Part shown: positions 1 to 64,000 of the stretch, piece by piece
Layout of the letters: the number at the start of each line of letters is the position of its first letter
How positions within the stretch are numbered: the stretch's first letter is position 1
Assembly (NCBI RefSeq): GCF_008725655.1
Contig: NZ_VYXP01000001.1
Location: 62,001-126,000, forward strand
Length of the DNA: 64,000 nt
DNA from: Marinihelvus fidelis
Lineage (GTDB): Bacteria; Pseudomonadota; Gammaproteobacteria; Xanthomonadales; SZUA-36
Reading direction: 5' to 3'
Notes under the pieces: generated by a model
The model's database searches: none
Told to the model about the DNA's origin: nothing
What the model saw: only the letters and a program-made list of their open reading frames with translations
Made by a program: the position numbers and the translations under genes

Positions 1-1070
1 CCGGTGGCCGCAAAGGACACGAAGAACGCCAGGCCGTTCTCGGCGTCGATGCCCAGGTAGGAATGGAACCACTGCGTGTCGCCGCCGTGACCCATGACCC
101 GGTGGCCTTCCAGGTCGGTGGCGTAGAAGCCCAGGCCCATGCCCATCAGGCGTTCGTCATGGCTGAACTGGTCGGACAGTTGCTCGCGCACGGTGGCCTC
201 GGAGAGGATCCGCTGGCCATCGAGCTCACCGCCATTCAGGATCGCCTGCGCGAACCGGACCATGTCGGTGGCGCTGGCGGACTGGCCGCCGGCGGGGCCG
301 AAACTGGCGACGATTTCAAAAGGCTTTTCGACATAGTCGCCGTTTTCGAACGCGTAGCTGGTGGCCATCTTGTCCGCGAGTTCCGCGGGCAGCGGCTCTT
401 CAAACGTCGCGTTGCTCATGCCCAGCGGCTCGAAAATATGGTTGTGCACGTAATCTTCGAAGGATTCACCGGAGACATTGGCGACGATCAGGCCGGCCAG
501 TGCGGTGGCGTAGTTCGAGTAGGCCGTCTGCTTGCCCGGCGGATTGACGCGCTCCTGGCGGTACTTCGACATGGCCTCCTTCAGCGGCACCGCGCGTTCG
601 GGGTCGTCGATGATCAGGTAGCCCAGGGCGCCGTCTTCGAAGCCGGCCGTGTGGGTCATGATGTGGCGCAGGGTGATGGGCTCATCGAAGGTATCGGGAA
701 TCTCGACGCTGTCGAGATATTCATTGACGTCGGTGTCGAGGTCGAGCTTGCCCTGTTCCACCAGCTGCATGACCGACACCCAGGTGAACAGCTTGGACAC
801 GGAACCGGGGCGGAACAGCGTGGTGTAGGGGTCGACCGCCTTGCCGCTGTCGATGTCCTGGTAGCCGTAGCCCTTGGCGAAGATCAGCTCACCGTCCTTG
901 GCAATGGCGACCACGCCGGACGGGCTGTTGTTGTTCTTCATCAGCGGCTCGACCACGCCGTCGACGAACGCTTCCAGGGCGACCGGGTCGTCCATCGTGG
1001 GTGCGGCGAATGCGGCGGTGCCGACCAGTGCGGCCAGCGCGGCGGCGGCAATGCGGGAGAAAAATGTCAT
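1..1070 (-). CDS. Serine hydrolase, class C beta-lactamase/PBP4*-like (partial, C-terminus outside window)
   Basis: Read on the minus strand from the ATG at 1068-1070; the reading frame runs off the left window edge, so the C-terminus is missing. The protein begins with a Sec signal peptide (MTFFSRIAAAALAALVG, then an AFA cleavage motif). It has the serine-hydrolase triad motifs of the beta-lactamase class C family: SxxK as SVSK within PGSVSKLF, YxN as YSN within TAYSNYA, and an HGG motif near the visible end (MGHGGD). Members are periplasmic peptidases, esterases or D-aminopeptidases acting on peptidoglycan fragments or small peptides; the substrate cannot be told from sequence. It is divergent from the AraC gene at 1207, and a second paralogous hydrolase lies at 4649. 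The family call is firm, the substrate unknown. Confidence 0.9.
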   Translation of the reverse strand, partial: MTFFSRIAAAALAALVGTAAFAAPTMDDPVALEAFVDGVVEPLMKNNNSPSGVVAIAKDGELIFAKGYGYQDIDSGKAVDPYTTLFRPGSVSKLFTWVSVMQLVEQGKLDLDTDVNEYLDSVEIPDTFDEPITLRHIMTHTAGFEDGALGYLIIDDPERAVPLKEAMSKYRQERVNPPGKQTAYSNYATALAGLIVANVSGESFEDYVHNHIFEPLGMSNATFEEPLPAELADKMATSYAFENGDYVEKPFEIVASFGPAGGQSASATDMVRFAQAILNGGELDGQRILSEATVREQLSDQFSHDERLMGMGLGFYATDLEGHRVMGHGGDTQWFHSYLGIDAENGLAFFVSFAAT

Positions 1071-1206
1071 GGGACCCGTCCTCGTTGTGCGTTTATCCGG
1101 CATATCCGGGGGTGTCCGGCGATGTTACCCGCCCGCCTATCGAGTTTGGTAGGCGAAAAAGACAGTAAAATATGCATATTGGACAAAGGGCGGTACACTG
1201 CGCCCT

Positions 1207-2253
1207 ATGCGATATGACGACGAGTACGCCGCGAACCTGCCCCCCGGCTTTGACCCCGAAGCGGCATCACCCGCCGAACTGGGCGCGCTCTTTGAAGGTG
1301 CGCGCTGCATTTCCCGGTTTCACTCGGCGGCGGATGGCAGCTTTGTCAAGGAACTGCAGCAGGCCCGGCTGGGTCGCTCCTACAGTTACAGGATTGACGC
1401 TGGGGGTCTTCTGGAGGTCAACGATTCGTTCCTGAGAACACCCGTCGTCATTCGTAATGAAGTTGATGACCTGATCAGTTTTCAGTTCGTGTCCTCGGTA
1501 AAACGGGCCGAATTCCTGGGCGAACGCAAAAATGTCCACGACCTGGGTCCGGCGGTCATCGTGTCCGCGATCCCGCGGCCCGAGTACACCTATCGTGTTC
1601 CCCGAACCAATGAAACGATCCGCCATGTCGTGGTGTACACCACGCTGTCAAACCTGATGGAACGCATGGGAGAGTGTGCCCTCGATTACCCGGTCTGGTT
1701 GCGGGAGATTCTCGAGCTTCGTCATACAGCGCCGCGCCAGCGCGTGCTTTTTCTCGAGGATGTTCATCGGGAACTGACATGGCCCTTTTTCCACCAACCC
1801 GTTTCCGGTCACCTGCTCAATCACTGGATGAACGCGAAATTCAATGAGCTGCTGACCATAGGCCTTCAAATCCTGAAGAACGACCATGCCTGGCTGGACA
1901 CCGGTCAGCAGGACGCCGACGTGCCTCGCGGTGACATTATCCGCCGGGCCCGGACCATACTCGATCGCGAGTACGCGAATCCGCCATCACTGCCGCAACT
2001 GGCGCGGCACCTTGGTATTTCCGGGACGCAGCTGAAGAGTGGGTTCAAGTCAATGCACGGCACGACGGTTGGCCAGTACACCATCGAGCGGCGGATCGAG
2101 GCCGCCCGACTTTTGTTGAATGAGAACAGTCATTCCATTTCCGAGATCGCCGACATCGTTGGGTACCAGGATCATTCCGCGTTCACCCGGGCCTTCCGGC
2201 GCCTCAGTGGCTGTACGCCGAGAGCCTGGAGGCTGTCACGCAGGCGCGTCTGA
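1207..2253 (+). CDS. AraC family transcriptional regulator
   Basis: A 348-residue protein with a C-terminal AraC double helix-turn-helix of about 100 residues (from IIRRARTILDREYANPP to the end). The second helix region shows the usual IADIVGYQDHSAFTRAFRR pattern. The N-terminal 230 residues are a sensor domain without a clear name. Its layout, beta-rich then helical just before the HTH, recalls PchR-type regulators, which often control a neighbouring TonB-dependent receptor. The TonB receptor gene at 2351 follows after about 100 nt on the same strand, so regulation of that receptor is a reasonable inference. It is transcribed away from the serine hydrolase at 1070, so it may also control that gene through the shared 136-nt upstream region. 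Confidence 0.9.
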   Translation: MRYDDEYAANLPPGFDPEAASPAELGALFEGARCISRFHSAADGSFVKELQQARLGRSYSYRIDAGGLLEVNDSFLRTPVVIRNEVDDLISFQFVSSVKRAEFLGERKNVHDLGPAVIVSAIPRPEYTYRVPRTNETIRHVVVYTTLSNLMERMGECALDYPVWLREILELRHTAPRQRVLFLEDVHRELTWPFFHQPVSGHLLNHWMNAKFNELLTIGLQILKNDHAWLDTGQQDADVPRGDIIRRARTILDREYANPPSLPQLARHLGISGTQLKSGFKSMHGTTVGQYTIERRIEAARLLLNENSHSISEIADIVGYQDHSAFTRAFRRLSGCTPRAWRLSRRRV

Positions 2254-2350
2254 ACTGCATATTAAATTGTCGAATCAGCCTAATTATATGGCTGGGGACG
2301 GATTAGCATGATGCGGCACCCCCCAGTTTGATGACAACGGGAATACAAAA

Positions 2351-4585
2351 ATGATTCGCACAGCATGCTACCGACTCTCCACCCTGGCCTGCGCCATCGC
2401 CGCCGGCCTGGGCGTTTCCGCCACCGCGATCGCCCAGGAAAGCGATGACGACGAAAGCCTTAACACCATCCTCGAGGAAGTGATCGTCACCGCCTCGCGG
2501 CGCGAAGAATCACTACAGGATGTCGCCGCCGCCGTCGCCGTGGTCGATACTGGCAAGTACGCCGACGCGGGGCTGGTCGGACTGGCCGACGTCTTGCCAT
2601 TCGTTCCCGGCGTCTCGGTGATCGATTCCGGGCGGCCGTATTTCAACCTGGTTTACATGCGCGGCATCAATGCCGTGCTGTCGGCCGGCGTGACCAGCTA
2701 CCTGGACGAGATTCCCGTGGGGTCGTCCACCGTTTACACCACGCCCGCGCCGCTGGATGGCACCTTGCTCGACCTGGGCACCATGGATGTCCTGAAGGGC
2801 CCCCAGGGCACGCTTTACGGTGCCAGCGCCATTGGCGGCATCCTGAAATTCAACACCCGCGCGCCGTCGCTGGAGAACTGGTCCGGGAGCGCTTCCGCCA
2901 ACCTGTCCGACACGCACGGCGGCGGTTTCAACCAGCTCTACCGCGCCAACCTCAATGGACCGATCATCGGTGACACTCTCGGTATCAGCTTCACCGCGTT
3001 CTCCCAGGAGGACGATGGCTATATCGATAACGTCGCCCTGGGCAAGGAAAACTGGGATTCCTACGAATATTACGGCGGTTCGGGCAGCCTGTTGTGGCAG
3101 GCCACCGAAAACCTGTCGTTCACCTTCCAGGCGATGGTCCAGAACGCGACGCAGGACGGCGCGACGACAGTACAGGCCAACCACGCGCAGGACCAGTTGC
3201 AGCCGGGGCTGGCCGCGGGTGAGCCGTGGTACGGCGAGTACGAAACCGGGGCGGCGGATCTGAACCCCAGCGAATATGAAGCCGAGTTGCTGGGCCTGAC
3301 CATTCGCTATTCAACCGGCTTTGGTGAGTTCCTGTCAGTCACCAGCAGCCAGGAAGTGAATTTTACCCAGGAAACCGACCTGACGGTGCCGTACGCCGCC
3401 TACGCTGACCTGTTCTACCCGGACAACGCGCCGCACACCAAGGCGTTGTTCATTGGCGACCTGGGCTTCGAGAAAGTGACGCAGGAGTTCCGCCTGGTTT
3501 CCGAGTCGAACGAAACTTTCGAATGGATCGTCGGCGCGTTTTACACGGAAGAAGAAGGCCATAACATCCAGCGACTGGACACCACGCCGGCGTCCGACCT
3601 GTTGTTCGTTGACTTTCCGTCGACCTACCAGGAAAAGTCGGCGTTCGCGACGGGCACCTGGTATTTCACGCCCGATTTCGACGCCAGCGTAGGCCTGCGC
3701 TACACCGATTATTCGAACGACGTCGAACTGGCGGCGGTGGGGCCGCTGATCGCGCCCCTGCCGTACATCGAGATCGAAGACGACGTGACCAACTACCTGG
3801 CCAACTTGCGCTGGCGGCCCAGTGACAATATGTCCATCTACGCGCGAGTGGCCAGCGGCTTCCGTCCGGGTGGCGCCAATTTTCTGTTGCTGGACGCGGA
3901 TGGTAACCCGCTCACTGACCCCTTTTTCCGGCCCGACGAGCTGGTCAGCTACGAACTGGGTCTGAAAGGCACGACAGCCGATGGCCGTTTCTCCTATGAC
4001 CTGGCGGCATTTCATATCGACTGGGAAGACTACCAGGTGCGGACCTCGGTAGGCGGTGTGAGCGTTGCGGCCAATGCCGGCAAGGCCAGCAGTGACGGCG
4101 TCGAAGCGGCACTGGGCTTCGCGCTCACCGACAACCTGATCCTGACGGGTTCACTCACCTGGACCGATGCCAGGATGGGTGAAGACGAACCCGTGATTGG
4201 CAGCCCCAAGGGCGAGCGACTGCCGCTGACGCCGGAATGGCAGGCCGCTCTGGATGCCCAGTACAACTTCCAGTTGGGCAACCTGCCGGCCTACGTTGGC
4301 GCGGCCTGGCGTTACAAGGGCGAAATGTTCGTCGGCATGAGTGGTTACACGGACGCTTTCGGCACATTCTATCCGGGCCAGTCACCCAGGATCACGCTGC
4401 CCAGTTATGACCTGGTTGACTTGCGAGGTGGTGTCACCGTCGGCGCGTTCGACTTCTCGCTGTACGTCACCAACGTATTCGACGAATGGGCCTGGACGAG
4501 TTTTGACTCGCTGGCCGCGGGTATTTCCACTGGCACCCCCACCCGTCCGCGTACCGTGGGTGGCGTTGTACGCTGGAACTTCTGA
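2351..4585 (+). CDS. TonB-dependent outer-membrane receptor
   Basis: A 744-residue outer-membrane receptor that imports a ligand using energy from TonB-ExbBD. It has a signal peptide ending at AIAQ, a TonB-box/plug entry (EEVIVTASRREESLQDV), a plug with the conserved LKGPQGTLYGA segment, then a 22-strand-type barrel ending in an aromatic residue (VVRWNF), the usual BAM signal. Upstream is GGGAA as a plausible ribosome site. The AraC regulator lies immediately upstream, and a strong hairpin terminator follows at 4603. The IVTASRREESLQD type of plug is shared with many receptors for siderophores, vitamins and carbohydrate or aromatic ligands, so the ligand is not assigned. Confidence 0.93.
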   Translation: MIRTACYRLSTLACAIAAGLGVSATAIAQESDDDESLNTILEEVIVTASRREESLQDVAAAVAVVDTGKYADAGLVGLADVLPFVPGVSVIDSGRPYFNLVYMRGINAVLSAGVTSYLDEIPVGSSTVYTTPAPLDGTLLDLGTMDVLKGPQGTLYGASAIGGILKFNTRAPSLENWSGSASANLSDTHGGGFNQLYRANLNGPIIGDTLGISFTAFSQEDDGYIDNVALGKENWDSYEYYGGSGSLLWQATENLSFTFQAMVQNATQDGATTVQANHAQDQLQPGLAAGEPWYGEYETGAADLNPSEYEAELLGLTIRYSTGFGEFLSVTSSQEVNFTQETDLTVPYAAYADLFYPDNAPHTKALFIGDLGFEKVTQEFRLVSESNETFEWIVGAFYTEEEGHNIQRLDTTPASDLLFVDFPSTYQEKSAFATGTWYFTPDFDASVGLRYTDYSNDVELAAVGPLIAPLPYIEIEDDVTNYLANLRWRPSDNMSIYARVASGFRPGGANFLLLDADGNPLTDPFFRPDELVSYELGLKGTTADGRFSYDLAAFHIDWEDYQVRTSVGGVSVAANAGKASSDGVEAALGFALTDNLILTGSLTWTDARMGEDEPVIGSPKGERLPLTPEWQAALDAQYNFQLGNLPAYVGAAWRYKGEMFVGMSGYTDAFGTFYPGQSPRITLPSYDLVDLRGGVTVGAFDFSLYVTNVFDEWAWTSFDSLAAGISTGTPTRPRTVGGVVRWNF

Positions 4586-4602
4586 TACATTTCCCGGCAT
4601 TA

Positions 4603-4627
4603 AAGGGGCCCCGGTAACGGGCCCCTT
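4603..4627 (+). terminator. Rho-independent terminator after TonB receptor
   Basis: A perfect 9-bp stem, AAGGGGCCC at 4603-4611 pairing with GGGCCCCTT at 4619-4627, with a 7-nt loop and a T-rich tail (TTCTTTA). It lies 18 nt after the TonB receptor stop and 22 nt before the next gene, so it separates the receptor from the serine hydrolase, at least partly. Confidence 0.8.
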
Positions 4628-4648
4628 CTTCTTTACAGGCATCCCGAT

Positions 4649-6208
4649 ATGAATCGTATCCCGCTTGGTTCCGTGGTGCTTGCCGCCACCCTGGCATCGA
4701 CACCGGTCTTCGCCAACCCATCCGACGACGACATTGCCGCGATTGCCCACCGCGCCATGGAGACGTTCAACGCGCCCGGCATCACCGTGTCCGTTGTTAA
4801 AGACGGAGAGCTGGTCTACGCCGGTGGCCAGGGCGTGCTGGAGGCTGGCAAGCGCGGCGATGTCGATGCCGACACGCTGTTCCAGATCGGCTCGGTGTCC
4901 AAGGCCTTTACCGCGGCTGCGCTGGCGGTGCTGGCCGATGACGGCAAGCTGTCCTTCGACGACCGGGTCATCGACCATATCCCCGAATTCCGCATGTTTG
5001 ATGCCTGGGTGACACGCGAGTTCACCGTGCGTGACCTTCTCACGCACCGCAGCGGCCTGCCGCTGGGCGCCGGCGACCTGCTGATGTTTCCCGAGGCGGA
5101 TACGAGCCGGGATGAGATTATCGCGGCGCTGGCGCACCTGGAGCCCAGCAGCAGCTTCCGCTCGAAGTACGACTACGACAATACGCTGTACATCGTTGCC
5201 GGCGTGGTGGTCGAGCGCACCTCGGGGCAGTCCTTCGAGTCGTTCGTCGAAGACCGGCTGTTGAAGCCGCTGGGCATGAACGATTGCGCAGCCACGTTTG
5301 GGCGCGCGCCGGAAAAGGCCGACAAGGCCGTGCCGCACATGTACATCGACGGCGAGTACCAGGTCACCCCCACGGGCCTGAAGGGTGACACGGCGGCGCC
5401 GGCCGGCGGCGTCATCTGTAGTGCCAACAGCATGGCGAAGTGGATGAACTTCATCCTGGCAGGCGGCACCACGCCGGACGGCCAGGCCCTGATCAGTGCG
5501 GGCCAGTTCGCCCAGTTGCTGAACCCCGTCACCATCACATCAACACCGGGGTTCCTGCGTGAGCATGCCGGCGCCGAACTGTCCGCCTATGCACTGGGCT
5601 GGGGCGTGTCGACCTTCCACGGCCAGCCGCTGCATTCGCACGGCGGCGGCCTGCTGGGCATGACCTCGCACCTGGCCCTGTGGCCGCGCCAGAACCTGGG
5701 CGTGTTCGTCAGCAACAACCAGATGTCCGTGGCGCCGCGGCCGGTAGCCTACGACATCGCCGAACTGTTCCTGGATGACGCGGCCAACGATCCGGACTGG
5801 ATCGCCGTGGTCGATGAACTGATCGGCCAGATGCGAGCGGCCGGCGACGATGTGGTCGCGCAGGCCATGGAAGCGCGCAACGCCGACAGCACACCCAGCC
5901 TGCCGCTGGACGCCTACGCCGGCACTTACCGGGATGACTGGTACGGCCCCATCGAGCTGAGCCTGGAAGACGACGGCCAACTGTGGTTCACCTCGCCGCG
6001 CAGTGCGCCGCTCCGTGGGCCGCTGGAGCATTTCCAGTACGATACCTTCATCGTTCGCTGGCAGGACCGGCGCCTGAACGCCGACGCCTACGTGACCTTC
6101 ACGCTGGGGGCACAGGGCGACATCGAGGGCATCCGCATGAAAGCCGTTTCACCCAACACGGACTTCTCGTTCGACTTTCACGACCTGGACCTGGTCAAGG
6201 TCCAGTGA
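4649..6208 (+). CDS. Serine hydrolase, class C beta-lactamase family with C-terminal DUF3471-like domain
   Basis: A 519-residue exported hydrolase. A signal peptide (to about residue 22, ASTPVFA) precedes a beta-lactamase class C domain with SVSK (SxxK nucleophile), YDN (YxN) in SKYDYDNTLY, and SHGGG in the position of the KTG/HxG motif. After about residue 400 comes a beta-rich tail (LDAYAGTYRDDWYGPIEL), typical of the DUF3471 lipocalin-like domain found after such hydrolases. Family members act in the periplasm as peptidases, amidases or esterases. The DUF819 membrane protein starts 13 nt downstream, so the two are probably co-transcribed. A link between peptide hydrolysis and product transport is inference. 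Confidence 0.92.
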   Translation: MNRIPLGSVVLAATLASTPVFANPSDDDIAAIAHRAMETFNAPGITVSVVKDGELVYAGGQGVLEAGKRGDVDADTLFQIGSVSKAFTAAALAVLADDGKLSFDDRVIDHIPEFRMFDAWVTREFTVRDLLTHRSGLPLGAGDLLMFPEADTSRDEIIAALAHLEPSSSFRSKYDYDNTLYIVAGVVVERTSGQSFESFVEDRLLKPLGMNDCAATFGRAPEKADKAVPHMYIDGEYQVTPTGLKGDTAAPAGGVICSANSMAKWMNFILAGGTTPDGQALISAGQFAQLLNPVTITSTPGFLREHAGAELSAYALGWGVSTFHGQPLHSHGGGLLGMTSHLALWPRQNLGVFVSNNQMSVAPRPVAYDIAELFLDDAANDPDWIAVVDELIGQMRAAGDDVVAQAMEARNADSTPSLPLDAYAGTYRDDWYGPIELSLEDDGQLWFTSPRSAPLRGPLEHFQYDTFIVRWQDRRLNADAYVTFTLGAQGDIEGIRMKAVSPNTDFSFDFHDLDLVKVQ

Positions 6209-6221
6209 GCGGCCGCGCTTC

Positions 6222-7382
6222 GTGATCCAGGCCGACTGGACGTTCATTCTCTGGGCCGTGCTGGCGGCCCTGGCCGCGCTGGGCTTCTGGGCCGACCGCA
6301 CCCGCATCGGCAGCCAGGTCTCCGGCCTGGCCATCGTGCTGGCCACCGGCATGCTGCTGTCCAACATCGGCGTGCTGCCCAAGTCGGCGCCCACTTATGG
6401 CGTGATCTGGGTCTACCTGGTGCCGGTGGCAATTTCGCTGCTGCTGCTCAAGGCCGATCTGCGGCGGGTGCTGACCGAGACCCGCGGCATGCTGCTGCCA
6501 TTTGCGCTGGGCGCGGTGGGCACCACCATTGGCGCGCTACTGGGCGTCTGGTTGCTGCCGCTGGGCGAGCACTCGGCCAAGCTCGCGGGCGTGTTCAGCG
6601 CCACCTATATCGGTGGCTCCATGAACATGGCCGCAGTCACCCAGGCGGTTGAACTGGACCCGTCCATCGCCACCGCCGCGGTGGCTGCAGATAACGTGGT
6701 CGGCGTGCTGTACCTGGCGTTCCTGGCGCTGGTGCCTTCGATGGCGCTGTTTCGGCGCTGGTTTGGGGTTACGGGTGACGGGTTACGCGTGACGCGTGAC
6801 GACCCCACGGCCGGCGACAATGGTGACGAAGAAGACGTTACGCGTCACGCGTCACGCGTCACCCACCTCGACCTGGTGCACCTGGGCCTGGCACTGGCCA
6901 TCGCCTTCGTCATCTGTGGCATCGGCCAGTGGCTGGCCAACCTGATGGGTGTCGGTGGCTACGCGGTGCTGTTCATCACGGCGCTCACGGTGCTGGTGGC
7001 AAATGTTTTCCCGCGCCAGCTGGCCAGGCTCCAGGGTGATTACGACATCGGCCTGTTCTTCATGTACCTGTTCTTCGCCGCCATCGGCATCAGCGCAGAC
7101 GTCGCGGCGATGGTCACTTCCGCGCCGCTGCTGGCGCTGTACGCGGCCATCATCGTGCTCTGCCACGCACTCGCCGTGTTTGGGCTGGGCCGTTTCCTGC
7201 GTACCGACCTGATGGACTCGGTCATCGCCTCCAACGCCTGTGCCTCCGGCCCGGCCAGTGCCGCCGCCCTGGCCGCCGGCAAGGGCCGCCCGGACCTGGT
7301 CGCGCCGGCGGTTTTGCTGGGCGTTTTCGGTTACGCCGTCGCCAACTTTATCGGCATTGGCCTGGTGACCTGGCTGGGCTAG
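6222..7382 (+). CDS. DUF819 family integral membrane protein (putative transporter)
   Basis: A 386-residue multi-spanning membrane protein with about 10 hydrophobic segments. It has the DUF819 pattern: an early GMLLSNIGVLPKSAPTYG segment, the YIGGSMNMAAVTQA segment, and the C-terminal SNACASGPASAAALAAGKG segment. The start is GTG, 13 nt after the serine hydrolase. A hydrophilic linker at about residues 183-215 is encoded by inverted GTGACGC heptamer repeats (6767-6867) and reads as Arg/Thr/Asp/His-rich sequence between two membrane segments. This linker looks like an in-frame repeat insertion. Function is unproven; DUF819 proteins resemble secondary transporters and are often found beside peptidases. 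Confidence 0.88.
   Translation: MIQADWTFILWAVLAALAALGFWADRTRIGSQVSGLAIVLATGMLLSNIGVLPKSAPTYGVIWVYLVPVAISLLLLKADLRRVLTETRGMLLPFALGAVGTTIGALLGVWLLPLGEHSAKLAGVFSATYIGGSMNMAAVTQAVELDPSIATAAVAADNVVGVLYLAFLALVPSMALFRRWFGVTGDGLRVTRDDPTAGDNGDEEDVTRHASRVTHLDLVHLGLALAIAFVICGIGQWLANLMGVGGYAVLFITALTVLVANVFPRQLARLQGDYDIGLFFMYLFFAAIGISADVAAMVTSAPLLALYAAIIVLCHALAVFGLGRFLRTDLMDSVIASNACASGPASAAALAAGKGRPDLVAPAVLLGVFGYAVANFIGIGLVTWLG
6767..6867. repeat. Inverted GTGACGC heptamer repeat cluster inside a gene
   Basis: The left arm (6767-6802) has tandem units of the form GGTGAC/GCGTGAC. The right arm (6837-6867) carries the complementary GCGTCAC units three times. The arms could pair into a long hairpin around a non-repetitive middle. 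The same heptamer array occurs at 11549-11576. The cluster is in frame within the DUF819 gene. Confidence 0.85.
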
Positions 7383-7508
7383 TCGTCCTTTCGCCAGTCA
7401 CCGACGGCCCGTCTGGTGCAACGATATCCATCCTTGACCATAATGAGGCCTGGATTGACCAATGCCCGGAATTCGCCGGGCACCTTTCCATGACTGGCGG
7501 AGTCCGTA

Positions 7509-8711
7509 ATGGAATTGCACGAACAACTGGCCGTCATCGCGCTGTTTGTCTTCGCCTATTCACTGGTGGCCAAACGGGTGGAGCAGTCGTGGGTGTCCGG
7601 GCCCATGGTGTTCGTCACGGCCGGCTTCCTGATGGGCCCGGCCGCACTCGGCTGGTTCAGTGGCGAAGAATCCCGTCACACGCTGCGGTTCCTGGCCGAC
7701 CTGACGCTGGCGTTGTTCCTGTTCAATGATTCGGCCAATGCCAACCTGAGAACTCTGAAGCGTTATTACGGCTTGCCGGCGCGCATGTTGCTCATCGGCC
7801 TTCCCGGGGCCGTGCTGCTGGGTTTTCTCGCCGCGTTCGTGATGTTCGACGCGCTCAGCCTGTACGAGGCGGCGGCCCTGGGCGCCATGCTGGCGGCCAC
7901 GGACGCCGCGCTGGGCAAGGCTGTGGTGACCAACCCCGCCGTTCCATCACGCCTGCGCGAAGGCCTGAATGTCGAAAGCGGCCTTAACGACGGCTTGTGT
8001 GTGCCCATCCTGCTGCTGTTCGTCGGCCTTGAGGTCGGCAGCGAAGCCCATGCGGGTGGCGGCGCGGTCCTGCACCTGCTGGCAGAGGAACTGGGTATTG
8101 GCACGTTGGTGGGTGTGAGCCTGGCCGCGGTCGGGGTATGGCTGTTCAGGACCTGCTGGGACCGCGGCTGGATGTCTTCCGTCTGGGGCCAGATCACCTC
8201 GGCCGCATTGGCCATCGGCTGCTTTTCCGTTGCCCAGAGCCTGGGAGGTAGTGGCTACATTGCCGCCTTCGTTGGCGGCATGCTGTTCGGGCACCTGGCC
8301 GGTGAAGAGACCCACGAGGTCCTGCACTCTTCGGAGGGCATGGCCGAAACACTGGCATTGCTCACATGGATGCTGTTCGGCATGGCCGTGGTCTGGCAGG
8401 TCATCGGCCAGGTCACCTGGGAAGTGTTTGTCTATGCGCTGCTGAGCCTGACCGTTGTGCGGATGCTGCCGGTCTGGCTGTCCCTGGCCGGCACGGGTGA
8501 ATCGAATGCCAACAAGCTGTTCCTGGGGTGGTTCGGGCCACGTGGCCTGGCCAGTATCGTGTTTGCCGTCATGGTCCTGGATGCGGGTTTGCCGGGCGCT
8601 GAACTCATGAACCTGGTGGTGCTGTGCACCGTGTTTCTCAGCCTGGTTGCGCATGGCATGACCGCCAACCCACTTGCGCGCCGCATATCTGCTTCGCGGC
8701 AGGGTTCATAA
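7509..8711 (+). CDS. Cation:proton antiporter (CPA1, NhaP-like)
   Basis: A 400-residue membrane protein with about 12 hydrophobic segments and the Na+/H+ exchanger family layout. The N-terminal segment PMVFVTAGFLMGPAALGW and the motif ATDAALGKAVV followed by LNVESGLNDGLCVPILL match the conserved ion-binding region of CPA1 antiporters (the paired polar Asn-Asp in ESGLNDG). It exchanges Na+ or K+ for protons across the inner membrane in ion and pH homeostasis. It stands alone: 126 nt separate it from the DUF819 gene, and a short hairpin (TGCCCGG/CCGGGCA, 7463-7482) lies in that gap. The neighbouring 34-kb region carries a second, different antiporter. Confidence 0.93.
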   Translation: MELHEQLAVIALFVFAYSLVAKRVEQSWVSGPMVFVTAGFLMGPAALGWFSGEESRHTLRFLADLTLALFLFNDSANANLRTLKRYYGLPARMLLIGLPGAVLLGFLAAFVMFDALSLYEAAALGAMLAATDAALGKAVVTNPAVPSRLREGLNVESGLNDGLCVPILLLFVGLEVGSEAHAGGGAVLHLLAEELGIGTLVGVSLAAVGVWLFRTCWDRGWMSSVWGQITSAALAIGCFSVAQSLGGSGYIAAFVGGMLFGHLAGEETHEVLHSSEGMAETLALLTWMLFGMAVVWQVIGQVTWEVFVYALLSLTVVRMLPVWLSLAGTGESNANKLFLGWFGPRGLASIVFAVMVLDAGLPGAELMNLVVLCTVFLSLVAHGMTANPLARRISASRQGS

Positions 8712-8756
8712 TCGATTGCCAGGCCCCCTGGACATCCGCTAACGAGGAATGGACTG

Positions 8757-9536
8757 ATGAATGGAAACGCGATTTCGAAAGGCTCGGTCCTGGTACGGCC
8801 GGCACTGGCTGCGCTGGTGGTGGGCATAGGCATGGCGCCTATCGACACGCGGGCGCAGGCTGGTGGTGAGGATGAATGGAAACAGTCCTTCCACATTTAC
8901 CTGTTGGGCCCGACCATCGAGGGCACCGCGGGCGTCGGGCCGGCCGATGCGGATGTCGATGTCGACGCCGGTGATGTGTTCGACATGCTTGAGGGCGCCT
9001 TTCTGGGTATGTATTCGGCGGAGAAAAACGGTTGGGGCGTTTTCGCAGACGTGGTCTACATGGACCTCGAATCCGATTTCAGTCTGGCCAATGGGGCGGT
9101 GACCGGCGAGTTCGGCAATAAGCAGCTGACCGCCGCCGTTTCCGCCACGCGGCGACTGAACGCGAACTGGGAGTTGCTGGCCGGCGGCATGTATACCGAC
9201 GTGAAGCTGGCGCTGGATACCCAGGGGCCGGCCGGCGGGCAGAGCCGCCGACGCTCGGAGTCGTGGATCGACCCGTTCGTGGGCGCCCGTTTCCAGGCGC
9301 CGATGGGCGAGCACTGGACGTTTGCCAGTTTCGGCTACCTGGGTGGCTTCGGCGTGGGCTCCGACCTGATGTGGTCACTGAATGCCGGCCTGGCGTACCA
9401 GGTGACCGAGCACAATGCCTTTACCGTGTTGTATCGCTACATCGACTTCGACTACGAAGATGGCGACGGCCTGGACCGCTTCCGGTTCGACATCGCCGAG
9501 CACGGCCCGGCCATCGGCTGGCGTTTCAGCTTCTGA
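8757..9536 (+). CDS. Putative outer-membrane beta-barrel protein
   Basis: A 259-residue exported protein not matched to a named function. The signal peptide is long and ends near residue 36 (TRAQA). The rest alternates short hydrophobic/aromatic strands with turns (GWGVFADVVYMDLESDF, NWELLAGGMYTDVKLALD, FTVLYRYIDFDYEDGDG) and ends in the aromatic WRFSF, the signature of a small outer-membrane barrel. GAGGA lies about 10 nt before the ATG. It is convergent with the porin gene at 9564, with 27 nt between stops. A role in the cell envelope is all that can be supported. Confidence 0.8.
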   Translation: MNGNAISKGSVLVRPALAALVVGIGMAPIDTRAQAGGEDEWKQSFHIYLLGPTIEGTAGVGPADADVDVDAGDVFDMLEGAFLGMYSAEKNGWGVFADVVYMDLESDFSLANGAVTGEFGNKQLTAAVSATRRLNANWELLAGGMYTDVKLALDTQGPAGGQSRRRSESWIDPFVGARFQAPMGEHWTFASFGYLGGFGVGSDLMWSLNAGLAYQVTEHNAFTVLYRYIDFDYEDGDGLDRFRFDIAEHGPAIGWRFSF

Positions 9537-9563
9537 GCCGGCCTCCAGGGGGCAGGCCAAGGG

Positions 9564-10751
9564 TCAGAACGACACGTTCCAGTCGACGCGCAGGCGGTTT
9601 CCGGTTTCCTTTGTCGTGTCACCGGGGTTGAACAGGTCGACCGCGTCGATCAGGAACAGCCGAGCGCGGACATTCATGCGCGCGGCTGGCACGTAGGTCA
9701 CGCGGAACTCGTGACCCTTGATGTTGGTGGCGCGGACCTGGTTGGCGTTGCCCCAGCGCACCCACTCGTCCTGGGTGTAGGAGCTGTTGGCCACCAGGGC
9801 TTCCTGGTAGGCGTAGTCGTAACCCAGCTGCCAGTGTCCGGGGTCCTGCGTCGATCCCCACCGCAGGCCCAGCACGTATCCGTCGACATGATCCTGGTGG
9901 ACATCCGTGAAGCTGCCGGGCTCGGCATCGGCATAGTCCGCGAAGTTGTGGGTGTAGTCGACGCCCAGTCGCGTGGGCTGGCCCAGGAACGCCGTGCGGT
10001 AGCGCAGCTGCAGGTGCATGGACTGGTACGCACGGCTGCCGTTGTCGGTCAGCAGGGCGTCGTTGTCCGGGTCATCGGGGTCCGGGTTGCTGACGAAGCC
10101 GCCCAGGGCCACGGTCACGTCTTCCCCCGGTGCAAACTCACGCTGATAGCCCACCTGGCCCACAAGCGCACGGCCCGAAAATTCCCGCATGCCCACGGGC
10201 AGGGCGACATAGTTGATGGATGCAAACGCGCTTGAGTGGTCATCGAGTTTTCGCCGCACGCGGGCCCCGACACCCAGGTAAGTGAGGTTGTCGATGGTGA
10301 AAATGTCGTTCTGGTGCAGGTATTCGAGCTCGTTCCGGCCCACCCAGGCGTTCAGGCCGCCGCGCTGGTAGCCGACGACATACTGGTCAGGATTGAAGTT
10401 GTAGGGGCCATCCGGGCCGCCGTCGAAATCATGAATGGTGATATGCGGGGACTGCTGCGAGTGCCGGGAGCCACTGCGGACCCGCGCGCGCACATACCAG
10501 TGATCGCCCAGGTAGTATCCCAGCCCGGCGCGAAGGCGGATTCGCAGGCGGAGGCGGTCGTCGCGCTCCGTGCCGTCGCCATTGAGCGAATCCCAGTCCT
10601 GCTCAAGGCGCAGCCTGAAATCGGCCATGTAGTCCCAGTCACCGGCGCGTTTCGTTTCAGGGCCTTCGGCCTGCCCGGCGCATGGCAGCCCCAGTGCCAA
10701 AACCAGCCCCAGCCGGCAGGCCTGTCGGACAAGTCCATAGCCTGCCTGCAC
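9564..10751 (-). CDS. Putative outer-membrane porin
   Basis: A 395-residue protein with a signal peptide ending near CAGQA. The mature part starts with FRLRLEQDWDSLNGDGTERDDRLRLRIRLR, a pattern seen at the first strands of alginate-export/putative-porin families. It then runs as repeated amphipathic strands to a terminal aromatic (WNVSF). It probably forms a 16-18-strand general or substrate-selective pore. The BON protein gene lies upstream on the same strand with a gap of about 25 nt, so the pair may be one transcript. Substrate is unassigned. Confidence 0.8.
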   Translation of the reverse strand: MQAGYGLVRQACRLGLVLALGLPCAGQAEGPETKRAGDWDYMADFRLRLEQDWDSLNGDGTERDDRLRLRIRLRAGLGYYLGDHWYVRARVRSGSRHSQQSPHITIHDFDGGPDGPYNFNPDQYVVGYQRGGLNAWVGRNELEYLHQNDIFTIDNLTYLGVGARVRRKLDDHSSAFASINYVALPVGMREFSGRALVGQVGYQREFAPGEDVTVALGGFVSNPDPDDPDNDALLTDNGSRAYQSMHLQLRYRTAFLGQPTRLGVDYTHNFADYADAEPGSFTDVHQDHVDGYVLGLRWGSTQDPGHWQLGYDYAYQEALVANSSYTQDEWVRWGNANQVRATNIKGHEFRVTYVPAARMNVRARLFLIDAVDLFNPGDTTKETGNRLRVDWNVSF

Positions 10752-10775
10752 CGGGGCTACCGTCGTCGTCGCGGG

Positions 10776-11309
10776 TCAGTCGGCCGGTTTCAGGTCCATG
10801 CCGTTAATGACCTTCTTGACGCCCTTGACAGTGCCGGCCAGCTGAATGGCCTGGTCGCGCTGCTCAGTGCTGTCGACGAAACCGCTCAGCAGCACCACGC
10901 CGCGGTTGACCTCCACGTTAACGTCGATGCCACGTGACAGGTCGCCATCAGCGACAGCGGACTTCACTTTCGTCGACATCACGCCGTCGTCGAGCATCGT
11001 GCCGGCGCTGCGGTTGCTCTCGACCACGTAAATCCGGTTCAGCACCTTCTTCACGCCGGTGATCTCGGCCGCCAGTTTGGGCAGCCGCTCCTTCAGTTCA
11101 GGGTTGGTGGTGAATGCCGCCAGCTGCACGTAGCCGTGGTACACCTCGATGTTGACGCTGCCGCCCTGGTTGGTGGCCAGGTTGGCTTTCACCTTGGTGT
11201 GAATCCAGGTGTCATCAACGACATCGCCCGCGGTCTTGCTGTCCTGCGCGGCCACCGGCAATGCGATCGCGAGCAATGCGCAGGCGATAAAACGGGAGAA
11301 TCTGGTCAT
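10776..11309 (-). CDS. BON domain periplasmic protein
   Basis: Start chosen at the ATG 11307-11309 (MTRFSRFIACALLAIALPVAAQD), because GGAGTGA lies just upstream and it gives a clean signal peptide; an ATG 21 nt further upstream is less likely. The mature protein has two BON (OsmY-like) repeats of about 65 residues, each built as D..I..KVKA.L followed by V.V..G.V.L.G.V. The first reads TWIHTKVKANLATNQGGSVNIEV and the second GVMSTKVKSAVADGDLSRGIDV. OsmY-type proteins sit in the periplasm, are often stress induced, and are thought to bind membranes or act as chaperones. The gene precedes the putative porin gene. Confidence 0.9.
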   Translation of the reverse strand: MTRFSRFIACALLAIALPVAAQDSKTAGDVVDDTWIHTKVKANLATNQGGSVNIEVYHGYVQLAAFTTNPELKERLPKLAAEITGVKKVLNRIYVVESNRSAGTMLDDGVMSTKVKSAVADGDLSRGIDVNVEVNRGVVLLSGFVDSTEQRDQAIQLAGTVKGVKKVINGMDLKPAD

Positions 11310-11548
11310 GTCATTCACTCCATCGGGCATGGGTTGGATGGCCCGTAGTTTAATTCACCAACTTTCGACTGGGCCACTGGTATTCAGTTCCGAAGGGGGG
11401 ACCGGGGCGCCTGTCCCGTCGCTTGCGGCGGGTGGGCGCCCCATTTTTGTTTTGGGAGGTGGGCTCCAACAGGTTTTTACCGCAGATTTCGCGAATTTCG
11501 CAGATTACGCGAAAGGAGTTGACGTGGGTGGTCGTGGGCTGGAGCCTT

Positions 11549-11576
11549 GTCGCGTGACGCGTCACGCGTCACGGGC
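11549..11576. repeat. GTGACGC/GCGTCAC heptamer repeat, second copy
   Basis: GCGTGACGCGTCACGCGTCAC-type array, the same heptamer as at 6767-6867. It overlaps the 3' end of the membrane protein gene at 11562 and supplies its last codons and stop. Upstream (11478-11515) is a separate short imperfect repeat of CGCAGATT/GCGAATT units. Confidence 0.8.
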
Positions 11577-12113
11577 TCGTTTCTCGAGGACCACGATGGT
11601 GACGAGATAGATGGCGACGATGATGAAGGGGATCACTACGAAGCGCTGGTCGGGGAACAGGTACCAGGCCGCGACCACCAGGCCCGCGCGCGCCAGGCCG
11701 TGAAACAGGCCGATCCAGTGGCTGGCCAGCCAGCTGAACGGTATCCACATCAGTCCGGTCAGGATCCCGACGGTCATCGGCAGCGAGGTGTAGTCGACCA
11801 GGAAGAAGGGGATGGCAATCGCGTAGACGGCCAGTGCCTGGACGATGGTCATGAAGAACAGGCGGTCGAAGGTGTTTTTGGGCTTTGACTTGTCGAGGAA
11901 GTCTTCGCCGGTGAACTTCGACAGCGCCATGCCCAGGTAGACGGTCGAGCCGCTGCCGATAAAAACGGCCCACACTGCCACGACAGGGCTCGCGACGGCA
12001 CCGATGAGGCCGATCACGGCCCACGCGATGGTGCCGGCCAGTGGCATGGCCAGGAAGCGTCGGTGCTCAAAGGCCTGCTTCTGTTGTTCGAGTGTCAGCG
12101 TGGCGTCGATCAT
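11562..12113 (-). CDS. Small integral membrane protein (possibly DUF7010)
   Basis: Start chosen at the ATG 12111-12113 (MIDATLTLEQQKQAFEHRRF); AGGGGAA lies upstream. The open frame extends further 5' but overlaps the opposite-strand gene and has no membrane character. The protein has 183 residues and about six hydrophobic segments (LAGTIAWAVIGLIGAVA, VVAVWAVFIGSG, ALAVYAIAIPFFLV, MTVGILTGLMWIPFSWLA, LARAGLVVAAWYLF, VVIPFIIVAIYLVTIVV). The pattern resembles DUF7010 membrane proteins from memory, at low certainty. The C-terminal tail EKRARDA and its stop lie in the heptamer repeat at 11549-11576, so the natural C-terminus may have been altered by the repeat. Confidence 0.75.
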   Translation of the reverse strand: MIDATLTLEQQKQAFEHRRFLAMPLAGTIAWAVIGLIGAVASPVVAVWAVFIGSGSTVYLGMALSKFTGEDFLDKSKPKNTFDRLFFMTIVQALAVYAIAIPFFLVDYTSLPMTVGILTGLMWIPFSWLASHWIGLFHGLARAGLVVAAWYLFPDQRFVVIPFIIVAIYLVTIVVLEKRARDA

Positions 12114-12204
12114 GTTGAGTTTCCCCTGGCCTTTAAATTCCGTGCTGGCAGTTAGAATACGCCTCCCAATCACGACTCGCGCAGGCCGTAGGTCATTGTC
12201 CGTA

Positions 12205-13089
12205 ATGCAACGCCAGGTCACATCACTTTTGCAGGCTTCCACTTTGTGGTTCGCCGCGCTTTGGCTGCCTGGCAGCCTGGTGCATGCCCAGGAGGGCGCG
12301 GAGCTTCTGGACAGCGAGGCACCGGTGAACTGGGCGCTCGCGCCCGTGCTGGGGACCGGCTGGTACACGCTGGGGGACGGTCGTGATGCCTTCATCATTT
12401 ACGCGCCGTACACGCAGACGCTGCGCGAGGTCGATGCCGGTGGCACCGGGCTGGAGGCCGCAGGCTGGTACATCAACTGGGCTGGCTCGCTGGGTCTGTT
12501 CGAACTGGACCTGGACCCCGGCATCATCGATCCGGACAACTTCGGCACCTTCAGCTTCACACCGGGTATCGAGGCGGAGATCCCGATGGGGGCGCGCTGG
12601 TCGTTGCGGCCCTACCTGCATTTCGGGCGCGGCGTGAGCATCGGCGACGGGCCGGAGGCCTGGATCTATTACGGTGGCTTAAAAAGCCGGACCTGGCTCG
12701 ATGATGACCAGCGCCTGTCGCTGATGGTTGGTGCGGGATATGCCGGCTTTGACCCCCAGGGTGGGCGCTCGGGTGGGCTGTGGACGCTGTACACCGGTGG
12801 TGAGTATCGCTTGCCCCTGGAACCGGTGTCAGGGCCGGCGCTCGACCTGTTCATGCAGGCGGGCTACCGCGCCATCGACGACACGGCCGACTTCGGGCTG
12901 CGCAGTGACAGCAATGCGCTGAAGGCCATCGGTGACACGGTCGAAGTGGGCCTGGCGATGGGGCCGTCGACGGGCGAGTTCCGCTGGGGCTTCCTTGCCG
13001 TGGAGCGCATTGGCCTGACCTGGAACTTCGAGCCGAGTGGCGATTTCAACTCGATTACGCTGGATTTCCGTAGCTGGTTCCGCCAGTAG
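12205..13089 (+). CDS. Exported outer-membrane-like protein of unknown function
   Basis: Start taken at the ATG 12205-12207 (MQRQVTSLLQASTLWFAALW), which gives a signal peptide ending at VHAQ; the open frame extends 5' but would overlap the divergent membrane gene. The 294-residue product has beta-strand-rich segments (RWSLRPYLHFGRGVSIG, QRLSLMVGAGYAGFDPQGG, GEYRLPLEPV) and ends with SITLDFRSWFRQ. It resembles a small outer-membrane barrel or surface protein. I do not recognise a family. An 8-bp GC hairpin follows at 13103-13126. Confidence 0.75.
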   Translation: MQRQVTSLLQASTLWFAALWLPGSLVHAQEGAELLDSEAPVNWALAPVLGTGWYTLGDGRDAFIIYAPYTQTLREVDAGGTGLEAAGWYINWAGSLGLFELDLDPGIIDPDNFGTFSFTPGIEAEIPMGARWSLRPYLHFGRGVSIGDGPEAWIYYGGLKSRTWLDDDQRLSLMVGAGYAGFDPQGGRSGGLWTLYTGGEYRLPLEPVSGPALDLFMQAGYRAIDDTADFGLRSDSNALKAIGDTVEVGLAMGPSTGEFRWGFLAVERIGLTWNFEPSGDFNSITLDFRSWFRQ

Positions 13090-13102
13090 CGGCGGCCCGG
13101 GA

Positions 13103-13126
13103 GCCGGCCATTTGTCTTTGGCCGGC
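13103..13126 (+). terminator. GC-rich hairpin after the 12205 gene (weak terminator)
   Basis: GCCGGCCA (13103-13110) pairs perfectly with TGGCCGGC (13119-13126) across an 8-nt loop. There is no T-run after it, so it may only attenuate transcription or protect the mRNA end before the sigma factor gene. Confidence 0.45.
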
Positions 13127-13175
13127 ATTGATTGCAGACTAGTCGCACTGTACGGGTTGAGGGGCAGCAGACGTC

Positions 13176-13748
13176 GTGGACGCAAGTAAACAACGGGTCG
13201 ACACCGCAACGGCTGGCCCCGGTGAAACGGCATCCGTGCAGGATCGCCTGGTCGCCACCGTCTACGACGAACTCAGGCGTATCGCCCACGCCCACAACCG
13301 CCACGAACGCTTCAACGCCACCCTGCAGACCACGGCGCTGGTCCACGAGGCCTGGTTGCGCCTGGCCGAGAGTGATGCCGCGCTGCAGCCGAAGACCGAG
13401 GCACACCTGAAGGCGCTGACCTCGCGCGTGGTTCGCCATGTGCTGGTCGATTACGCGCGCCAGTCCACGGCCCGCAAGCGCAGCCCCGACGCCAACGATA
13501 TCGCCGAGATGCAGTCGACGCTGATCGACCCCGGTCTTGATGTCGACCTGCTTGACCTGGACGAGGCCCTGCACGCACTGGCCGGGCAGTCGCCACGGCT
13601 GGCTGAGCTGGTGGAGTACCGCTTCTTCGGCGGACTGAGCATCCCGGAGACCGCCGAGGTGCTGGAACTGTCCACCCGCACGGTCGAGCGCGACTGGATC
13701 AAGGCGCGCGCCTACCTGGTGAGCCAGCTGCGCGAGCAGAAGGGCTGA
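13176..13748 (+). CDS. ECF-type RNA polymerase sigma factor
   Basis: A 190-residue sigma factor of the ECF_SigK/TIGR02999 type. Region 2 reads LVATVYDELRRIAHAHNRHERFNATLQTTALVHEAWLRL with HVLVDYARQ. Region 4 is near the end: LAELVEYRFFGGLSIPETAEVLELSTRTVERDWIKARAYL, a full helix-turn-helix. Such sigma factors, common in Xanthomonadales and Planctomycetes, sit next to Ser/Thr kinases and direct RNA polymerase to a small regulon. The kinase gene starts 10 nt downstream, so they form an operon. Two matching sequence elements further down the cluster (16390 and 21843) are candidate target promoters. No anti-sigma factor gene is visible. Confidence 0.92.
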   Translation: MDASKQRVDTATAGPGETASVQDRLVATVYDELRRIAHAHNRHERFNATLQTTALVHEAWLRLAESDAALQPKTEAHLKALTSRVVRHVLVDYARQSTARKRSPDANDIAEMQSTLIDPGLDVDLLDLDEALHALAGQSPRLAELVEYRFFGGLSIPETAEVLELSTRTVERDWIKARAYLVSQLREQKG

Positions 13749-13758
13749 GCGCGACGCG

Positions 13759-16386
13759 ATGGGCGACCCGCGCGACTTCGAGACACTCGACGCGTGGTTC
13801 GACCGTTTGCTGGATGCCGCGCCCGACGAACGGGAGCGCACACTGGCCGACCTGCGCCGCGATGACCCGGAACTGGCTGATTCCCTGGTCGCGCTGCTGA
13901 CCGACGTCACGGCCAGCGAGGGCTTTCTCGAAAACGAGGCCAGCGCAGCTCGCGACCGGATGCTGGCGGAGATGCTGACCGACGATGGCTGGCGGCCCTC
14001 CGGCGCATCGCCAAAGGACCGTTGTGGCGAAACACTGGGTCCGTACCGTCTCGAATCGGTGCTGGGGCGCGGGCAGAAGTCGGTGGTCTACCTTGCCCGC
14101 CGTGCCGATGGCGAGTGGGACGAGCAGGTCGCCGTGAAAGTGCTGTCGCGCGGCGTTGACACGGACGACGTGCTGCGCCGCTTCCTGGCCGAGCGGCAAA
14201 TCATGACCGTCCTGCGCCACCCGCATATCGGCGTGATGCTCGATGGCGGCGTCACCGATGATGGCCTGCCGTACTTCGCCATGGAATATATCGATGGCCA
14301 GCCGATCGACGATTGGTGTCGTGAGCAGGCGCTGCCGCTGGCCGGCCGACTGGCGCTGGTCAGAAGCGTCTGCGAGGCCGTGGCCTTCGCACACCGCCGC
14401 CTGGTGGTGCACCGCGACATCAAGCCATCCAACATCCTGGTCAACCGCGATCGCCAGGTGAAACTGCTCGACTTCGGCATCGCCAAGTGGCTGGATCCGC
14501 AGGCGCAGCCGGGCTTCAGCGCGCGCACGCAGCACATGGTGCGGCCGATGACACCGGCCTACGCGGCACCCGAGCAGCGCGAGGGTGGCCCGGTCTCCAC
14601 AGCCACCGATGTCTACCAGCTGGGCCTGCTGATGGTCACCCTTCTGTGCGGCGTGGACCGGCCCAGGCACGCAATGGGCGTTGACGACAGGGGCGCCCCG
14701 CAACGCCGCGCCAGCACAGTGGCCACCGCGGCCAACTTGCCCTACCCGCCAGCGGAATTGCGGGGCGACCTGGATGGCATCATTCACAAGGCGCTGTCCG
14801 CCGACCCCGAGCAGCGCTACGGTTCCGCGGCCGAACTGCTGGCCGACCTGGACAACTACCGCGAACATCGCGCCGTGCAGGCGAGAACACCGGGTGCCGC
14901 CTACATGTTCGGCAAGTTCGTCCGCCGCCGTCCGCTGGTCACCAGTGCCATCGCCTTCGCACTGGTGGCGCTGTCGGTCTGGGCGCTGCTGGTCGCGCAC
15001 TACAACCGCCAGTTGCAGGCCGAGAAAGCTGCGGCACTGGATGCGCTGGAACGTGCCGAAGAAACCCGCAATGTGCTGGTCCGCTTCATGACCGAGGCCG
15101 ACCCGTTCAATAACGAAGGCAGCGGTGCCGACGCCCGCATCCGCGACGCCCTGGCCGGTGCCGACGAGATCATCGGCCACGAGCTGGCCGGCCGCCCGGC
15201 GCTGCAGGCCGACCTGTACGGCGTGGTCGCCGATGTCTGGGATGGCTTGAGCGAGGGTGAGGCGGCGGGGCAGGCACGCCGTGGCGAGCTGGCGGCCCTG
15301 GCATCCCTGCCCGATGCGGATCCGGTACGGGTGCTGATGTCGCGCCACAAGCTGCTGAATGCTGACGCGAGCGACCTGGACACGGCGACATTTCTTGCCG
15401 AGATCGAAAAGATTCGCGATACGCTGGCCCGCGACTGGCCCGACGCCGTGGTCGAACGGGCCACGGTGGAGAAGGACCTGGGTTACCTGCATCGCCGATA
15501 CGGTTCACCGGATGTCGCCCTTGCGCATACCCGGGCGGCCGTCGAGCTGCTGGACACGGAGCCGTCACCCGACCCGATACAACTCAGTTTTGCGCTGATC
15601 GACCTGGGCGAACAGCTCGCCGTGGACCGGCAGTTCGACCAGGCCATGACCATGATGGAGCGTGCGCTGGCCATTCGCCTGGAGCGCCTGGGTGAAACCC
15701 ATGCATGGACCCTGACCAATCGCCTGCAAATCGCCTCGTTACTCACCGACATGGGCCGGCTGGAAGAAGCCATCGAACTCTACGACGCCCTGGTGCCCGG
15801 CTATGAGCAGCGCCTGGGGCCGCTGCACGGCCAGACTGTCTCGGTAATGAATAACCACGCGATGTCGTTGATGGGGATGGGTCGCTACGAGGAGGCCGAG
15901 GACGTCTTGTCCGACGTGGTGGCACGTCGGCGCAGGGCGGGTGGTGAAAGCAGCCGCAGCCTGGCCGACGGCCTGCAGAACCTGGGCGCGATCCAGCTTC
16001 GGCTGGGCATGATTGACCAGGCCGTGGTGAACCTGAACACGGCCGCCGAGATCTACCAGCAGGTCCTGCTGCCCGGCAACCCGCTGCTGGGATACCCGCA
16101 TCTCACCCTGGCCTCGATCCACGCGGACAGGGGTGATGTCGACGCGCTGATCTTTCATGCAGGTCAGGCAGAGTTGCTCCTGCAAGGCAACGTCCCTGAG
16201 CACCATCCCGCATGGCAAAAAGTTCATTGCCTGGTGGGTGATGCGCAGTTGCGCCAGGGGCAGCTGGAAGCGGGCGAGGCCAGGGTGCGCCAGGGCCTGG
16301 CCGGGTTCGAGGCCATCCCCGGCATGGAGGCCCGTCACCTCGACGAGTGCCGCGCGGCGCTGGCCCGGGCCGGTATCGCCGAGTAG
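13759..16386 (+). CDS. Membrane Ser/Thr protein kinase with TPR-containing C-terminal domain
   Basis: An 875-residue kinase. The Hanks-type domain covers about residues 95-370: P-loop LGRGQKS, catalytic Lys127 in VAVK, HRDIKPSN with Asp220, DFG at 238-240, and APEQ near 271. A single membrane helix (about 393-413, VTSAIAFALVALSVWALLVA) follows. The extracytoplasmic C-terminal part has repeated helical units in a TPR-like pattern (GSPDVALAHTRAAVELL, RQFDQAMTMMERALAIRLERLGETH, GRLEEAIELYDALVPGYEQRLGPLH, GRYEEAEDVLSDVVARRR). This is the standard design of kinases paired with ECF sigma factors: a signal received outside leads to phosphorylation inside. The third position of the Gly-rich loop is Ser, an acceptable variant. 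Confidence 0.95.
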   Translation: MGDPRDFETLDAWFDRLLDAAPDERERTLADLRRDDPELADSLVALLTDVTASEGFLENEASAARDRMLAEMLTDDGWRPSGASPKDRCGETLGPYRLESVLGRGQKSVVYLARRADGEWDEQVAVKVLSRGVDTDDVLRRFLAERQIMTVLRHPHIGVMLDGGVTDDGLPYFAMEYIDGQPIDDWCREQALPLAGRLALVRSVCEAVAFAHRRLVVHRDIKPSNILVNRDRQVKLLDFGIAKWLDPQAQPGFSARTQHMVRPMTPAYAAPEQREGGPVSTATDVYQLGLLMVTLLCGVDRPRHAMGVDDRGAPQRRASTVATAANLPYPPAELRGDLDGIIHKALSADPEQRYGSAAELLADLDNYREHRAVQARTPGAAYMFGKFVRRRPLVTSAIAFALVALSVWALLVAHYNRQLQAEKAAALDALERAEETRNVLVRFMTEADPFNNEGSGADARIRDALAGADEIIGHELAGRPALQADLYGVVADVWDGLSEGEAAGQARRGELAALASLPDADPVRVLMSRHKLLNADASDLDTATFLAEIEKIRDTLARDWPDAVVERATVEKDLGYLHRRYGSPDVALAHTRAAVELLDTEPSPDPIQLSFALIDLGEQLAVDRQFDQAMTMMERALAIRLERLGETHAWTLTNRLQIASLLTDMGRLEEAIELYDALVPGYEQRLGPLHGQTVSVMNNHAMSLMGMGRYEEAEDVLSDVVARRRRAGGESSRSLADGLQNLGAIQLRLGMIDQAVVNLNTAAEIYQQVLLPGNPLLGYPHLTLASIHADRGDVDALIFHAGQAELLLQGNVPEHHPAWQKVHCLVGDAQLRQGQLEAGEARVRQGLAGFEAIPGMEARHLDECRAALARAGIAE

Positions 16387-16389
16387 GCC

Positions 16390-16419
16390 ATGTCGGGGTT
16401 TTACCCTCGAGTTCGCACT
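16390..16419 (+). promoter_or_regulatory. Candidate ECF-sigma promoter upstream of the PPC/vWA gene
   Basis: ATGTCGGGGTTTT (16390-16402), then 11 nt, then CGCACT (16414-16419), about 30 nt before the GTG start at 16449. The same two blocks with the same 11-nt spacing lie at 21843-21872 before the peptidoglycan-binding gene. The block spacing suits a -35/-10 pair of an ECF sigma factor. This is an inferred site, not a known consensus. Confidence 0.5.
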
Positions 16420-16448
16420 CTGGGTATGACGAACGTTGGAGATGCAAG

Positions 16449-19400
16449 GTGACGAAGCTCAGGTTTCTATTCTTCGGAGTACTGACCTTTACCGGGGCGC
16501 TGGTCGTGACCGACAGCCTGGCCCAGCCCACGGTCTACGAAGCCGAACCCAACGACACGCCGATGGACGCCAACCCCATCAGCGGTCCGGTAAAGCTCTA
16601 CGGCAGCATGGTGAACAAGGACCAGGACGGTTTTATCTGGACCGTCACCGATGATGATGCCCGCAAGACCTGGGATTTTGAACTGCACGGGATTCCCGGC
16701 GCCCTGACCGTGGTGGACCTGGTCAAGGTCGAAATGACCGAGGACGGTACCGGGGTCGAGTCGTACCAGACCATCATGAAGATGGGTACTCGTGACGGCG
16801 TCACGCCCTCCATCCATCGCAAACAACTGTTCGAACCCGGCGAATACCTGTTGGGTATTGCCTACGCGGGTGGGCCGTCGCAGGGTGGCGGCGTGTACCG
16901 CCCGCCCATGGCGACGCTGTCGTTCGGCGACGAAGCGGGTGACGTGAATGAATCGATCACCAACGAGTTGCCGGCCGCCGATTCCAATCCTGGGCGTGCA
17001 CGCGCATGGCAGTTCCTGATCCGTGAGAGCGGCTCACTGACCGTCAGCCGCAACCCTGGCGGGCGCGAACAGCGAGAGCAGGCGCAGTCCGTGCGCCTGG
17101 GCAGCTATTTCGCTACCTACGAGGCGCTGGAGACCGCCTGGTACTCTTTTACCTTCAACGAGCATGACGCTACGCAACGCTGGGACATCGAAATCAGGTC
17201 CCCGATCGGTCGACCGTTGCGCGCCCGACTGGTCGACGGGGAAGGCCAGGCCCTGGTTGATGGCAAAACCGACAGCCACGGGCGGATCCTGTTTCCCGGG
17301 CTTGCGCCGGCGCCAGGCACCTGGTACCTGGAACTGACAACGTCCGAACCCGGCTTCATCCAGGCGGTGTTTGCGACCGCCGCCGGCCAGCGGGTAGAGG
17401 GTGAGGAGGCCGAACCTAACAACACCAAGGAGATCGCCAACCGCGTGGAGTTCAGCCAGCCGGTGGTCGGGCGAATCAATCGTTCCGATTCTGCCGACAT
17501 TTTTCGCTTCGAGATCGATGAACCCACATCCGACCAGGTGCTGGCTTTCCGGGTGGAATCCAATCCACCGGCAAGCATGAAAGTGTGCCTGTTTGATGCC
17601 GACTGGACGACAACCCAGTGCCGCAGCCAGGTGTCGCCGGTCGAGTTGACCAACCTGCAACTCTCGCCCGGCGAATGGGGTGTCAGTATTTCGCGCGCTG
17701 ACGAAACCGAGTACTCCCTGTCGATGCAAACGTTAGGTGCAATCGAGTCGGGCGTGGAAGCTGAGCCCAACGATTACAGGACGTTCGCCACCGGTGTTCC
17801 GGAAAACCTGCGGATCAAGGGCCAGTTTGATGGTGCGGATACCGACTGGTACCGCTTCCAGATCGCCGACGAGGCACAGTTGTGGCGCTTCCAGGTTATT
17901 GGCGACAACCTTCACGAAGTGAGGTACTTCAACGGTGCCGGCGAAGAGCGGGCCTCCCAGCGGGTCGACAAGGGCCGCCGCAGAGTACGGCTTGAAGATA
18001 CCTACCTGCTGCCGGGCACGCACTACCTGTCGCTGTCTGCAAAGGAAGAAGAGGCCGGCGGTGAGTACACCGTGCTGGCCCGTCCACTGGGCCCACCTGA
18101 TCCGGATGGCGAGCTGGAGCCCAATAACTCGGCCAACAAACAAAGGCTCGCCTTTGGTCAGACGCGCAATGGTCTGCTGGCCGATGATGTCGACCACGAC
18201 TGGTACCGGTTCTTCCTGCCTGGCGAGGACCACATCCGGCTGACACTGACGCCGCCGGCGGATGGGCACGTGTGGATGGATATGTACTGGTATTCGGCCC
18301 TGATGGGTAACGGCCGGCGTGACGGACCCGGGGAACCGTTGGTGATTCAGGGCCTGTTCCCGCCCGGCGATTATTCTGTGAAGCTCAACGCAAAAGTGCC
18401 CAGCGACGCCGAGTACACCTTGTCGCTGGAGCGCCTGCCACGGTTTTCCTGCCCCGCCGACTGCGAACCGAACGGTATGAAGGCCGTACCACTGGCCGCC
18501 CCGTTGCCTGCGGACCTGGTGCTCGAAGGCAGAGCCGGCGACTGGGGTGACTGGGACTATTACCAGCTACCGGCTTTCGATGCCCCCGTGACACTGCGGG
18601 TGATGACGCCGGAGCCCATCCGGCAATTGAAGCTGGGCACGGCGTTTCACGCCAGTACGCAGCTTTCGTACGATTCTGAACTTGGCGGTTACCAGGCCGA
18701 GGTGCCGGCCGGCGACGCGCAACGGCTGATGGTGAGTTCCTCGGGCGCTACGTATCGGCTGGCCGTCGAATTTCCCAATGGCGAAATTGAAGCGGTTACC
18801 GAGGCCCTGCCGGCCATGCTGGACATGACATTCGAAGCCGATACCGTGGCGGCGTTCCGGCGTTTCGGGCAGGAGTTGCCCGGCGAGCTGCGGGTGACCA
18901 ATACCGGCGACGCTGAGCTGGCGGTGGAACTGGAGGCAGCCACAAGTGATCATCGCTGGCACGTCAACCTTGAGGACACTGCAGTCACGGTACCTGCAGG
19001 CGCGGAACGGGTCGTGCCGGTCACCGTGCTGGTACCGGACGATGCCTGGGCCGACCGCCCGGTGCGGATCAGCGCCGTGGCGCGTGATCCGGCCAGGCGG
19101 CAGGTTGAAACCGGTCGGGACATCGCGGTAGACCGTGATGTGCTGCCCGTTGGGTCGCGCCTGGACTGGCCGATTGCCGAAGGCTTGCGCGGTGGCCTGA
19201 ATGCCGCATGGGCGCCGTTCGGCGCTACGTGGATGGATAGCCCCAATCCCGTGGGGCGTGATCGATATATGCGTGACGACGTACTGTTCGGTGGCAAAAA
19301 CGCGTTCAATTCCTGCCGCCGCGACACCCTCGGTATGCCCGAGTGGTCGCTGGACCTGCCGGGTGACGAACCGCTTCCGGTCGCCGGTTTTGCCCTGAAC

Positions 19401-21842
19401 CATTTTGGCATCGACAAGGCATTCCAGATGGCACACCAGGTCACATTACTGGTGTCCGATGACGGGGTGGAATGGGAGCCGGTGCTGAGTGTCGATGTGC
19501 CGCCGTTGATGACCGAGCAGTCATTCGCCATGGAAAGGTCGGTGCCGGCGCGCTTTGCCAGGCTCCGCATCGACGCGATCTGGCAGGAAGCCAGTTACTG
19601 CTATGCCGTCCAGGCCGGGGAATGGAAAGTGGTCCTGGAGCCCGGCTTTGACCTGTCGGGTGGCCAGGGCTTCGACATCGCACAGCTGGACCTGGGCGGG
19701 CACGTGGTTCGCCAGATCCCGCTGTCCGCGAGTGGCCCGGCTCCAATCCTGGAGGTCGATGGGAACAAGGAAACGGTCTATCCGCGCGGTTGGGCGACGC
19801 GGGACTACGTTATCGGCTTCAAACGGAACCGCACCGCCCAGGTGGCACGGGTGGAATGGATCGAACTGGAAGGCCAGGAGCACGGCTTCGACCACCTGAC
19901 GGTCATGGGCAGCCTGGAATCGCCGTCGGGTCCGTGGGTGCGTCTGGGCGAGGTTGATATTGTTGACGGTGAGAATCATGCCGAGGTGGTTCTGCCCCGG
20001 CCCGAGTGGGCTCGATTCATCCGCGTCGCCGCGCGCTTCAAGCCCGACCGGAAAAGCGCGCTTGCACCCGAGCAAATCAAGGTCTGGGAGCGACCCATCG
20101 ATGTCGAGTACCGCTCGGTGCTGTCCGAGTGGGGCGACATCAATTATCGCGCGTACTACGAACACCAGGCCGGTGTTCCCGCCACGCCCGAAGAATGGAC
20201 TTCGGACAACACTTCACGTGACCGGGCTGCCCCGCTGGCACCCGGTAAACCGGCCCGCGGCCGCGTGTCGCTGGAAACCGGCACCGCGCACTGGTACCGC
20301 ATTACCCTGCCAGCGGATCACAACACCCTGACCATCGACCTCAGTGGCGAAAACACTGTCAGGACGATTCTGGCGCTGGAGGACGAGGCCGGTAACCCGG
20401 TGCCGTTGCGGCGTATCGACCCGCGAACCAAGGCCAACCTTAACGTGTTCCAGGCCGTTCTCGAACCCGGCGGCAGCGCCTGGCTGAACGTCGAGGAACC
20501 ACCCCGCAACGTGGTCTTCGCCTGGGACACCAGCCCCAGTGTGGCTTCCCTGATTCCGCGGATCCGCAACACCCTGGTGGCTTACGCCAGCGAGGTCGTG
20601 CCCGGTCGAGAGGCGGTCAACCTGATGCCGTTTTCTTCCCCGCCGTTGTTAAAACAATGGCTTGGCCAACCCTACATCCTGCAGACTGCGCTCAACGAAT
20701 ATGACCGTGGGACTGGCTCCAGTGCCGCTTTGACGACGCTCAAGGGCGCGTCCATGGCGCTGGCGCCACGGGCAGGCTCCAAGGCCGTGCTGATCATTAC
20801 CGATGGCGGCACGACGCCGAACTACGGCGCCTGGCCGGAGATGGACGAGGCCAGGCCGCGGATATTCGGCCTGCAGGTCGCGGGTGATTCGCGCTGGAAC
20901 CTGGACGTCATGCGCGACTGGTCCAGCGTTAACGCCGGCCATTTCAGCCAGCTGCGCTACGACGGCGAAATGGAAGTGGCTTACGACCGTGCCGCCACGC
21001 TGATGCGCCGGCCGGCCGAGTACGTGCTGACCGCAAACACCGAGTTTAACGAGGCCCCCGGGCCCGGGTTGTTGAATGTTCTTCGGGGGGAGAACGGCCC
21101 GGGCTCCGGCGGCGCTGCCATCGCGCTGATCCTGGATGCCTCCGGCTCCATGCTGCAGCGCGTTGATGGCAAGCGCCGCATCGCCGTTGCCCGCGAGGTG
21201 CTGACCGAGGCCGTGCGGGAGCAGATTCCCGCCGGCACCCCGGTGGCCCTGCGGGTGTTCGGCCATCGCGAAGTCGATTCCTGTCGTACCGACCTGGAAA
21301 TCCCGTTGGGGCCGCTCGACCCCGCCGCGGCAGCGGAGAAGATCGCCGGAATCCAGGCCATGAACCTGGCGCGCACGCCCATCGCCGATTCGCTGGCTGC
21401 CGTTCCCGGCGACCTGGGCGGCCGAACCGCTGGCACCGTCGTGCTGGTCACTGACGGCGAAGAAACCTGCGATGGCGACCCGGCTGCGGTGGTCGAGTCC
21501 CTGCGTGAAAAGGGCTTCAACGTCACCCTGAACATTGTCGGCTTCGCCATCGACGAGCCGGAGCTGGCAGCGCAGTTCGAGGCCTGGGCGACGGCCGGTG
21601 GTGGCCGCTACTTCGGCGCCGCGGACCAGGCCGGCCTGAGTGGCGCGCTGGCGCAGGCGCTGCGGGTGCCGTTCCGGGTGCTGGATGCCGGCGGCAACGA
21701 AGTGGCCAGCGGCCAGGTGGGCGGGGACGCCGTGGAACTGGAGCCGGGTATCTACCGCGTCATCGTCGCGACAGAGCCCGCGCAGGTCTTCGAAGACATC
21801 ACCGTACTGGGTGAAGACCAGCAGGACATTGTCATCGACTGA
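16449..21842 (+). CDS. Giant exported protein with repeated PPC domains and two vWA domains
   Basis: Start chosen at the GTG 16449-16451, preceded by GGAG and followed by a signal peptide (VTKLRFLFFGVLTFTGALVV, cleavage near SLAQ). The product is 1797 residues. Five bacterial pre-peptidase C-terminal (PPC)-type units each start with a xxEPN motif: about residues 31 (YEAEPND), 320 (EAEPNN), 437 (EAEPND), 555 (ELEPNN) and 672 (DCEPNG). The middle looks like a discoidin-type carbohydrate-binding region. Two von Willebrand A folds follow: one near 1355 (VVFAWDTSPS), and a canonical one near 1560 with a MIDAS DASGS motif (ALILDASGSM) and a Thr-Asp-Gly loop (VVLVTDGEET). A short PEGA-like tail ends it. 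Probably a surface or periplasmic scaffold that binds ligands and metal; the exact role is unknown. Confidence 0.88.
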   Translation: MTKLRFLFFGVLTFTGALVVTDSLAQPTVYEAEPNDTPMDANPISGPVKLYGSMVNKDQDGFIWTVTDDDARKTWDFELHGIPGALTVVDLVKVEMTEDGTGVESYQTIMKMGTRDGVTPSIHRKQLFEPGEYLLGIAYAGGPSQGGGVYRPPMATLSFGDEAGDVNESITNELPAADSNPGRARAWQFLIRESGSLTVSRNPGGREQREQAQSVRLGSYFATYEALETAWYSFTFNEHDATQRWDIEIRSPIGRPLRARLVDGEGQALVDGKTDSHGRILFPGLAPAPGTWYLELTTSEPGFIQAVFATAAGQRVEGEEAEPNNTKEIANRVEFSQPVVGRINRSDSADIFRFEIDEPTSDQVLAFRVESNPPASMKVCLFDADWTTTQCRSQVSPVELTNLQLSPGEWGVSISRADETEYSLSMQTLGAIESGVEAEPNDYRTFATGVPENLRIKGQFDGADTDWYRFQIADEAQLWRFQVIGDNLHEVRYFNGAGEERASQRVDKGRRRVRLEDTYLLPGTHYLSLSAKEEEAGGEYTVLARPLGPPDPDGELEPNNSANKQRLAFGQTRNGLLADDVDHDWYRFFLPGEDHIRLTLTPPADGHVWMDMYWYSALMGNGRRDGPGEPLVIQGLFPPGDYSVKLNAKVPSDAEYTLSLERLPRFSCPADCEPNGMKAVPLAAPLPADLVLEGRAGDWGDWDYYQLPAFDAPVTLRVMTPEPIRQLKLGTAFHASTQLSYDSELGGYQAEVPAGDAQRLMVSSSGATYRLAVEFPNGEIEAVTEALPAMLDMTFEADTVAAFRRFGQELPGELRVTNTGDAELAVELEAATSDHRWHVNLEDTAVTVPAGAERVVPVTVLVPDDAWADRPVRISAVARDPARRQVETGRDIAVDRDVLPVGSRLDWPIAEGLRGGLNAAWAPFGATWMDSPNPVGRDRYMRDDVLFGGKNAFNSCRRDTLGMPEWSLDLPGDEPLPVAGFALNHFGIDKAFQMAHQVTLLVSDDGVEWEPVLSVDVPPLMTEQSFAMERSVPARFARLRIDAIWQEASYCYAVQAGEWKVVLEPGFDLSGGQGFDIAQLDLGGHVVRQIPLSASGPAPILEVDGNKETVYPRGWATRDYVIGFKRNRTAQVARVEWIELEGQEHGFDHLTVMGSLESPSGPWVRLGEVDIVDGENHAEVVLPRPEWARFIRVAARFKPDRKSALAPEQIKVWERPIDVEYRSVLSEWGDINYRAYYEHQAGVPATPEEWTSDNTSRDRAAPLAPGKPARGRVSLETGTAHWYRITLPADHNTLTIDLSGENTVRTILALEDEAGNPVPLRRIDPRTKANLNVFQAVLEPGGSAWLNVEEPPRNVVFAWDTSPSVASLIPRIRNTLVAYASEVVPGREAVNLMPFSSPPLLKQWLGQPYILQTALNEYDRGTGSSAALTTLKGASMALAPRAGSKAVLIITDGGTTPNYGAWPEMDEARPRIFGLQVAGDSRWNLDVMRDWSSVNAGHFSQLRYDGEMEVAYDRAATLMRRPAEYVLTANTEFNEAPGPGLLNVLRGENGPGSGGAAIALILDASGSMLQRVDGKRRIAVAREVLTEAVREQIPAGTPVALRVFGHREVDSCRTDLEIPLGPLDPAAAAEKIAGIQAMNLARTPIADSLAAVPGDLGGRTAGTVVLVTDGEETCDGDPAAVVESLREKGFNVTLNIVGFAIDEPELAAQFEAWATAGGGRYFGAADQAGLSGALAQALRVPFRVLDAGGNEVASGQVGGDAVELEPGIYRVIVATEPAQVFEDITVLGEDQQDIVID

Positions 21843-21872
21843 ATGTCGGGGTTTTCGCCGCCAATGCGCACT
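21843..21872 (+). promoter_or_regulatory. Second copy of the candidate ECF-sigma promoter
   Basis: ATGTCGGGGTTTT (21843-21855), 11 nt, CGCACT (21867-21872), matching the element at 16390-16419. It lies just after the giant PPC/vWA gene stop and about 37 nt before the start of the next gene. The identical spacing in two independent intergenic gaps supports a regulatory site. Confidence 0.5.
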
Positions 21873-21908
21873 TGCCCATGAAACCACGTGAACATCAACG
21901 GGGGTGTA

Positions 21909-22505
21909 ATGATGGGCAAACGAGCAGGAATGATCATGATGCTGCTGCTGGGCCTGGTGCTGGTGCCAGTGGCCGGTGCCGATGACCTGACAAAGATGGC
22001 GCAACAGGACCTGGCGACGCTGGGTTACGAGGTGGGCGCCATCGATGGCAATGCCGGCACCCAGACGGTAATCGCGATATCAAAGTTCCAGGCCGAGCAG
22101 GGCCTGGATGTCACCGGCGAGGTCAGCCCGCAGTTGGTGGGCGCCCTTCGGGCCGCCATCAAGAAGCAGGGCCAGCCGGCCACCGGTCGCCCGGCCCCGG
22201 CCACCGTCGCCGCGACCAGCCCGCAGAGCAACCCGCGGGCGGACCTGCAGGCACGCCAGCAGGCCTGCCTGCAGCAGAAAGTGGAAGCCAGCCAGAAACA
22301 ACAAAAGACGAAACGCGCATTTATGCGTATCCTAAATACCGTATCTCGTTCCAGTTCGCGCTATGGCAGTGGCGAGCTGGCCAAGACCATTTCGACCGCT
22401 TCCGGCCAGGCCTACGACGCCAACGCCACCTATGAAGACGTCAAGGGTGCGGCGCAGGACCTGGGACTGTCCGAAAGCGACATGGAGGAGTGCCGTAACC
22501 CATGA
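21909..22505 (+). CDS. Exported peptidoglycan-binding domain protein
   Basis: Start taken at the ATG 21909-21911, with a G-rich ribosome site (GGGGGTG) 3-9 nt upstream; a GTG at 21888 is an alternative. A signal peptide (ending near AGA) precedes a PG_binding_1 domain of about 60 residues: MAQQDLATLGYEVGAIDGNAGT..AISKFQAEQGLDVTGEVSPQLVGAL. A Pro/Ala-rich linker and a small C-terminal region with two cysteines follow. The PG-binding domain is closely similar to the one at the C-terminus of the next protein (AQKMLQALGYDVGNTDGNID). The stop overlaps the next start by ATGA, so the pair is translationally coupled. Confidence 0.85.
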   Translation: MMGKRAGMIMMLLLGLVLVPVAGADDLTKMAQQDLATLGYEVGAIDGNAGTQTVIAISKFQAEQGLDVTGEVSPQLVGALRAAIKKQGQPATGRPAPATVAATSPQSNPRADLQARQQACLQQKVEASQKQQKTKRAFMRILNTVSRSSSRYGSGELAKTISTASGQAYDANATYEDVKGAAQDLGLSESDMEECRNP

Positions 22506-23992
22506 AGCAGAATACCCGCGCGATCGTCCGTTTTCCCCGCCCTCGTTCACTGGCCATGGCGACCGCCATCGCCCTGGCGACCAGCGCTGCCGGCGCCGTC
22601 GCCGACCAGCGTGTCATCGTCACCGGCACCATGACTGACTCCCAGTCCATGGGGAACCCGTCCGGCAACATGGGTGGGCAGAACATCAGCCTGCAGGACA
22701 TCTGCAACGCCGCCAGCATGGCCGGCATGTACGCCGGCGCCGCCGAGGTCGAACTGGCCAACCAGATGGCCCGGATCGGCGCGCCGCCGGATACCGCGGC
22801 CCAGGCACGCGAGGCCATGGGCGATGCCATGGACCAGGTCTGCAACGACCCCATTGATGAGGGTGAAAAGACGGCGCCCTTCGTCATCGAGTACACGCAA
22901 TGCATGATGCGGATGGAATCCGCCGGCCAGAGCATGGCCATTCGCCTGGTGCCCAGCGCCAACGAGGCCATCATGGAGATCGTCGACCACAACACCCGCG
23001 AAGCGCAGACCATCGATATGAATTACGACCTTGGCCAGGTGCAGCAAGTCACCGGCCGGGGCGAGGCCACCGCGCTGCAGATGAGCCCCAGTGGCCAGAC
23101 CGGCACCCGGGTGGGCTATGACGTGAAGGAATACACCTTCAACTACAGCATCAGCGCCGGCGACGGCATCTTCGGCCAGATGGAAGGCGGCGAGGCCATG
23201 GCCGGCATGTTTGGCGGCCTGTCTGAAATGACCCGCGTGACGACCACCGGCAGCGCGTGGATCGCCGCCGATGCCCCCGGCGTCGGCATCGTCAGTGATT
23301 TTTACGACAACCTTGCCGGCATCGCCGAGGATGGCCAGGGCGCCGGTTTCTTCAGCGGCATGCTCAAATCCATGGCCGGCATCGTCGAGCACGGCATCCC
23401 CATGGAGACCCGCACCACGGTGTCCGCCGCCATGGGTATGGGTGGCGACTCGCACTCGGTGGTCGAGAGCGTGCAGCTGGCCTCGTTTGATGACGCCGCC
23501 TGCGCCCGGACCATCATTCCCGAGGGCTACAACGTCCAGTCCATGGACGAAGCCATGAACGCCGCCATGGGCGGTGGCAACCAGGGCGACCAGGCCGAGG
23601 CCGCCGCGTCGATGAACGAGGCCATGTCCGAGCTCAACAAGGCCATGGAAAGTATGACCCCGGAGCAGCGTGAGGCCATGCAGAGCATGGGCCTGGGCGG
23701 CCTGTTTGGCGGTGCCGCCGCCGGAGGCAACCAGGCCGCCGCCTCTGCACCGGCTGCCGCCAGCGCATCGGGCGCGTCGCGCTCGGCCGCAATGAGTACC
23801 GGTAGCCTGGAACAGAGCGCGCAGAAGATGCTGCAGGCCCTGGGTTACGACGTCGGCAACACCGACGGCAACATCGACACCACCACCATGATCTCGATCT
23901 CGCAGTTCCAGGCCGAAAACGGCCTGCCGGTGACCGGCGAGGTCTCACCACAACTGATCGGGGTGCTGTCGGCGAAAGTGGACGCGCAGTAA
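22502..23992 (+). CDS. Exported protein with C-terminal peptidoglycan-binding domain, N-terminal part unrecognised
   Basis: A 496-residue exported protein starting by ATGA overlap with the previous gene. Residues to about 34 are a signal peptide (SAAGAVA). Residues 40-340 are Met- and Gly-rich with a repeated AMAGMFGGLSEM-like character and have no family I recognise. A low-complexity Ala/Ser linker (about 400-425) leads to a PG_binding_1 domain at the end (MLQALGYDVGNTDGNIDTTT through LPVTGEVSPQLIGVL). Two cysteines around 54 and 121 could form a disulfide. It is coupled to the transglutaminase-like gene by a TAATG overlap at 23990-23994. A periplasmic, cell-wall-anchored role is inferred. 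Confidence 0.8.
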   Translation: MKQNTRAIVRFPRPRSLAMATAIALATSAAGAVADQRVIVTGTMTDSQSMGNPSGNMGGQNISLQDICNAASMAGMYAGAAEVELANQMARIGAPPDTAAQAREAMGDAMDQVCNDPIDEGEKTAPFVIEYTQCMMRMESAGQSMAIRLVPSANEAIMEIVDHNTREAQTIDMNYDLGQVQQVTGRGEATALQMSPSGQTGTRVGYDVKEYTFNYSISAGDGIFGQMEGGEAMAGMFGGLSEMTRVTTTGSAWIAADAPGVGIVSDFYDNLAGIAEDGQGAGFFSGMLKSMAGIVEHGIPMETRTTVSAAMGMGGDSHSVVESVQLASFDDAACARTIIPEGYNVQSMDEAMNAAMGGGNQGDQAEAAASMNEAMSELNKAMESMTPEQREAMQSMGLGGLFGGAAAGGNQAAASAPAAASASGASRSAAMSTGSLEQSAQKMLQALGYDVGNTDGNIDTTTMISISQFQAENGLPVTGEVSPQLIGVLSAKVDAQ

Positions 23993-26283
23993 TGGCCAGG
24001 GCCACCGTGATGGCCCTGGCGTTGCTGCTGGCCGGTGCGGGCACCTGTGAGGGTGCCGGCGCTGAGCCGGAGGTTGAGCAATCGCTGCAGCGCGTCTCCG
24101 ATTTCATGGGGGCCATCAACCAGGAACTGTACCGGCCGGCGTTTGAGCTGGACGCGCTGCTGGACGAGCTGGCTTACGACGAGGTCGCCATTTTCGAGTT
24201 CGTTCGCGACCACGTCGCCTACCAGGTGTATCCCGGCATCATGCGGGGTGCGCAGGGCACACTACTAAGCCGCGCGGGGAACGCCGCCGACCAGTCGGTG
24301 CTGCTGGCGCGGCTGATGCGCGATTCCGGGTACGACGCGCGCATGGCGCGAGCCCGTTTGAGTGAAGACCAGGCGCTACTGGTGCTGCAGGCGCTGCGAC
24401 AGCCGGTCAGTGAAGCGCCCGCGATGGGCAACGCGGCGGCCATGGTCGAGGTGCTGAACCAGTGGCGCGGGAGCGACGACCCGCTTTCCGACGAGCAGAT
24501 CCAGGCTTACCGTGACTACATCCAGGCGCCGTACCGGGTGGGTGTCCAGGGTGACCAGCAGGCCGCCGAGCTGGAGACGATTTCTGCCCGGATTCGCGGC
24601 ACGCTGGACGCGGCCGGCGCCGCGTTCGATGTCTCGTCGCTCAACCAGGCACTGGTCGAGGACGCCCGTGACTACTTCTGGGTCCAGGTGCGGCCTTCGC
24701 CGAGCGCCGATTGGCAGGATCTCCATCCCGTGTTCCAGGGCGAAGCGCCCCTGTCCGCCCTGGAAGCCACCCAGCACATCGCCGACGAGATTCCGGACGA
24801 CCTGCTGCACAAGCTGCGTTTCCAGGTCTTTATCGAGAAAACCCAGGGCCAGGCCATCGAGGCCCTGCCGATCACGGCGGCCTGGGAACGGCCGGTGGCC
24901 AACCTGGTCGGCGTGCCCCTGACATTCACGAACGTGCCGGACGCCATGCTGCAGTCCGGCGCCCTGGGCCAGAACATGGAAGAGCTGCTGCAGAAGGCGC
25001 GCTCTTTCGTGCCTGGCTTCGGCTCCGAGATGGCGCCCGGCGGGCGGTTCTTCGACTACCGCGCCAGCCTGATCGACCCGATGGCCGCGGCCAGCCCAGC
25101 AGCGGGCCTGTTTGCCACGCTGGGCGACAGCCTGGCCGGTGCCACCCTGGATATCGACCCCAACGCGGCATTGCCGATGCTGACCGGGCAGTGGGTCGAG
25201 TTCACGCTGGTCTCGCCCAACGGCGAGGAGCAGGTGTTCCGACGCATGACCATGGACCGCATCGGCGCCGATGCCCGCGCGCGCGGGGAGCCGCCGGCAG
25301 ACCTGGAGCCGACTGACAGTGATGATGTCCGCACGCTGATGCGGCGGCACACGTTCATGGTGCAGGTGGGTGAGATCGCACGTGGGTACGTGGTCGACGC
25401 GGCCTACCGGCAGTACCAGGCATCGCGGCCCGGAATCGAGGCCACGGTGGCCCTGGTCAAGGGTGAAGAGCCCAACGAGGACGCGATGGCCGGCCTGCCG
25501 CCGGGCTGGCCCGGTCACCTGGGCCTGTTCACGGTCTTTGATGCTGCCGGCGGCATTGGCGACCAGCACCGCAATTTCCGCTCCGGCCCCGCGCTGGTGA
25601 TCCACAGCGAGGGCCTGGGCGGTCCGGACGAGTGGGTCGAGTCCATCGATATCGTCAGCAATCCGCGCCGGGCGGTCAGCCTGGCCGGTGATGTGCCGGT
25701 GATCGACCCGTGGGTGGCGCTGCAGTCGGGCATCTGGGAGACCCGCGTGGAAGGCGTGCTGCTGGAGGGCGACTCACAACTGAGTACGGACAAGGTTTTC
25801 GAGCAGGCGCGGGATGCGGGCATCGACACCATCGCGGTGACCGATCGGGCAACGCTGGCACAAGTGGGTTACTCGGCTGACATCCAGGCCGCCATGGCGC
25901 GCGAGATCGACCGCGGTTACTACCTGGTCACCCCGTCACGACCGCCGGCGCAGGACCTGGTCGCCTGGTGGCGTGTTGACCCGGCTTCGGGCGAAACGCT
26001 GGGGCAGATTGCCGACGGGCAGGGCGGCGAAATGGCGCAGTACGTCATCGGCCTGACGTTTTCACTGGGTGCTTATGCCTATGGCATGTACGGCTGCACC
26101 CAGACATCCTCCGTGGGCGCGGCGACCTGCTGTGCCGTGGCCAATACCGGCCTGGCGCTGTTCACATTTGGCATCGGCACGCAGTTGAAAGGCGCCATGG
26201 GCGTGATCGCCGGCATGGTGCTGGACACCAATCGCATGCTCATCCCCATTCCGGATGTCTGCGACTCGGCGTTCTCTGATTGA
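23992..26283 (+). CDS. Transglutaminase-like superfamily protein, exported, with C-terminal membrane segments
   Basis: A 763-residue protein starting by TAATG overlap. A short signal peptide leads into a transglutaminase-like fold at about residues 66-125: FEFVRDHVAYQVYPG, then LLSRAGNAADQSVLLARLMR, then GYDARMARARL. In catalytic members the helix after this segment starts with Cys; here that position is occupied by Gly-Asn-Ala-Ala-Asp, so activity is doubtful. The middle region (about 150-620) is beta-rich and unassigned. The C-terminus has hydrophobic, Cys-rich segments (YVIGLTFSLGAYAYGMYG, GLALFTFGIGTQL) that may span or associate with a membrane. It lies in one operon with the peptidoglycan-binding proteins. 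Confidence 0.75.
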   Translation: MARATVMALALLLAGAGTCEGAGAEPEVEQSLQRVSDFMGAINQELYRPAFELDALLDELAYDEVAIFEFVRDHVAYQVYPGIMRGAQGTLLSRAGNAADQSVLLARLMRDSGYDARMARARLSEDQALLVLQALRQPVSEAPAMGNAAAMVEVLNQWRGSDDPLSDEQIQAYRDYIQAPYRVGVQGDQQAAELETISARIRGTLDAAGAAFDVSSLNQALVEDARDYFWVQVRPSPSADWQDLHPVFQGEAPLSALEATQHIADEIPDDLLHKLRFQVFIEKTQGQAIEALPITAAWERPVANLVGVPLTFTNVPDAMLQSGALGQNMEELLQKARSFVPGFGSEMAPGGRFFDYRASLIDPMAAASPAAGLFATLGDSLAGATLDIDPNAALPMLTGQWVEFTLVSPNGEEQVFRRMTMDRIGADARARGEPPADLEPTDSDDVRTLMRRHTFMVQVGEIARGYVVDAAYRQYQASRPGIEATVALVKGEEPNEDAMAGLPPGWPGHLGLFTVFDAAGGIGDQHRNFRSGPALVIHSEGLGGPDEWVESIDIVSNPRRAVSLAGDVPVIDPWVALQSGIWETRVEGVLLEGDSQLSTDKVFEQARDAGIDTIAVTDRATLAQVGYSADIQAAMAREIDRGYYLVTPSRPPAQDLVAWWRVDPASGETLGQIADGQGGEMAQYVIGLTFSLGAYAYGMYGCTQTSSVGAATCCAVANTGLALFTFGIGTQLKGAMGVIAGMVLDTNRMLIPIPDVCDSAFSD

Positions 26284-26318
26284 AACAACAAACTGGAAAC
26301 GATTAAAGGGGGTATTCC

Positions 26319-26747
26319 ATGGGTTTTAACCTGAAGGTTCTTACGCTGGTGACCGGCCTGGGTACCGCGCTCGCGGCCTCGGCCGCCGACCTGGAATGGC
26401 AATTCACCTACGCGGGTGACATCGAGGGCGAAGTCGCCGGCGAAGTACTGTCGTCGACCGCCGTCATGACCAACCTGACCATCGCCGGCGGCGCCTACGG
26501 CGAACAGCCGGGCAAGCGCGCGACGCAGAAATTCCGCATGACGGTCAGCCGGTCGCCGGATGGTGCGCCGGCGTCGGTGCTGTTCAACCTGACCCTGCCG
26601 GACGGCACGAAATGCAACAACACCGGTGCCGTGGAAGCCGACATCCAGGATGACAACAAGAAGACCCTGGAGGCGACATTCGCCGGTGAAATGGACTGTG
26701 ACGGCCAGCGCGCCGACTTCGAGGGCTGGGTCAACGCGGACCCGTAA
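26319..26747 (+). CDS. Small secreted protein of unknown function
   Basis: A 142-residue protein with a clean signal peptide (MGFNLKVLTLVTGLGTALAASA). The mature part is beta-rich (LEWQFTYAGDIEGEVAGEV, FRMTVSRSPDGAPASVLFNLTL) with a pair of cysteines that could bridge (TKCNNTG and MDCDGQ). GGGGGT lies just upstream. It sits 35 nt after the transglutaminase-like gene and 32 nt before the Yip1-like gene, and so belongs to the same cluster. No family recognised. Confidence 0.75.
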   Translation: MGFNLKVLTLVTGLGTALAASAADLEWQFTYAGDIEGEVAGEVLSSTAVMTNLTIAGGAYGEQPGKRATQKFRMTVSRSPDGAPASVLFNLTLPDGTKCNNTGAVEADIQDDNKKTLEATFAGEMDCDGQRADFEGWVNADP

Positions 26748-26779
26748 GCAACATGACTGAAAATAACGAGGAGAACGGG

Positions 26780-27865
26780 ATGGAGTTCGATATCAACAAG
26801 ACGGTCGCGCTGGTCAAGGGTGGCGTGCTGGAGCCGCAGACAACCTGGAGCGAGTACCTGGCGGACAACCCGGGCTGGCAGAAGACGCTGTTCCTGCTGA
26901 CCGGGCCGTTGCTACTGGCCAACGTGCTGTTGTCGACCCTTTTTACCTGGATTTTTGGAGGCCTGAGCAAGTACGCCATGGGGGACAGCTTTATCGCGGC
27001 CCTGCTGTTCACGCTGGTGACCGCCGTGGCGGGCTTTCTGCTGGCCGTCTTTATCATCAGTGCCCTGGCGGGTGTGTTCGGGGGCAAGCCCAGTTTCGAC
27101 CGCACGTTTGCCGCGGTATCGCTGGTGGCCATCCCAGCCTGGCTGGCCGGTATCGTCGGCGCGTTAATTCCATGGGTCGGTTTCCTGGTCGCCCTGGCGG
27201 GTGGTATCTGGTCCCTGGTGCTGCTGTACAAGATCATCCCGCTGGCGCTGGAGGTGCCCGATGACAAGCGCGTCGGCCACTATATCGTCAGCATTATCGC
27301 GGTCATCATCTGCAACATGATCCTGGGTGCCGTGCTGGCGTTCAGCGGGCTGCGCCCCGGGCCAGACCTGTCCGACATCGGTAGCCGCAATGACGGCAAG
27401 ACCAGCATTTCCGGCGATATCGCCTCCGGCACCGGTATCTTCGGCCAGGCCCAGCGCCAGGCCGAGCTGGTGCAGGCCGCATCGCGAGACCAGTTCGAGC
27501 CGCCCAGCGACGGCAAGGTCAGCGAGGACCAGGTCGAGGACCTGGTCGAGGTGGTGAAAAAGGCCGAGGCCGCGCTGGCCGATCGAGCCGAGCGGCTGAA
27601 GAAGATCTCCGAGGAGGTCGAGGAAGGTGAGGTGAAATCCCCCGGCGACCTGATGGCCATCTACGAGGGCATGGGCACCGCGGTGAGCCTGCAGAACGTG
27701 GAGATGGAAGTGGTCAAGACCGGCGGCGGCAACTGGGCCGAGTACCGCTGGGTCAAGGAGCAGCTACGCGTGGCCAAGCTGCAGCAGGGCAGCGGCTCGG
27801 ACGCGCTGGAGCACAACTTCGAGCTCTACAAGGAGTACGAAGACGTGCTGGGCGACCTGTTCTGA
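26780..27865 (+). CDS. Yip1-like membrane protein with cytoplasmic coiled-coil tail
   Basis: Start chosen at ATG 26780 (MEFDINKTVALVKGGVLEPQ), because GAGGAG lies 6-11 nt upstream; an ATG at 26753 lacks a ribosome site. The 361-residue product has five or six membrane helices in the first 215 residues (LLTGPLLLANVLLSTLFTWI, ALLFTLVTAVAGFLLAVFII, AIPAWLAGIVGALIPWVGF, HYIVSIIAVIICNMIL), with the overall look of bacterial Yip1-domain proteins. The last 110 residues are charged, with helix-forming heptads (VEDLVEVVKKAEAALADRAERL). Function is unknown; it closes the co-directional cluster that starts with the sigma factor. Confidence 0.78.
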   Translation: MEFDINKTVALVKGGVLEPQTTWSEYLADNPGWQKTLFLLTGPLLLANVLLSTLFTWIFGGLSKYAMGDSFIAALLFTLVTAVAGFLLAVFIISALAGVFGGKPSFDRTFAAVSLVAIPAWLAGIVGALIPWVGFLVALAGGIWSLVLLYKIIPLALEVPDDKRVGHYIVSIIAVIICNMILGAVLAFSGLRPGPDLSDIGSRNDGKTSISGDIASGTGIFGQAQRQAELVQAASRDQFEPPSDGKVSEDQVEDLVEVVKKAEAALADRAERLKKISEEVEEGEVKSPGDLMAIYEGMGTAVSLQNVEMEVVKTGGGNWAEYRWVKEQLRVAKLQQGSGSDALEHNFELYKEYEDVLGDLF

Positions 27866-27878
27866 ACGACAGCAGTCG

Positions 27879-28862
27879 CTATTTCATCATCCATTCGCGG
27901 ATGACGGCGGCGATGTTGTCCGGCGCCGTTTCCGCCACCAGGTAGCGGTGCCGGCCCTGCGGGTCGGGCTGCCAGCGGTTGCCGCCCTCGTCATCGGCGA
28001 GGACGGTGCCGGGCTGGGACAGCGACCACCACTCGCCTTCACCACCCAGCACGGCAAACAGCACCGCGGTCTGGTCGTAGGATGCATTGTCCAGGATCTG
28101 CCCGGTGAAACGGTCCTTCATCCAGAACGCGTGTTGGCTGAAATACCGGTAGCCGACCCGTAAAGGGTGTTTTTCCGGCAGCTTGGCGAGCGCCGGGCCA
28201 GTACGAATGGGCTCACCCAGTTCGTAGCCGGAAAAGACCACCGGGACGTCGATCATCTCCAGTGTGCGGCGGGTCACGCCCGGCTGGTCGCCGTCAAAGT
28301 TCCATTCGTTGTCACCCTGTGGGTACTGGCCGCCCATGATGACGAAGCGCTGTACGCGGCTGGCGACCAGCTCGCGGCCGCCCATGTCCGAGTGCTCGTC
28401 CGGACCGGATTCCAGTAGCGCCAGGATGTTGGCCAGCGGCCCTACGGTGACGAATTGCACTGTGCCCGGTGCTTGCGCGGCCAGCGTGGCGCGGTACACG
28501 TCCACGACCGACGGCGCGGCTTCAGTGGGGTCGGGCGCCAACTCCGGCAGCGCTTCAGCCACCGGGCGCGAGTACTGCCAGTCGGCCGCCCAGCCATCGC
28601 CCGGCCGCAGGCCGACCGGGATGTCGCCCTGGCCATAGAAGCGGTTGGTGGCCACGATGGCGGACTGGGCGTAACGCTCGGTGTTCCAGTTGCCAATGGC
28701 CAGCAGCTCGCAGTGACCCGCTTTTTGCAGGTTGTGCAGCATGGCCAGGGCGCCCAGGTCGTCGGCATCGCCGCCGAAATCGGTGTCGAAGATGATTTTG
28801 GGCGCAGCCAACGCGGTCGCGCCGGACCACATCAGCAGCAGTACAAGGATAAATGTCTTCAT
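27879..28862 (-). CDS. Exported inosine-uridine preferring nucleoside hydrolase
   Basis: A 327-residue hydrolase with signal peptide MKTFILVLLLMWSGATALAA. It has the IUNH N-terminal calcium motif: IIFDTDFGGDADDLGALAML contains the DxDxxxDD cluster. A second conserved piece, FVTVGPLANIL, matches the family's active-site loop. Nucleoside hydrolases cleave the N-glycosidic bond of nucleosides; an exported form suggests scavenging of extracellular nucleosides, though close relatives act on other ribosides. The TolB-like propeller gene lies 6 nt upstream on the same strand, so the two are co-transcribed. Convergent with the Yip1-like gene, 13 nt apart. Confidence 0.9.
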   Translation of the reverse strand: MKTFILVLLLMWSGATALAAPKIIFDTDFGGDADDLGALAMLHNLQKAGHCELLAIGNWNTERYAQSAIVATNRFYGQGDIPVGLRPGDGWAADWQYSRPVAEALPELAPDPTEAAPSVVDVYRATLAAQAPGTVQFVTVGPLANILALLESGPDEHSDMGGRELVASRVQRFVIMGGQYPQGDNEWNFDGDQPGVTRRTLEMIDVPVVFSGYELGEPIRTGPALAKLPEKHPLRVGYRYFSQHAFWMKDRFTGQILDNASYDQTAVLFAVLGGEGEWWSLSQPGTVLADDEGGNRWQPDPQGRHRYLVAETAPDNIAAVIREWMMK

Positions 28863-28868
28863 GGTGGC

Positions 28869-30416
28869 TCAGTCGACCTGTTCGGCCGCAAAACGATAAC
28901 TGACGAACGCCACCCGGGTGCTGTCCGGCGACCACGACGGCACGTTGATGGTGCCCTGGCCACCGAACAGCTTGGTCAGCGTCCGGGGCGGCTCGCTGCC
29001 GTCGGTGGGCGCAATGCGCAGCTCCACGCGGCGGTTGGGCGGGTGGTCGTTGACGTCGATATCGGTGTAGAAAGCGATGTACACCATCCAGCGGCCGTCC
29101 GGCGAGAAGTGCGGGAACCAGTCGCGGGTGTCGTCGCCGAAGGTGACCTTCTCGGGCGCGCTGCCGTCCGCGCGGGCGCGCCAGATCTTCATCTGCCCGG
29201 AGCGTGATGAGTTGAAGTAGACCCACTGGCCGTCCGGCGTGAACTCGGCGCCGTCATCCAGCCCGTCTGAACCCACCAGCCGGAACTCGTCACCGCCGGA
29301 CAGGCGCTTGGCCCAGATGTCGTAGACGTCGGAGACCTCTGGCCGCCGCGCCGTGTAGCCGACCAGGTCGCCGTCCGGGTGCCAGGCATGCCAGTAGGAG
29401 CGATCGGTGGGGTGGCCGACCACCAGTTCCGGGTTGTCACTGCCGGTGATCGGCAGGATATAGATGCGCGACAGGTCGTCCGGCTCGGACTGGTCAGAGA
29501 TGATCAGCCGGGTGCCGTCCGGCGAGATGCCGTGGTCGTTGTTGTTGCGGTTCAGCGGCCCGGTGTTGATGACCTGCGGCGTGCCGCCCGCCACCGGGAT
29601 GCGGTAGATCAGCCCGCCCTGGTTGTAGATCAGCTGGTCGTCGGCGCTCCAGTTGGGCGCCTCGAACTTGGTGCCGGCCAGGTGGTGCACCACGCGGCGG
29701 TTGCCGTCGCGGATGTCGATGACCTCCAGCGTGCTGTCCACCTCGGCGCCATAGCCGGGGTCCGGCGGCGGCGTGAAATCGATGGCCTCGAACACCACGT
29801 CACTGAACACCGCGGTTTCGGTGACGGTGTTGTTGTGTGCGCTCAGCGCCAGGCCGACATAGACCTCCGGGCCCAGGTCCAGGCGCGCGTTGCCGCCGGC
29901 GCGGGCCAGTGGCTCGCCCTGGCGCGCGAGCGACCAGTAGACGGCGTCGTCGATGCGCTCGATCTTGAGGCGTTCGGCATGCGTTTCGTTCCAGGTGATC
30001 TGGTGTGTCTCACTGCCCTGGCCGTCCCGCCACTGCATGGAGGTGAGACCATCACCGTGCAGGATGACATCGACATAGGCCGCGTCGTCATCCAGCGACT
30101 GGCGGATCATCAACCCGGCCTTGCGGTGCGGGTCGGCGCCTTCGCCGACAAAGGCGATATCGGCGGCCAGCGACAGGTCCTGTGCGGGGATCTTCTTCCA
30201 GACGAAATGAAAGCCGTCACGGTCGCCCCACAGGTTGCGGCCGCTGGCGGTGACCCGGTAGCTGCCTGCATCGGCGTCAAACACTGCCGAGCCGGTGTGA
30301 CCGACATCGCCGATATCCTGGCTACTGTCGAACTGGCCGACCTCGGCATGCGCCGCCAGCAGGCCGGCGAAGGGCAGGGTTGCCAGGGCAAACGTACGGA
30401 TTCCGGACTTGGCCAT
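28869..30416 (-). CDS. Exported TolB-type beta-propeller protein with N-terminal concanavalin-like domain
   Basis: A 515-residue exported protein (signal peptide to about residue 24, AHAE). Residues 30-200 form a lectin-like (DUF1349/LamG-type) beta sandwich: DGFHFVWKKIP, GLMIRQSLDDDAAYVDVILHG, VYVGLALSAHN. From about residue 225 the protein has six WD40/TolB propeller blades with repeated SPDGTRL or TPDGQWVYF type motifs (HGISPDGTRLIISD, TPDGQWVYFNSSRSGQMKIWRA, SPDGRWMVYIAFYTD, SPDSTRVAFVSYRF). Such proteins often accompany sugar-active enzymes. It precedes the nucleoside hydrolase gene by 6 nt and is divergent from the small exported protein at 30556. A binding role is inferred. Confidence 0.85.
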   Translation of the reverse strand: MAKSGIRTFALATLPFAGLLAAHAEVGQFDSSQDIGDVGHTGSAVFDADAGSYRVTASGRNLWGDRDGFHFVWKKIPAQDLSLAADIAFVGEGADPHRKAGLMIRQSLDDDAAYVDVILHGDGLTSMQWRDGQGSETHQITWNETHAERLKIERIDDAVYWSLARQGEPLARAGGNARLDLGPEVYVGLALSAHNNTVTETAVFSDVVFEAIDFTPPPDPGYGAEVDSTLEVIDIRDGNRRVVHHLAGTKFEAPNWSADDQLIYNQGGLIYRIPVAGGTPQVINTGPLNRNNNDHGISPDGTRLIISDQSEPDDLSRIYILPITGSDNPELVVGHPTDRSYWHAWHPDGDLVGYTARRPEVSDVYDIWAKRLSGGDEFRLVGSDGLDDGAEFTPDGQWVYFNSSRSGQMKIWRARADGSAPEKVTFGDDTRDWFPHFSPDGRWMVYIAFYTDIDVNDHPPNRRVELRIAPTDGSEPPRTLTKLFGGQGTINVPSWSPDSTRVAFVSYRFAAEQVD

Positions 30417-30555
30417 GGGTTTTTACCTGTGTGTGAGCCTGCTGACAGGTTATAACGCCGCGGCGCCGTTGCAAACGCGGCGGCGCCGTCTATATTTCGA
30501 TAATCCGGCGGTCTGGCCATCCGGTGCGGCGCCGGGTATTCGGGAGATCACACTC

Positions 30556-31056
30556 ATGTCACGCTCTATCCAGCGCGCTGGTTTTGCCGGCGCGGCGCTG
30601 CTTGTCATGCTTTTTGCGCCGACATTTGCATCCGCGGAGATCGGCTCAGACCCCAAGAACAATGGCCGAGCGAACCGCATCGTCGGCATCTGGGATGTCG
30701 ATGTGGCCGTCGGGCCCTGTGGCGGTATGGCCGGCCCGCCGTTCCAGGCCCTGCACATGTATGCGCAGGGCGGCACCGGCCAGGTCGTGCCATCCAGCAA
30801 CCCGGCCGCGAACTCCGCGCACCTGATGGTCTGGGAGCACCTGGGCGGCAACCACTACCGCGCGGCGATGAAGTTCTATCGCTATGACCTCGCCACCGGC
30901 GCGGCCATCGGCTACAACATCATCACCAACGACGTCACCATCAGCGATGACGGCAACGAGTATGCCGGCTCCGGCGTGGCCGAGTTCTACGCCATGGACG
31001 ACACCTTCCAGGGGCAGGTCTGCCCGCAGTTCGCCGGGACGCGGTTTTCCGGTTAG
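30556..31056 (+). CDS. Small exported protein of unknown function
   Basis: Start taken at the ATG 30556-30558, with GGAG nine nt upstream; the open frame reaches further 5' but without signal-peptide sense. The 166-residue product has a signal peptide (MSRSIQRAGFAGAALLVMLF, cleavage near ASA). The mature part is beta-rich with a conserved-looking core (IVGIWDVDVAVGPCGG, HMYAQGGTGQVVPS, AMKFYRYDLATG), which resembles small secreted beta-barrel proteins of proteobacteria. Two cysteines at the ends (VGPCGG, QVCPQFAG) might bridge. Not named. Confidence 0.75.
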   Translation: MSRSIQRAGFAGAALLVMLFAPTFASAEIGSDPKNNGRANRIVGIWDVDVAVGPCGGMAGPPFQALHMYAQGGTGQVVPSSNPAANSAHLMVWEHLGGNHYRAAMKFYRYDLATGAAIGYNIITNDVTISDDGNEYAGSGVAEFYAMDDTFQGQVCPQFAGTRFSG

Positions 31057-31146
31057 CGCGTTGTGCCAGGCGGGTCCGTCCATCGGTGATGGGCCCGCCG
31101 CCGGCAAATCACTTAAAGTGGGGCCGTCCCGTACTTCATTCCGCGG

Positions 31147-32736
31147 ATGGCCCGGATGCGCTTACGAAAAACCATCTTCTTCCTGTTCGTCACCCTTGCC
31201 GTGTCGCCGATGACGGCGCGATCGGACGAGGCAGGTGCCCGCAACCCCGTCATCTGGGCGGACGTCCCGGACGTGTCGGTGATCCGGGCCGGTGATCGGT
31301 ACTACATGAGCAGCACCACGATGCACATGAACCCGGGCCTGCCGATCATGCGCTCGCCGGATCTCGTGAACTGGACGCTGGTGCGTTACGCCTACGACAC
31401 GTTGGTGCACAACGATTCGATGAACCTGGTGAACGGCGAGGACGCCTACGGTGCCGGGTCGTGGGCCAGCAGCCTGCGGTATCACGAAGGCCGCTATTAC
31501 GTGTCGACGTTCTCCTCGACGTCGGGCCGGACCCACGTGTACTGGACCGACGACATCGAAGACGGCGAATGGCAGTCGTCGTCATTCGAGCCGATGCTGC
31601 ATGACCACTCGCTGTTTTTCGAGGACGGTCGCGTCTACATGGTCTGGGGCGCCGGGGAAATCCGCATGGTCGAACTTGAGCCGGATTTCTCGGGCATCCG
31701 TGCGGGCACCGAGCCGCGGGTCATCATCGCCGACGCCAGCGCGCCCATCGACGGCGAGATCATGCTGAAGGCCGAGGGCTCGCAGCTGTACAGGGTCGAC
31801 GGCCGCTACTACCTGTTCAACATTGCCTGGCCGCGCGGTGGTATGCGCACGGTGCTGGTGCACCGCGCCGACTCGCTGGACGGCCCCTGGGAAGGGCGCA
31901 TCGCGCTGCAGGACGCGGGCATCGCCCAGGGTGGCCTGGTCGACACACCGGACGGCCGCTGGTACGCCATGCTGTTCGGTGACCGCGGCGCCGTTGGCCG
32001 CATCCCCTACCTGGTGCCGGTAACCTGGGAGGACGGCTGGCCGGTGCTGGGCGAAGACGGCCAGGTGCCAGACACGCTCGACATCGCGGTGGCCAACACG
32101 AATGTCGCCGGTATCGTCACCTCCGACGAGTTCGACGGCCCCGGGCTGCCGTTGGCCTGGCAGTGGAACCACAACCCGTTGCCGGCGTACTGGTCGCTGG
32201 ACGCGCGACCCGGTTTTCTGCGCCTGACGACCGACCGCGTTGATAACGGTTTCCTGGATACGCGCAACACCCTGACCCAGCGCACCTACGGCCCGGTCAG
32301 TGACGCGACCGTCAGCCTGGACGTGTCCGGCATGCGCGACGGTGATGTGGCCGGGCTGGGATTGCTGCAGCGGCACTATGGCTACGTGGCGGTGCGCCAG
32401 GAAGACGGCCAGCGCTTCATGGTCATGGTCAACGCTGGCGGTGATGCGCCTTTAGAGCAGGCCCGCGTGCCGCTGGACGGCGACGTGGTGCATTTCGCCG
32501 CCCGCGCGGATTTCCGTGACCTGGCCGACACGACGAGCTTCGAATTCAGCACCGACGGCACCACGTGGACGTCAATCGGCGAACCGCTAATGATGCGCTA
32601 CACGCTGCCGCACTTCATGGGCTACCGGTTCGCACTGTTCAACGCCGCCACCCGCGAGGCCGGCGGTTACGTCGATTTCGACCACTACCGGGTTGAGCCG
32701 CCACCGGCCTGGGACGCGCCGCCGCCGCTGCCGTAG
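31147..32736 (+). CDS. Exported glycoside hydrolase family 43 (beta-xylosidase-like)
   Basis: A 529-residue enzyme with signal peptide (MARMRLRKTIFFLFVTLAV). Residues 30-320 form the GH43 five-bladed propeller: NPVIWADVPDVSVIRAGDRYY holds the catalytic-base Asp region (family motif ADPxV here as ADVPDVSV), and MRSPDLVNWTLV is a typical blade. Later segments (DGRYYLFNIAW, GLVDTPDGRWYAMLFGDRG) are also family-typical. The C-terminal domain, about 330-520, is the concanavalin-like beta sandwich found after GH43 catalytic domains (SDEFDGPGLPLAWQWNHNP, NTLTQRTYGPVSDATVSLD). It probably acts on arabinoxylan or arabino-oligosaccharides; substrate unproved. Its 3' end overlaps the converging PIN gene by about 52 nt. 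Confidence 0.92.
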   Translation: MARMRLRKTIFFLFVTLAVSPMTARSDEAGARNPVIWADVPDVSVIRAGDRYYMSSTTMHMNPGLPIMRSPDLVNWTLVRYAYDTLVHNDSMNLVNGEDAYGAGSWASSLRYHEGRYYVSTFSSTSGRTHVYWTDDIEDGEWQSSSFEPMLHDHSLFFEDGRVYMVWGAGEIRMVELEPDFSGIRAGTEPRVIIADASAPIDGEIMLKAEGSQLYRVDGRYYLFNIAWPRGGMRTVLVHRADSLDGPWEGRIALQDAGIAQGGLVDTPDGRWYAMLFGDRGAVGRIPYLVPVTWEDGWPVLGEDGQVPDTLDIAVANTNVAGIVTSDEFDGPGLPLAWQWNHNPLPAYWSLDARPGFLRLTTDRVDNGFLDTRNTLTQRTYGPVSDATVSLDVSGMRDGDVAGLGLLQRHYGYVAVRQEDGQRFMVMVNAGGDAPLEQARVPLDGDVVHFAARADFRDLADTTSFEFSTDGTTWTSIGEPLMMRYTLPHFMGYRFALFNAATREAGGYVDFDHYRVEPPPAWDAPPPLP

Positions 32737-33161
32737 CGGCGCGTGAAGGACTCGTGGACTTCGTTGATGACCAGTTCATCGGGCAGAACCGCCGGCACAA
32801 CTGAACCACGAAAGTCGCGCACATTGCGGGTGACGATGTGGGTGCAACCGGCAGATTCGGCAGCGGCCGCCACAACGGCATCTTCAAAGCCGGGCCAGTT
32901 CAGGGCCAAAGCCCTGTCGAGTTCTTTCTGGCCCACGGGTATGACCTCGAAGCGGCGTGCCGCCCAGTCCACCGATCGGTTGGCCACTTCACGCCCGGAG
33001 TGCTTTCTCATCAGAAAATAAAGTGTTGTTACGGAGTGGGACGCGAGTGCCGCAAGACGCTTGCCCGCCATGATTCGATTCAGCGTTCCCAATGATGTCG
33101 AATGAAAGGGGTGCCGAACCTGGAGGACGTCGACGATCACATTAAGGTTGACCAGGATCAT
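32685..33161 (-). CDS. PIN domain toxin-like protein
   Basis: A 158-residue PIN-domain protein, the toxin half of a VapBC-like pair. The N-terminus reads MILVNLNVIVDVLQ; family members usually have Asp where Asn5 stands (ILVDLNV). The third-acid region is intact (THIVTRNVRDFRGS). PIN toxins cleave RNA using three or four acidic residues and a metal ion, so loss of the first Asp could weaken it. The last 15 residues (from about SGGGASQAG) lie inside the converging GH43 gene and look like readthrough. The start overlaps the antitoxin stop by ATGA at 33158-33161, typical for a coupled pair. Confidence 0.85.
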   Translation of the reverse strand: MILVNLNVIVDVLQVRHPFHSTSLGTLNRIMAGKRLAALASHSVTTLYFLMRKHSGREVANRSVDWAARRFEVIPVGQKELDRALALNWPGFEDAVVAAAAESAGCTHIVTRNVRDFRGSVVPAVLPDELVINEVHESFTRRYGSGGGASQAGGGSTR

Positions 33162-33427
33162 AACCCGTACTTCTCTTTCAGATATTCGTATCGAAGTTCA
33201 TCGACATCGACATCCGGCGGAATGATGCCAACCAGCCACTCCAGGTCGGGGTGGATTTCATCGGGCGTCTCGGCCTGCAGATACTCGAAGTATCGACCGA
33301 TGACCTCGGTAACGGTCACGCCATGCTGCTTGGCGAACCGCTTTGCGAACTCCACGCGCTCGCGCGGCAAGCGGATGGTTAGTTTGGTGGTTTCAGGTTT
33401 CAAAGCCTTGGACTTTGGTTTGCTCAT
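33158..33427 (-). CDS. Ribbon-helix-helix antitoxin (DUF6364-like)
   Basis: An 89-residue protein with a basic N-terminus and an RHH fold at about residues 12-50: TTKLTIRLPRERVEFAKRFAKQHGVTVTEVIGRYFEYL. The rest is acidic and would neutralise the toxin (PDVDVDELRYEYLKEKYGL). The start is the ATG at 33425-33427, with GGAGG 7 nt upstream. It is upstream of, and overlaps, the PIN gene, as usual for antitoxins. The paired sites at 33442 and 33464 in front of it are candidate operators for autorepression. Confidence 0.88.
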   Translation of the reverse strand: MSKPKSKALKPETTKLTIRLPRERVEFAKRFAKQHGVTVTEVIGRYFEYLQAETPDEIHPDLEWLVGIIPPDVDVDELRYEYLKEKYGL

Positions 33428-33441
33428 GACCTGCCTCCATA

Positions 33442-33471
33442 ATACGGCTCATTTTTAAAAAGTATACGGCT
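33442..33471. promoter_or_regulatory. Direct-repeat operator before the PIN/RHH pair
   Basis: ATACGGCT occurs at 33442-33449 and 33464-33471, 22 bp apart (two helical turns), flanking a run of A and T (ATTTTTAAAAA). It lies 15-45 nt upstream of the antitoxin start. RHH antitoxins bind such repeats to repress their own operon, so this is the likely operator and promoter. Confidence 0.6.
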
Positions 33472-33579
33472 AATCAGCCAGGTTTTCTGTAGGAACTTGT
33501 CGATCGGTCCCCGGTTTTTCGTTTTCCAGCCGGAATCGGGCATGCTGTCCCGGTCTTTGATATCGCCTGGAGCGAATGT

Positions 33580-34266
33580 ATGAGCAACCCGCCCACCCGG
33601 TTGGACACAGAGCCCGCGCCTCCCAGCCTCACCGTCCCTCACCGCCCGGACTTCAGCCTGACCGGCGCAGGCGACGCCCCGGCCTGGGCCGACATCGACT
33701 GGGTACCGCTGAACCGCCGCCCGGGCGGCGCGCACGACTACAGCGCGCGCTTCAAATTGTGCTGGTCCGATACAGGCATTTACGTGCTGTTCGACGGCAG
33801 CGACCGGGTGCTCACCGCCACCCTGGGGGAAGACTTCCTGGACCTGTGGGAAGAAGACGTCTACGAGGTGTTTTTCTGGCCCGACGAGTCACACCCGGTC
33901 TATTTCGAGTACGAGATTTCGCCGCTGGGCTACGAGCTACCCATCCTGGTGCCCAACCTGGGTGGCCGCTTCCTGGGTTGGCGCCCGTGGCATTACGAGG
34001 GCGAGCGCAAGACCCGCAGGAAGGTGGCGGTTCGCGGCGGCGAGCAGGCGGCCATGGCCGAAGTCACAGGCTGGAGCGCCGAGGTTTTCATCCCCTTCGA
34101 CCTGCTTAAACCGCTGGCCAATGTCCCCCCAGGACCGGGTACCACCTGGCGCGCCAACGTCTACCGCATGGACTACGACGACGGCAAAAAGACCCAGTGG
34201 GACTGGGCCCGGGTGGGCCCCAGCTTCCACGAGTTCCAGCGCTTCGGCGCGCTCGTTTTTGCCTGA
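33580..34266 (+). CDS. Carbohydrate-binding family 9-like protein
   Basis: A 228-residue protein without a clear signal peptide. It matches the CBM9-like family: it starts with a short lead-in followed by DAPAWADIDWVPLNRRPGGAHDYSARFKLCWSDTGIYVLFDGSDR and continues with FLDLWEEDVYEVFFWPDESHPVYFEYEISPLGYELPI. The conserved acidic patch (DLWEEDVYEVFF) and the FxYEIS segment are typical. The family is a beta sandwich that binds sugars, often beside glycosidases; here the GH43 gene is about 850 bp upstream on the same strand. The lack of a leader suggests a cytoplasmic place or a missed start. Confidence 0.85.
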   Translation: MSNPPTRLDTEPAPPSLTVPHRPDFSLTGAGDAPAWADIDWVPLNRRPGGAHDYSARFKLCWSDTGIYVLFDGSDRVLTATLGEDFLDLWEEDVYEVFFWPDESHPVYFEYEISPLGYELPILVPNLGGRFLGWRPWHYEGERKTRRKVAVRGGEQAAMAEVTGWSAEVFIPFDLLKPLANVPPGPGTTWRANVYRMDYDDGKKTQWDWARVGPSFHEFQRFGALVFA

Positions 34267-34289
34267 GCCGCGACCGTTTCGGTACGCTC

Positions 34290-35528
34290 TCAGTCGTCGG
34301 AAAAACGGCGGGTGAGGGGGATCACGGTGACACCGTGCAGCACGATGGAGGTTGTCACCACCACCAGCGTGGCCGAGGTCAACACGACGGCGTCCGGCCC
34401 GTCCAGGCCGTGCTGGAGGGCGTAGGCCAGGTAGTAGAGCGAGCCGATGCCGCGGATGCCGAACCAGGACATCAGCCAGCGATCACGGCGATGGATGCCG
34501 GACCCCAGCATCCCCAGCTGCACCGCCACCGGGCGGATCACGAAAAACAGGCAGGCGGCCAGCAGCAGGTAGTGAACGGGCCATGAGTCCGCGAACAGCA
34601 TGCCCCCCATCAGGATGATCAGGCCGACTTCGCCCAGTCGTTCGAGCGGCTGGATAAAGCGCAGCGAAACGAGTGTCATGTGGGGATCGCGCTCGTCCGT
34701 CTCGTCCTCCGTGGCGCACAGGTGGTGCTCGGTGCGGTGCAGCATGTAGCCGGCCGCGAACACGGCCAGGAACCCGTAGCTCTTCAGCAAGAGGGCGGCG
34801 CCGTAGGCAATCGCGATCAAGGCAAGCCCGGAGAAGTCCTCCGTGAATGCGCTGCTCAGCCCCCGGCGGTGGAGATGGGCGATGATCCAAGCGAACAGCG
34901 CGCCCAGCAGCCCGCCCACCGCCAGGCCGGCCGTCGTGGCCCAGATCACGTCGACGCCAAGCCAGCGCAGGTAGTGGTCGCCGAGTTCGTGCGCGCCCAG
35001 CAGACCCAGGCCCAGCATGACGAACGGAAACGCCGTGCCGTCGTTCAGGCCCGCTTCTCCGGTCAGGCTGAACCGCAGGGTGCTGGGGTCACGGATGTCC
35101 TTGACCTGGACATCGGAGGCCAGCACCGGGTCGGTAGGCGCCAGGATAGCGCCCAGCAGGACGGCCGCGCCCAGCGAGAGCCCCAGGAAGCCCATGCCGA
35201 ACATGGCCACCAGCGCGATGCTGATCACCATGGTCACGGTCGCCAGGCGGAACGGTTTCCACCACGAGCGGTTGCCCAGCGGCGCGGCCAGTTTCAGCCC
35301 GGCCACGAACACGGAAATGATCACGCCGATCTCGGTCAGCACTTCGAACAGGCCGGACCGCGCGATCGGGTTGAAATGGAACACGGCAAACCCGGCCGGG
35401 CCCAGGGCAATGCCCGCCGCCAGGTAGACCATCGAGCTCGAAATCGAGAAACGCCGCACGTGCGCGGCCGTCATGGCCATGACGGCCATGACCGCACCCA
35501 CGACCAGGAACCATCCCGCTACGCTCAT
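34290..35528 (-). CDS. Sodium:proton antiporter (CPA1, NhaP-type)
   Basis: Start chosen at the ATG 35526-35528 (MSVAGWFLVVGAVMAVMAM); the frame extends upstream but its N-terminal peptide has no membrane character. The 412-residue product has about 12 hydrophobic segments and the CPA1 signatures: SSMVYLAAGIALGPAG, then ILAPTDPVLASDVQV (the ATDP motif as APTDP), then LTGEAGLNDGTAFPFVMLG with the conserved Asn-Asp. It exchanges Na+ (or K+) for H+ at the inner membrane. It ends 24 nt from the CBM9-like gene, convergent. A longer version, about 42 residues more at the N-terminus, cannot be excluded. Confidence 0.92.
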   Translation of the reverse strand: MSVAGWFLVVGAVMAVMAMTAAHVRRFSISSSMVYLAAGIALGPAGFAVFHFNPIARSGLFEVLTEIGVIISVFVAGLKLAAPLGNRSWWKPFRLATVTMVISIALVAMFGMGFLGLSLGAAVLLGAILAPTDPVLASDVQVKDIRDPSTLRFSLTGEAGLNDGTAFPFVMLGLGLLGAHELGDHYLRWLGVDVIWATTAGLAVGGLLGALFAWIIAHLHRRGLSSAFTEDFSGLALIAIAYGAALLLKSYGFLAVFAAGYMLHRTEHHLCATEDETDERDPHMTLVSLRFIQPLERLGEVGLIILMGGMLFADSWPVHYLLLAACLFFVIRPVAVQLGMLGSGIHRRDRWLMSWFGIRGIGSLYYLAYALQHGLDGPDAVVLTSATLVVVTTSIVLHGVTVIPLTRRFSDD

Positions 35529-35710
35529 CGGGCACCCGCGCCAGTAAAGGTGAACAAGGCGAAGGCGGGCGCCAATTGCGGGTTCAACATGCTTCTGCTC
35601 CTCGGTCGAATGGTTTTTGCCCCGGGGATTAAAGCATAAGCCGTGTCGTGGCACTGTGGCGAAGCAAAAGCGCTAAAATGGTGGGCCTTCACATGCCAAC
35701 GTGATTCTTC

Positions 35711-38700
35711 ATGAGCCGACCCGCCTCTGAACTCGAGACCGGCAAGCACGACGGCGACGCCGCCCGCCAGGGCGCGCACGACACGCCGCTGCGCTTTGTC
35801 ACCGCCGCCAGCCTGTTCGACGGCCACGACGCCGCCATCAACATTATGCGCCGCCTGATCCAGGCGCAGGGCTGCGAGGTGATCCACCTGGGCCACAACC
35901 GCAGCGTGCTGGACATCGTCCGCGCGGCCATCCAGGAAGACGCCGACGCCATCGCCATTTCCAGCTACCAGGGCGGCCACAACGAGTATTTCCGCTTCAT
36001 GATCGACCAGCTGCGCGAGCGCGGCGCCGGCCACATCAAGGTGTTCGGCGGCGGTGGCGGCACCATCACGCTGGATGAGATCGCCGAGCTGGAAGCCTAC
36101 GGCGTGGAGCGCATCTACCACCCCGACGACGGCATGGGCCTGGGGCTGGTGGAGATGATCGAGGACGTGGTCGAGCGGGCAGGGCGCGACCGTGTCGACC
36201 CCGAGGACCCGGAAAAACTGCGCCGCGAAAACGCCAACGACGTCGCCGCCGTGCTCAGCATGATCGAGGAAGAGCGCTACGGCGACGCCGAACTGAAGAT
36301 GAAACGCCACGAGTGGGCCGGCGCTGCGAAGCAGGCCCCCGTGATCGGCATCACCGGCACCGGCGGCGCCGGCAAGAGCTCGGTCACCGACGAGATCCTG
36401 AACCGCTTCCTGGCCTGCTTCCCGGGCAAGAACGTGGCCGTACTGGCCGTCGACCCCACCCGCCGCCGCACCGGCGGCGCGCTGCTGGGCGACCGCATCC
36501 GCATGAACAGCTTAAGGTCCGAGCACGTCTACATGCGCTCAATGGCCACGAGACGCCAGCACCTGGCCACCAGCAAGATGCTGAAAGACGCCGTGGATTT
36601 CCTCAAATCCGCCGGCTTTGATCTCGTCATCGTCGAGACCGCGGGCATCGGCCAGAGCGATTCCGAGATCGTCGACCTGGTGGATTTCCCGGTCTACGTG
36701 ATGACCAGCGAGTTCGGCGCCCAGAGCCAGCTGGAGAAGATCGACATGCTCGACTTCGCCGAGCTGGTGATCCTGAACAAGTTCGACAAGCGCGGCGCCG
36801 AAGACGCGCTGCGCGATGTGCGCAAGCAGTGGAAGCGCAACCACCTGAAGTTCGACCTGGCCGACGAGCAGGTGCCGGTCTACCCGACCATCGCCAGCCA
36901 GTTCAACGACCCGGGCGTGACCTGGATGTTCGCCAACCTGGCGCGCCTGCTACAGGAAAAGCTGGATCTGCCGAAAGACGAGTGGACCGCCAACCTCGAC
37001 ACCCGCGTCAAGGAACCCAAGGCCACCGTGCTGATCCCGCCGGCGCGCACCCGGTACCTGGCCGAGATCGCCGAGCAGGGCAGGGCGATCAACGAGAATA
37101 TCGAACGCCAGGCCGAGACCGCCCACCTGGCCCAGAGCTACCACGACGCCCTGGGCGCGCTGGAGGACTGCACCCGCCCGGCGCCGTTCGAGCGCTACAC
37201 CGCCGAGCAGCTGAAACAGGAAGGCGAAGACGCCAGCCTGCTGACCCTGCGGCAGAAATATGACGCCGCCATCGGCGAGCTCAGCGAGGAAGCCCTGCAG
37301 CTGCTGCGCACCTGGCCGGAAAGAAAGGAAGGCATCCGCACCGAGCAATACGAATACCAGGTGCGCGGCAAGACCATCACCGGCAACAACTACCGCGAGA
37401 GCCTGTCCCACCTGCAGATCCCCAAGATCGGCATGCCCCGTGACGCCGACTGGGGCGAACTGCTCAGCTTCCTGATGCGCGAGAACCTGCCCGGCGGCTA
37501 TCCCTACACCGCCGGCGTGTTCCCGTACCGCCGCACCGGCGAGGACCCGACCCGCATGTTCGCCGGCGAAGGCACGCCCGAGCGGACAAATCGGAGGTTC
37601 CACTACGTCAGCAAGGGCCAGCCCGCCGCCCGCCTGAGCACCGCCTTCGACTCGGTCACGCTCTACGGCGAGGACCCGGCCATCCGCCCGGACATCTACG
37701 GCAAGGTCGGCAACAGCGGCGTCAGCATCGCCACGCTGGACGACATGAAGAAGCTCTACAGCGGCTTTGATCTCTGCGCCCCCACCACATCGGTCAGCAT
37801 GACGATCAACGGCCCCGCGCCGATGATCCTGGCGTTTTTCATGAACGCCGCCGTCGACCAGCAGGTGGAGAAGTACCTGAAGGAAGGAGGTAGGTGGGAG
37901 GAGGCAGAAAAGACCATCGACGCGTACTTCCAAGACAGGGAGCGCCCCAAGTACCACGGCGACCTCCCCGAAGGTAACGACGGTCTCGGCCTGGGCCTGC
38001 TCGGCATCACCGGCGACAAGCTGGTCGACGCCGACACCTACGCGAAGATCAAGAAGGACACGCTGAGCAAAGTCCGCGGCACCGTCCAGGCCGATATCCT
38101 GAAAGAGGACCAGGCCCAGAACACGTGTATTTTCAGCACCGAATTCGCCATGCGCATGATGGGCGACATCCAGCAGTACTTCGTCGACCACAACGTCCGC
38201 AATTTCTACAGCGTCAGCATCTCCGGCTACCACATCGCCGAGGCCGGCGCGAACCCGATCAGCCAGCTCGCGTTTACATTGAGCAACGGCTTCACCATCG
38301 TCGAGTACTACCTGGCCCGCGGCATGGCCATCGACGACTTCGCCCCCAACCTGAGCTTCTTCTTCAGCAACGGCATGGACCCCGAATACACGGTAATCGG
38401 CCGAGTCGCCCGCCGCATCTGGGCCCGCGCCATGCGCGAACGCTACGGCGCCAACACAAGGAGCCAGATGCTCAAATACCACATCCAGACGAGTGGAAGG
38501 AGCCTGCACGCCCAGGAAATCCAGTTCAACGATATAAGAACGACGCTGCAGGCCCTCTACGCCCTGTTCGACAACTGCAACAGCCTGCACACCAACGCCT
38601 ACGACGAAGCCATCACCACCCCCACGGAAGAAAGCGTGCGCCGCGCCGTGGCCATCCAGATGATCATCAGCAAGGAACTGGGCCTGAACTACTGCGAAAA

Positions 38701-39178
38701 CCCCTGGCAAGGCAGCTTCATCGTGGATGAATTGACCGACCTGGTCGAAGAAGCCGTCTACCAGGAATTCGAACGCCTAAGCGAACGCGGCGGCGTCCTC
38801 GGCGCCATGGACACCATGTACCAACGCTCCAAAATCCAGGAAGAATCCCTCTACTACGAACACAAAAAACACGACGGCTCCCTGCCCCTGATCGGCGTCA
38901 ACACCTTCCTGGGTGGGAAAGACCCGCATGCCGAAGGCGGCGAGCTGGAGTTGATGCGGTCTACCGATGCTGAGAAGGATCAGCAGGTGGAGAACGTGGA
39001 GACCTACCGCTCAGCGCATGGGGATGAGAGTGGGGCGTTGCTTAGGGAGCTGCAGGACGTGGCTCGGAAGCGAGAAAATACTTTTGAGGCGTTGATGGCG
39101 GCGGGCAAGGTTTGTTCGCTGGGGTCGATGTCGCACGCGCTTTATGAGGTTGGGGGGGAGTATCGGAGGAATATGTAG
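35711..39178 (+). CDS. icmF: Fused isobutyryl-CoA mutase/GTPase (IcmF)
   Basis: A 1155-residue adenosylcobalamin enzyme of the fused mutase type. Residues about 28-160 are the B12-binding domain ([17 protein letters not shown], with the His that ligates cobalt). Residues about 205-400 are the MeaB-like G-protein chaperone: P-loop [10 protein letters not shown], switch [20 protein letters not shown]. From about 560 the large mutase domain follows, with [29 protein letters not shown] and the [16 protein letters not shown] active-site region. The order B12-domain, GTPase, mutase is diagnostic of IcmF. It interconverts isobutyryl-CoA and butyryl-CoA, and related forms act on other branched acyl-CoAs. 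The last 250 nt show more AT-ending codons than the rest, near the junction with the AT-rich island. Confidence 0.95.
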
Positions 39179-39277
39179 AAGGGTTATTTCTGTAACAAAG
39201 ATTCCCTTTCTTGAGAATGTAGAACTATCATGTCCTTCGGCCATTGGTTTGAGTAAATTTTTCTATCTGGAATCAAG

Positions 39278-42200
39278 ATGGGGCTTCGCGAAGACGTTCA
39301 AAAATATGGTTTAGAGAAAGTTGTAAAGAGGAAGATCAAGAGGCTCTCCATTGAGGAAGTTCCGGAATTTATATCCTCGCTATTTTCGGTAGAAAATAGC
39401 CCTCCATTGGTTAAGAAAGGTGACTATTTCCCAACTATTGAAGGGTTAGGAAATGCGCCGATTTTTATTGAAGGGCCTGCGGAAATAAAGCTGCAGTTTC
39501 TACTAGCACTACAGAAAACCTTCCAATCTGAAATCGAATTTTTCTTAGATATTCGTGAATCAATCGCCGATGCTTTCCTCGTAAACGATTTTACGAAGGT
39601 CGATGCACTTGTCGCTGACCTTGAAACTCGCTGTGGTATTTCTTACTGGTCGGTGCAATGCCGACTCTTAATCGATGTTTTTGGAAATGACCATACGAAA
39701 AGAATTCAAAATTTAGAGAGTCACGCAGAATCGTTTTTCTCTCGTTATTGCAGCGCACTTCTTCGCCTCAAATTTACGCCAGGAATTAATATCTTTGAAT
39801 TCAAGAATGTTGTGGCGTCAGTCAACGACGATTTGGGGGCAGAATACCAACACAACAGTGGTTTCAAAAATTTTACATCTCACTCTTCAGTAATCGAGCT
39901 GCTCTTGCTTCCTTCGACCTCATGGGAGCCGAGAGTCTCAATATCGCGGTTCTTAACGTCTCTTCAGTCGTTGCCCGTAATTGACCAGTTCTATGTGCTT
40001 CGAAAACTGTTGAGTCAACCCAAGGCATTGAAATCGATAAAAATGTCTGACGAAGAAGTTGCTCGAATTCTACCCGTTGATAAAGACCGTGTTTTCGCCA
40101 ACCTGCGAGTTTCAATTGGCGATTTCAATGATCTGGGCAATTTTGAGTTTCCGATTGAACTGCATCAGAAGTATACGGTGGGTAAATATGCTGACGTAGT
40201 GAATTCTCGAAACGAGTTTTGTCAATCGGCAGCATTGTTTAGTGACACATTAGAAATAGTGGCGAATAGCATTCGGCGATGTAAACGAGATTTCGGTTCT
40301 CAGCAAGATATAGCCGAGCGTATCCAGTTCTCTGTCTCGACGCTCCTAAGAGGTGGAACACCTTCTGAAAAAGATCTGATCTCCCTACGGTCGATGTGTT
40401 TATTGTTTGCAAACTTTGACTGGTCCGAAATACTTTCAGATCTTGTTGCTAAATACTCGTCCATGATTAGCCCTGACGAGAGAATGCAGCTACGAACTGC
40501 TGATTTTTTTCGATGCCCAGTCAATCCTCGCTCGATCAAACTCATAACCGATCGCCGAACGCGACAAAAATTCATCAACTATTGCCGAAAGTTGTACGGT
40601 GATTCAGATGTTCTAAATCTGGTTGAAGCCGTTGAAAGTCAAAACTCAGAGCAAGTGAATCTGCTCACTTTGCCGGAATACAGGAAGCAAAAATATTGCG
40701 CAAAAATTGCTTTTACGACCGGGGAAATAGAGAAACTAGAAAGGATATTGGTGGCCCTTTCTACATCAAATGACCAGATAGCCGCAGGATTCGCAATTCA
40801 GTTTTTGGCATATGCCTTTCTCAAGACCGGTCAGCTTGAAAAGTCCATAAATTTGATTTCACAAGAAATAGCGGAAGACGAATTGAGGCACAGGATGCTT
40901 CCTGTCGTTGATATCGTTACTTTGATCAAAAAAATTGGTTTGAAAAATCTTCAGCGAGAGTTGGGAATTTGTAATGTTATTGGTGTTCATGAACGGTTTT
41001 TTGAAGCCAATTCCGAGTCATTGCTAAGGGCCGCCTTTCGAAATTACCTGGACGCTCAAGGTGTACGATCTCCCGCAGAATTGTTACGTCTAGGTATTGA
41101 TGGTGATCAGCAGCTAATCTACTTTCTGGGTCGCGTCTGTCAAACTAATCTGCTTGACTGCCTTGAAACATTCGATAGCCAATCGTCTATTGATGAAGAA
41201 CGAGTAAGAATTCTGCTAGAGCTACTGCGAACCGATTCTCAGTTTTCGCAAGAGGTTGAGAAAGAACTTCTCGCGATTACACGTGAGCGAGAACTAAGAA
41301 AGATTCTAGACCAACTCGGAGCAGGTAAGATTAACGTTGATCACGTTCGTCTTTTTGAAGCGATTAAAGACAAGTTGGCCAATGATTTTTCTAAACTCGA
41401 GGCACAATTGTCTGAAGGGATTCTTCCAAAGATCACTCGAGCGCAGATATTGACGGGAGAGAGAAAGGCCGGTCAGTTATTAGTGGCAAATCAGTCTTAT
41501 CAGTATTTGACATCGATATTCAACAAAATCAAAGAAGGCTTTCTGTTTAGCAACGAGTTTGGCCTTGACGGCTACTTGAGCGTAAAGATTCGACATGCCG
41601 TGCTATCGGGCCGGATACTTGCTGTTTTCAAACAACGTGACCTGGTGTTGACCCAAACCGGCAACAACTCCTACGAGCATTCCGAGAGTTGGAAAGGTTT
41701 ATTAAAAAGCGAATATAGCATCGCATTTGATGCGCTAAGGGCACTCAACGACGCGATTCATCAAATGAACTCATGGCTCCTAAAGGAAGTCATTCAAATT
41801 GAAATAGAGAATCAGAACCATCAGGCAGCTTTCAACTTCCATTACTCTCATGAGCAATTTGATGAAGTGTGCCGCGACGTTACCAAAGGTATGTCACTAC
41901 CTGAAGTCTATGATGTTTGTATAGACCACCTTTATCGCCGATTAGCACGTTGTTTGGAGCGGGCAAAGATCGTCATTCAGGGGCGAGCAAAGGGTGAACT
42001 AGTTTCTGCGATTGATCAAATGCATGCTTTTGCCTTGACCCTAAATAATTCCCAGCAATTAGCTGACAATGCTACGGCTGTGAGAACAAGCATTCCTTCT
42101 GCAATTAATGAGATTTCAGACTGGTTTTCTCTCTCGAATGTGAAGAAGTACGTTGACTTTTCATTGGATACTTTAATTGATGCTGCCGTACGAACAATAC

Positions 42201-42649
42201 GCCTTCGCCACCCGAATACTCAATTGGAAGTGACAAAGAACATTGCCACATTTTTACGTTTTCCAGGAAGTGCGCTAGAGCCCGTTTTCGACATTCTTCT
42301 TCTCGCGTTTGGCAATGTAATGACTCACTCGAAGCGTTCTAGCGAAGGTTGTGCTTGTGAAGTTGGATTATTCCAGGAGGAAGAAAAATACCGCATTGAA
42401 TTTACGAATGAGGTGAGGTTCGCAAATTTAGAGGAATGTAGAGCATTAAATGATGACTTGGTTCAACGTCAGAGTTCCTATGATTCTGATACGCCAGATC
42501 TAATTCGAACGGAAGGTGGTAGCGGACTTGCGAAGATTCGCAAACTGGCCCGGGTGGATTTAGAGGCGGAGATTTCCCCTGAGTTTGGGATAGAGAACGG
42601 TAGATTTTATCTCAAAGTTTGGTTGCCAAGCATTTGTCGAGTCCAATGA
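39278..42649 (+). CDS. dtcA: Detocs sensor kinase-like protein (DtcA)
   Basis: A 1123-residue protein, first gene of the three-gene Detocs-type operon. Its codon use is far more AT-rich than the flanks. The first 700-800 residues are predicted helical repeats with no strong motif (for example YAFLKTGQLEKSINLISQEI), fitting the TPR-like sensory part described for DtcA. Near the end is a GHKL ATPase-like domain (about 995-1115): N-box LLLAFGNVMTHSK, then FTNEVRFANLEECRALN, then a G-box-like EGGSGLAKIRKLA. No classical HisKA H-box is clear; His around 827 (NDAIHQMNSW) is one candidate phospho-site. In Detocs, phage infection activates this kinase, which phosphorylates DtcC; DtcB takes up stray phosphate. 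The stop overlaps dtcB by ATGA. Confidence 0.8.
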   Translation: MGLREDVQKYGLEKVVKRKIKRLSIEEVPEFISSLFSVENSPPLVKKGDYFPTIEGLGNAPIFIEGPAEIKLQFLLALQKTFQSEIEFFLDIRESIADAFLVNDFTKVDALVADLETRCGISYWSVQCRLLIDVFGNDHTKRIQNLESHAESFFSRYCSALLRLKFTPGINIFEFKNVVASVNDDLGAEYQHNSGFKNFTSHSSVIELLLLPSTSWEPRVSISRFLTSLQSLPVIDQFYVLRKLLSQPKALKSIKMSDEEVARILPVDKDRVFANLRVSIGDFNDLGNFEFPIELHQKYTVGKYADVVNSRNEFCQSAALFSDTLEIVANSIRRCKRDFGSQQDIAERIQFSVSTLLRGGTPSEKDLISLRSMCLLFANFDWSEILSDLVAKYSSMISPDERMQLRTADFFRCPVNPRSIKLITDRRTRQKFINYCRKLYGDSDVLNLVEAVESQNSEQVNLLTLPEYRKQKYCAKIAFTTGEIEKLERILVALSTSNDQIAAGFAIQFLAYAFLKTGQLEKSINLISQEIAEDELRHRMLPVVDIVTLIKKIGLKNLQRELGICNVIGVHERFFEANSESLLRAAFRNYLDAQGVRSPAELLRLGIDGDQQLIYFLGRVCQTNLLDCLETFDSQSSIDEERVRILLELLRTDSQFSQEVEKELLAITRERELRKILDQLGAGKINVDHVRLFEAIKDKLANDFSKLEAQLSEGILPKITRAQILTGERKAGQLLVANQSYQYLTSIFNKIKEGFLFSNEFGLDGYLSVKIRHAVLSGRILAVFKQRDLVLTQTGNNSYEHSESWKGLLKSEYSIAFDALRALNDAIHQMNSWLLKEVIQIEIENQNHQAAFNFHYSHEQFDEVCRDVTKGMSLPEVYDVCIDHLYRRLARCLERAKIVIQGRAKGELVSAIDQMHAFALTLNNSQQLADNATAVRTSIPSAINEISDWFSLSNVKKYVDFSLDTLIDAAVRTIRLRHPNTQLEVTKNIATFLRFPGSALEPVFDILLLAFGNVMTHSKRSSEGCACEVGLFQEEEKYRIEFTNEVRFANLEECRALNDDLVQRQSSYDSDTPDLIRTEGGSGLAKIRKLARVDLEAEISPEFGIENGRFYLKVWLPSICRVQ

Positions 42650-43083
42650 AAATACTTGTGGTTGAAGACGATTCACGGAAGAGCGATCAGATAAAGGATG
42701 CGATTGACAATTTGACTGGTTCGAAAGGGGTTAATGTGGCTGATTCATGGCAATCGGGTTTATTGATGCTTAAGAGTGACGAGTGGGATTTTCTGGTTCT
42801 TGACATTTCGATTCCTCAGTTTTCCGGAAAAGGAGATGAAGGGCGTTTTAGGCACTTCGGAGGGATGGAGATACTCGAAGAATTAGAAAGAGTCGAAAAA
42901 TTGATTCCTTTTGTCGTTATCACTGGATTTGATGAAATTGGCCATGGTGAAGACAAGAAGTCGTTTAACGAGCTCAAGTCCGATCTGCTTCGGCAGTACC
43001 CGAGCTTTTGCCGCGGCGTTGTCAGGTTCAAACCAAGTTCTACGTGGCGGCATGAACTTTCATTGGTAATGGAAGCATTCTGA
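42646..43083 (+). CDS. dtcB: Stand-alone response regulator receiver (DtcB, phosphate buffer)
   Basis: A 145-residue receiver with nothing attached. Start chosen at the ATG 42646-42648, overlapping the dtcA stop (ATGA). All receiver residues are present: acidic pair Asp8-Asp9 (LVVEDDS), phospho-acceptor Asp53 (DFLVLDISIP), Thr93 (VVITGFD) and Lys129 (VVRFKP). In Detocs the corresponding protein acts as a buffer that absorbs phosphate from the kinase and so prevents self-toxicity when no phage is present. Its stop overlaps the dtcC start by TGATG. The short receiver-only size and the position between kinase and effector match that role. Confidence 0.82.
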   Translation: MKILVVEDDSRKSDQIKDAIDNLTGSKGVNVADSWQSGLLMLKSDEWDFLVLDISIPQFSGKGDEGRFRHFGGMEILEELERVEKLIPFVVITGFDEIGHGEDKKSFNELKSDLLRQYPSFCRGVVRFKPSSTWRHELSLVMEAF

Positions 43084-44318
43084 TGACCGGACTGAAAGTT
43101 CTTATTGTCGACGACAATCCAGTCAAAGCGAGAGAGATTTCTCGAGAAATATTAGGAATTGATCTTGAAGCATCAGTAGATGTCGCTAATACCGTAAATG
43201 AAGCCAAGAGAAAGCTTGTAGATTGGTATGACGTGCTGTTCTTGGATCTTGTCTTGCCCTTAAGGGATGGTGAAGAGCCAAGATCGGGCTCCGGGATTGA
43301 ATTGTTGGGGGAAATCGAAGAGAACGACCGGTTTCGTTTACCTCCTCATGTTTTCGCTATTTCAGAGTATGGAGATCAGATAGAACAACACAGTGAACAC
43401 TTCGAAAATCGAATTCTGGGGTTGCTCGCGTATGATGAAACATCGAATGAATGGAAGAAAAAACTTCGAAACCGGTTAGGTTATTTGTTGGAATCAAGGC
43501 GCCGCCGAGAAGCGTCTGTTTCTGATGGTTACGACGTCGATGTAGCTATCATATGTGCGCTTCGCGATCCGGAATTGAAACAAGTGCTCGCGTTGAGTGA
43601 TAGTTGGAGCGATGAAGTTCCATTTAATGACACGACTCGGTATTGGCGAACAGAACTGCAACCTCAAGAAAACAGCATTAGTGTTGTGGCCTGTCATGTT
43701 GGCGACATGGGATCTACACCATGTGCAATCTTGTGTTCAAAGGTCGTGCGTTTGTTTAGGCCAAAGTTCCTGATTCTCACCGGAATTTGCGCAGGAATGA
43801 AGGAAACAGGTTTGGGGGACGTTTTAGTCGGAGACCCGGTTTGGAATTACCTTTCTGGCAAGTTGTGTCAGGAGGAGGGACTCTTAAAGCTTTATGCAGC
43901 GCCTAAGCAACTAAGGCTTGATCCGAGGGTGATTCCAATAATAGAAAAGGTCGAAGACTCGGGTGTTGTGAAGGAAGCGTACGATAGTTGGAAACAGGCC
44001 AAGCCACAATTTAGCCCGAAAGTTCATATTGGACCAATTGTTAGTGGTTCATCGGTTGTCGCTGATGACTCTGGGAATATTCAAGATATGGTGCTTTCTC
44101 AAAACCGCAAAACTGTTGGGCTAGAAATGGAAGCATACGGAGCAATGTACGCGGCATCTGTAGCGCCTGCACCACCACCAATTGCAATCGTTGTTAAATC
44201 AGTATGTGACTTCGCGGATGGAACTAAGAATGATGACTATCAAGACTACGCTGCATACACGAGCGCAAGGTTCTGTGCTCATTTAATTCCAAACTTGGTG
44301 TCCAACTTAAATCCATGA
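43083..44318 (+). CDS. dtcC: Receiver-phosphorylase effector (DtcC)
   Basis: A 411-residue fusion. Residues 1-130 are a receiver: Asp10/Asp11, phospho-acceptor Asp55 (VLFLDLVLP), Ser94 (FAISEYG); the usual Lys is not evident where it should be (ILGLLAYDETS). Residues 150-411 form a PNP_UDP_1/MTA-SAH nucleosidase-like domain: VDVAIICAL, LTGICAGMKETGLGDVLVGDPVW, HIGPIVSGSSVVADD, GLEMEAYGAMYAA (Glu348, Glu350) and the catalytic-Asp loop VKSVCDFADGTKNDDYQDYA (Asp376). In Detocs (Rousset et al. 2023, Cell) this effector cleaves ATP to adenine and ribose-5'-triphosphate after phosphorylation, stopping phage growth by energy depletion. Activity here is inferred from family membership and gene order. 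Confidence 0.83.
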   Translation: MTGLKVLIVDDNPVKAREISREILGIDLEASVDVANTVNEAKRKLVDWYDVLFLDLVLPLRDGEEPRSGSGIELLGEIEENDRFRLPPHVFAISEYGDQIEQHSEHFENRILGLLAYDETSNEWKKKLRNRLGYLLESRRRREASVSDGYDVDVAIICALRDPELKQVLALSDSWSDEVPFNDTTRYWRTELQPQENSISVVACHVGDMGSTPCAILCSKVVRLFRPKFLILTGICAGMKETGLGDVLVGDPVWNYLSGKLCQEEGLLKLYAAPKQLRLDPRVIPIIEKVEDSGVVKEAYDSWKQAKPQFSPKVHIGPIVSGSSVVADDSGNIQDMVLSQNRKTVGLEMEAYGAMYAASVAPAPPPIAIVVKSVCDFADGTKNDDYQDYAAYTSARFCAHLIPNLVSNLNP

Positions 44319-44384
44319 ATACCTAGCCCAAATGGGTCTTTGCGCTCATTGCGCAACAGTAAGCTTACTCGGTTTGAGTATGAG

Positions 44385-45096
44385 TCAGCACGCAAACGCT
44401 AGGGGTTTGTCATTCTTCTCGGCAAACACGCGGCGCAGTTCGGTGGGGGAGTCGCAGACGCGGAAGTCGTAGTCGATGTCTTCCAGGGTGGTGTTGGCGG
44501 TGGGGCGGATTTGCAGGGCGTGGTCGAGCCAGGCTAGGTAGCCGTCGGAGCTGTTGCACCTGAATTGCGATTCCAGGGCGAGTTCGGTGACTTTTGCGCC
44601 GGCGCGTTGGGCCCAGGCCTTGATTTCTTCCTTGGTGCCGATGTCCTTCAGGGTCACACGCTGGTCTTCGTCGATGAAGAATACGCTGCAGCGCGCGGCG
44701 TCGATCAGTTCCTTGACCTGGTTTTCGCCCAGGTTGCCGTACAGGCCGGACTTCTCGTTCAGGCGGTGGGCCTCGTCGACCACCAGCACGTCCATGCCGT
44801 TGGGCTCGGCGTTGCGGGTCACGTAGTGCACCAGCTTCTCGCGGGCGGTGAGTTCGACCAGCAGGTTGATGGCCACCACGGACTTGCCGGTGCCGGGGCC
44901 GCCTTCGACGATCAGCTGGAACTCGCGGTTGCTCTGCAGCAGGCTGGACAGGTGGTCGGCCAGGTTCTTGGACGGCTTCAGCTCGATGTGGTCCTGCTGC
45001 ACGGTTTCGTTGAAGTCGCGGATCAGGGTGGCGTAGGTCCAAGCTTGGTAGCTGGGGTTGGGGCACCTCGCGGTGGGCGCCGCCAGCATAGCGATG
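44385..45096 (-). pseudogene. Decayed DUF2075 P-loop ATPase gene (body fragment)
   Basis: Remains of a DUF2075-type protein on the minus strand. In the main frame it reads NPSYQAWTYATLIRDFNETV, Walker A EGGPGTGKS, then VLVVDEAHRLNEKSGLYGNLGENQ, FFIDEDQRVTLKDIG and FRCNSSDGYLAWLDHALQI. Compared with the family as I remember it, three stretches are missing: after IELKP (about 70 residues), between NREF and QLIVEGG (about 20), and after TRNAEP (about 40). The C-terminus ends early at KPLAFAC, and the family's N-terminal part is absent here. Upstream, YAGGAHREVP continues the homology in another frame, so a one-base change in the C-run at 45060-45063 disrupts it. Probably a broken defence or nucleic-acid enzyme. 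Confidence 0.65.
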
Positions 45097-45321
45097 TTGG
45101 GACTGGTTTGCGAGGATTGAGGGCGAAACGGTTGTGGGTTTGAACTTTCTTACCTGTGATTTTGAACATTATAGGTTCACAGTAAAAACATGCAGAATAA
45201 ACACTTGAACCTGAAGGAAATAACCAACGGCGTAACGCTTGAGACTACGGCCTAAAATGCCACAGGACCCGGTTTCAGAATGAAACCGGGTCCTCTTTCC
45301 ACCCCTGACGGGGAATTTCAA
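45097..45321. other. Intergenic AT-rich stretch with inverted repeats and terminator
   Basis: About 225 nt without a gene. It holds a CTGTGA...TCACAG inverted repeat with TGAAC/GTTCA inside it (around 45157-45182), a probable operator or promoter region, and the hairpin at 45265-45293. The junction with the DUF2075 remains is near 45097. Confidence 0.5.
45265..45293 (-). terminator. Hairpin terminator after the 45322 gene
   Basis: A perfect 13-bp stem, GGACCCGGTTTCA (45265-45277) with TGAAACCGGGTCC (45281-45293), and a GAA loop. It lies 29 nt past the stop of the minus-strand gene at 45322, so it most likely terminates it; it could also act on the other strand, where TCTTTCC follows. Confidence 0.7.
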
Positions 45322-46524
45322 CTAGTTACCGTTGCCCCGGTTCGGCCAATCGCAACCCTCGCCGTCACAGGCGGGTACATCTGTCGATCGTTGACCCTGT
45401 GGGGTATTGAGCAAACGTATGGTTTCCAGTTGTCGCGCCAGGGAGGTTTCAAGAAGGGCCTGATTGGCATCAACAACTGCCTGAAGAGTGGCTAATAGCG
45501 CCTTGACGTCACCATCATGCAACGCCACTGCGGACTTTATATCCGCATCGTGATTTGCGACGGTGGTTTTTATGTCCAGATCGTGGATCGACACGATGCT
45601 CTTCATGTCTGAATCGTGATCCGCCAGGTTGGTATCGTGCGCCGCGATCTGGTTCCCAAGCGCGGTCTGCCCATTCAGCAGGTCGGCGTGGTCGTCTGAC
45701 AAATCACTGATATCACTAAACAGTTCGTCGTGATCCATGTTCAGCTCGGCATCGGTATCGATAAGCTGGTCGTATATGACAACTGTATTTTCGAAAGCGG
45801 CCTCGATTTCAGCGGAATCCACCAATGCGTCCTGCAACGAGCATTGGGCCATAGCGATCTCAAGGCCCGACACCGTTGCAGCGACTACAGCGGCAGCCAC
45901 GTAACAGACCTTGTCAGCAATAGGCGGCAAGGCAGCGCAGGCAACATTCAAGGAATCAATGGTGCCCGTTGCCGCGATACCAATTTCCAGCCCCGCCTCA
46001 TAGTCAGCACTGCAGCGTTCGTCATTCAGTTTTCCGTCACCATCTGAGTCGGTCAGCGCACCCAAACCTTCCAGCGTTGCCGTGAAAGCAGTGTAGTTTC
46101 CGGCACCACCTGGGCTCGCAGGGTAAGGAGGAACCGCAGGGTTCCAGGGTGAAGGATCACCTCGAATAATGTTCTGTGTAGATATCTGCGGACTATCCTT
46201 CAAACGAATATCGGGCCCGCGAGCATAGATGTTTGGATCCAGTGACCGCTCGAGATAGTCAAGACTCAGGGACAGCGAGTCCAGGTCGCCCATCACACTC
46301 CGCAAAGCTTCGAGTGTCGTATCGTCGGCGTTCTCCAGCACCGATCTGTAGTCAGCAATACCGGGTCTGATAACGGATCCATAATCGTGAAATCGAAGCA
46401 ACGTATTACGAAACTCTTCATTCGATTCACCGAATGCCGTACCCGGTAGTGCCAATACAAAAAGCGTTGTCACGAACGCGGCCTTCTGCAAAGGGTTCCA
46501 CCCGAACTTTCCCAATAGCTTCAT
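45322..46524 (-). CDS. Exported protein with HD-repeat coiled-coil tail, unknown function
   Basis: A 400-residue protein. AAGGGAG lies about 8 nt before the ATG, and the leader MKLLGKFGWNPLQKAAFVTT...LPGTAFG is a signal peptide. The first 230 residues are not matched; they contain NDERCSADYEAGLEIGIAATG and a hydrophobic stretch with two Cys (CAALPPIADKVC). From about residue 255 come repeated heptad-like units with His-Asp pairs: LADHDSDMKSI, VSIHDLDIKTT, VANHDADIKSA, VALHDGDVKAL, followed by QAVVDANQALLETSLARQLE. They look like a stalk or coiled coil. Its base composition is less GC-rich than most of the window. Not named. Confidence 0.75.
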   Translation of the reverse strand: MKLLGKFGWNPLQKAAFVTTLFVLALPGTAFGESNEEFRNTLLRFHDYGSVIRPGIADYRSVLENADDTTLEALRSVMGDLDSLSLSLDYLERSLDPNIYARGPDIRLKDSPQISTQNIIRGDPSPWNPAVPPYPASPGGAGNYTAFTATLEGLGALTDSDGDGKLNDERCSADYEAGLEIGIAATGTIDSLNVACAALPPIADKVCYVAAAVVAATVSGLEIAMAQCSLQDALVDSAEIEAAFENTVVIYDQLIDTDAELNMDHDELFSDISDLSDDHADLLNGQTALGNQIAAHDTNLADHDSDMKSIVSIHDLDIKTTVANHDADIKSAVALHDGDVKALLATLQAVVDANQALLETSLARQLETIRLLNTPQGQRSTDVPACDGEGCDWPNRGNGN

Positions 46525-46570
46525 TATTGATTTCTCCCTTGGAATTCATGACCCGAAATGAGTCACTGAA

Positions 46571-46615
46571 ATGGAATCCCCCTCTCACTACAGATTGCGG
46601 ATTTTTAGGGGGATT
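46571..46615. repeat. Copy 1 of a 36-bp dispersed element, with hairpin arms
   Basis: ATGGAATCCCCCTCTCACTA and onward through CGGATTTT (46571-46606), similar to 49591-49625. It also contains the inverted pair AATCCCCCT (46575-46583) and AGGGGGATT (46607-46615). It sits upstream of the gene at 46524. At the other copy, the same sequence is the leader before the DUF2075 N-terminal remnant, so the element may be a conserved 5' leader or a site of recombination. Confidence 0.55.
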
Positions 46616-46651
46616 TGTTTGCCTCCTGTCCGCTAAAGGCTCCATTTTCGA

Positions 46652-47743
46652 TTACTGGTCGCTTCGCACCGTCCAAACCAGAGATGCATATGTGTTCCAC
46701 CCCCGAATAAAACCCAGCACCTGGCCGGAATTGTTGATATCGGTGGCTTCAGATCTTTCCCCTTCCGGTCGGTTGTCCGGAATGGGCAGGCGGATCATCT
46801 TGTTGTTGGCATCCCAGATCACCGGGATGGTTAACCCATTCCAGTCATTTGCAATTTCGCCGGTGAAGACCGTTCCGGCAATCTGGCCGCGATCGTTGAT
46901 GTCCGCGGAGTCCGCAGCCATGCCCGGGGGGTGCTCCAGCAGCGATGCCGAACCGTCTCGTTCCCACCTGACGGCATCGCCATAGCCCGGGGCGGCGCAG
47001 GCACCGGTCGCGACATTGTTGTTGTTGATGGCTCTCGGAAACGCGTTATTGCAGGTGTTTGGCCCTGGGGGCAATTCGAGTTGAGTCGGATTGCCAAACC
47101 GGTCCCAGCGAACCGGCTTCATGAAGTTGTTGTAGTCGAGGTCCCACCAACCGCTTCGACCAATCGCCGTGCCACCATTATTCACATCCGTGGCAATGGC
47201 GACGTCATCACCCGGAAGCGGAACCAGGATTTCCAGTTCATGACCAGGGTTCCAAAGCACCGCGGTGGAATAGGTAAAGTTGGTCGGGTTGCTGTCACCG
47301 ACGGCGATACCGCGATTGTTCATCCCCCTGAAAAAAAGTTCTGAGTCACCGCTCAGTGGGTAGGTGATTTCTATCGTGCCATCGCTGCCCCAGAATACAT
47401 TGGTCGTCCGCTCGGGAATGCAATTGCCGATCGCGTCACCCTTGTTGTTGATCAGGTAAGGGACGGCGGAGACACTGCATTCGATCGGAATCGGCAGCGC
47501 TATGGGAACACCGCTGTTGTCCCATACCACGGGCTGCAGGTTCGGTGAATCTGAGTCTGACAGGCCAACAACGAATCCGGCATCGTTGATGTCATAGGCA
47601 TAGGCAACCGTGCCGCCTTCGAGCGGAGCGAGAATCACCGGATCACTGATCTCAACCTGGGCGAGCGCCCCGGAACTGAGGGTCATCATGGATGAAAAAA
47701 ATATGCCCCGGGCACATGTGGATAATTTTAGCTGGCTCATCAT
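46652..47743 (-). CDS. HAF-repeat exported protein
   Basis: Start chosen at ATG 47741-47743 (MMSQLKLSTCARGIFFSS), which gives a signal peptide ending at GALAQ; the frame extends 27 codons further but without signal-like sense. The 363-residue product has about six HAF repeats (probable extracellular repeat family, TIGR02913), each with an Ala/Tyr-D-INDxGxVVG motif and a PVVWD strand: AYDINDAGFVVGLSDSD, YLINNKGDAIGNC, GMNNRGIAVGDS, DVNNGGTAIGRS, DINDRGQIAGTVF and DINNSGQVLGFIRG. The repeats make a beta-propeller-like exported protein of unknown role. It faces the divergent regulator at 47901. Confidence 0.88.
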   Translation of the reverse strand: MMSQLKLSTCARGIFFSSMMTLSSGALAQVEISDPVILAPLEGGTVAYAYDINDAGFVVGLSDSDSPNLQPVVWDNSGVPIALPIPIECSVSAVPYLINNKGDAIGNCIPERTTNVFWGSDGTIEITYPLSGDSELFFRGMNNRGIAVGDSNPTNFTYSTAVLWNPGHELEILVPLPGDDVAIATDVNNGGTAIGRSGWWDLDYNNFMKPVRWDRFGNPTQLELPPGPNTCNNAFPRAINNNNVATGACAAPGYGDAVRWERDGSASLLEHPPGMAADSADINDRGQIAGTVFTGEIANDWNGLTIPVIWDANNKMIRLPIPDNRPEGERSEATDINNSGQVLGFIRGWNTYASLVWTVRSDQ

Positions 47744-47900
47744 TTCGTAAGCATCCCTGGTTCCATGGGTGTCAATTGCGCCGTTCGAAATCGCAATCGC
47801 ACTAAACACATTTACAGTAGACAAGTGCCTGTATCGAGTCCTGAGGGTGACATGATTTTTTTATGATGGGTGACCGGCCGGCGTGCTAGGTTATCGGTCA

Positions 47901-49487
47901 ATGGAAGCCTGCGAAGACAACGCGATGAACAGTCGCATGCCCTTCTTCATGAATGGCGTGTATATCGAGCCCGACGCCCTGCGGATCAGCAGAAAAAAGT
48001 CCGAATTGCGAATTGAACCCAAGGTCATGGCCCTGTTGGTGGCACTTTCCGAGCGGCCGGGCAAGCTGTGGACGCGTGATGAACTCATCACGCGCATCTG
48101 GGCGGGTGAATCGGCAAACGACGAGACGCTGACCCGCATTGTCTATTTGCTGCGCAAGGCGCTCTCGAGTGTCGCCGCGGCGGCCGGGGCCGTGAGAACG
48201 GTGCCAAAACTCGGCTACCGCCTGGACGCGGAAGTCTGGGCTGTAGGCGATGAGTCCGATGAGGGGGCGTCAAAGACGGCAATCATGACGCCGTTTTCAG
48301 TGGCCGTGCTTCCCGTGGTCGATGTTTCTGCTGGAAGTGATGGCGGCTTCCTGGCCGACGGCCTGACCAGGGATCTCACTACCCTGATGTCACGTACGCC
48401 CCGTTTTCGCGTTACCCCGCAGAGTTCTGCCGCGCGTTACTCCGCCGACGACCTGGGCACTGTGGATGTTGCCAAGGCCCTCTGTGCTCGTTACCTGGTC
48501 ACGGCCTCGCTGGCGCGCTCCGGGAACTCGGTACGGATTCGCGTTGACCTGGCTGACGCCGCCGACGACACGCTGCTCTGGGCGGACAAGTTTCAAACGG
48601 ATCTCGACCACTTTTTCGAAGTGCAGGAAGACGTCGTGTGCAGCATCACGACCGCCATCGCCGCAAAAGTCAATGTCGTACAGCCATTGCGCGTTCGACG
48701 CACCGGTCGATTCAATCTCTCGGCCTATGAGCGGGTTCAGGCGGCCGAGTCATTGCGCCTGAATTACGGGCGCGAAAGCGCAAAGAAAATCGTCGCCATG
48801 TTGCAGGAAGCGCTCGAGATCGAACCCGACGACCCGATCGCGCGCGCTGCACTTTCTGTGCAACTCAGCCAGAACGTGGTCAGCCAGTGGGCGGATGATC
48901 CGGCGGCGACCATCGCCGAGGCGGACCGCCTGATCGCCGAAGCGCTCGCTGCCGCACCAACGGACCCGGAGGTTCTGACGGCCGCCGGCATCGTCGCCAC
49001 CATGTTTCATCGGCCCGACGAAGCCATCCGCTACCTGGAAGTCGCGACCGCTCGTAACCCCAACGACGCACACGCCCTGGCCGTACTGGGCTGGCAGCAT
49101 TGCCTGCGCCACTCGGACCCTGCCGGGATCGGCCTGATCGAAACCGCCGAGGATCGCGCCCCGCACCATCCCCGATTCGGCTTGTGGGCGACGTACCGCG
49201 CCACCGCTCACTTGTTCATGCTGAACTATGCGGAGGGGCTGCGAGGGGGGCGGCACGCGGTCGAGCGTACCCCCCATTACTACCAGCCACGCCTGACGTG
49301 CGCCTGGGCACACACGGGCCTTGGAGACGAACAGTCGGCGTTGCGTGAAATCGACAAAGCCCGCAAACAGGAATCCGAAGACATCATGGAAAAGTTCGTC
49401 GCGGAAATGCGTCGGTGGTCAGCAAACTCGCCAAACAGGGACCAGTGCTGGGCAGTACTGGAACAACTCCGCGCCTTGCGGGATTAG
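47901..49487 (+). CDS. Winged-helix regulator with TolB-like and TPR domains (CadC/ToxR-like)
   Basis: Start taken at ATG 47901; upstream codons are possible. The 528-residue protein begins with an OmpR/PhoB-type winged helix (about 10-105: RISRKKSELRIEPKVMALLVALSERPGKLWTRDELITRIWAGESANDETLTRIVYLLRKAL, then VPKLGYRLDA). A TolB N-terminal-like domain follows (FSVAVLPVVDVSAGSDGGFLADGLTRDLTTLMSRTPRFRVTPQSSA), then TPR-type helical units from about 290 (AKKIVAMLQEALEIEPDDPIARAAL, DEAIRYLEVATARNPNDAHALAVLGWQHC). No membrane helix is obvious, unlike CadC. The divergent HAF gene shares its upstream region and may be its target. A role in sensing is inferred. Confidence 0.85.
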   Translation: MEACEDNAMNSRMPFFMNGVYIEPDALRISRKKSELRIEPKVMALLVALSERPGKLWTRDELITRIWAGESANDETLTRIVYLLRKALSSVAAAAGAVRTVPKLGYRLDAEVWAVGDESDEGASKTAIMTPFSVAVLPVVDVSAGSDGGFLADGLTRDLTTLMSRTPRFRVTPQSSAARYSADDLGTVDVAKALCARYLVTASLARSGNSVRIRVDLADAADDTLLWADKFQTDLDHFFEVQEDVVCSITTAIAAKVNVVQPLRVRRTGRFNLSAYERVQAAESLRLNYGRESAKKIVAMLQEALEIEPDDPIARAALSVQLSQNVVSQWADDPAATIAEADRLIAEALAAAPTDPEVLTAAGIVATMFHRPDEAIRYLEVATARNPNDAHALAVLGWQHCLRHSDPAGIGLIETAEDRAPHHPRFGLWATYRATAHLFMLNYAEGLRGGRHAVERTPHYYQPRLTCAWAHTGLGDEQSALREIDKARKQESEDIMEKFVAEMRRWSANSPNRDQCWAVLEQLRALRD

Positions 49488-49592
49488 ATTGCCGCTTGTC
49501 CAATCGTTGAGATCGGCCAGGATTTTCTGATCGATGACATTGGCGAAAACGTCCCTTGTGAACTGGGCGCGGGTGCCGCTGTAGATGATCAT
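49488..49592 (-). pseudogene. N-terminal remnant of a DUF2075 gene
   Basis: On the minus strand the ATG at 49590-49592 follows GAGGGGG and gives MIIYSGTRAQFTRDVF then ANVIDQKILADL, which matches the N-terminus of DUF2075 proteins as I remember them. The reading then enters the antisense strand of the neighbouring gene and stops near 49430. The remnant is in the same orientation as, and upstream of, the DUF2075 body fragment at 44385-45096. Confidence 0.55.
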
Positions 49593-49625
49593 GGAAATCC
49601 CCCTCTAGTACAGCTTACGGATTTT
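49591..49625. repeat. Copy 2 of the 36-bp dispersed element
   Basis: ATGGAAATCCCCCTCTAGTA and onward through CGGATTTT, closely matching 46571-46606 (about 80 percent by eye). Here it is the leader of the DUF2075 N-terminal remnant. Confidence 0.55.
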
Positions 49626-49658
49626 GCTCGGTTTGGTATGCCGGCCATTTTGACTACA

Positions 49659-49676
49659 TGTATTCATGCGAATACA
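49659..49676. promoter_or_regulatory. Palindromic operator before the RelBE-like pair
   Basis: TGTATTC (49659-49665) and GAATACA (49670-49676) are perfect inverted arms around ATGC. The site sits just before the antitoxin start at 49694. RelB/RHH antitoxins bind such palindromes to repress their own operon; this also argues against the ATG at 49658 as the start. Confidence 0.6.
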
Positions 49677-49693
49677 ATTTGGATCACTTCACA

Positions 49694-49933
49694 ATGCGCA
49701 CCATAACTTTCATGCCGACCACAATCCGCTTGAAGCCGGAAACCGAGGCGCGACTTGACCGGTTGGCGCAGCAAACCGGCCGCAGCAAGGCGTTCTACCT
49801 GCGCCAGTTGATCGAGGATAACCTCGACGATCTAGAGGATATCTACCTGGCCGAGAAACGCCTGGAAGATCTGCGCGCCGGTAAGTCTTCAACCATGAGC
49901 GCGGATGAGGTGTGGGGTGAGCTGGACGATTGA
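49694..49933 (+). CDS. RHH antitoxin (RelB/CopG-like)
   Basis: A 79-residue antitoxin with an N-terminal ribbon-helix-helix (TTIRLKPETEARLDRLAQQTGRSKAFYLRQLIED) and an acidic C-terminal tail (NLDDLEDIYLAEKRLEDLRAG, then SADEVWGELDD) that would wrap a toxin. Start taken at ATG 49694; an ATG at 49712 is possible. The palindrome at 49659-49676 is the probable autoregulatory site. The toxin start GTG at 49917 overlaps its end. Confidence 0.87.
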   Translation: MRTITFMPTTIRLKPETEARLDRLAQQTGRSKAFYLRQLIEDNLDDLEDIYLAEKRLEDLRAGKSSTMSADEVWGELDD

Positions 49934-49951
49934 GTTCGAGCGCGCCGCGGC
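49912..49951. repeat. 40-bp RelBE junction sequence, copy 1
   Basis: Covers the antitoxin 3' end and the toxin start. It matches 55147-55186 with two mismatches, so a piece of this TA locus exists a second time 5.2 kb away. Confidence 0.8.
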
Positions 49952-50136
49952 CCGTGAATTCAAAAAGCTCGACTTAGGGGCGCAGAGGCGAATTCGGGAC
50001 TACTTCAGGAAACGTGTACTCGCCGCTGATCATCCCCGCGTACTGGGTAAGCCGTTGCGTGGTCGTCAGAGCGACTTGTGGCGATACCGTGTTGATCGTT
50101 CGAGTAGGGCACCGGGGGCAGGTCTACAAAAGCTAG
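49917..50136 (+). pseudogene. Frameshifted RelE-type toxin
   Basis: Starts at GTG 49917, overlapping the antitoxin. The frame reads VSWTIEFERAAAREFKKLDL, AQRRIRDYFRKRVLAADHP and RVLGKPLRGRQSDLWRYR, a RelE N-terminus, then loses the family pattern. In another frame the end continues as VLIVRVGHRGQVYKS to a stop at 50136, the RelE C-terminus. About 15 codons, including the usual GDYRxIxxI segment, are missing. A frameshifting deletion is the simplest reading; the toxin is likely inactive, while the antitoxin may still act. Confidence 0.75.
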
Positions 50137-50172
50137 TCCTGGTACTCTTCCATGATCGGAGGAACGCGTTGA

Positions 50173-51102
50173 CTAGCCCACGCCCCTTTTCGAACCCTTC
50201 ACCCGTACGATCTTCGTCGATTGTCCGAACCAGCCGGCCACGACCGATTTCTTGCGGCGGCTGATCGGGATTTTCAGGTCGTTCGTCAGCAGGCAGGACC
50301 ATTGCTGGCCGTCCTTGACGATCTTGACGATGGCGCGGCGCGCGACCCAGTGCGCGCGGTGCACGCGAATGCCGCGGTCGCCCATGGCGTCCTCCGCGCG
50401 TTGCAGCGAACCCAGTATCATGCAGCGCCCGAGGTCCGTGTAGACGTGCAGGTAATGCAGGTCGGATGAAATCGCCAGCACGTTGGTGCCCAGCGATTCC
50501 GGTATTTCGCCCAGGAACTGGTTGCGGACGTCGTCGGCGTAGCGTCCGGCCTCTTCCTTGTCGACATCCACCACGGGCTGGCGGCGGTGGCCATCGCCGC
50601 CGGGGCCCGGCGGGTGGTTGAGTGTCGGCCTGGCGGTGAAAAACGGCAGGTTGATGGCCAGCCATATCACCATGACCTGCGGGCCGGCTTGCAGAAACTC
50701 CGCGACGATGCCCTGCCAGGCGCCACTCCGCTCGAAATCATCCAGCCAGCCGCCACCTTCGGTCACCGCCCACGAATCGGGCTGCACCAACTCGAACAGG
50801 TAGCCCAGCGGGGCCATCAGGACGGCGCCGGCGACGCCCACCAGCAGCAACGCCAGCCACGGCGGCATGCGATGCACCAGTCTCGGCATCAACAACCAGC
50901 TGGCCGCGTACAGCGCACCGAGCGCGAGCACCACGTTGGTCACCCAGAACAGGGTCCGGTCGAGCAGACCGAGTCCGTGGCTCGCCTCGGGTTCGACCAG
51001 TATGAGGATGGCGACCAGCACGGCGCCGATAAAGACCATCGACCGGCCCATGGGCCAGAGGCCAAAAACGGTACCGTTGCTGATGACCGTATTCCGGTTC
51101 AC
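50173..51102 (-). CDS. Membrane LytTR DNA-binding regulator
   Basis: A 309-residue regulator. The N-terminal 170 residues hold four membrane helices (MVFIGAVLVAILILVE, LFWVTNVVLALGALYAASWLL, WLALLLVGVAGAVLMAPLGYLF, GPQVMVIWLAINLPFF). The C-terminal 110 residues form a LytTR domain: VLAISSDLHYLHVYTDLGRCMILGSL followed by IRVHRAHWVARRAI, the typical RVHRSHWV motif. LytTR proteins bind direct repeats upstream of their targets. The TonB receptor precedes this gene on the same strand and its stop overlaps this start by ATGA (51099-51102), so they are translationally coupled. Confidence 0.9.
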   Translation of the reverse strand: MNRNTVISNGTVFGLWPMGRSMVFIGAVLVAILILVEPEASHGLGLLDRTLFWVTNVVLALGALYAASWLLMPRLVHRMPPWLALLLVGVAGAVLMAPLGYLFELVQPDSWAVTEGGGWLDDFERSGAWQGIVAEFLQAGPQVMVIWLAINLPFFTARPTLNHPPGPGGDGHRRQPVVDVDKEEAGRYADDVRNQFLGEIPESLGTNVLAISSDLHYLHVYTDLGRCMILGSLQRAEDAMGDRGIRVHRAHWVARRAIVKIVKDGQQWSCLLTNDLKIPISRRKKSVVAGWFGQSTKIVRVKGSKRGVG

Positions 51103-53513
51103 CAGGCGTACTCCACGATCAGGCCCATCAGGGGCAGGGCCTCTTCCTCGTCGCTGATCAACTCGCCGGTGAGGATGTTCAGTTCGGGCGGCTCGCCGGT
51201 CGGGCCACCGTAAACATTCAGCACGTCGAGGAACAGCACCAGGTCGATGGGCCCGACCGGGCGCCGGTAGTCGACGCGCACGTCGAGCGAGTGGAAGGCG
51301 TCATCCCTGTCAACGTTTTTCGCGGTGAATTCCTGCGAATAACGCACCGGCGGGAACGGCGCCAGCACGTCGTCGTGGACGATGTAACGATCGATCGGTT
51401 GCCCGGAACCGTACTTCCAGCGGGCCCCCAGCTGCCAGCGCTCGTTGATTTCCCAGCGTCCGCCGAGGGATACGAAATGCTCCCGGTTGAAGTCCCAGTC
51501 GTACTCGCCACGACCGTCATTGTCATCAACGCGGAAGCGATTCCAGGCGTAGACGAGGTCGGCCGTCCAGCCGTCAGCAAACTCGCGGGTCAGCACGAAG
51601 TCGGCACCCAGGTTCGTGCCTTCACCATCATTGGTCACCCGCAGGTCGGTGCGGCTGTCTGCGACCAGCCGGTTGTCGATCTGCTGATAATACGCCTCAA
51701 CCAGCACGCGCCAGTTGTCGCTGAACCGATAGCTGATGCCGGCGCTGACATGGCCGAGCTCCTCGTTTTCAAGGTCGAAATTATCGGGATCCGCCGCGCG
51801 TACCAGGGTGCTCGGTGATTCGTAGAAGATGCCGGCAGAGGCTGACAGGCTCAGGTACGGAGAAATCATGGTGTTAAAGTTGAGCCGCGGCGACACCAGG
51901 CTTTCGCCGGTGAAGCCGTCATAATCGTAGCGAAGTCCCGCGCGTAGGCTGGCATCTCCCCATTCGAAGACCTGCTCACCGTAAACGCCGTAATTGGTCT
52001 CGCTGGCGTCATAGACCGAGTTGATGTCGTCGGGCTGCAGCACGATGTAGTTCGCGCCGGGCGGCCGTGGGTCGTCCGAGTTGTACAGGTATTGAATCCA
52101 GTCTTCGCGCAGCTCGGTCGAGTAATTGATATCTTCGCTGGCCAGGTGAAGTCCCGCGGTAAAGAGGCCGAAGCGGTTGCCGACGGATACATCGCTGCGC
52201 CAGCCGAACTCCGTCTCCTCTTCGCGGACCGTAAGGAGCTTATCGCGTACCGGCACCCCTTCGGGCGGCGTGCCGGGTGGCACCAGGTCGGGATAGGCTT
52301 CGCCCTCGGACGATACCTTGTCAAAGCCACGAACGTAGACGCGGTTGGTCCACTGTCCGTCACTGCCAAACAGGCGACGCCAGGTGCCGCCGACCAGGGC
52401 GAGGTCCTGGTCCTCGTCCAGCAGCGAAACATCCTCGATACCTTCCGGCTCATCCACTGCGGCGATCACGTTCTCGACGTCGCGGGTGGATTCCTCGGGC
52501 GCGTAGATCAGGAGGAACTCGAATTCGTCATCGTCATCGAACTGGGTCCGCGTTTTGACGATGACGTCGGTCATGACGGGTGAGCCGATGTCATCCTCGC
52601 CGATGAGGTCGAACAACTGCCCGAAGTCGAAGCGACGTGCCTGTACGAACATCGTCGTGTCATCGTGAAAACCGCTCGGGCCCTGGTAAAGAAACTCGAG
52701 ACCGGCGAGATCCAGCCGCACGCTGCCGACGGCCGATGGAGCGCCATCGACGACATCGAACTGCAGCAGGGATGCCTTGCGCCCACCGAATTCCGCGCTC
52801 CAGCCACCGGGTGAAAACTCGGCGCCGGAAACCGCATTGGGGGCGAAAATGGAGTAACGGCCGCCGTTGACGATCTCGGCCTCTTCGCCGAGCGTTTGCT
52901 CGAAATGCACCACCTGCTGGAACGGGAATCCATCAACGTAGATCAGGTTGTTCCTGGGGCCGTGGCCACGCACCGAGAAACTCGCGAACTCGCCGGTGGA
53001 GACCAGTCCGGGAAGGCCGCTGAGCGCGCGCATGACGTCGCTTCCGCTACCCGGCGCGTTGCGCAGCTCCTCGCGGTTCATGAAACTGCTGGATACGGTG
53101 CCGAAAGGATCCGCTTCGCGCGCGCGGCCGATGACGACGACTTCTTCAAGCGTGTCGGACAGCGGGGTTTCCAATACCGGCTGCAGCTCGAAACGAACCC
53201 GGCCCGTGCGCCGCTCCAGCACTCTTACCGCCGGCTCCACCGCGGTCACGTAGCCCGCCGATTCAGCGCGAAAGGTGAAAAACCCGTCCGGCAGGTCCTC
53301 GATGATGACAGCGCCATTCTCCGTCGCCCCGGAATAGAGCGTGCCGTCACGCGACTCGGCCGACACCATCACCCGGTCGATGGGCCGGCGCGTGATGGCA
53401 TCGATGGCCTCGACGGACATCGAGCCGGTATCGGCAACAGCGGGCGTGGTGGCAAACAGCAGCAACAAAACGGCTTGCAACCGCCAAAGGATTTGCTGGC
53501 AAGAACGTAGCAC
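51099..53513 (-). CDS. TonB-dependent receptor with N-terminal carboxypeptidase-regulatory-like domain
   Basis: An 804-residue outer-membrane receptor starting at GTG 53511-53513 with GAGG upstream; signal peptide MLRSCQQILWRLQAVLLLLF with cleavage near TPAVA. A CarboxypepD_reg-like fold follows (SMSVEAIDAITRRPIDRVMVSAESRDGTLYSGATENGAVIIEDLPDG). The plug then begins with LEEVVVIGRAREADPFG, giving an EVVVIG TonB box, and includes FSVRGHGPRNNLIYVDGFPF. The barrel ends with aromatic GLIVEYAW. SusC-like order (regulatory domain then plug) suggests uptake of an oligomeric nutrient. Coupled to the LytTR gene, which may regulate it; the tandem repeats at 53714 upstream are a candidate binding site. 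Confidence 0.92.
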   Translation of the reverse strand: MLRSCQQILWRLQAVLLLLFATTPAVADTGSMSVEAIDAITRRPIDRVMVSAESRDGTLYSGATENGAVIIEDLPDGFFTFRAESAGYVTAVEPAVRVLERRTGRVRFELQPVLETPLSDTLEEVVVIGRAREADPFGTVSSSFMNREELRNAPGSGSDVMRALSGLPGLVSTGEFASFSVRGHGPRNNLIYVDGFPFQQVVHFEQTLGEEAEIVNGGRYSIFAPNAVSGAEFSPGGWSAEFGGRKASLLQFDVVDGAPSAVGSVRLDLAGLEFLYQGPSGFHDDTTMFVQARRFDFGQLFDLIGEDDIGSPVMTDVIVKTRTQFDDDDEFEFLLIYAPEESTRDVENVIAAVDEPEGIEDVSLLDEDQDLALVGGTWRRLFGSDGQWTNRVYVRGFDKVSSEGEAYPDLVPPGTPPEGVPVRDKLLTVREEETEFGWRSDVSVGNRFGLFTAGLHLASEDINYSTELREDWIQYLYNSDDPRPPGANYIVLQPDDINSVYDASETNYGVYGEQVFEWGDASLRAGLRYDYDGFTGESLVSPRLNFNTMISPYLSLSASAGIFYESPSTLVRAADPDNFDLENEELGHVSAGISYRFSDNWRVLVEAYYQQIDNRLVADSRTDLRVTNDGEGTNLGADFVLTREFADGWTADLVYAWNRFRVDDNDGRGEYDWDFNREHFVSLGGRWEINERWQLGARWKYGSGQPIDRYIVHDDVLAPFPPVRYSQEFTAKNVDRDDAFHSLDVRVDYRRPVGPIDLVLFLDVLNVYGGPTGEPPELNILTGELISDEEEALPLMGLIVEYAW

Positions 53514-53834
53514 GGCGAGACCTCATTGGTGAACGTGTATTCGAGGCCGACATTACCGAGCCGGGGTTCAAGGCGGTGTGAAGATTCAACAGGCGGTGTC
53601 AAAAATGCATGAATGGTCGCCAATGAACACGGATGGCCACAACGGTACGGTTTTTCCTGATGAGGTGTACTGGTGAGTTGAATCAAGGTTTCTCCGGCCG
53701 CTGGTTATTACCCAATGTCGTGCAATGTCGTGCATTGTCGCTTGGTGGTCTCTCCCGCCAGCACCAACAATGTTGATGGATCGATGGATGCCATCGGTTC
53801 GGCAAATTTATGGTGACTAAGGGAGGAACGACAC
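53514..53834. other. Divergent intergenic region with tandem repeats
   Basis: 321 nt between the TonB receptor (start 53513, minus) and the coiled-coil gene (start 53835, plus). It contains no gene I can support. It holds the three 10-bp repeats at 53714-53743, a plain candidate for a shared regulatory region. Confidence 0.6.
53714..53743. repeat. Three tandem 10-bp repeats, candidate regulator site
   Basis: AATGTCGTGC at 53714-53723, AATGTCGTGC at 53724-53733, and the diverged ATTGTCGCTT at 53734-53743. The 10-bp period equals one helical turn. It lies about 200 nt from the TonB receptor start and about 90 nt from the coiled-coil gene. It could bind the LytTR regulator coded nearby, though it does not match the usual spacing of LytTR sites. 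Confidence 0.65.
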
Positions 53835-55010
53835 ATGCATCATCATTACTCGAAGGGGATTCAACTGGTCGCCATGGCGTGCCTGTTGGCGAGCGCGCCG
53901 GTGCTGGCGGCGAAGCCGCCGGGGAAGGGCGGTTCGGCGGGTGATATTGAGGAACTCCTGGCGCGTGTGGAAGCGCTGGAGACTGAGAACTCGTTGCAGG
54001 GCGCCGACATCGACAACCTGAAATCAGCCACGGCCGGCCAGGACGCGCAGATTGCCGCGCTGGGTGCGCGAATGGACAACGCGGAGAGCGGTGTGGGCAG
54101 CCTGGTGGCCTCGGTGGCCGCCAACCAGGGCCTGATCGACGATCTGCTGGTGGACGCCGGCCTGTTGCAGGCCGAGATCGCGGCGCTGAGGGCGACCAAT
54201 GAGCAACAACAGCAGGTGATCACCTCGCTGCGCAACGTGCTGCGTTCGAATCGCAAGCTGGCCAGGGCGCAGGCGGCGCGCAGCAACTTTGGTAACAACG
54301 CGGACTTTGCGCTGGAGCTGGGGACGATTCTTGATCGCACGGAGCAGGAAACCGGAACGCCGGTGGAGATCTCGGCCCTGTCGCACCGCGCCTGGGTCCA
54401 GCGCGCTCGCGACATCGGCGAGTCGACGCGCTGCCTGGTGGCCAACCTGGACAAGGCGCCGCATGACGATTGCGTGTTGAGCGACGGCACCGAGATCGAG
54501 CTCGAGGACCTGGACAGCGTGGTGTTGTCGCAGGAACAGACCGCGGTGGCGGACAACGTGCAGATCGTGATGACGGAGATGGTGATCGAGCCCTTCATCA
54601 GCGAGATGGAGGCCCAGGTCAACGCGCTGCCCGGGCCGAGCGTCTGCGATGTCTGGAAACGGACGCGCGGGATACTGGCCGAATACAGCTGCCTGCACTA
54701 CCTGGGCAAATGGGAGGCACGGCAAGCGGTACTCGCCTACCAGGCGATGACAAAAGTGATCGATGCCTCGTCGACCGATTTGCTGGACGAAGGCGATTTC
54801 GTGCAGGGTCAGTTGGGCTGCGAAAGCGACGCCGTCACCTACGTCCCCGGCGGGGGAGCCGTGATCTGCGAGCAGGAAGACCCTTCCGACCTGGTGGGCA
54901 CCTGGGAGAGCATCGAAATCAAGGGTGAGCAGGCGGTCCGCAACGTGCGCAACTGTTCGAAGTACGACAACCTGTACGACTTCAACGCTTGCCTGCCCTG
55001 GGACGAGTAA
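53835..55010 (+). CDS. Exported coiled-coil protein of unknown function
   Basis: A 391-residue protein with GGAGG 8 nt before the ATG. A signal peptide (to about residue 26, ASAPVLA) is followed by a coiled coil at about 35-150 (IEELLARVEALETENSLQGADIDNLKSATAGQDAQIAALGARMDNAE). The C-terminal 230 residues are not recognised; they contain six or seven cysteines (for example STRCLVANL, DDCVLSDG, PSVCDVWKR, YSCLHYLG, NCSKYDN, NACLPW) that may form disulfides. A stem-loop terminator follows at 55044-55066. Divergent from the TonB receptor, it may share control. Confidence 0.78.
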   Translation: MHHHYSKGIQLVAMACLLASAPVLAAKPPGKGGSAGDIEELLARVEALETENSLQGADIDNLKSATAGQDAQIAALGARMDNAESGVGSLVASVAANQGLIDDLLVDAGLLQAEIAALRATNEQQQQVITSLRNVLRSNRKLARAQAARSNFGNNADFALELGTILDRTEQETGTPVEISALSHRAWVQRARDIGESTRCLVANLDKAPHDDCVLSDGTEIELEDLDSVVLSQEQTAVADNVQIVMTEMVIEPFISEMEAQVNALPGPSVCDVWKRTRGILAEYSCLHYLGKWEARQAVLAYQAMTKVIDASSTDLLDEGDFVQGQLGCESDAVTYVPGGGAVICEQEDPSDLVGTWESIEIKGEQAVRNVRNCSKYDNLYDFNACLPWDE

Positions 55011-55043
55011 AGAGAGATCCCCGCATTTACCGGAGAAGTGACA

Positions 55044-55066
55044 CTGGCCGCGATTTTCGCGGCCAG
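55044..55066 (+). terminator. Rho-independent terminator after the coiled-coil gene
   Basis: CTGGCCGCGA (55044-55053) pairs perfectly with TCGCGGCCAG (55057-55066) around a TTT loop, followed by TTTCC. It lies 33 nt after the stop. Confidence 0.8.
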
Positions 55067-55146
55067 TTTCCGCTTACGGGTTTCCGGGTAAAGGCATGCC
55101 TGCAATCGGGTGGAATGCCTACACGGAATCAATCAGGTTTCCGAGC

Positions 55147-55186
55147 GTGGGGTGAGCTGGACGATTGAATTCGAGCGCTCCGCGGC
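55147..55186. repeat. 40-bp RelBE junction relic, copy 2
   Basis: Matches 49912-49951 with two mismatches (GTGGGGTGAGCTGGACGATT and onward). It codes for the first residues of the toxin (VSWTIEFERSAA) and then loses homology at about 55187. Sequence from 55187 to 55310 is unrelated and unassigned. Confidence 0.75.
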
Positions 55187-55440
55187 ACTGTCACAGACGT
55201 TTGTACCGATCGAAGTTCCCGGTCGAAACATCGCGTTCAGCTGCAGGTTGCTCATGGGATGTCGGTGTTCCGCCGGCAATTTCGCCCTTCTTTTTAGAAA
55301 GCTGAATTCCAGACTACGTGGCCCGTGACCAGCATGGGTTGACCTGGTTTCAGCTTGCCGCCAAAACTGAAGAGGGGATTCCCGATGCGGCAAAGCCGGT
55401 TTGCGTCTTCAGACGTCAACTAATGCAGGAGGGTCAGATC
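55187..55440. other. Intergenic segment, no supported gene
   Basis: Together with the terminator and relic before it, this is the upstream region of the TSP3-repeat gene. Nothing else could be supported in it; weak similarity of 55311-55320 to the RelE continuation (GGCCCGTGA) hints at an insertion in the relic. Confidence 0.4.
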
Positions 55441-56622
55441 ATGAAAACCAAGCAACCGTTTTCCTGGGCCAGGGTGCTGGTGCTCGCCATGGGCATTTGC
55501 GCTTTTCCCGCCCATTCGTTTGAGTTGATCGAACTGAACACGGATCTTGTCGTTCTGGATCAACAGACGCCGTTTTATTCCTGGGAGTTCCAGGACCAGT
55601 TTGGGTCCAACAACGGATTCACCTTGTTCAGCGAGGATTCTGTTGAGCAGGACATCACTTTTGGCTACGGCCCGGCGATTGGACTGCTGCCGAATGAAAC
55701 TCTTCCAAAGGGGTTCATATTGCTTGATGGCACCCTGTTCCTGGAGGCGACGCCGACTGACCCAAGCGGTGGCCGGGCTGACGTGCTGCGGACTTACCGG
55801 CTTAATGTGGACCCGCGCCTGGTCAACGGCGATGTCCGCTATCTGCGCAACCTGTATATCCGGCAGGGTGACCAGGATGTCCGCTATGCGCGGGAAAGGG
55901 CACTGGCGACGACGCTGGCGGACGCCCGTGTCATGCGATTGTCCGAGTCCCCCAATGGCGCACGCTGGGTGCGCGCCGTGCGGGCCATTGGCAACGAAGG
56001 CCGTGCCGACATCCGCTACATGCCGCGCACGCCGCCGGATGGTGTGCTCGGGCACTATGGCTATGACACCAGGGACGACGGCGCCAGCTATTACGTGTGG
56101 GCGGTGATGGATCGCAACAGCCGTTACAGCGTCGGCGTGAACGCGGACAACGACGATGACGGCATCTACAACCTTGACGACAACTGCCGGGACACGCCCA
56201 ATCCTGACCAACAGGATAACGACGGCGACGGTGCCGGCAACGCCTGCGATGACGATGACGATGGCGATGGCGTCAACGACACGGATGACAACTGCCCGCT
56301 GGCCTCGAACCCGGACCAGGCAGATGCCGATGGTGACGGCATGGGCGACCTCTGCGATATCGATCATGACAACGATGGGGTGCCGGATGGTGATGATGAG
56401 TGCCCGTTTACCGAGGAAGGCGACCTGGCCAATACCGAGGGTTGCTCCATCGCCGATCTTTGCCCCTGCGAGAACGAGAGCGGCTGGAAGAACCATGGTG
56501 CCTACGTCCGTTGTGTCGCCAAGTCGTCCGAGAGCTTCCTCGAAGCCGGCCTGATCGATTCGGCGCTGAAAGACCTGATTGTTTCCGAGGCAGCGCAGTC
56601 TGAATGCGGGCGGAAGGACTGA
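55441..56622 (+). CDS. Exported protein with thrombospondin type 3 calcium-binding repeats
   Basis: Start chosen at the ATG 55441 with GGAGGG 9-14 nt upstream. The 393-residue protein begins with a signal peptide (MKTKQPFSWARVLVLAMGIC, cleavage near AHS). Residues 25-240 are beta-rich and unrecognised. Residues about 240-340 are five or so TSP3 repeats with alternating Asp: NDDDGIYNLDDNCRDTPNPDQ, DNDGDGAGNACDDDDDGDGV, NDTDDNCPLASNPDQ, ADGDGMGDLCDIDHDNDGVP, DGDDECPFTEEGD. These bind calcium. A Cys-rich tail follows. Its stop overlaps the next gene by 19 nt, so it is co-expressed with the deiminase-like enzyme. Confidence 0.87.
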   Translation: MKTKQPFSWARVLVLAMGICAFPAHSFELIELNTDLVVLDQQTPFYSWEFQDQFGSNNGFTLFSEDSVEQDITFGYGPAIGLLPNETLPKGFILLDGTLFLEATPTDPSGGRADVLRTYRLNVDPRLVNGDVRYLRNLYIRQGDQDVRYARERALATTLADARVMRLSESPNGARWVRAVRAIGNEGRADIRYMPRTPPDGVLGHYGYDTRDDGASYYVWAVMDRNSRYSVGVNADNDDDGIYNLDDNCRDTPNPDQQDNDGDGAGNACDDDDDGDGVNDTDDNCPLASNPDQADADGDGMGDLCDIDHDNDGVPDGDDECPFTEEGDLANTEGCSIADLCPCENESGWKNHGAYVRCVAKSSESFLEAGLIDSALKDLIVSEAAQSECGRKD

Positions 56623-57887
56623 CCCCAAGCCGGAAACGGCGATCCAAAGCGCGCCCGGGCCTCGCCCGGGCGTTGCTGGTGTGCGTTCTGCTGGCTGCCG
56701 GCCAGGCGCTTTACGGCGCGGATGAACGCTACCGGCTGTTGGCGGACACCGAGGGCCAATTGGGTTCGGTGGTGCTGGCGGTGAACAGTGCGCGGCGCGC
56801 GGCCCTTCGAAATGCCGGACTGGTGTCCAACATCGTCAACGGGCTGCCTGAAATACTCCAGGTGAACATACTGGCCAATGACCTGGCCGCGTTCACGGTG
56901 GCGAATAACCCCTGGCCCGGCCGGATTCACTTCATCGAGGTGCCTGCGTCGAATCCCATCACCATCTGGACCCAGGACCCGTTCCTGGTTCTGCGCGATG
57001 AGGCCGGCAAAACCCTGTTGTTGAAGTCCCGAGAATTCGAACGTGCCGGTGACAGCCTGCTGGCCGATGTGCTGGGCGAGTTCGCCGGCTATCCACTACG
57101 CCGCTCCGCGTTGTTTTTCGAGGGCGGCAACGTGGTGTCCGACAGTGACTATGTTTTTATCGGCGCAAATACCATCCGCTACAACGCCGTGAAACTGGGT
57201 CAGCCCGAAGAGGAAGTTGTCGTCGCTTTCCAGGAAGAGCTGGGGCGACCCGTGTTGGTGGTCGGGCCGTTCCCGCAGCCTGTCGCGCATATCGACATGA
57301 TGCTGACGCCGCTGGGCGATGGACGGCTTGCGCTGGCCGACCCCGGTGCCGGCGCTGACATGGCCGAGCGGGCGCTGGCAAATCAACCGGAGTCTGTGGC
57401 CGCGTTCGAGGATTTTTGCGAGCAGACGTTTTTTGGCCACCCCGCTATCGGCCAGATCAGCGCTTCGCAGGGCCAGTTGATCCGCCCGCCTTCGCTGTCC
57501 GGTCACACCCGGGAAATGGCTGTCAGGAGCCGCGAAATTGCTCCCGTACTTGACGGGATTGCCGCGGCCATGGCCGGGTTTGGCTATGAGGTCGTGCGTA
57601 TTCCCTGGCTGTATGGCGGTCCGGAGATTTCCCTGGCGGATGAGGAGACGGGGTCCGCGCCCAGCGCCGCCTATCCCATGTTGACGTACAACAACGTGCT
57701 GATCGAGCGCACGACGCAGACTGAGCGCGTTTATCTGCCTCGCTATGGCTGGTCCGCGATGGACCAAGCGGCTGAAAAAGCCTGGCGCGACCTGGGGTTC
57801 GAGACGACCGCGATAGAGGGCCTTACGACCAGTGCCATGTATGGCGGGGCACTGCGTTGCTCGGTCAAGGTTCTGAAACGCAACTGA
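56604..57887 (+). CDS. Exported guanidino-group deiminase/amidinotransferase-like enzyme (PAD-like)
   Basis: A 427-residue protein with a signal peptide (ALLVCVLLAAGQALYGA). It has the catalytic layout of the guanidine-modifying (pentein) superfamily: Asp125 in TIWTQDPFLVL, Glu173 in FFEGGNVVSD, His229 and Asp231 in VAHIDMMLTPLGDGRLALADP, and Cys419 in GGALRCSVKVLKRN near the C-terminus. This set is shared by agmatine deiminases and bacterial peptidyl-arginine deiminases. It would convert arginine or agmatine guanidino groups to citrulline or urea-type products. Export and coupling to a calcium-binding protein fit a secreted peptidyl-arginine deiminase better than agmatine use; this is inference. 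Confidence 0.78.
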   Translation: MRAEGLTPSRKRRSKARPGLARALLVCVLLAAGQALYGADERYRLLADTEGQLGSVVLAVNSARRAALRNAGLVSNIVNGLPEILQVNILANDLAAFTVANNPWPGRIHFIEVPASNPITIWTQDPFLVLRDEAGKTLLLKSREFERAGDSLLADVLGEFAGYPLRRSALFFEGGNVVSDSDYVFIGANTIRYNAVKLGQPEEEVVVAFQEELGRPVLVVGPFPQPVAHIDMMLTPLGDGRLALADPGAGADMAERALANQPESVAAFEDFCEQTFFGHPAIGQISASQGQLIRPPSLSGHTREMAVRSREIAPVLDGIAAAMAGFGYEVVRIPWLYGGPEISLADEETGSAPSAAYPMLTYNNVLIERTTQTERVYLPRYGWSAMDQAAEKAWRDLGFETTAIEGLTTSAMYGGALRCSVKVLKRN

Positions 57888-57955
57888 GGCGACGCCCGGT
57901 TGAAGACGCAGCAGGCCGGGAAGATACCGGTGTGGCGCCCATGACCCGACCGGCG

Positions 57956-58171
57956 TCAGGGTGTACGTTGCAACACGTATGACTCGCCAGGCATCTCGAT
58001 AACGTCCCCGTGCACCATCTTGCGGCGCTTGCGTGTCTCGACGATGCCGTTGACCTGTACTTCACCGGCTTCGATGAGATGCTTTGCCTCACCGCCGCTC
58101 GATGCCAGGCCCTCGAACTTAAGCACTTTGAAGAGTTCGACGGGCTCGCGGTTGATTTCGATGATTTTCAT
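57956..58171 (-). CDS. S4 domain RNA-binding protein (YbcJ-like)
   Basis: Start chosen at ATG 58169-58171 (MKIIEINREPVELFKVLKF), which gives the known 71-residue size. The S4 fold covers most of it: LFKVLKFEGLASSGGEAKHLIEAGEVQVNGIVETRKRRKMVHGDVI. YbcJ-type proteins bind RNA and are often single-domain; the exact target is not known. A longer start upstream has no support. Confidence 0.9.
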   Translation of the reverse strand: MKIIEINREPVELFKVLKFEGLASSGGEAKHLIEAGEVQVNGIVETRKRRKMVHGDVIEMPGESYVLQRTP

Positions 58172-58294
58172 TGCTCGAGAGTGTAATGCCAGCCCGGGGA
58201 AAGGTATAACTGGCAAAAATTGGCCAACGGCCAGGCGTTGCCCGTTCAGCACGGCGTCGTGGTTTTTTGGGGATAGGTTTATGACTTGGGTGGG

Positions 58295-58645
58295 TCAGTC
58301 CTGGTACTCCGTGTACTTCGCCGCACTGCCCCTGACTTTCTCCGCAGGGTACTTGGCGCGGTTCTCTTCCATCTTCTCGGTCACGGCCTGCTCAATATCG
58401 ATGCCCAGCATGTCGGCCAGGCGCAGCAGGTAAATCTGCACGTCGGCGATCTCGGTGGCGACGGCCTTGCGGGTGTCTTCGCCCAGCTCGGTCGACTGCT
58501 CCTGGGTCAGCCATTGGAAGTGTTCCATCAGTTCCGAGGCCTCGACGTTCAGGGCCATGGCCAGGTTCTTGGGTGAGTGGAACTGGTTCCAGTCGCGTTC
58601 AGCGGCGAAGGATTCGAGTTTGGCTTGTAGACGTGTGATATTCAT
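58295..58645 (-). CDS. MazG-like nucleotide pyrophosphohydrolase
   Basis: A 116-residue single-domain protein of the dCTPase/MazG-like (RS21-C6) type. The catalytic acids are present: NVEASELMEHFQWLTQEQ (first ExxE) and EIADVQIYLLRLADML (ExxD). It hydrolyses nucleoside triphosphates, mainly modified or deoxy forms, to monophosphate and pyrophosphate, a house-cleaning role. It stands alone on the minus strand, 123 nt upstream of the S4 gene. Confidence 0.93.
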   Translation of the reverse strand: MNITRLQAKLESFAAERDWNQFHSPKNLAMALNVEASELMEHFQWLTQEQSTELGEDTRKAVATEIADVQIYLLRLADMLGIDIEQAVTEKMEENRAKYPAEKVRGSAAKYTEYQD

Positions 58646-58720
58646 TTGTGGACTATGCTGCCTGGATTAATGGCAACTGGATGCCCTTTCAAGGGTCACC
58701 AGGCGACCCATCAGTCGGGT

Positions 58721-59686
58721 TCAGGGTGCAAGGCACAGCCGGTCCCCGGCACGGGCGACATCGAATCCCCGCGCACTGACCAACGCTGATTCCGGTGATG
58801 CCGGAAAGCGGATGGGGTTAGTGTGGTTGTAGTGAATAAAGCGCACCTTCTGGCGGAGTTCCGGCGACAGGCCTGAGAGCCGCTCCATGGTGTCCTTCAC
58901 CCTTGGATGCGGGATTTCCGACATGTCGCGCCCGGTCAATTCACCATCCTGGAAAAACGTGGCGTCAACGAACAGGTGGTCGAGTTCAACGACGCGGGTG
59001 GCGAGGTCAATTCCTGATGCTTGCGCCCACTCGTCCCAGCTGTCGAGATCTGGCAGGAACAGCGTTTTTGATGCATTCGTGACGATGACGAATCCCACGG
59101 TTTCCGAGAATTCATCACGGTGGGGAACGGTCAGGGGGGTCACATGAATGCCCTTGCTGGCCTGCACCGGTGTTTCCGCGGCGAGGGGTTGGATGACGAT
59201 GTTCTCCAGTTTGACCAGCTGGCTCCAGGGCCCGTTACCCTGCAGGAACGCGGCGAATCTGGGCATGACAAACACGGGAATGCCATCGGCGCCGGCGCCT
59301 TCACGGCCGAAGTACATCAGCCCGGCGTAGTGGCCGATATGGGCGTGGGTCAGAAACACGCCATCGAGGCCCAGCCCTGGGCCATCCGCGGGCGCCAAGG
59401 TGTCGAGCAACTGCAGCTGGCGAGTCACGTGGGGTGTCGCCTCAAACAGGAACCGCTCGCCGGCGACATGATCCACGACCGCGATGGACGTGGCGGTCTG
59501 GCCCAGTGCGGGGTCGGCCCAGGCGGGGTCATCCGGATAGCCGATGTGCGGCGCACCGGCATCCTGCCCGGCACCGAGGACAAACAACTCGACTTCACAT
59601 TCCTCGGCCGGCGCCAGGGCGGGGGCGATCAATATCACAAGGGCCAGTAACCCCCTGGTGAACTGCATGAGTTTTTGCGCGTTCAT
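58721..59686 (-). CDS. Exported MBL-fold hydrolase (PqqB-like)
   Basis: A 321-residue protein with a signal peptide (MNAQKLMQFTRGLLALVILI, APALAPAEE). The metallo-beta-lactamase fold is shown by VFLTHAHIGHYAGLMYFG (HxHxxH with Gly in place of the usual Asp), a later His (TVPHRDEFSETVGF) and an Asp (TLFLPDLDSWDEW). The opening GAGQDAGAPHIG and the C-terminal HYNHTNP resemble PqqB. PqqB itself makes a PQQ precursor, but no other pqq gene is in the window, so an exported hydrolase of unknown substrate is more likely. Divergent from the TIM-barrel gene at 59795. Confidence 0.87.
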   Translation of the reverse strand: MNAQKLMQFTRGLLALVILIAPALAPAEECEVELFVLGAGQDAGAPHIGYPDDPAWADPALGQTATSIAVVDHVAGERFLFEATPHVTRQLQLLDTLAPADGPGLGLDGVFLTHAHIGHYAGLMYFGREGAGADGIPVFVMPRFAAFLQGNGPWSQLVKLENIVIQPLAAETPVQASKGIHVTPLTVPHRDEFSETVGFVIVTNASKTLFLPDLDSWDEWAQASGIDLATRVVELDHLFVDATFFQDGELTGRDMSEIPHPRVKDTMERLSGLSPELRQKVRFIHYNHTNPIRFPASPESALVSARGFDVARAGDRLCLAP

Positions 59687-59794
59687 GCCTGGTGTGATCT
59701 CCCTTTCCAGACAGCATACGGGATTTTCACATGCAGGTTTCCACCCGTGAATATGGCAACATCAACAAGAACGAGTGCTCAATAAGGAAAACCA

Positions 59795-60667
59795 ATGTTC
59801 AAAATAACAAGAAGAGGCGCGATTGGTCTTGGCATCGGTGCTGCGGTCGCAGGGCTGGCTCCCCATGCCTTTGCCGGCCCCAAGCGTGATCCCCTGCTGG
59901 CCAGTTATGCGGTCAACGTGGCTTCATGGTGGGGCGATACACCGTTGCTGGACCGGTTTGAGTTGGCCTCTGCTGCCGGGTTCGAGGCGGTGGAAATGTG
60001 GGGGGTCCACGATGACGCCTATTCTCCTAAAGATATCCGTCAGCGGCTGGATGAGTACGGCCTGAACCTGGTGCAGATTCTCGCCTGGTACGGCCCCGGC
60101 CTGACCGACCCGGCGCAGGAGAAGCCGTTCCTGGAAGCCATGAAACAGGCCATCGAAGATGCCGAGTACCTGGGCGCGGACATGTTTACCGTGGTCGGGC
60201 ACCAGGATGACCCGTCGCTGGCCATGGAAGAAAAAATGGCCCGGCTTCAGGGTGCCTACGAAGCCGCCCTGCCGATGGTGGAAGACGCCAATAAAACCAT
60301 GCTGTTGGAGCCCTTCAACGAGTTCAATCACCCCGGGCATTTCATCTACGGCTCACCCGAGGCCCTGCAAATCTGCCGCGCGGTGGACTCGCCCCATTTG
60401 AAGCTCAATTGGGACCTGTTCCATATGCAGCGGCACGAGGGTGAGCTGGTGCAGCGCTTCCGCGATGGCATCGACCAGGTCGGGTATGTGCAGATGGCGG
60501 ATACGCCGGACCGCCACCAGGCGGGCACCGGCGAGCTCAACTACGACTACATCTTCCAGGAATGCCGCAATGCAGGTTATGAAGGCTACTTCGGCCTGGA
60601 ATGCTGGCCCAAGGACGGCGACGCGGAACAGGCGGTTGCTGACTTCAGGGCCGTGGCACCCGCCTGA
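59795..60667 (+). CDS. Tat-exported TIM-barrel sugar isomerase-like protein (hydroxypyruvate isomerase family)
   Basis: A 290-residue protein with a Tat signal (MFKITRRGAIGLGIGAAVAG, twin Arg followed by hydrophobic core, APHAFA cleavage). The rest is a xylose isomerase-like AP endonuclease-family TIM barrel: FELASAAGFEAVEMWG, YLGADMFTVVGHQ, LLEPFNEFNHPGHFI, SPHLKLNWDLFHMQRHEG, IGYVQMAD-type end (DQVGYVQMADTPDRHQAGTGELNYDYIF), and GYEGYFGLECWPKD. Metal ligands Glu/Asp/His are in the expected places. Related to hydroxypyruvate isomerase, but exported, so the substrate may be another sugar or keto acid. Confidence 0.88.
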   Translation: MFKITRRGAIGLGIGAAVAGLAPHAFAGPKRDPLLASYAVNVASWWGDTPLLDRFELASAAGFEAVEMWGVHDDAYSPKDIRQRLDEYGLNLVQILAWYGPGLTDPAQEKPFLEAMKQAIEDAEYLGADMFTVVGHQDDPSLAMEEKMARLQGAYEAALPMVEDANKTMLLEPFNEFNHPGHFIYGSPEALQICRAVDSPHLKLNWDLFHMQRHEGELVQRFRDGIDQVGYVQMADTPDRHQAGTGELNYDYIFQECRNAGYEGYFGLECWPKDGDAEQAVADFRAVAPA

Positions 60668-60685
60668 CGCCTGGCAACTTGCGAC

Positions 60686-61396
60686 TCATGATGACGTCGT
60701 CTTCCCCGTCGGTCGGTAGCGAGTCTTCAGGTACCAGGTCACCAGCCCGGGGGCGATGATGGCCTGCAACGTGAAATAGAACAGCGTGTCCCAGTCATTG
60801 GTCTGGGCGGGCTCGCCCTGGGGCAGCAGCAGTTGTGAGCCGATGGCCATGGGGGCGGACGAAAACACGATGGCCGTGACGACGTTCCAGCCAAGGTGCA
60901 GGCCGATGGGTGCGAACAGCGATTTCGTTTTGGCGAAGGCGTAGGCGAACATCCAGCCGCCCGCGCCGGTGACCAGGAAGATATAGATCAGCACGATCAG
61001 CCGGCCCCCGATCAGCCCGTAGCTGAACCAGTGGTAGACGCCAAACACCACGGCGCTTAGCAGACATCCCCAGACCGGCCCGATGTAGCGGATCAGCAGG
61101 TAGAGCAGGGCGCCGCGATACACCAGTTCCTCGAACACCACGGCCCTCAGGACCCAGCCGGTGGCCCCCAGGAACTGCATGACGCCATAGTCGGGGTTCA
61201 GCGAATAGCTGGTCTGCTTGAAGTACGCCTGCGCCAGGAAGTTGATGACCGCGACCAGGGCCATGAACAGAAACCCGACCAGGAATTCCTTCAACCGGCG
61301 CTGATTGGGCACGATGCCCAGCACCGTGATGGGTGCGCGGGCAACGAACCGGAGCAGCAGCCACGAGGCCGCCAGGGCGACGAGTATTCCGATCAT
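60686..61396 (-). CDS. CPBP family intramembrane glutamic endopeptidase
   Basis: A 236-residue multi-spanning protein. It has the CPBP (Abi/CAAX protease) motifs: VVFEELVYRGALLYLLI (EExxxR), VFGVYHWFSYG (second His motif) and LHLGWNVVTAIVF (third). Members are intramembrane peptidases, some with roles in prenyl-protein processing or peptide immunity; the target is unknown. Seven to eight hydrophobic segments. Ends 19 nt from the TIM-barrel gene, convergent. Confidence 0.92.
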   Translation of the reverse strand: MIGILVALAASWLLLRFVARAPITVLGIVPNQRRLKEFLVGFLFMALVAVINFLAQAYFKQTSYSLNPDYGVMQFLGATGWVLRAVVFEELVYRGALLYLLIRYIGPVWGCLLSAVVFGVYHWFSYGLIGGRLIVLIYIFLVTGAGGWMFAYAFAKTKSLFAPIGLHLGWNVVTAIVFSSAPMAIGSQLLLPQGEPAQTNDWDTLFYFTLQAIIAPGLVTWYLKTRYRPTGKTTSS

Positions 61397-61443
61397 TGTT
61401 GCTTCCCCCTGAAACGCTACTGGCTATCTTACGATGCGCGGCC

Positions 61444-62268
61444 TTAGTGTCCGACTTCGTTGGCGCGCTCGGTGGCCCTGGCGACGTCGGCGATGGGCAG
61501 GATCAGCCCGAACATGGCGTCCTGCAGGTTAGCCATTCCGGCGCCCAGCATGCCCATGCCGCCGCCGGATTGCCCCATCTCTTCCGGCAGCTGGGTCACC
61601 ATCAGCCCGATGATGCGGCCGTCGGCGGTAAAGGCCGGCAGGCCCTTGCCGTTCATTGACTGCAGTTGCGGGATGTACAGTTTTCTTGGCTTGCTGCTGA
61701 TGCCACCAATGTGGGTCTGGGTGGCCACCGGTGTTCGGCCAAAGCTGCTGCCGGCGCGCCGGATGGTGATGATGCTTTCGCCGATGCTGGCATCTGCACT
61801 GTTGGAGAAATCCAGGTGGGCGAAGGAATGGTCGCCGGGGTCGGTCACGCGAATCCAGGCCAGGTCCAGCTCGGTGTCTCGCGCGACGATTTCGGCGTCG
61901 TATGCATCCGGGCTGTTACCGATAAGGACCTTGAAGTCCTTGGTCGTGGCTGACATGTCGCTGCCGGCAGGGCCGGAAATGCGCTTGATCAGGTCGATGG
62001 AGCCTGACAGGTCGTTGTTCGAGCAGATCACCAGCCCATCGGCCGAAACCATGGAGCAGGTCAATTCGTTCTCCTGTTCCTGTTCCATGCCACCCATACC
62101 CTGGCCCATGTTGAGGGACAGCACATACTTGACCGTCACCAGGGCTTCCTGGTGCGCGTTGACAACCTGGGCTACGTCCGGCTGTTGTTGCGCGTTGCCG
62201 TTGCCGGCCGCCAGCAGGGCAAGCAGTAGCCCGCCCAGGGTCATGATCCTGAATTTCCTTCTATGCAT
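61444..62268 (-). CDS. Trypsin-like protease-fold protein lacking catalytic residues
   Basis: A 274-residue exported protein (signal peptide to about 27, NGNAQ). It follows the trypsin/HtrA pattern: TCSMVSADGLVICSNNDLSG corresponds to the His loop, with Asp86 where NNHV has His; ARDTELDLAWIRV keeps the Asp (Asp135); the Ser loop reads NGKGLPAFTADGRIIGL (206-222), with Lys208 where GNSGGP has Ser. So at least two of three triad residues are lost. Its start is 2 nt after the stop of the PDZ protease, so they are co-expressed. It is probably a regulatory or binding pseudoenzyme. Confidence 0.78.
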   Translation of the reverse strand: MHRRKFRIMTLGGLLLALLAAGNGNAQQQPDVAQVVNAHQEALVTVKYVLSLNMGQGMGGMEQEQENELTCSMVSADGLVICSNNDLSGSIDLIKRISGPAGSDMSATTKDFKVLIGNSPDAYDAEIVARDTELDLAWIRVTDPGDHSFAHLDFSNSADASIGESIITIRRAGSSFGRTPVATQTHIGGISSKPRKLYIPQLQSMNGKGLPAFTADGRIIGLMVTQLPEEMGQSGGGMGMLGAGMANLQDAMFGLILPIADVARATERANEVGH

Positions 62269-62270
62269 TG

Positions 62271-64000
62271 TCAGTCCTTTGTCGTGTTGGCGATCTGGGG
62301 CGTCCAGTCAGGTTGGACGTACTGAAAGCGGGTTTCCGCGCCCCGCAAGACCAGGAACGTCACTCGCTCGGGGCGCTGACGATCAAGCGCATCCATGGTC
62401 TCCCGGAATTGCGCCACGGAGTGCATGGGTTCATCGTTGATGCTCAGGACCAGGTCGGTGGGGCGCAGGTGCCCCAGCTGCGCCCAGCCGGCGCGCTCGA
62501 CCTTGGTGATCAGCAGACCCTCCATGTCAACGGGCCAGCGGTTTTCGTCGCGGTCCAGGAACGTGAGTTCCCGCACGCCCAGCCCGAAATCATCGTTGTA
62601 TTCATTGCTGGCTTCACCGGGCGTCAGCCGGGTGCGCTCAAGCTCGACCGGTACATCCAGTTTCTCGTCGCCGCGCTGGACCGTCAGCCTGGCCGTGGCA
62701 CCGATATCAAGCCTGCGCACCTGGCGGTGGAACATGCCGAAGTCCTGCATGTTGATGGGCTTGAGCGGCTGGTCGTCCAGGGCGAGGATCACGTCACCGG
62801 CGGCCAGGCCGGAATCCGCCGCCAGCGTATCCGGGTAAACACGGGTCACCCTGAAACCGGTCGCCTCTGGCGTGCCCAGGTGCCTGGCCAGGTTGGGCAG
62901 TACGGGTTGCACGGCGATGCCAATCCAGGCCTTCGCCAGCTCGCGTGGCCTGTCATCGGACGTGCTTTCCTTGGGTTTGATGAGCGTCAGCTGGTTGGTA
63001 CCCCGCCGGGTGTACTCAATCAGCACTTCTGATTCGGCCGTTTCGTCACTGTCCAGCGCTTCGTAAATCTCAAGAAGTTTGGCAATGGAATTCACCGCCT
63101 CGCCATTGACTGCCAGGATGACGTCCTCGTAATTCAGCGGCGGTTCGGCGGTTTGCGCCGGGCTGCCGGACCTGACCCCCTGCACCAGCACGCCCCGGGT
63201 ATCGGGGAGCCTGCGATTGCGGGCCATGGACGCGGTAATCTCGATGGCCACGACACCCCACTTGCGAAACGATGCTTCCTTGCCGCGATCCGCTTCGAGC
63301 TGGGTTGTCACCAGCGTGGCGTTGTGGGTTTCGCCGTCCCGCTGCCATTCCAGTTTCACTTCGCTCCCCACCGGGTAGCCGGCCAGTTGCATCAGCAGCA
63401 GCGGTTCTTCCTCCGGAAACCACACGGTGACGGGCTCGTCGTTGATGCCCAGGATAATGTCGCCCGCTTCAATGCCGGCTTCGGCGGCAGGGCTATCCTC
63501 GACCACCGAGTTGACCAGGACCCCTTTGCTGAAACCCGAATTCTTGATCGGCTTGAGCTTCCACCCATACCAGCTTCGTAACACCTGGCCGTGCTCAACC
63601 AGGTCAGCGGCGACGTCCCGGGCCAGGTTGCTGGGAATGGCGAAACCCATGTCGCCTCCACGTCTCCTGCCCATGGCATTCACGCCGATCACCTCGCCTT
63701 CCAGGTTGACCAGGGGGCCACCGCTGTTGCCAGGGCTGATTGACGAGTCATGTTGTATCCAGCGGGTGAAGATGCCGGTGCGCTGGTCGCGGTTGAAGTG
63801 CATCTCCTCGGCGTCATCATCGACGCTGGCCAGCAGCCTGTCGGTATTGGAGATGATCCCCAGGCTGACCGAACGGGACAGGGCCCAGGGGCTGCCCATC
63901 GACATCACCGTGTCGCCGATGACCATGTTGTCGGAATCGCCCAGCTTTGCATGGCTCAGGCTGATGCCAAGTTCTTCCAGTTCCTGCATGTCCAGCTTCA
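62271..64000 (-). CDS. Do/HtrA-type serine protease with multiple PDZ domains (partial, N-terminus outside window)
   Basis: The frame is open to the right window edge; at least 576 residues are visible. The catalytic serine is in SSISPGNSGGPLVN. The His and Asp of the triad must lie upstream, outside the window. Four PDZ-type repeats follow: about VLVNSVVEDSPAAEAGIEAGD, GVLVQGVRSGSPAQTAEP, FRVTRVYPDTLAADSGLAAGD and LLITKVERAGWAQLGHLRPTD. HtrA proteases normally have one or two PDZs, so four is unusual. It acts in the periplasm on misfolded proteins. The degenerate partner follows 2 nt downstream. Confidence 0.9.
   Translation of the reverse strand, partial: KLDMQELEELGISLSHAKLGDSDNMVIGDTVMSMGSPWALSRSVSLGIISNTDRLLASVDDDAEEMHFNRDQRTGIFTRWIQHDSSISPGNSGGPLVNLEGEVIGVNAMGRRRGGDMGFAIPSNLARDVAADLVEHGQVLRSWYGWKLKPIKNSGFSKGVLVNSVVEDSPAAEAGIEAGDIILGINDEPVTVWFPEEEPLLLMQLAGYPVGSEVKLEWQRDGETHNATLVTTQLEADRGKEASFRKWGVVAIEITASMARNRRLPDTRGVLVQGVRSGSPAQTAEPPLNYEDVILAVNGEAVNSIAKLLEIYEALDSDETAESEVLIEYTRRGTNQLTLIKPKESTSDDRPRELAKAWIGIAVQPVLPNLARHLGTPEATGFRVTRVYPDTLAADSGLAAGDVILALDDQPLKPINMQDFGMFHRQVRRLDIGATARLTVQRGDEKLDVPVELERTRLTPGEASNEYNDDFGLGVRELTFLDRDENRWPVDMEGLLITKVERAGWAQLGHLRPTDLVLSINDEPMHSVAQFRETMDALDRQRPERVTFLVLRGAETRFQYVQPDWTPQIANTTKD

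Follow-up and report, generated by a model that had tools for sequence, protein, structure and literature searches.

A giant vWA protein and a cysteine-less transglutaminase-fold protein as the predicted conserved core of an eight-gene locus in Marinihelvus fidelis

The window analysed here is the whole stretch of 64,000 nucleotides from Marinihelvus fidelis. Between 13176 and 27865 on the forward strand it contains eight co-directional long open reading frames, as claimed in the earlier note: SIG, STK, VWA, PGB1, PGB2, TGL, SEC and YIP1. Their positions are listed in Table 1. The domain labels of the cluster agreed with Pfam and NCBIfam, and Pfam returned the vWA, PPC and two PG_binding_1 proteins that had been proposed from the sequence. 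The gaps at the junctions, from 5' to 3', are 10, 62, 66, -4, -1, 35 and 5 nt. Several starts had been described as overlapping; two junctions do overlap, by 4 nt at 22502/22505 (PGB1/PGB2) and by 1 nt at 23992 (PGB2/TGL), but the remaining five are gaps. Judged by this spacing, one operon for all eight genes is allowed, and scans for consensus promoters and terminators gave results at chance level. A Pfam scan of the eight genes and their upstream neighbour found no MoxR-type AAA+ ATPase, as looked for in a MoxR-vWA-transglutaminase operon. A defence system was also considered and rejected, the PADLOC matches being limited to a generic kinase domain. Identity to the sister species (G007) is 80% for SIG, 62% for STK, 56% for PGB2, 67% for TGL and 83% for YIP1, and these five are taken as real genes because they are conserved there.

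Table 1. Genes, domains and sequence features of the eight-gene locus, in window coordinates.
Feature	Position	Strand	Basis
Promoter-like stretch upstream of SIG, TTTGTC.TT..G..GG.ATTGA.TGCAGACT	13111..13140	+	Read by eye, two upstream sequences
SIG, ECF43-type sigma factor	13176..13748	+	PF07638 1e-36; TIGR02999 3e-50; QTTA motif
STK, Hanks-type Ser/Thr kinase	13759..16386	+	Pfam kinase and TPR; motifs
VWA, core component 1, giant secreted protein, 1797 aa	16449..21842	+	ORF, Pfam, profile searches
PPC-type repeat region of VWA	16539..18600	+	Sequence motif E.EPN[DNG]
F5/8-C / CBM32-type galactose-binding-like domain of VWA	19257..19655	+	Profile vs PDB; Foldseek
vWA domain 1 of VWA	20505..21095	+	MIDAS DxSxS at 20526-20540
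vWA domain 2 of VWA	21123..21659	+	PF13519 1.8e-7; MIDAS DASGS at 21135-21149
PGB1, small secreted PG_binding_1 protein, accessory	21909..22505	+	Pfam
PGB2, secreted, C-terminal PG_binding_1 domain, accessory	22502..23992	+	Pfam
TGL, core component 2, secreted Cys-less transglutaminase-fold protein, 763 aa	23992..26283	+	Transglut_core 2.5e-5; model
TGL pseudo-active site GNAAD, residues 96-100	24277..24291	+	Alignment of 68 relatives
TGL hydrophobic Cys-containing C-terminal tail (C...CC...C)	26044..26280	+	Sequence; low model confidence
SEC, small secreted protein, no assigned family, accessory	26319..26747	+	ORF; Pfam scan
YIP1, Yip1-domain membrane protein	26753..27865	+	Pfam

The first two genes encode a putative regulatory pair. 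Region 2.2 of SIG reads LQTTALVHEA, with QTTA at residues 51-54 replacing DxxD, and this sigma factor of the PF07638/TIGR02999 type lies directly beside the kinase gene at a spacing of 10 nt. STK has intact HRD (218) and DFG (238) motifs, a single transmembrane segment (394-412) and a C-terminal TPR region, transmembrane segments and signal peptides being called from hydropathy throughout this analysis. The earlier reading as a sigma factor and sensor kinase was thus right for the ECF sigma factor, but STK is of the Hanks Ser/Thr type and not a histidine kinase. ECF43 sigma factors carry QTTA in region 2.2 without DxxD, the second Thr of QTTA is phosphorylated by the partner kinase, and EcfK-PknS of Xanthomonas citri and EcfP-PknT of Vibrio parahaemolyticus are known pairs (PMC13147305, PMC8999054). 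In both, as in SIG-STK, the sigma factor gene adjoins the gene of a Ser/Thr kinase with one transmembrane segment. By its QTTA motif and kinase neighbour, SIG-STK is assigned to this known kind of pair, and by analogy with the ECF43 family Thr53 of SIG would be the residue phosphorylated by STK. EcfK controls a type VI secretion system; no TssB/VipA homologue was found in the genome of the window, and such control by SIG-STK was rejected.

The promoter-like stretch in Table 1 has a similar counterpart upstream of SIG in the sister species. SIG- or STK-like genes were found near VWA or TGL at few loci (L046, L047, L051, L065, L114 and L130), and the genome of the window has seven SIG homologues. 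Linkage of SIG-STK to VWA and TGL cannot be claimed, because these loci are few and such sigma factors are numerous; the position of SIG-STK beside the VWA-TGL pair is uncommon and may be a chance placement.

The best start of VWA is the GTG at 16449, with which the N terminus is signal-like and hydrophobic. Five PPC-type repeats start at residues 31, 320, 437, 555 and 671 (numbering from the start at 16449); the Pfam PPC match is below its cut-off and the repeats rest on the E.EPN[DNG] motif. A NEW3-like domain and galactose-binding-like domains are also present, and the F5/8-C/CBM32 domain matched a sialidase CBM both in the profile search against PDB (E 8e-7) and in Foldseek (E 1e-13). Both vWA domains have the DxSxS motif of a MIDAS together with the distal Thr/Ser and Asp. 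Across 35 aligned rows the D, S and S of the first domain are invariant (35/35), and those of the second are near invariant, as are its distal Thr and Asp. The AlphaFold2 model of residues 778-1797 reached pLDDT 87 and pTM 0.75, and its best Foldseek matches include a double-vWA matrix protein of the mussel byssus, an inter-alpha-inhibitor heavy chain and CBMs of sialidases. The mussel protein, proximal thread matrix protein 1 (PTMP1), is likewise a MIDAS-bearing vWA protein (E 1e-13 over ~425 columns) and the heavy chain matched at E 4e-11, a likeness at the level of the fold with ~10-14% identity. Unlike these two, VWA is bacterial and giant and carries PPC and CBM-like domains. VWA is predicted to be able to bind glycans and metal-dependent protein ligands because of its PPC and galactose-binding-like domains and its tandem vWA domains with intact MIDAS.

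Transglut_core is the sole Pfam match of TGL, in line with the earlier label of a transglutaminase-like protein, and its N-terminal domain shows the sequence pattern of transglutaminases, but the catalytic Cys is missing. None of the 68 aligned relatives (0/68) has the Cys; nearly all carry Ala, Ser or His in its place, and D100 is invariant (68/68). At the catalytic His and Asp positions the window TGL has Tyr228 and His245; the larger group of relatives also has Tyr and His there, whereas His and Asp persist in a smaller subfamily. The window TGL therefore lacks the Cys as well as the His and Asp of an active transglutaminase or LapG-type cysteine peptidase. The predicted structure (pLDDT 85, pTM 0.87) is mostly of low confidence in the tail from about residue 687. 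No convincing solved relative was found by sequence, no solved structure was matched by Foldseek with E < 0.001, and the ~440-residue region after the N-terminal domain gave no clear match among solved folds. The folded part closes with WWR[VI]DPxTGxTLGxxxxGxGxxxxEY (25966-26043 in the window, the same stretch in relatives), followed by the hydrophobic tail. Its GxxxxEY stretch is similar to Flp/Tad prepilin sites, probably by coincidence; a pilin-like tail was rejected, as GxxxxEY lies within a model beta strand, the hydrophobicity of the tail is often weak and Gln stands there in the window TGL.

A giant secreted protein paired with a transglutaminase-fold protein recalls LapA-LapG, where a giant secreted adhesin has a transglutaminase-fold partner. 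In that manner, TGL would be a diverged enzyme or regulator of VWA that cleaves it or retains it at the surface. Such a role would suit the giant protein encoded next door to TGL, the three genomes in which a VWA gene of the genus has a HEAAH protein or a met-zincin nearby, and a weak Foldseek match (prob 0.77, E 1.1) between TGL and a 181-residue chain of the LapD-complex entry 4u65, which is presumably LapG. It is nevertheless unlikely: no relative of TGL has the catalytic Cys, most have His/Asp swapped for Tyr/His, Transglut_core is the only Pfam match, no LapD-like or retention gene was seen within the cluster, and VWA, unlike LapA, has no RTX-type match.

VWA and TGL are linked. By gene calling and profile search, VWA is present at 54 of 71 non-duplicate TGL loci; it adjoins TGL in 51 and shares its strand in 48, figures that describe TGL carriers because most of the loci were retrieved through TGL. 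Both gene orders occur, and the ends overlap at some loci. Some of the 17 loci without a recognised VWA are at contig edges, others (L048, L072, L092, L095, L114) are not. Separate TGL and VWA searches of the same 300 genomes, all from the order, served as the independent check on adjacency. TGL was found in 18 genomes as a full or long match and in one more as a fragment where a contig ends; the VWA alignment found near-full VWA in 22, including all 19 TGL genomes. Of the three VWA-only genomes, G157 has a fragment of TGL at the end of a contig, G172 a VWA that starts at a contig end and G176 the second VWA type only. Full-length TGL and VWA coincided again in the class sample of 369 genomes (in G000, G601 and G596). 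For paired proteins, the TGL and VWA distances correlate (Pearson r 0.65, a value reached by 0/1000 label shuffles), shared species history being included in this figure.

The species-genome scan yielded 66 loci, in Gammaproteobacteria, Burkholderiaceae, Rhodobacteraceae, Mesorhizobium, Desulfobulbaceae, Acidobacteriota, Chloroflexi, Trueperaceae, Aminicenantes, Phycisphaerales and others; the taxa were taken from record titles and most are MAGs. TGL loci span Proteobacteria, Desulfobulbaceae, Acidobacteriota, Chloroflexi, Aminicenantes and Planctomycetota. Spread of TGL on plasmids was rejected (0 matches in 72,556 plasmid records), and no description of the pair was found in the open-access literature searched. 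Other genes recur at some loci. In the second TGL subfamily, TGL is followed by a family of ~480-750 aa without Pfam match (L046:10325-11773, L047:11849-13312, L048:13206-15446, L049:12431-14524), a relative of which is fused to a vWA domain (L089:9541-14094); at one Phycisphaerales locus, a vWA fusion of a third protein from this subfamily counts in favour of a VWA-TGL complex. A set of related proteins (296-425 aa) adjoins TGL in Beta-, Gamma- and Alphaproteobacteria (L053:1914-3152, L064:12287-13177, L066:12329-13519, L071:8650-9927), with no Pfam match in the two that were scanned.

The orthologous locus of the sister species holds OMP9, PGB2, TGL and YIP1, then VWA on the opposite strand, then SIG-STK. 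The TGLs of the two species are close, as given above, but the window VWA is only distantly like that of the sister species, which is of a different subfamily found elsewhere in the window's genome (L117). With 75% identity, the window VWA instead matches the VWA of a MAG from Gammaproteobacteria (L074), although the TGLs of both are only ~29% alike. VWA at the window locus was exchanged or added, as read from its different subfamily at the orthologous locus. This points to a locus that needs some VWA and to a TGL that accepts VWAs of more than one subfamily. The partner exchange also counts against the complex proposed below, since a given TGL is then not bound to one VWA lineage. The second VWA type of the genus lies near a putative metallopeptidase in three genomes: at L117:4285-12415 (in the window's own genome, contig C1, ~252.3-260.4 kb) a HEAAH protein is two genes away, at L031:3571-10703 one adjoins (HEAAH proteins of 475/478 aa), and at L118:4193-12586 a DUF4953 met-zincin adjoins. 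Elsewhere in the window, G+C is 44% at 40001-44000 against ~60-66% over most of its length and no gene was called between 39178 and 44385, so 39179-44384 is possibly foreign DNA.

Around this pair the cluster varies. YIP1 relatives occur in 80 of the 300 genomes of the order, mostly without TGL, and YIP1 is probably a bystander. Full-length PGB2 was found only in the window genome and the sister species, and no SEC homologue was seen in the neighbourhoods of related loci; PGB1, PGB2 and SEC look lineage-specific. The proposal of one eight-gene system did not hold, as the distributions of PGB2 and YIP1 diverge from that of TGL and SIG-STK is nearby in a minority of loci. On these sequence comparisons the conserved core is two genes, VWA and TGL, and it is this core that an uncharacterised envelope-assembly or surface-adhesion system, as first suggested, would fit, given a pair conserved across phyla and the folds of secreted binding proteins. 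A neighbourhood conserved nowhere would have counted against that suggestion; the core pair, adjacent across many phyla, escapes this refutation.

That the eight genes are a chance grouping of unrelated co-directional genes is improbable. YIP1 is indeed not linked to TGL within the order, the sister locus lacks counterparts of PGB1 and SEC, and gene order differs between the two species. Yet the VWA-TGL linkage is kept across many phyla, and at the orthologous locus PGB2, TGL and YIP1 stand in unchanged order, with a VWA and SIG-STK also retained.

The Cys-less GN..DQ domain of TGL, ~120 residues long, also occurs in giant ORFs of the order, where it reads AGN[DA].DQ. One examined giant ORF (L132:1474-12015, 3513 aa) opens with this domain and continues with 15 RHS repeat stretches. 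The pair might accordingly be imagined as a contact-dependent or conflict system of the polymorphic-toxin kind, but the prospects of this reading are slim. The likeness to RHS/YD-repeat proteins with an N-terminal transglutaminase-like domain is confined to those ~120 residues, whereas TGL stands alone (760 aa), is paired with VWA and, like VWA, has neither RHS repeats nor a recognised toxin domain by Pfam and PADLOC; no small immunity-like gene is conserved beside the pair.

It is similarly doubtful that PGB1, PGB2 and the pair form a cell-wall maintenance module for peptidoglycan remodelling or sensing, with SIG-STK answering wall damage: two PG_binding_1 genes immediately precede TGL, with ends that overlap, and one Chloroflexi protein with the TGL domain bears LysM, but full-length PGB2 is in just two genomes of the genus, Pfam found no amidase, glycosidase or peptidase in the cluster, and loci of the pair outside the genus yielded no neighbouring PGB homologue.

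The preferred reading, to which we give a probability of roughly one half, is that VWA and TGL form an envelope-attached adhesion or scaffold complex with TGL as the non-enzymatic partner of VWA, here probably under ECF43-kinase control. Both proteins would be exported, VWA binding glycans and metal-dependent protein ligands, and TGL using its N-terminal transglutaminase fold as a binding module that has lost the Cys and is no enzyme. The hydrophobic Cys-containing tail may fix TGL to the membrane, where it would act as a dedicated envelope partner that scaffolds or displays VWA, possibly offering the invariant acidic D100 to a VWA MIDAS. The two would thereby build a cell-envelope complex of the adhesion or matrix kind, which PGB1 and PGB2 could anchor to peptidoglycan in this organism, and STK could turn the system on by phosphorylation of SIG at Thr53. 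The gene linkage, the co-occurrence, the integrity of the domains, the loss of the Cys and the ECF43 motif are observed; direct VWA-TGL binding, and the location, ligand and regulation of the complex, are what we infer.

A wider proposal, put forward tentatively and with less confidence than the complex itself, is that the pair is a hitherto unrecognised envelope machine of two proteins that spans phyla. A giant vWA protein with two MIDAS sites would have a catalytically dead transglutaminase fold as its obligate, non-enzymatic partner, and partners could be exchanged between subfamilies. Two large secreted proteins whose genes stay paired from Proteobacteria to Chloroflexi and Planctomycetota are probably important to their carriers, and the VWA-TGL pair would bring a pseudoenzyme-plus-vWA design into bacterial surface biology.
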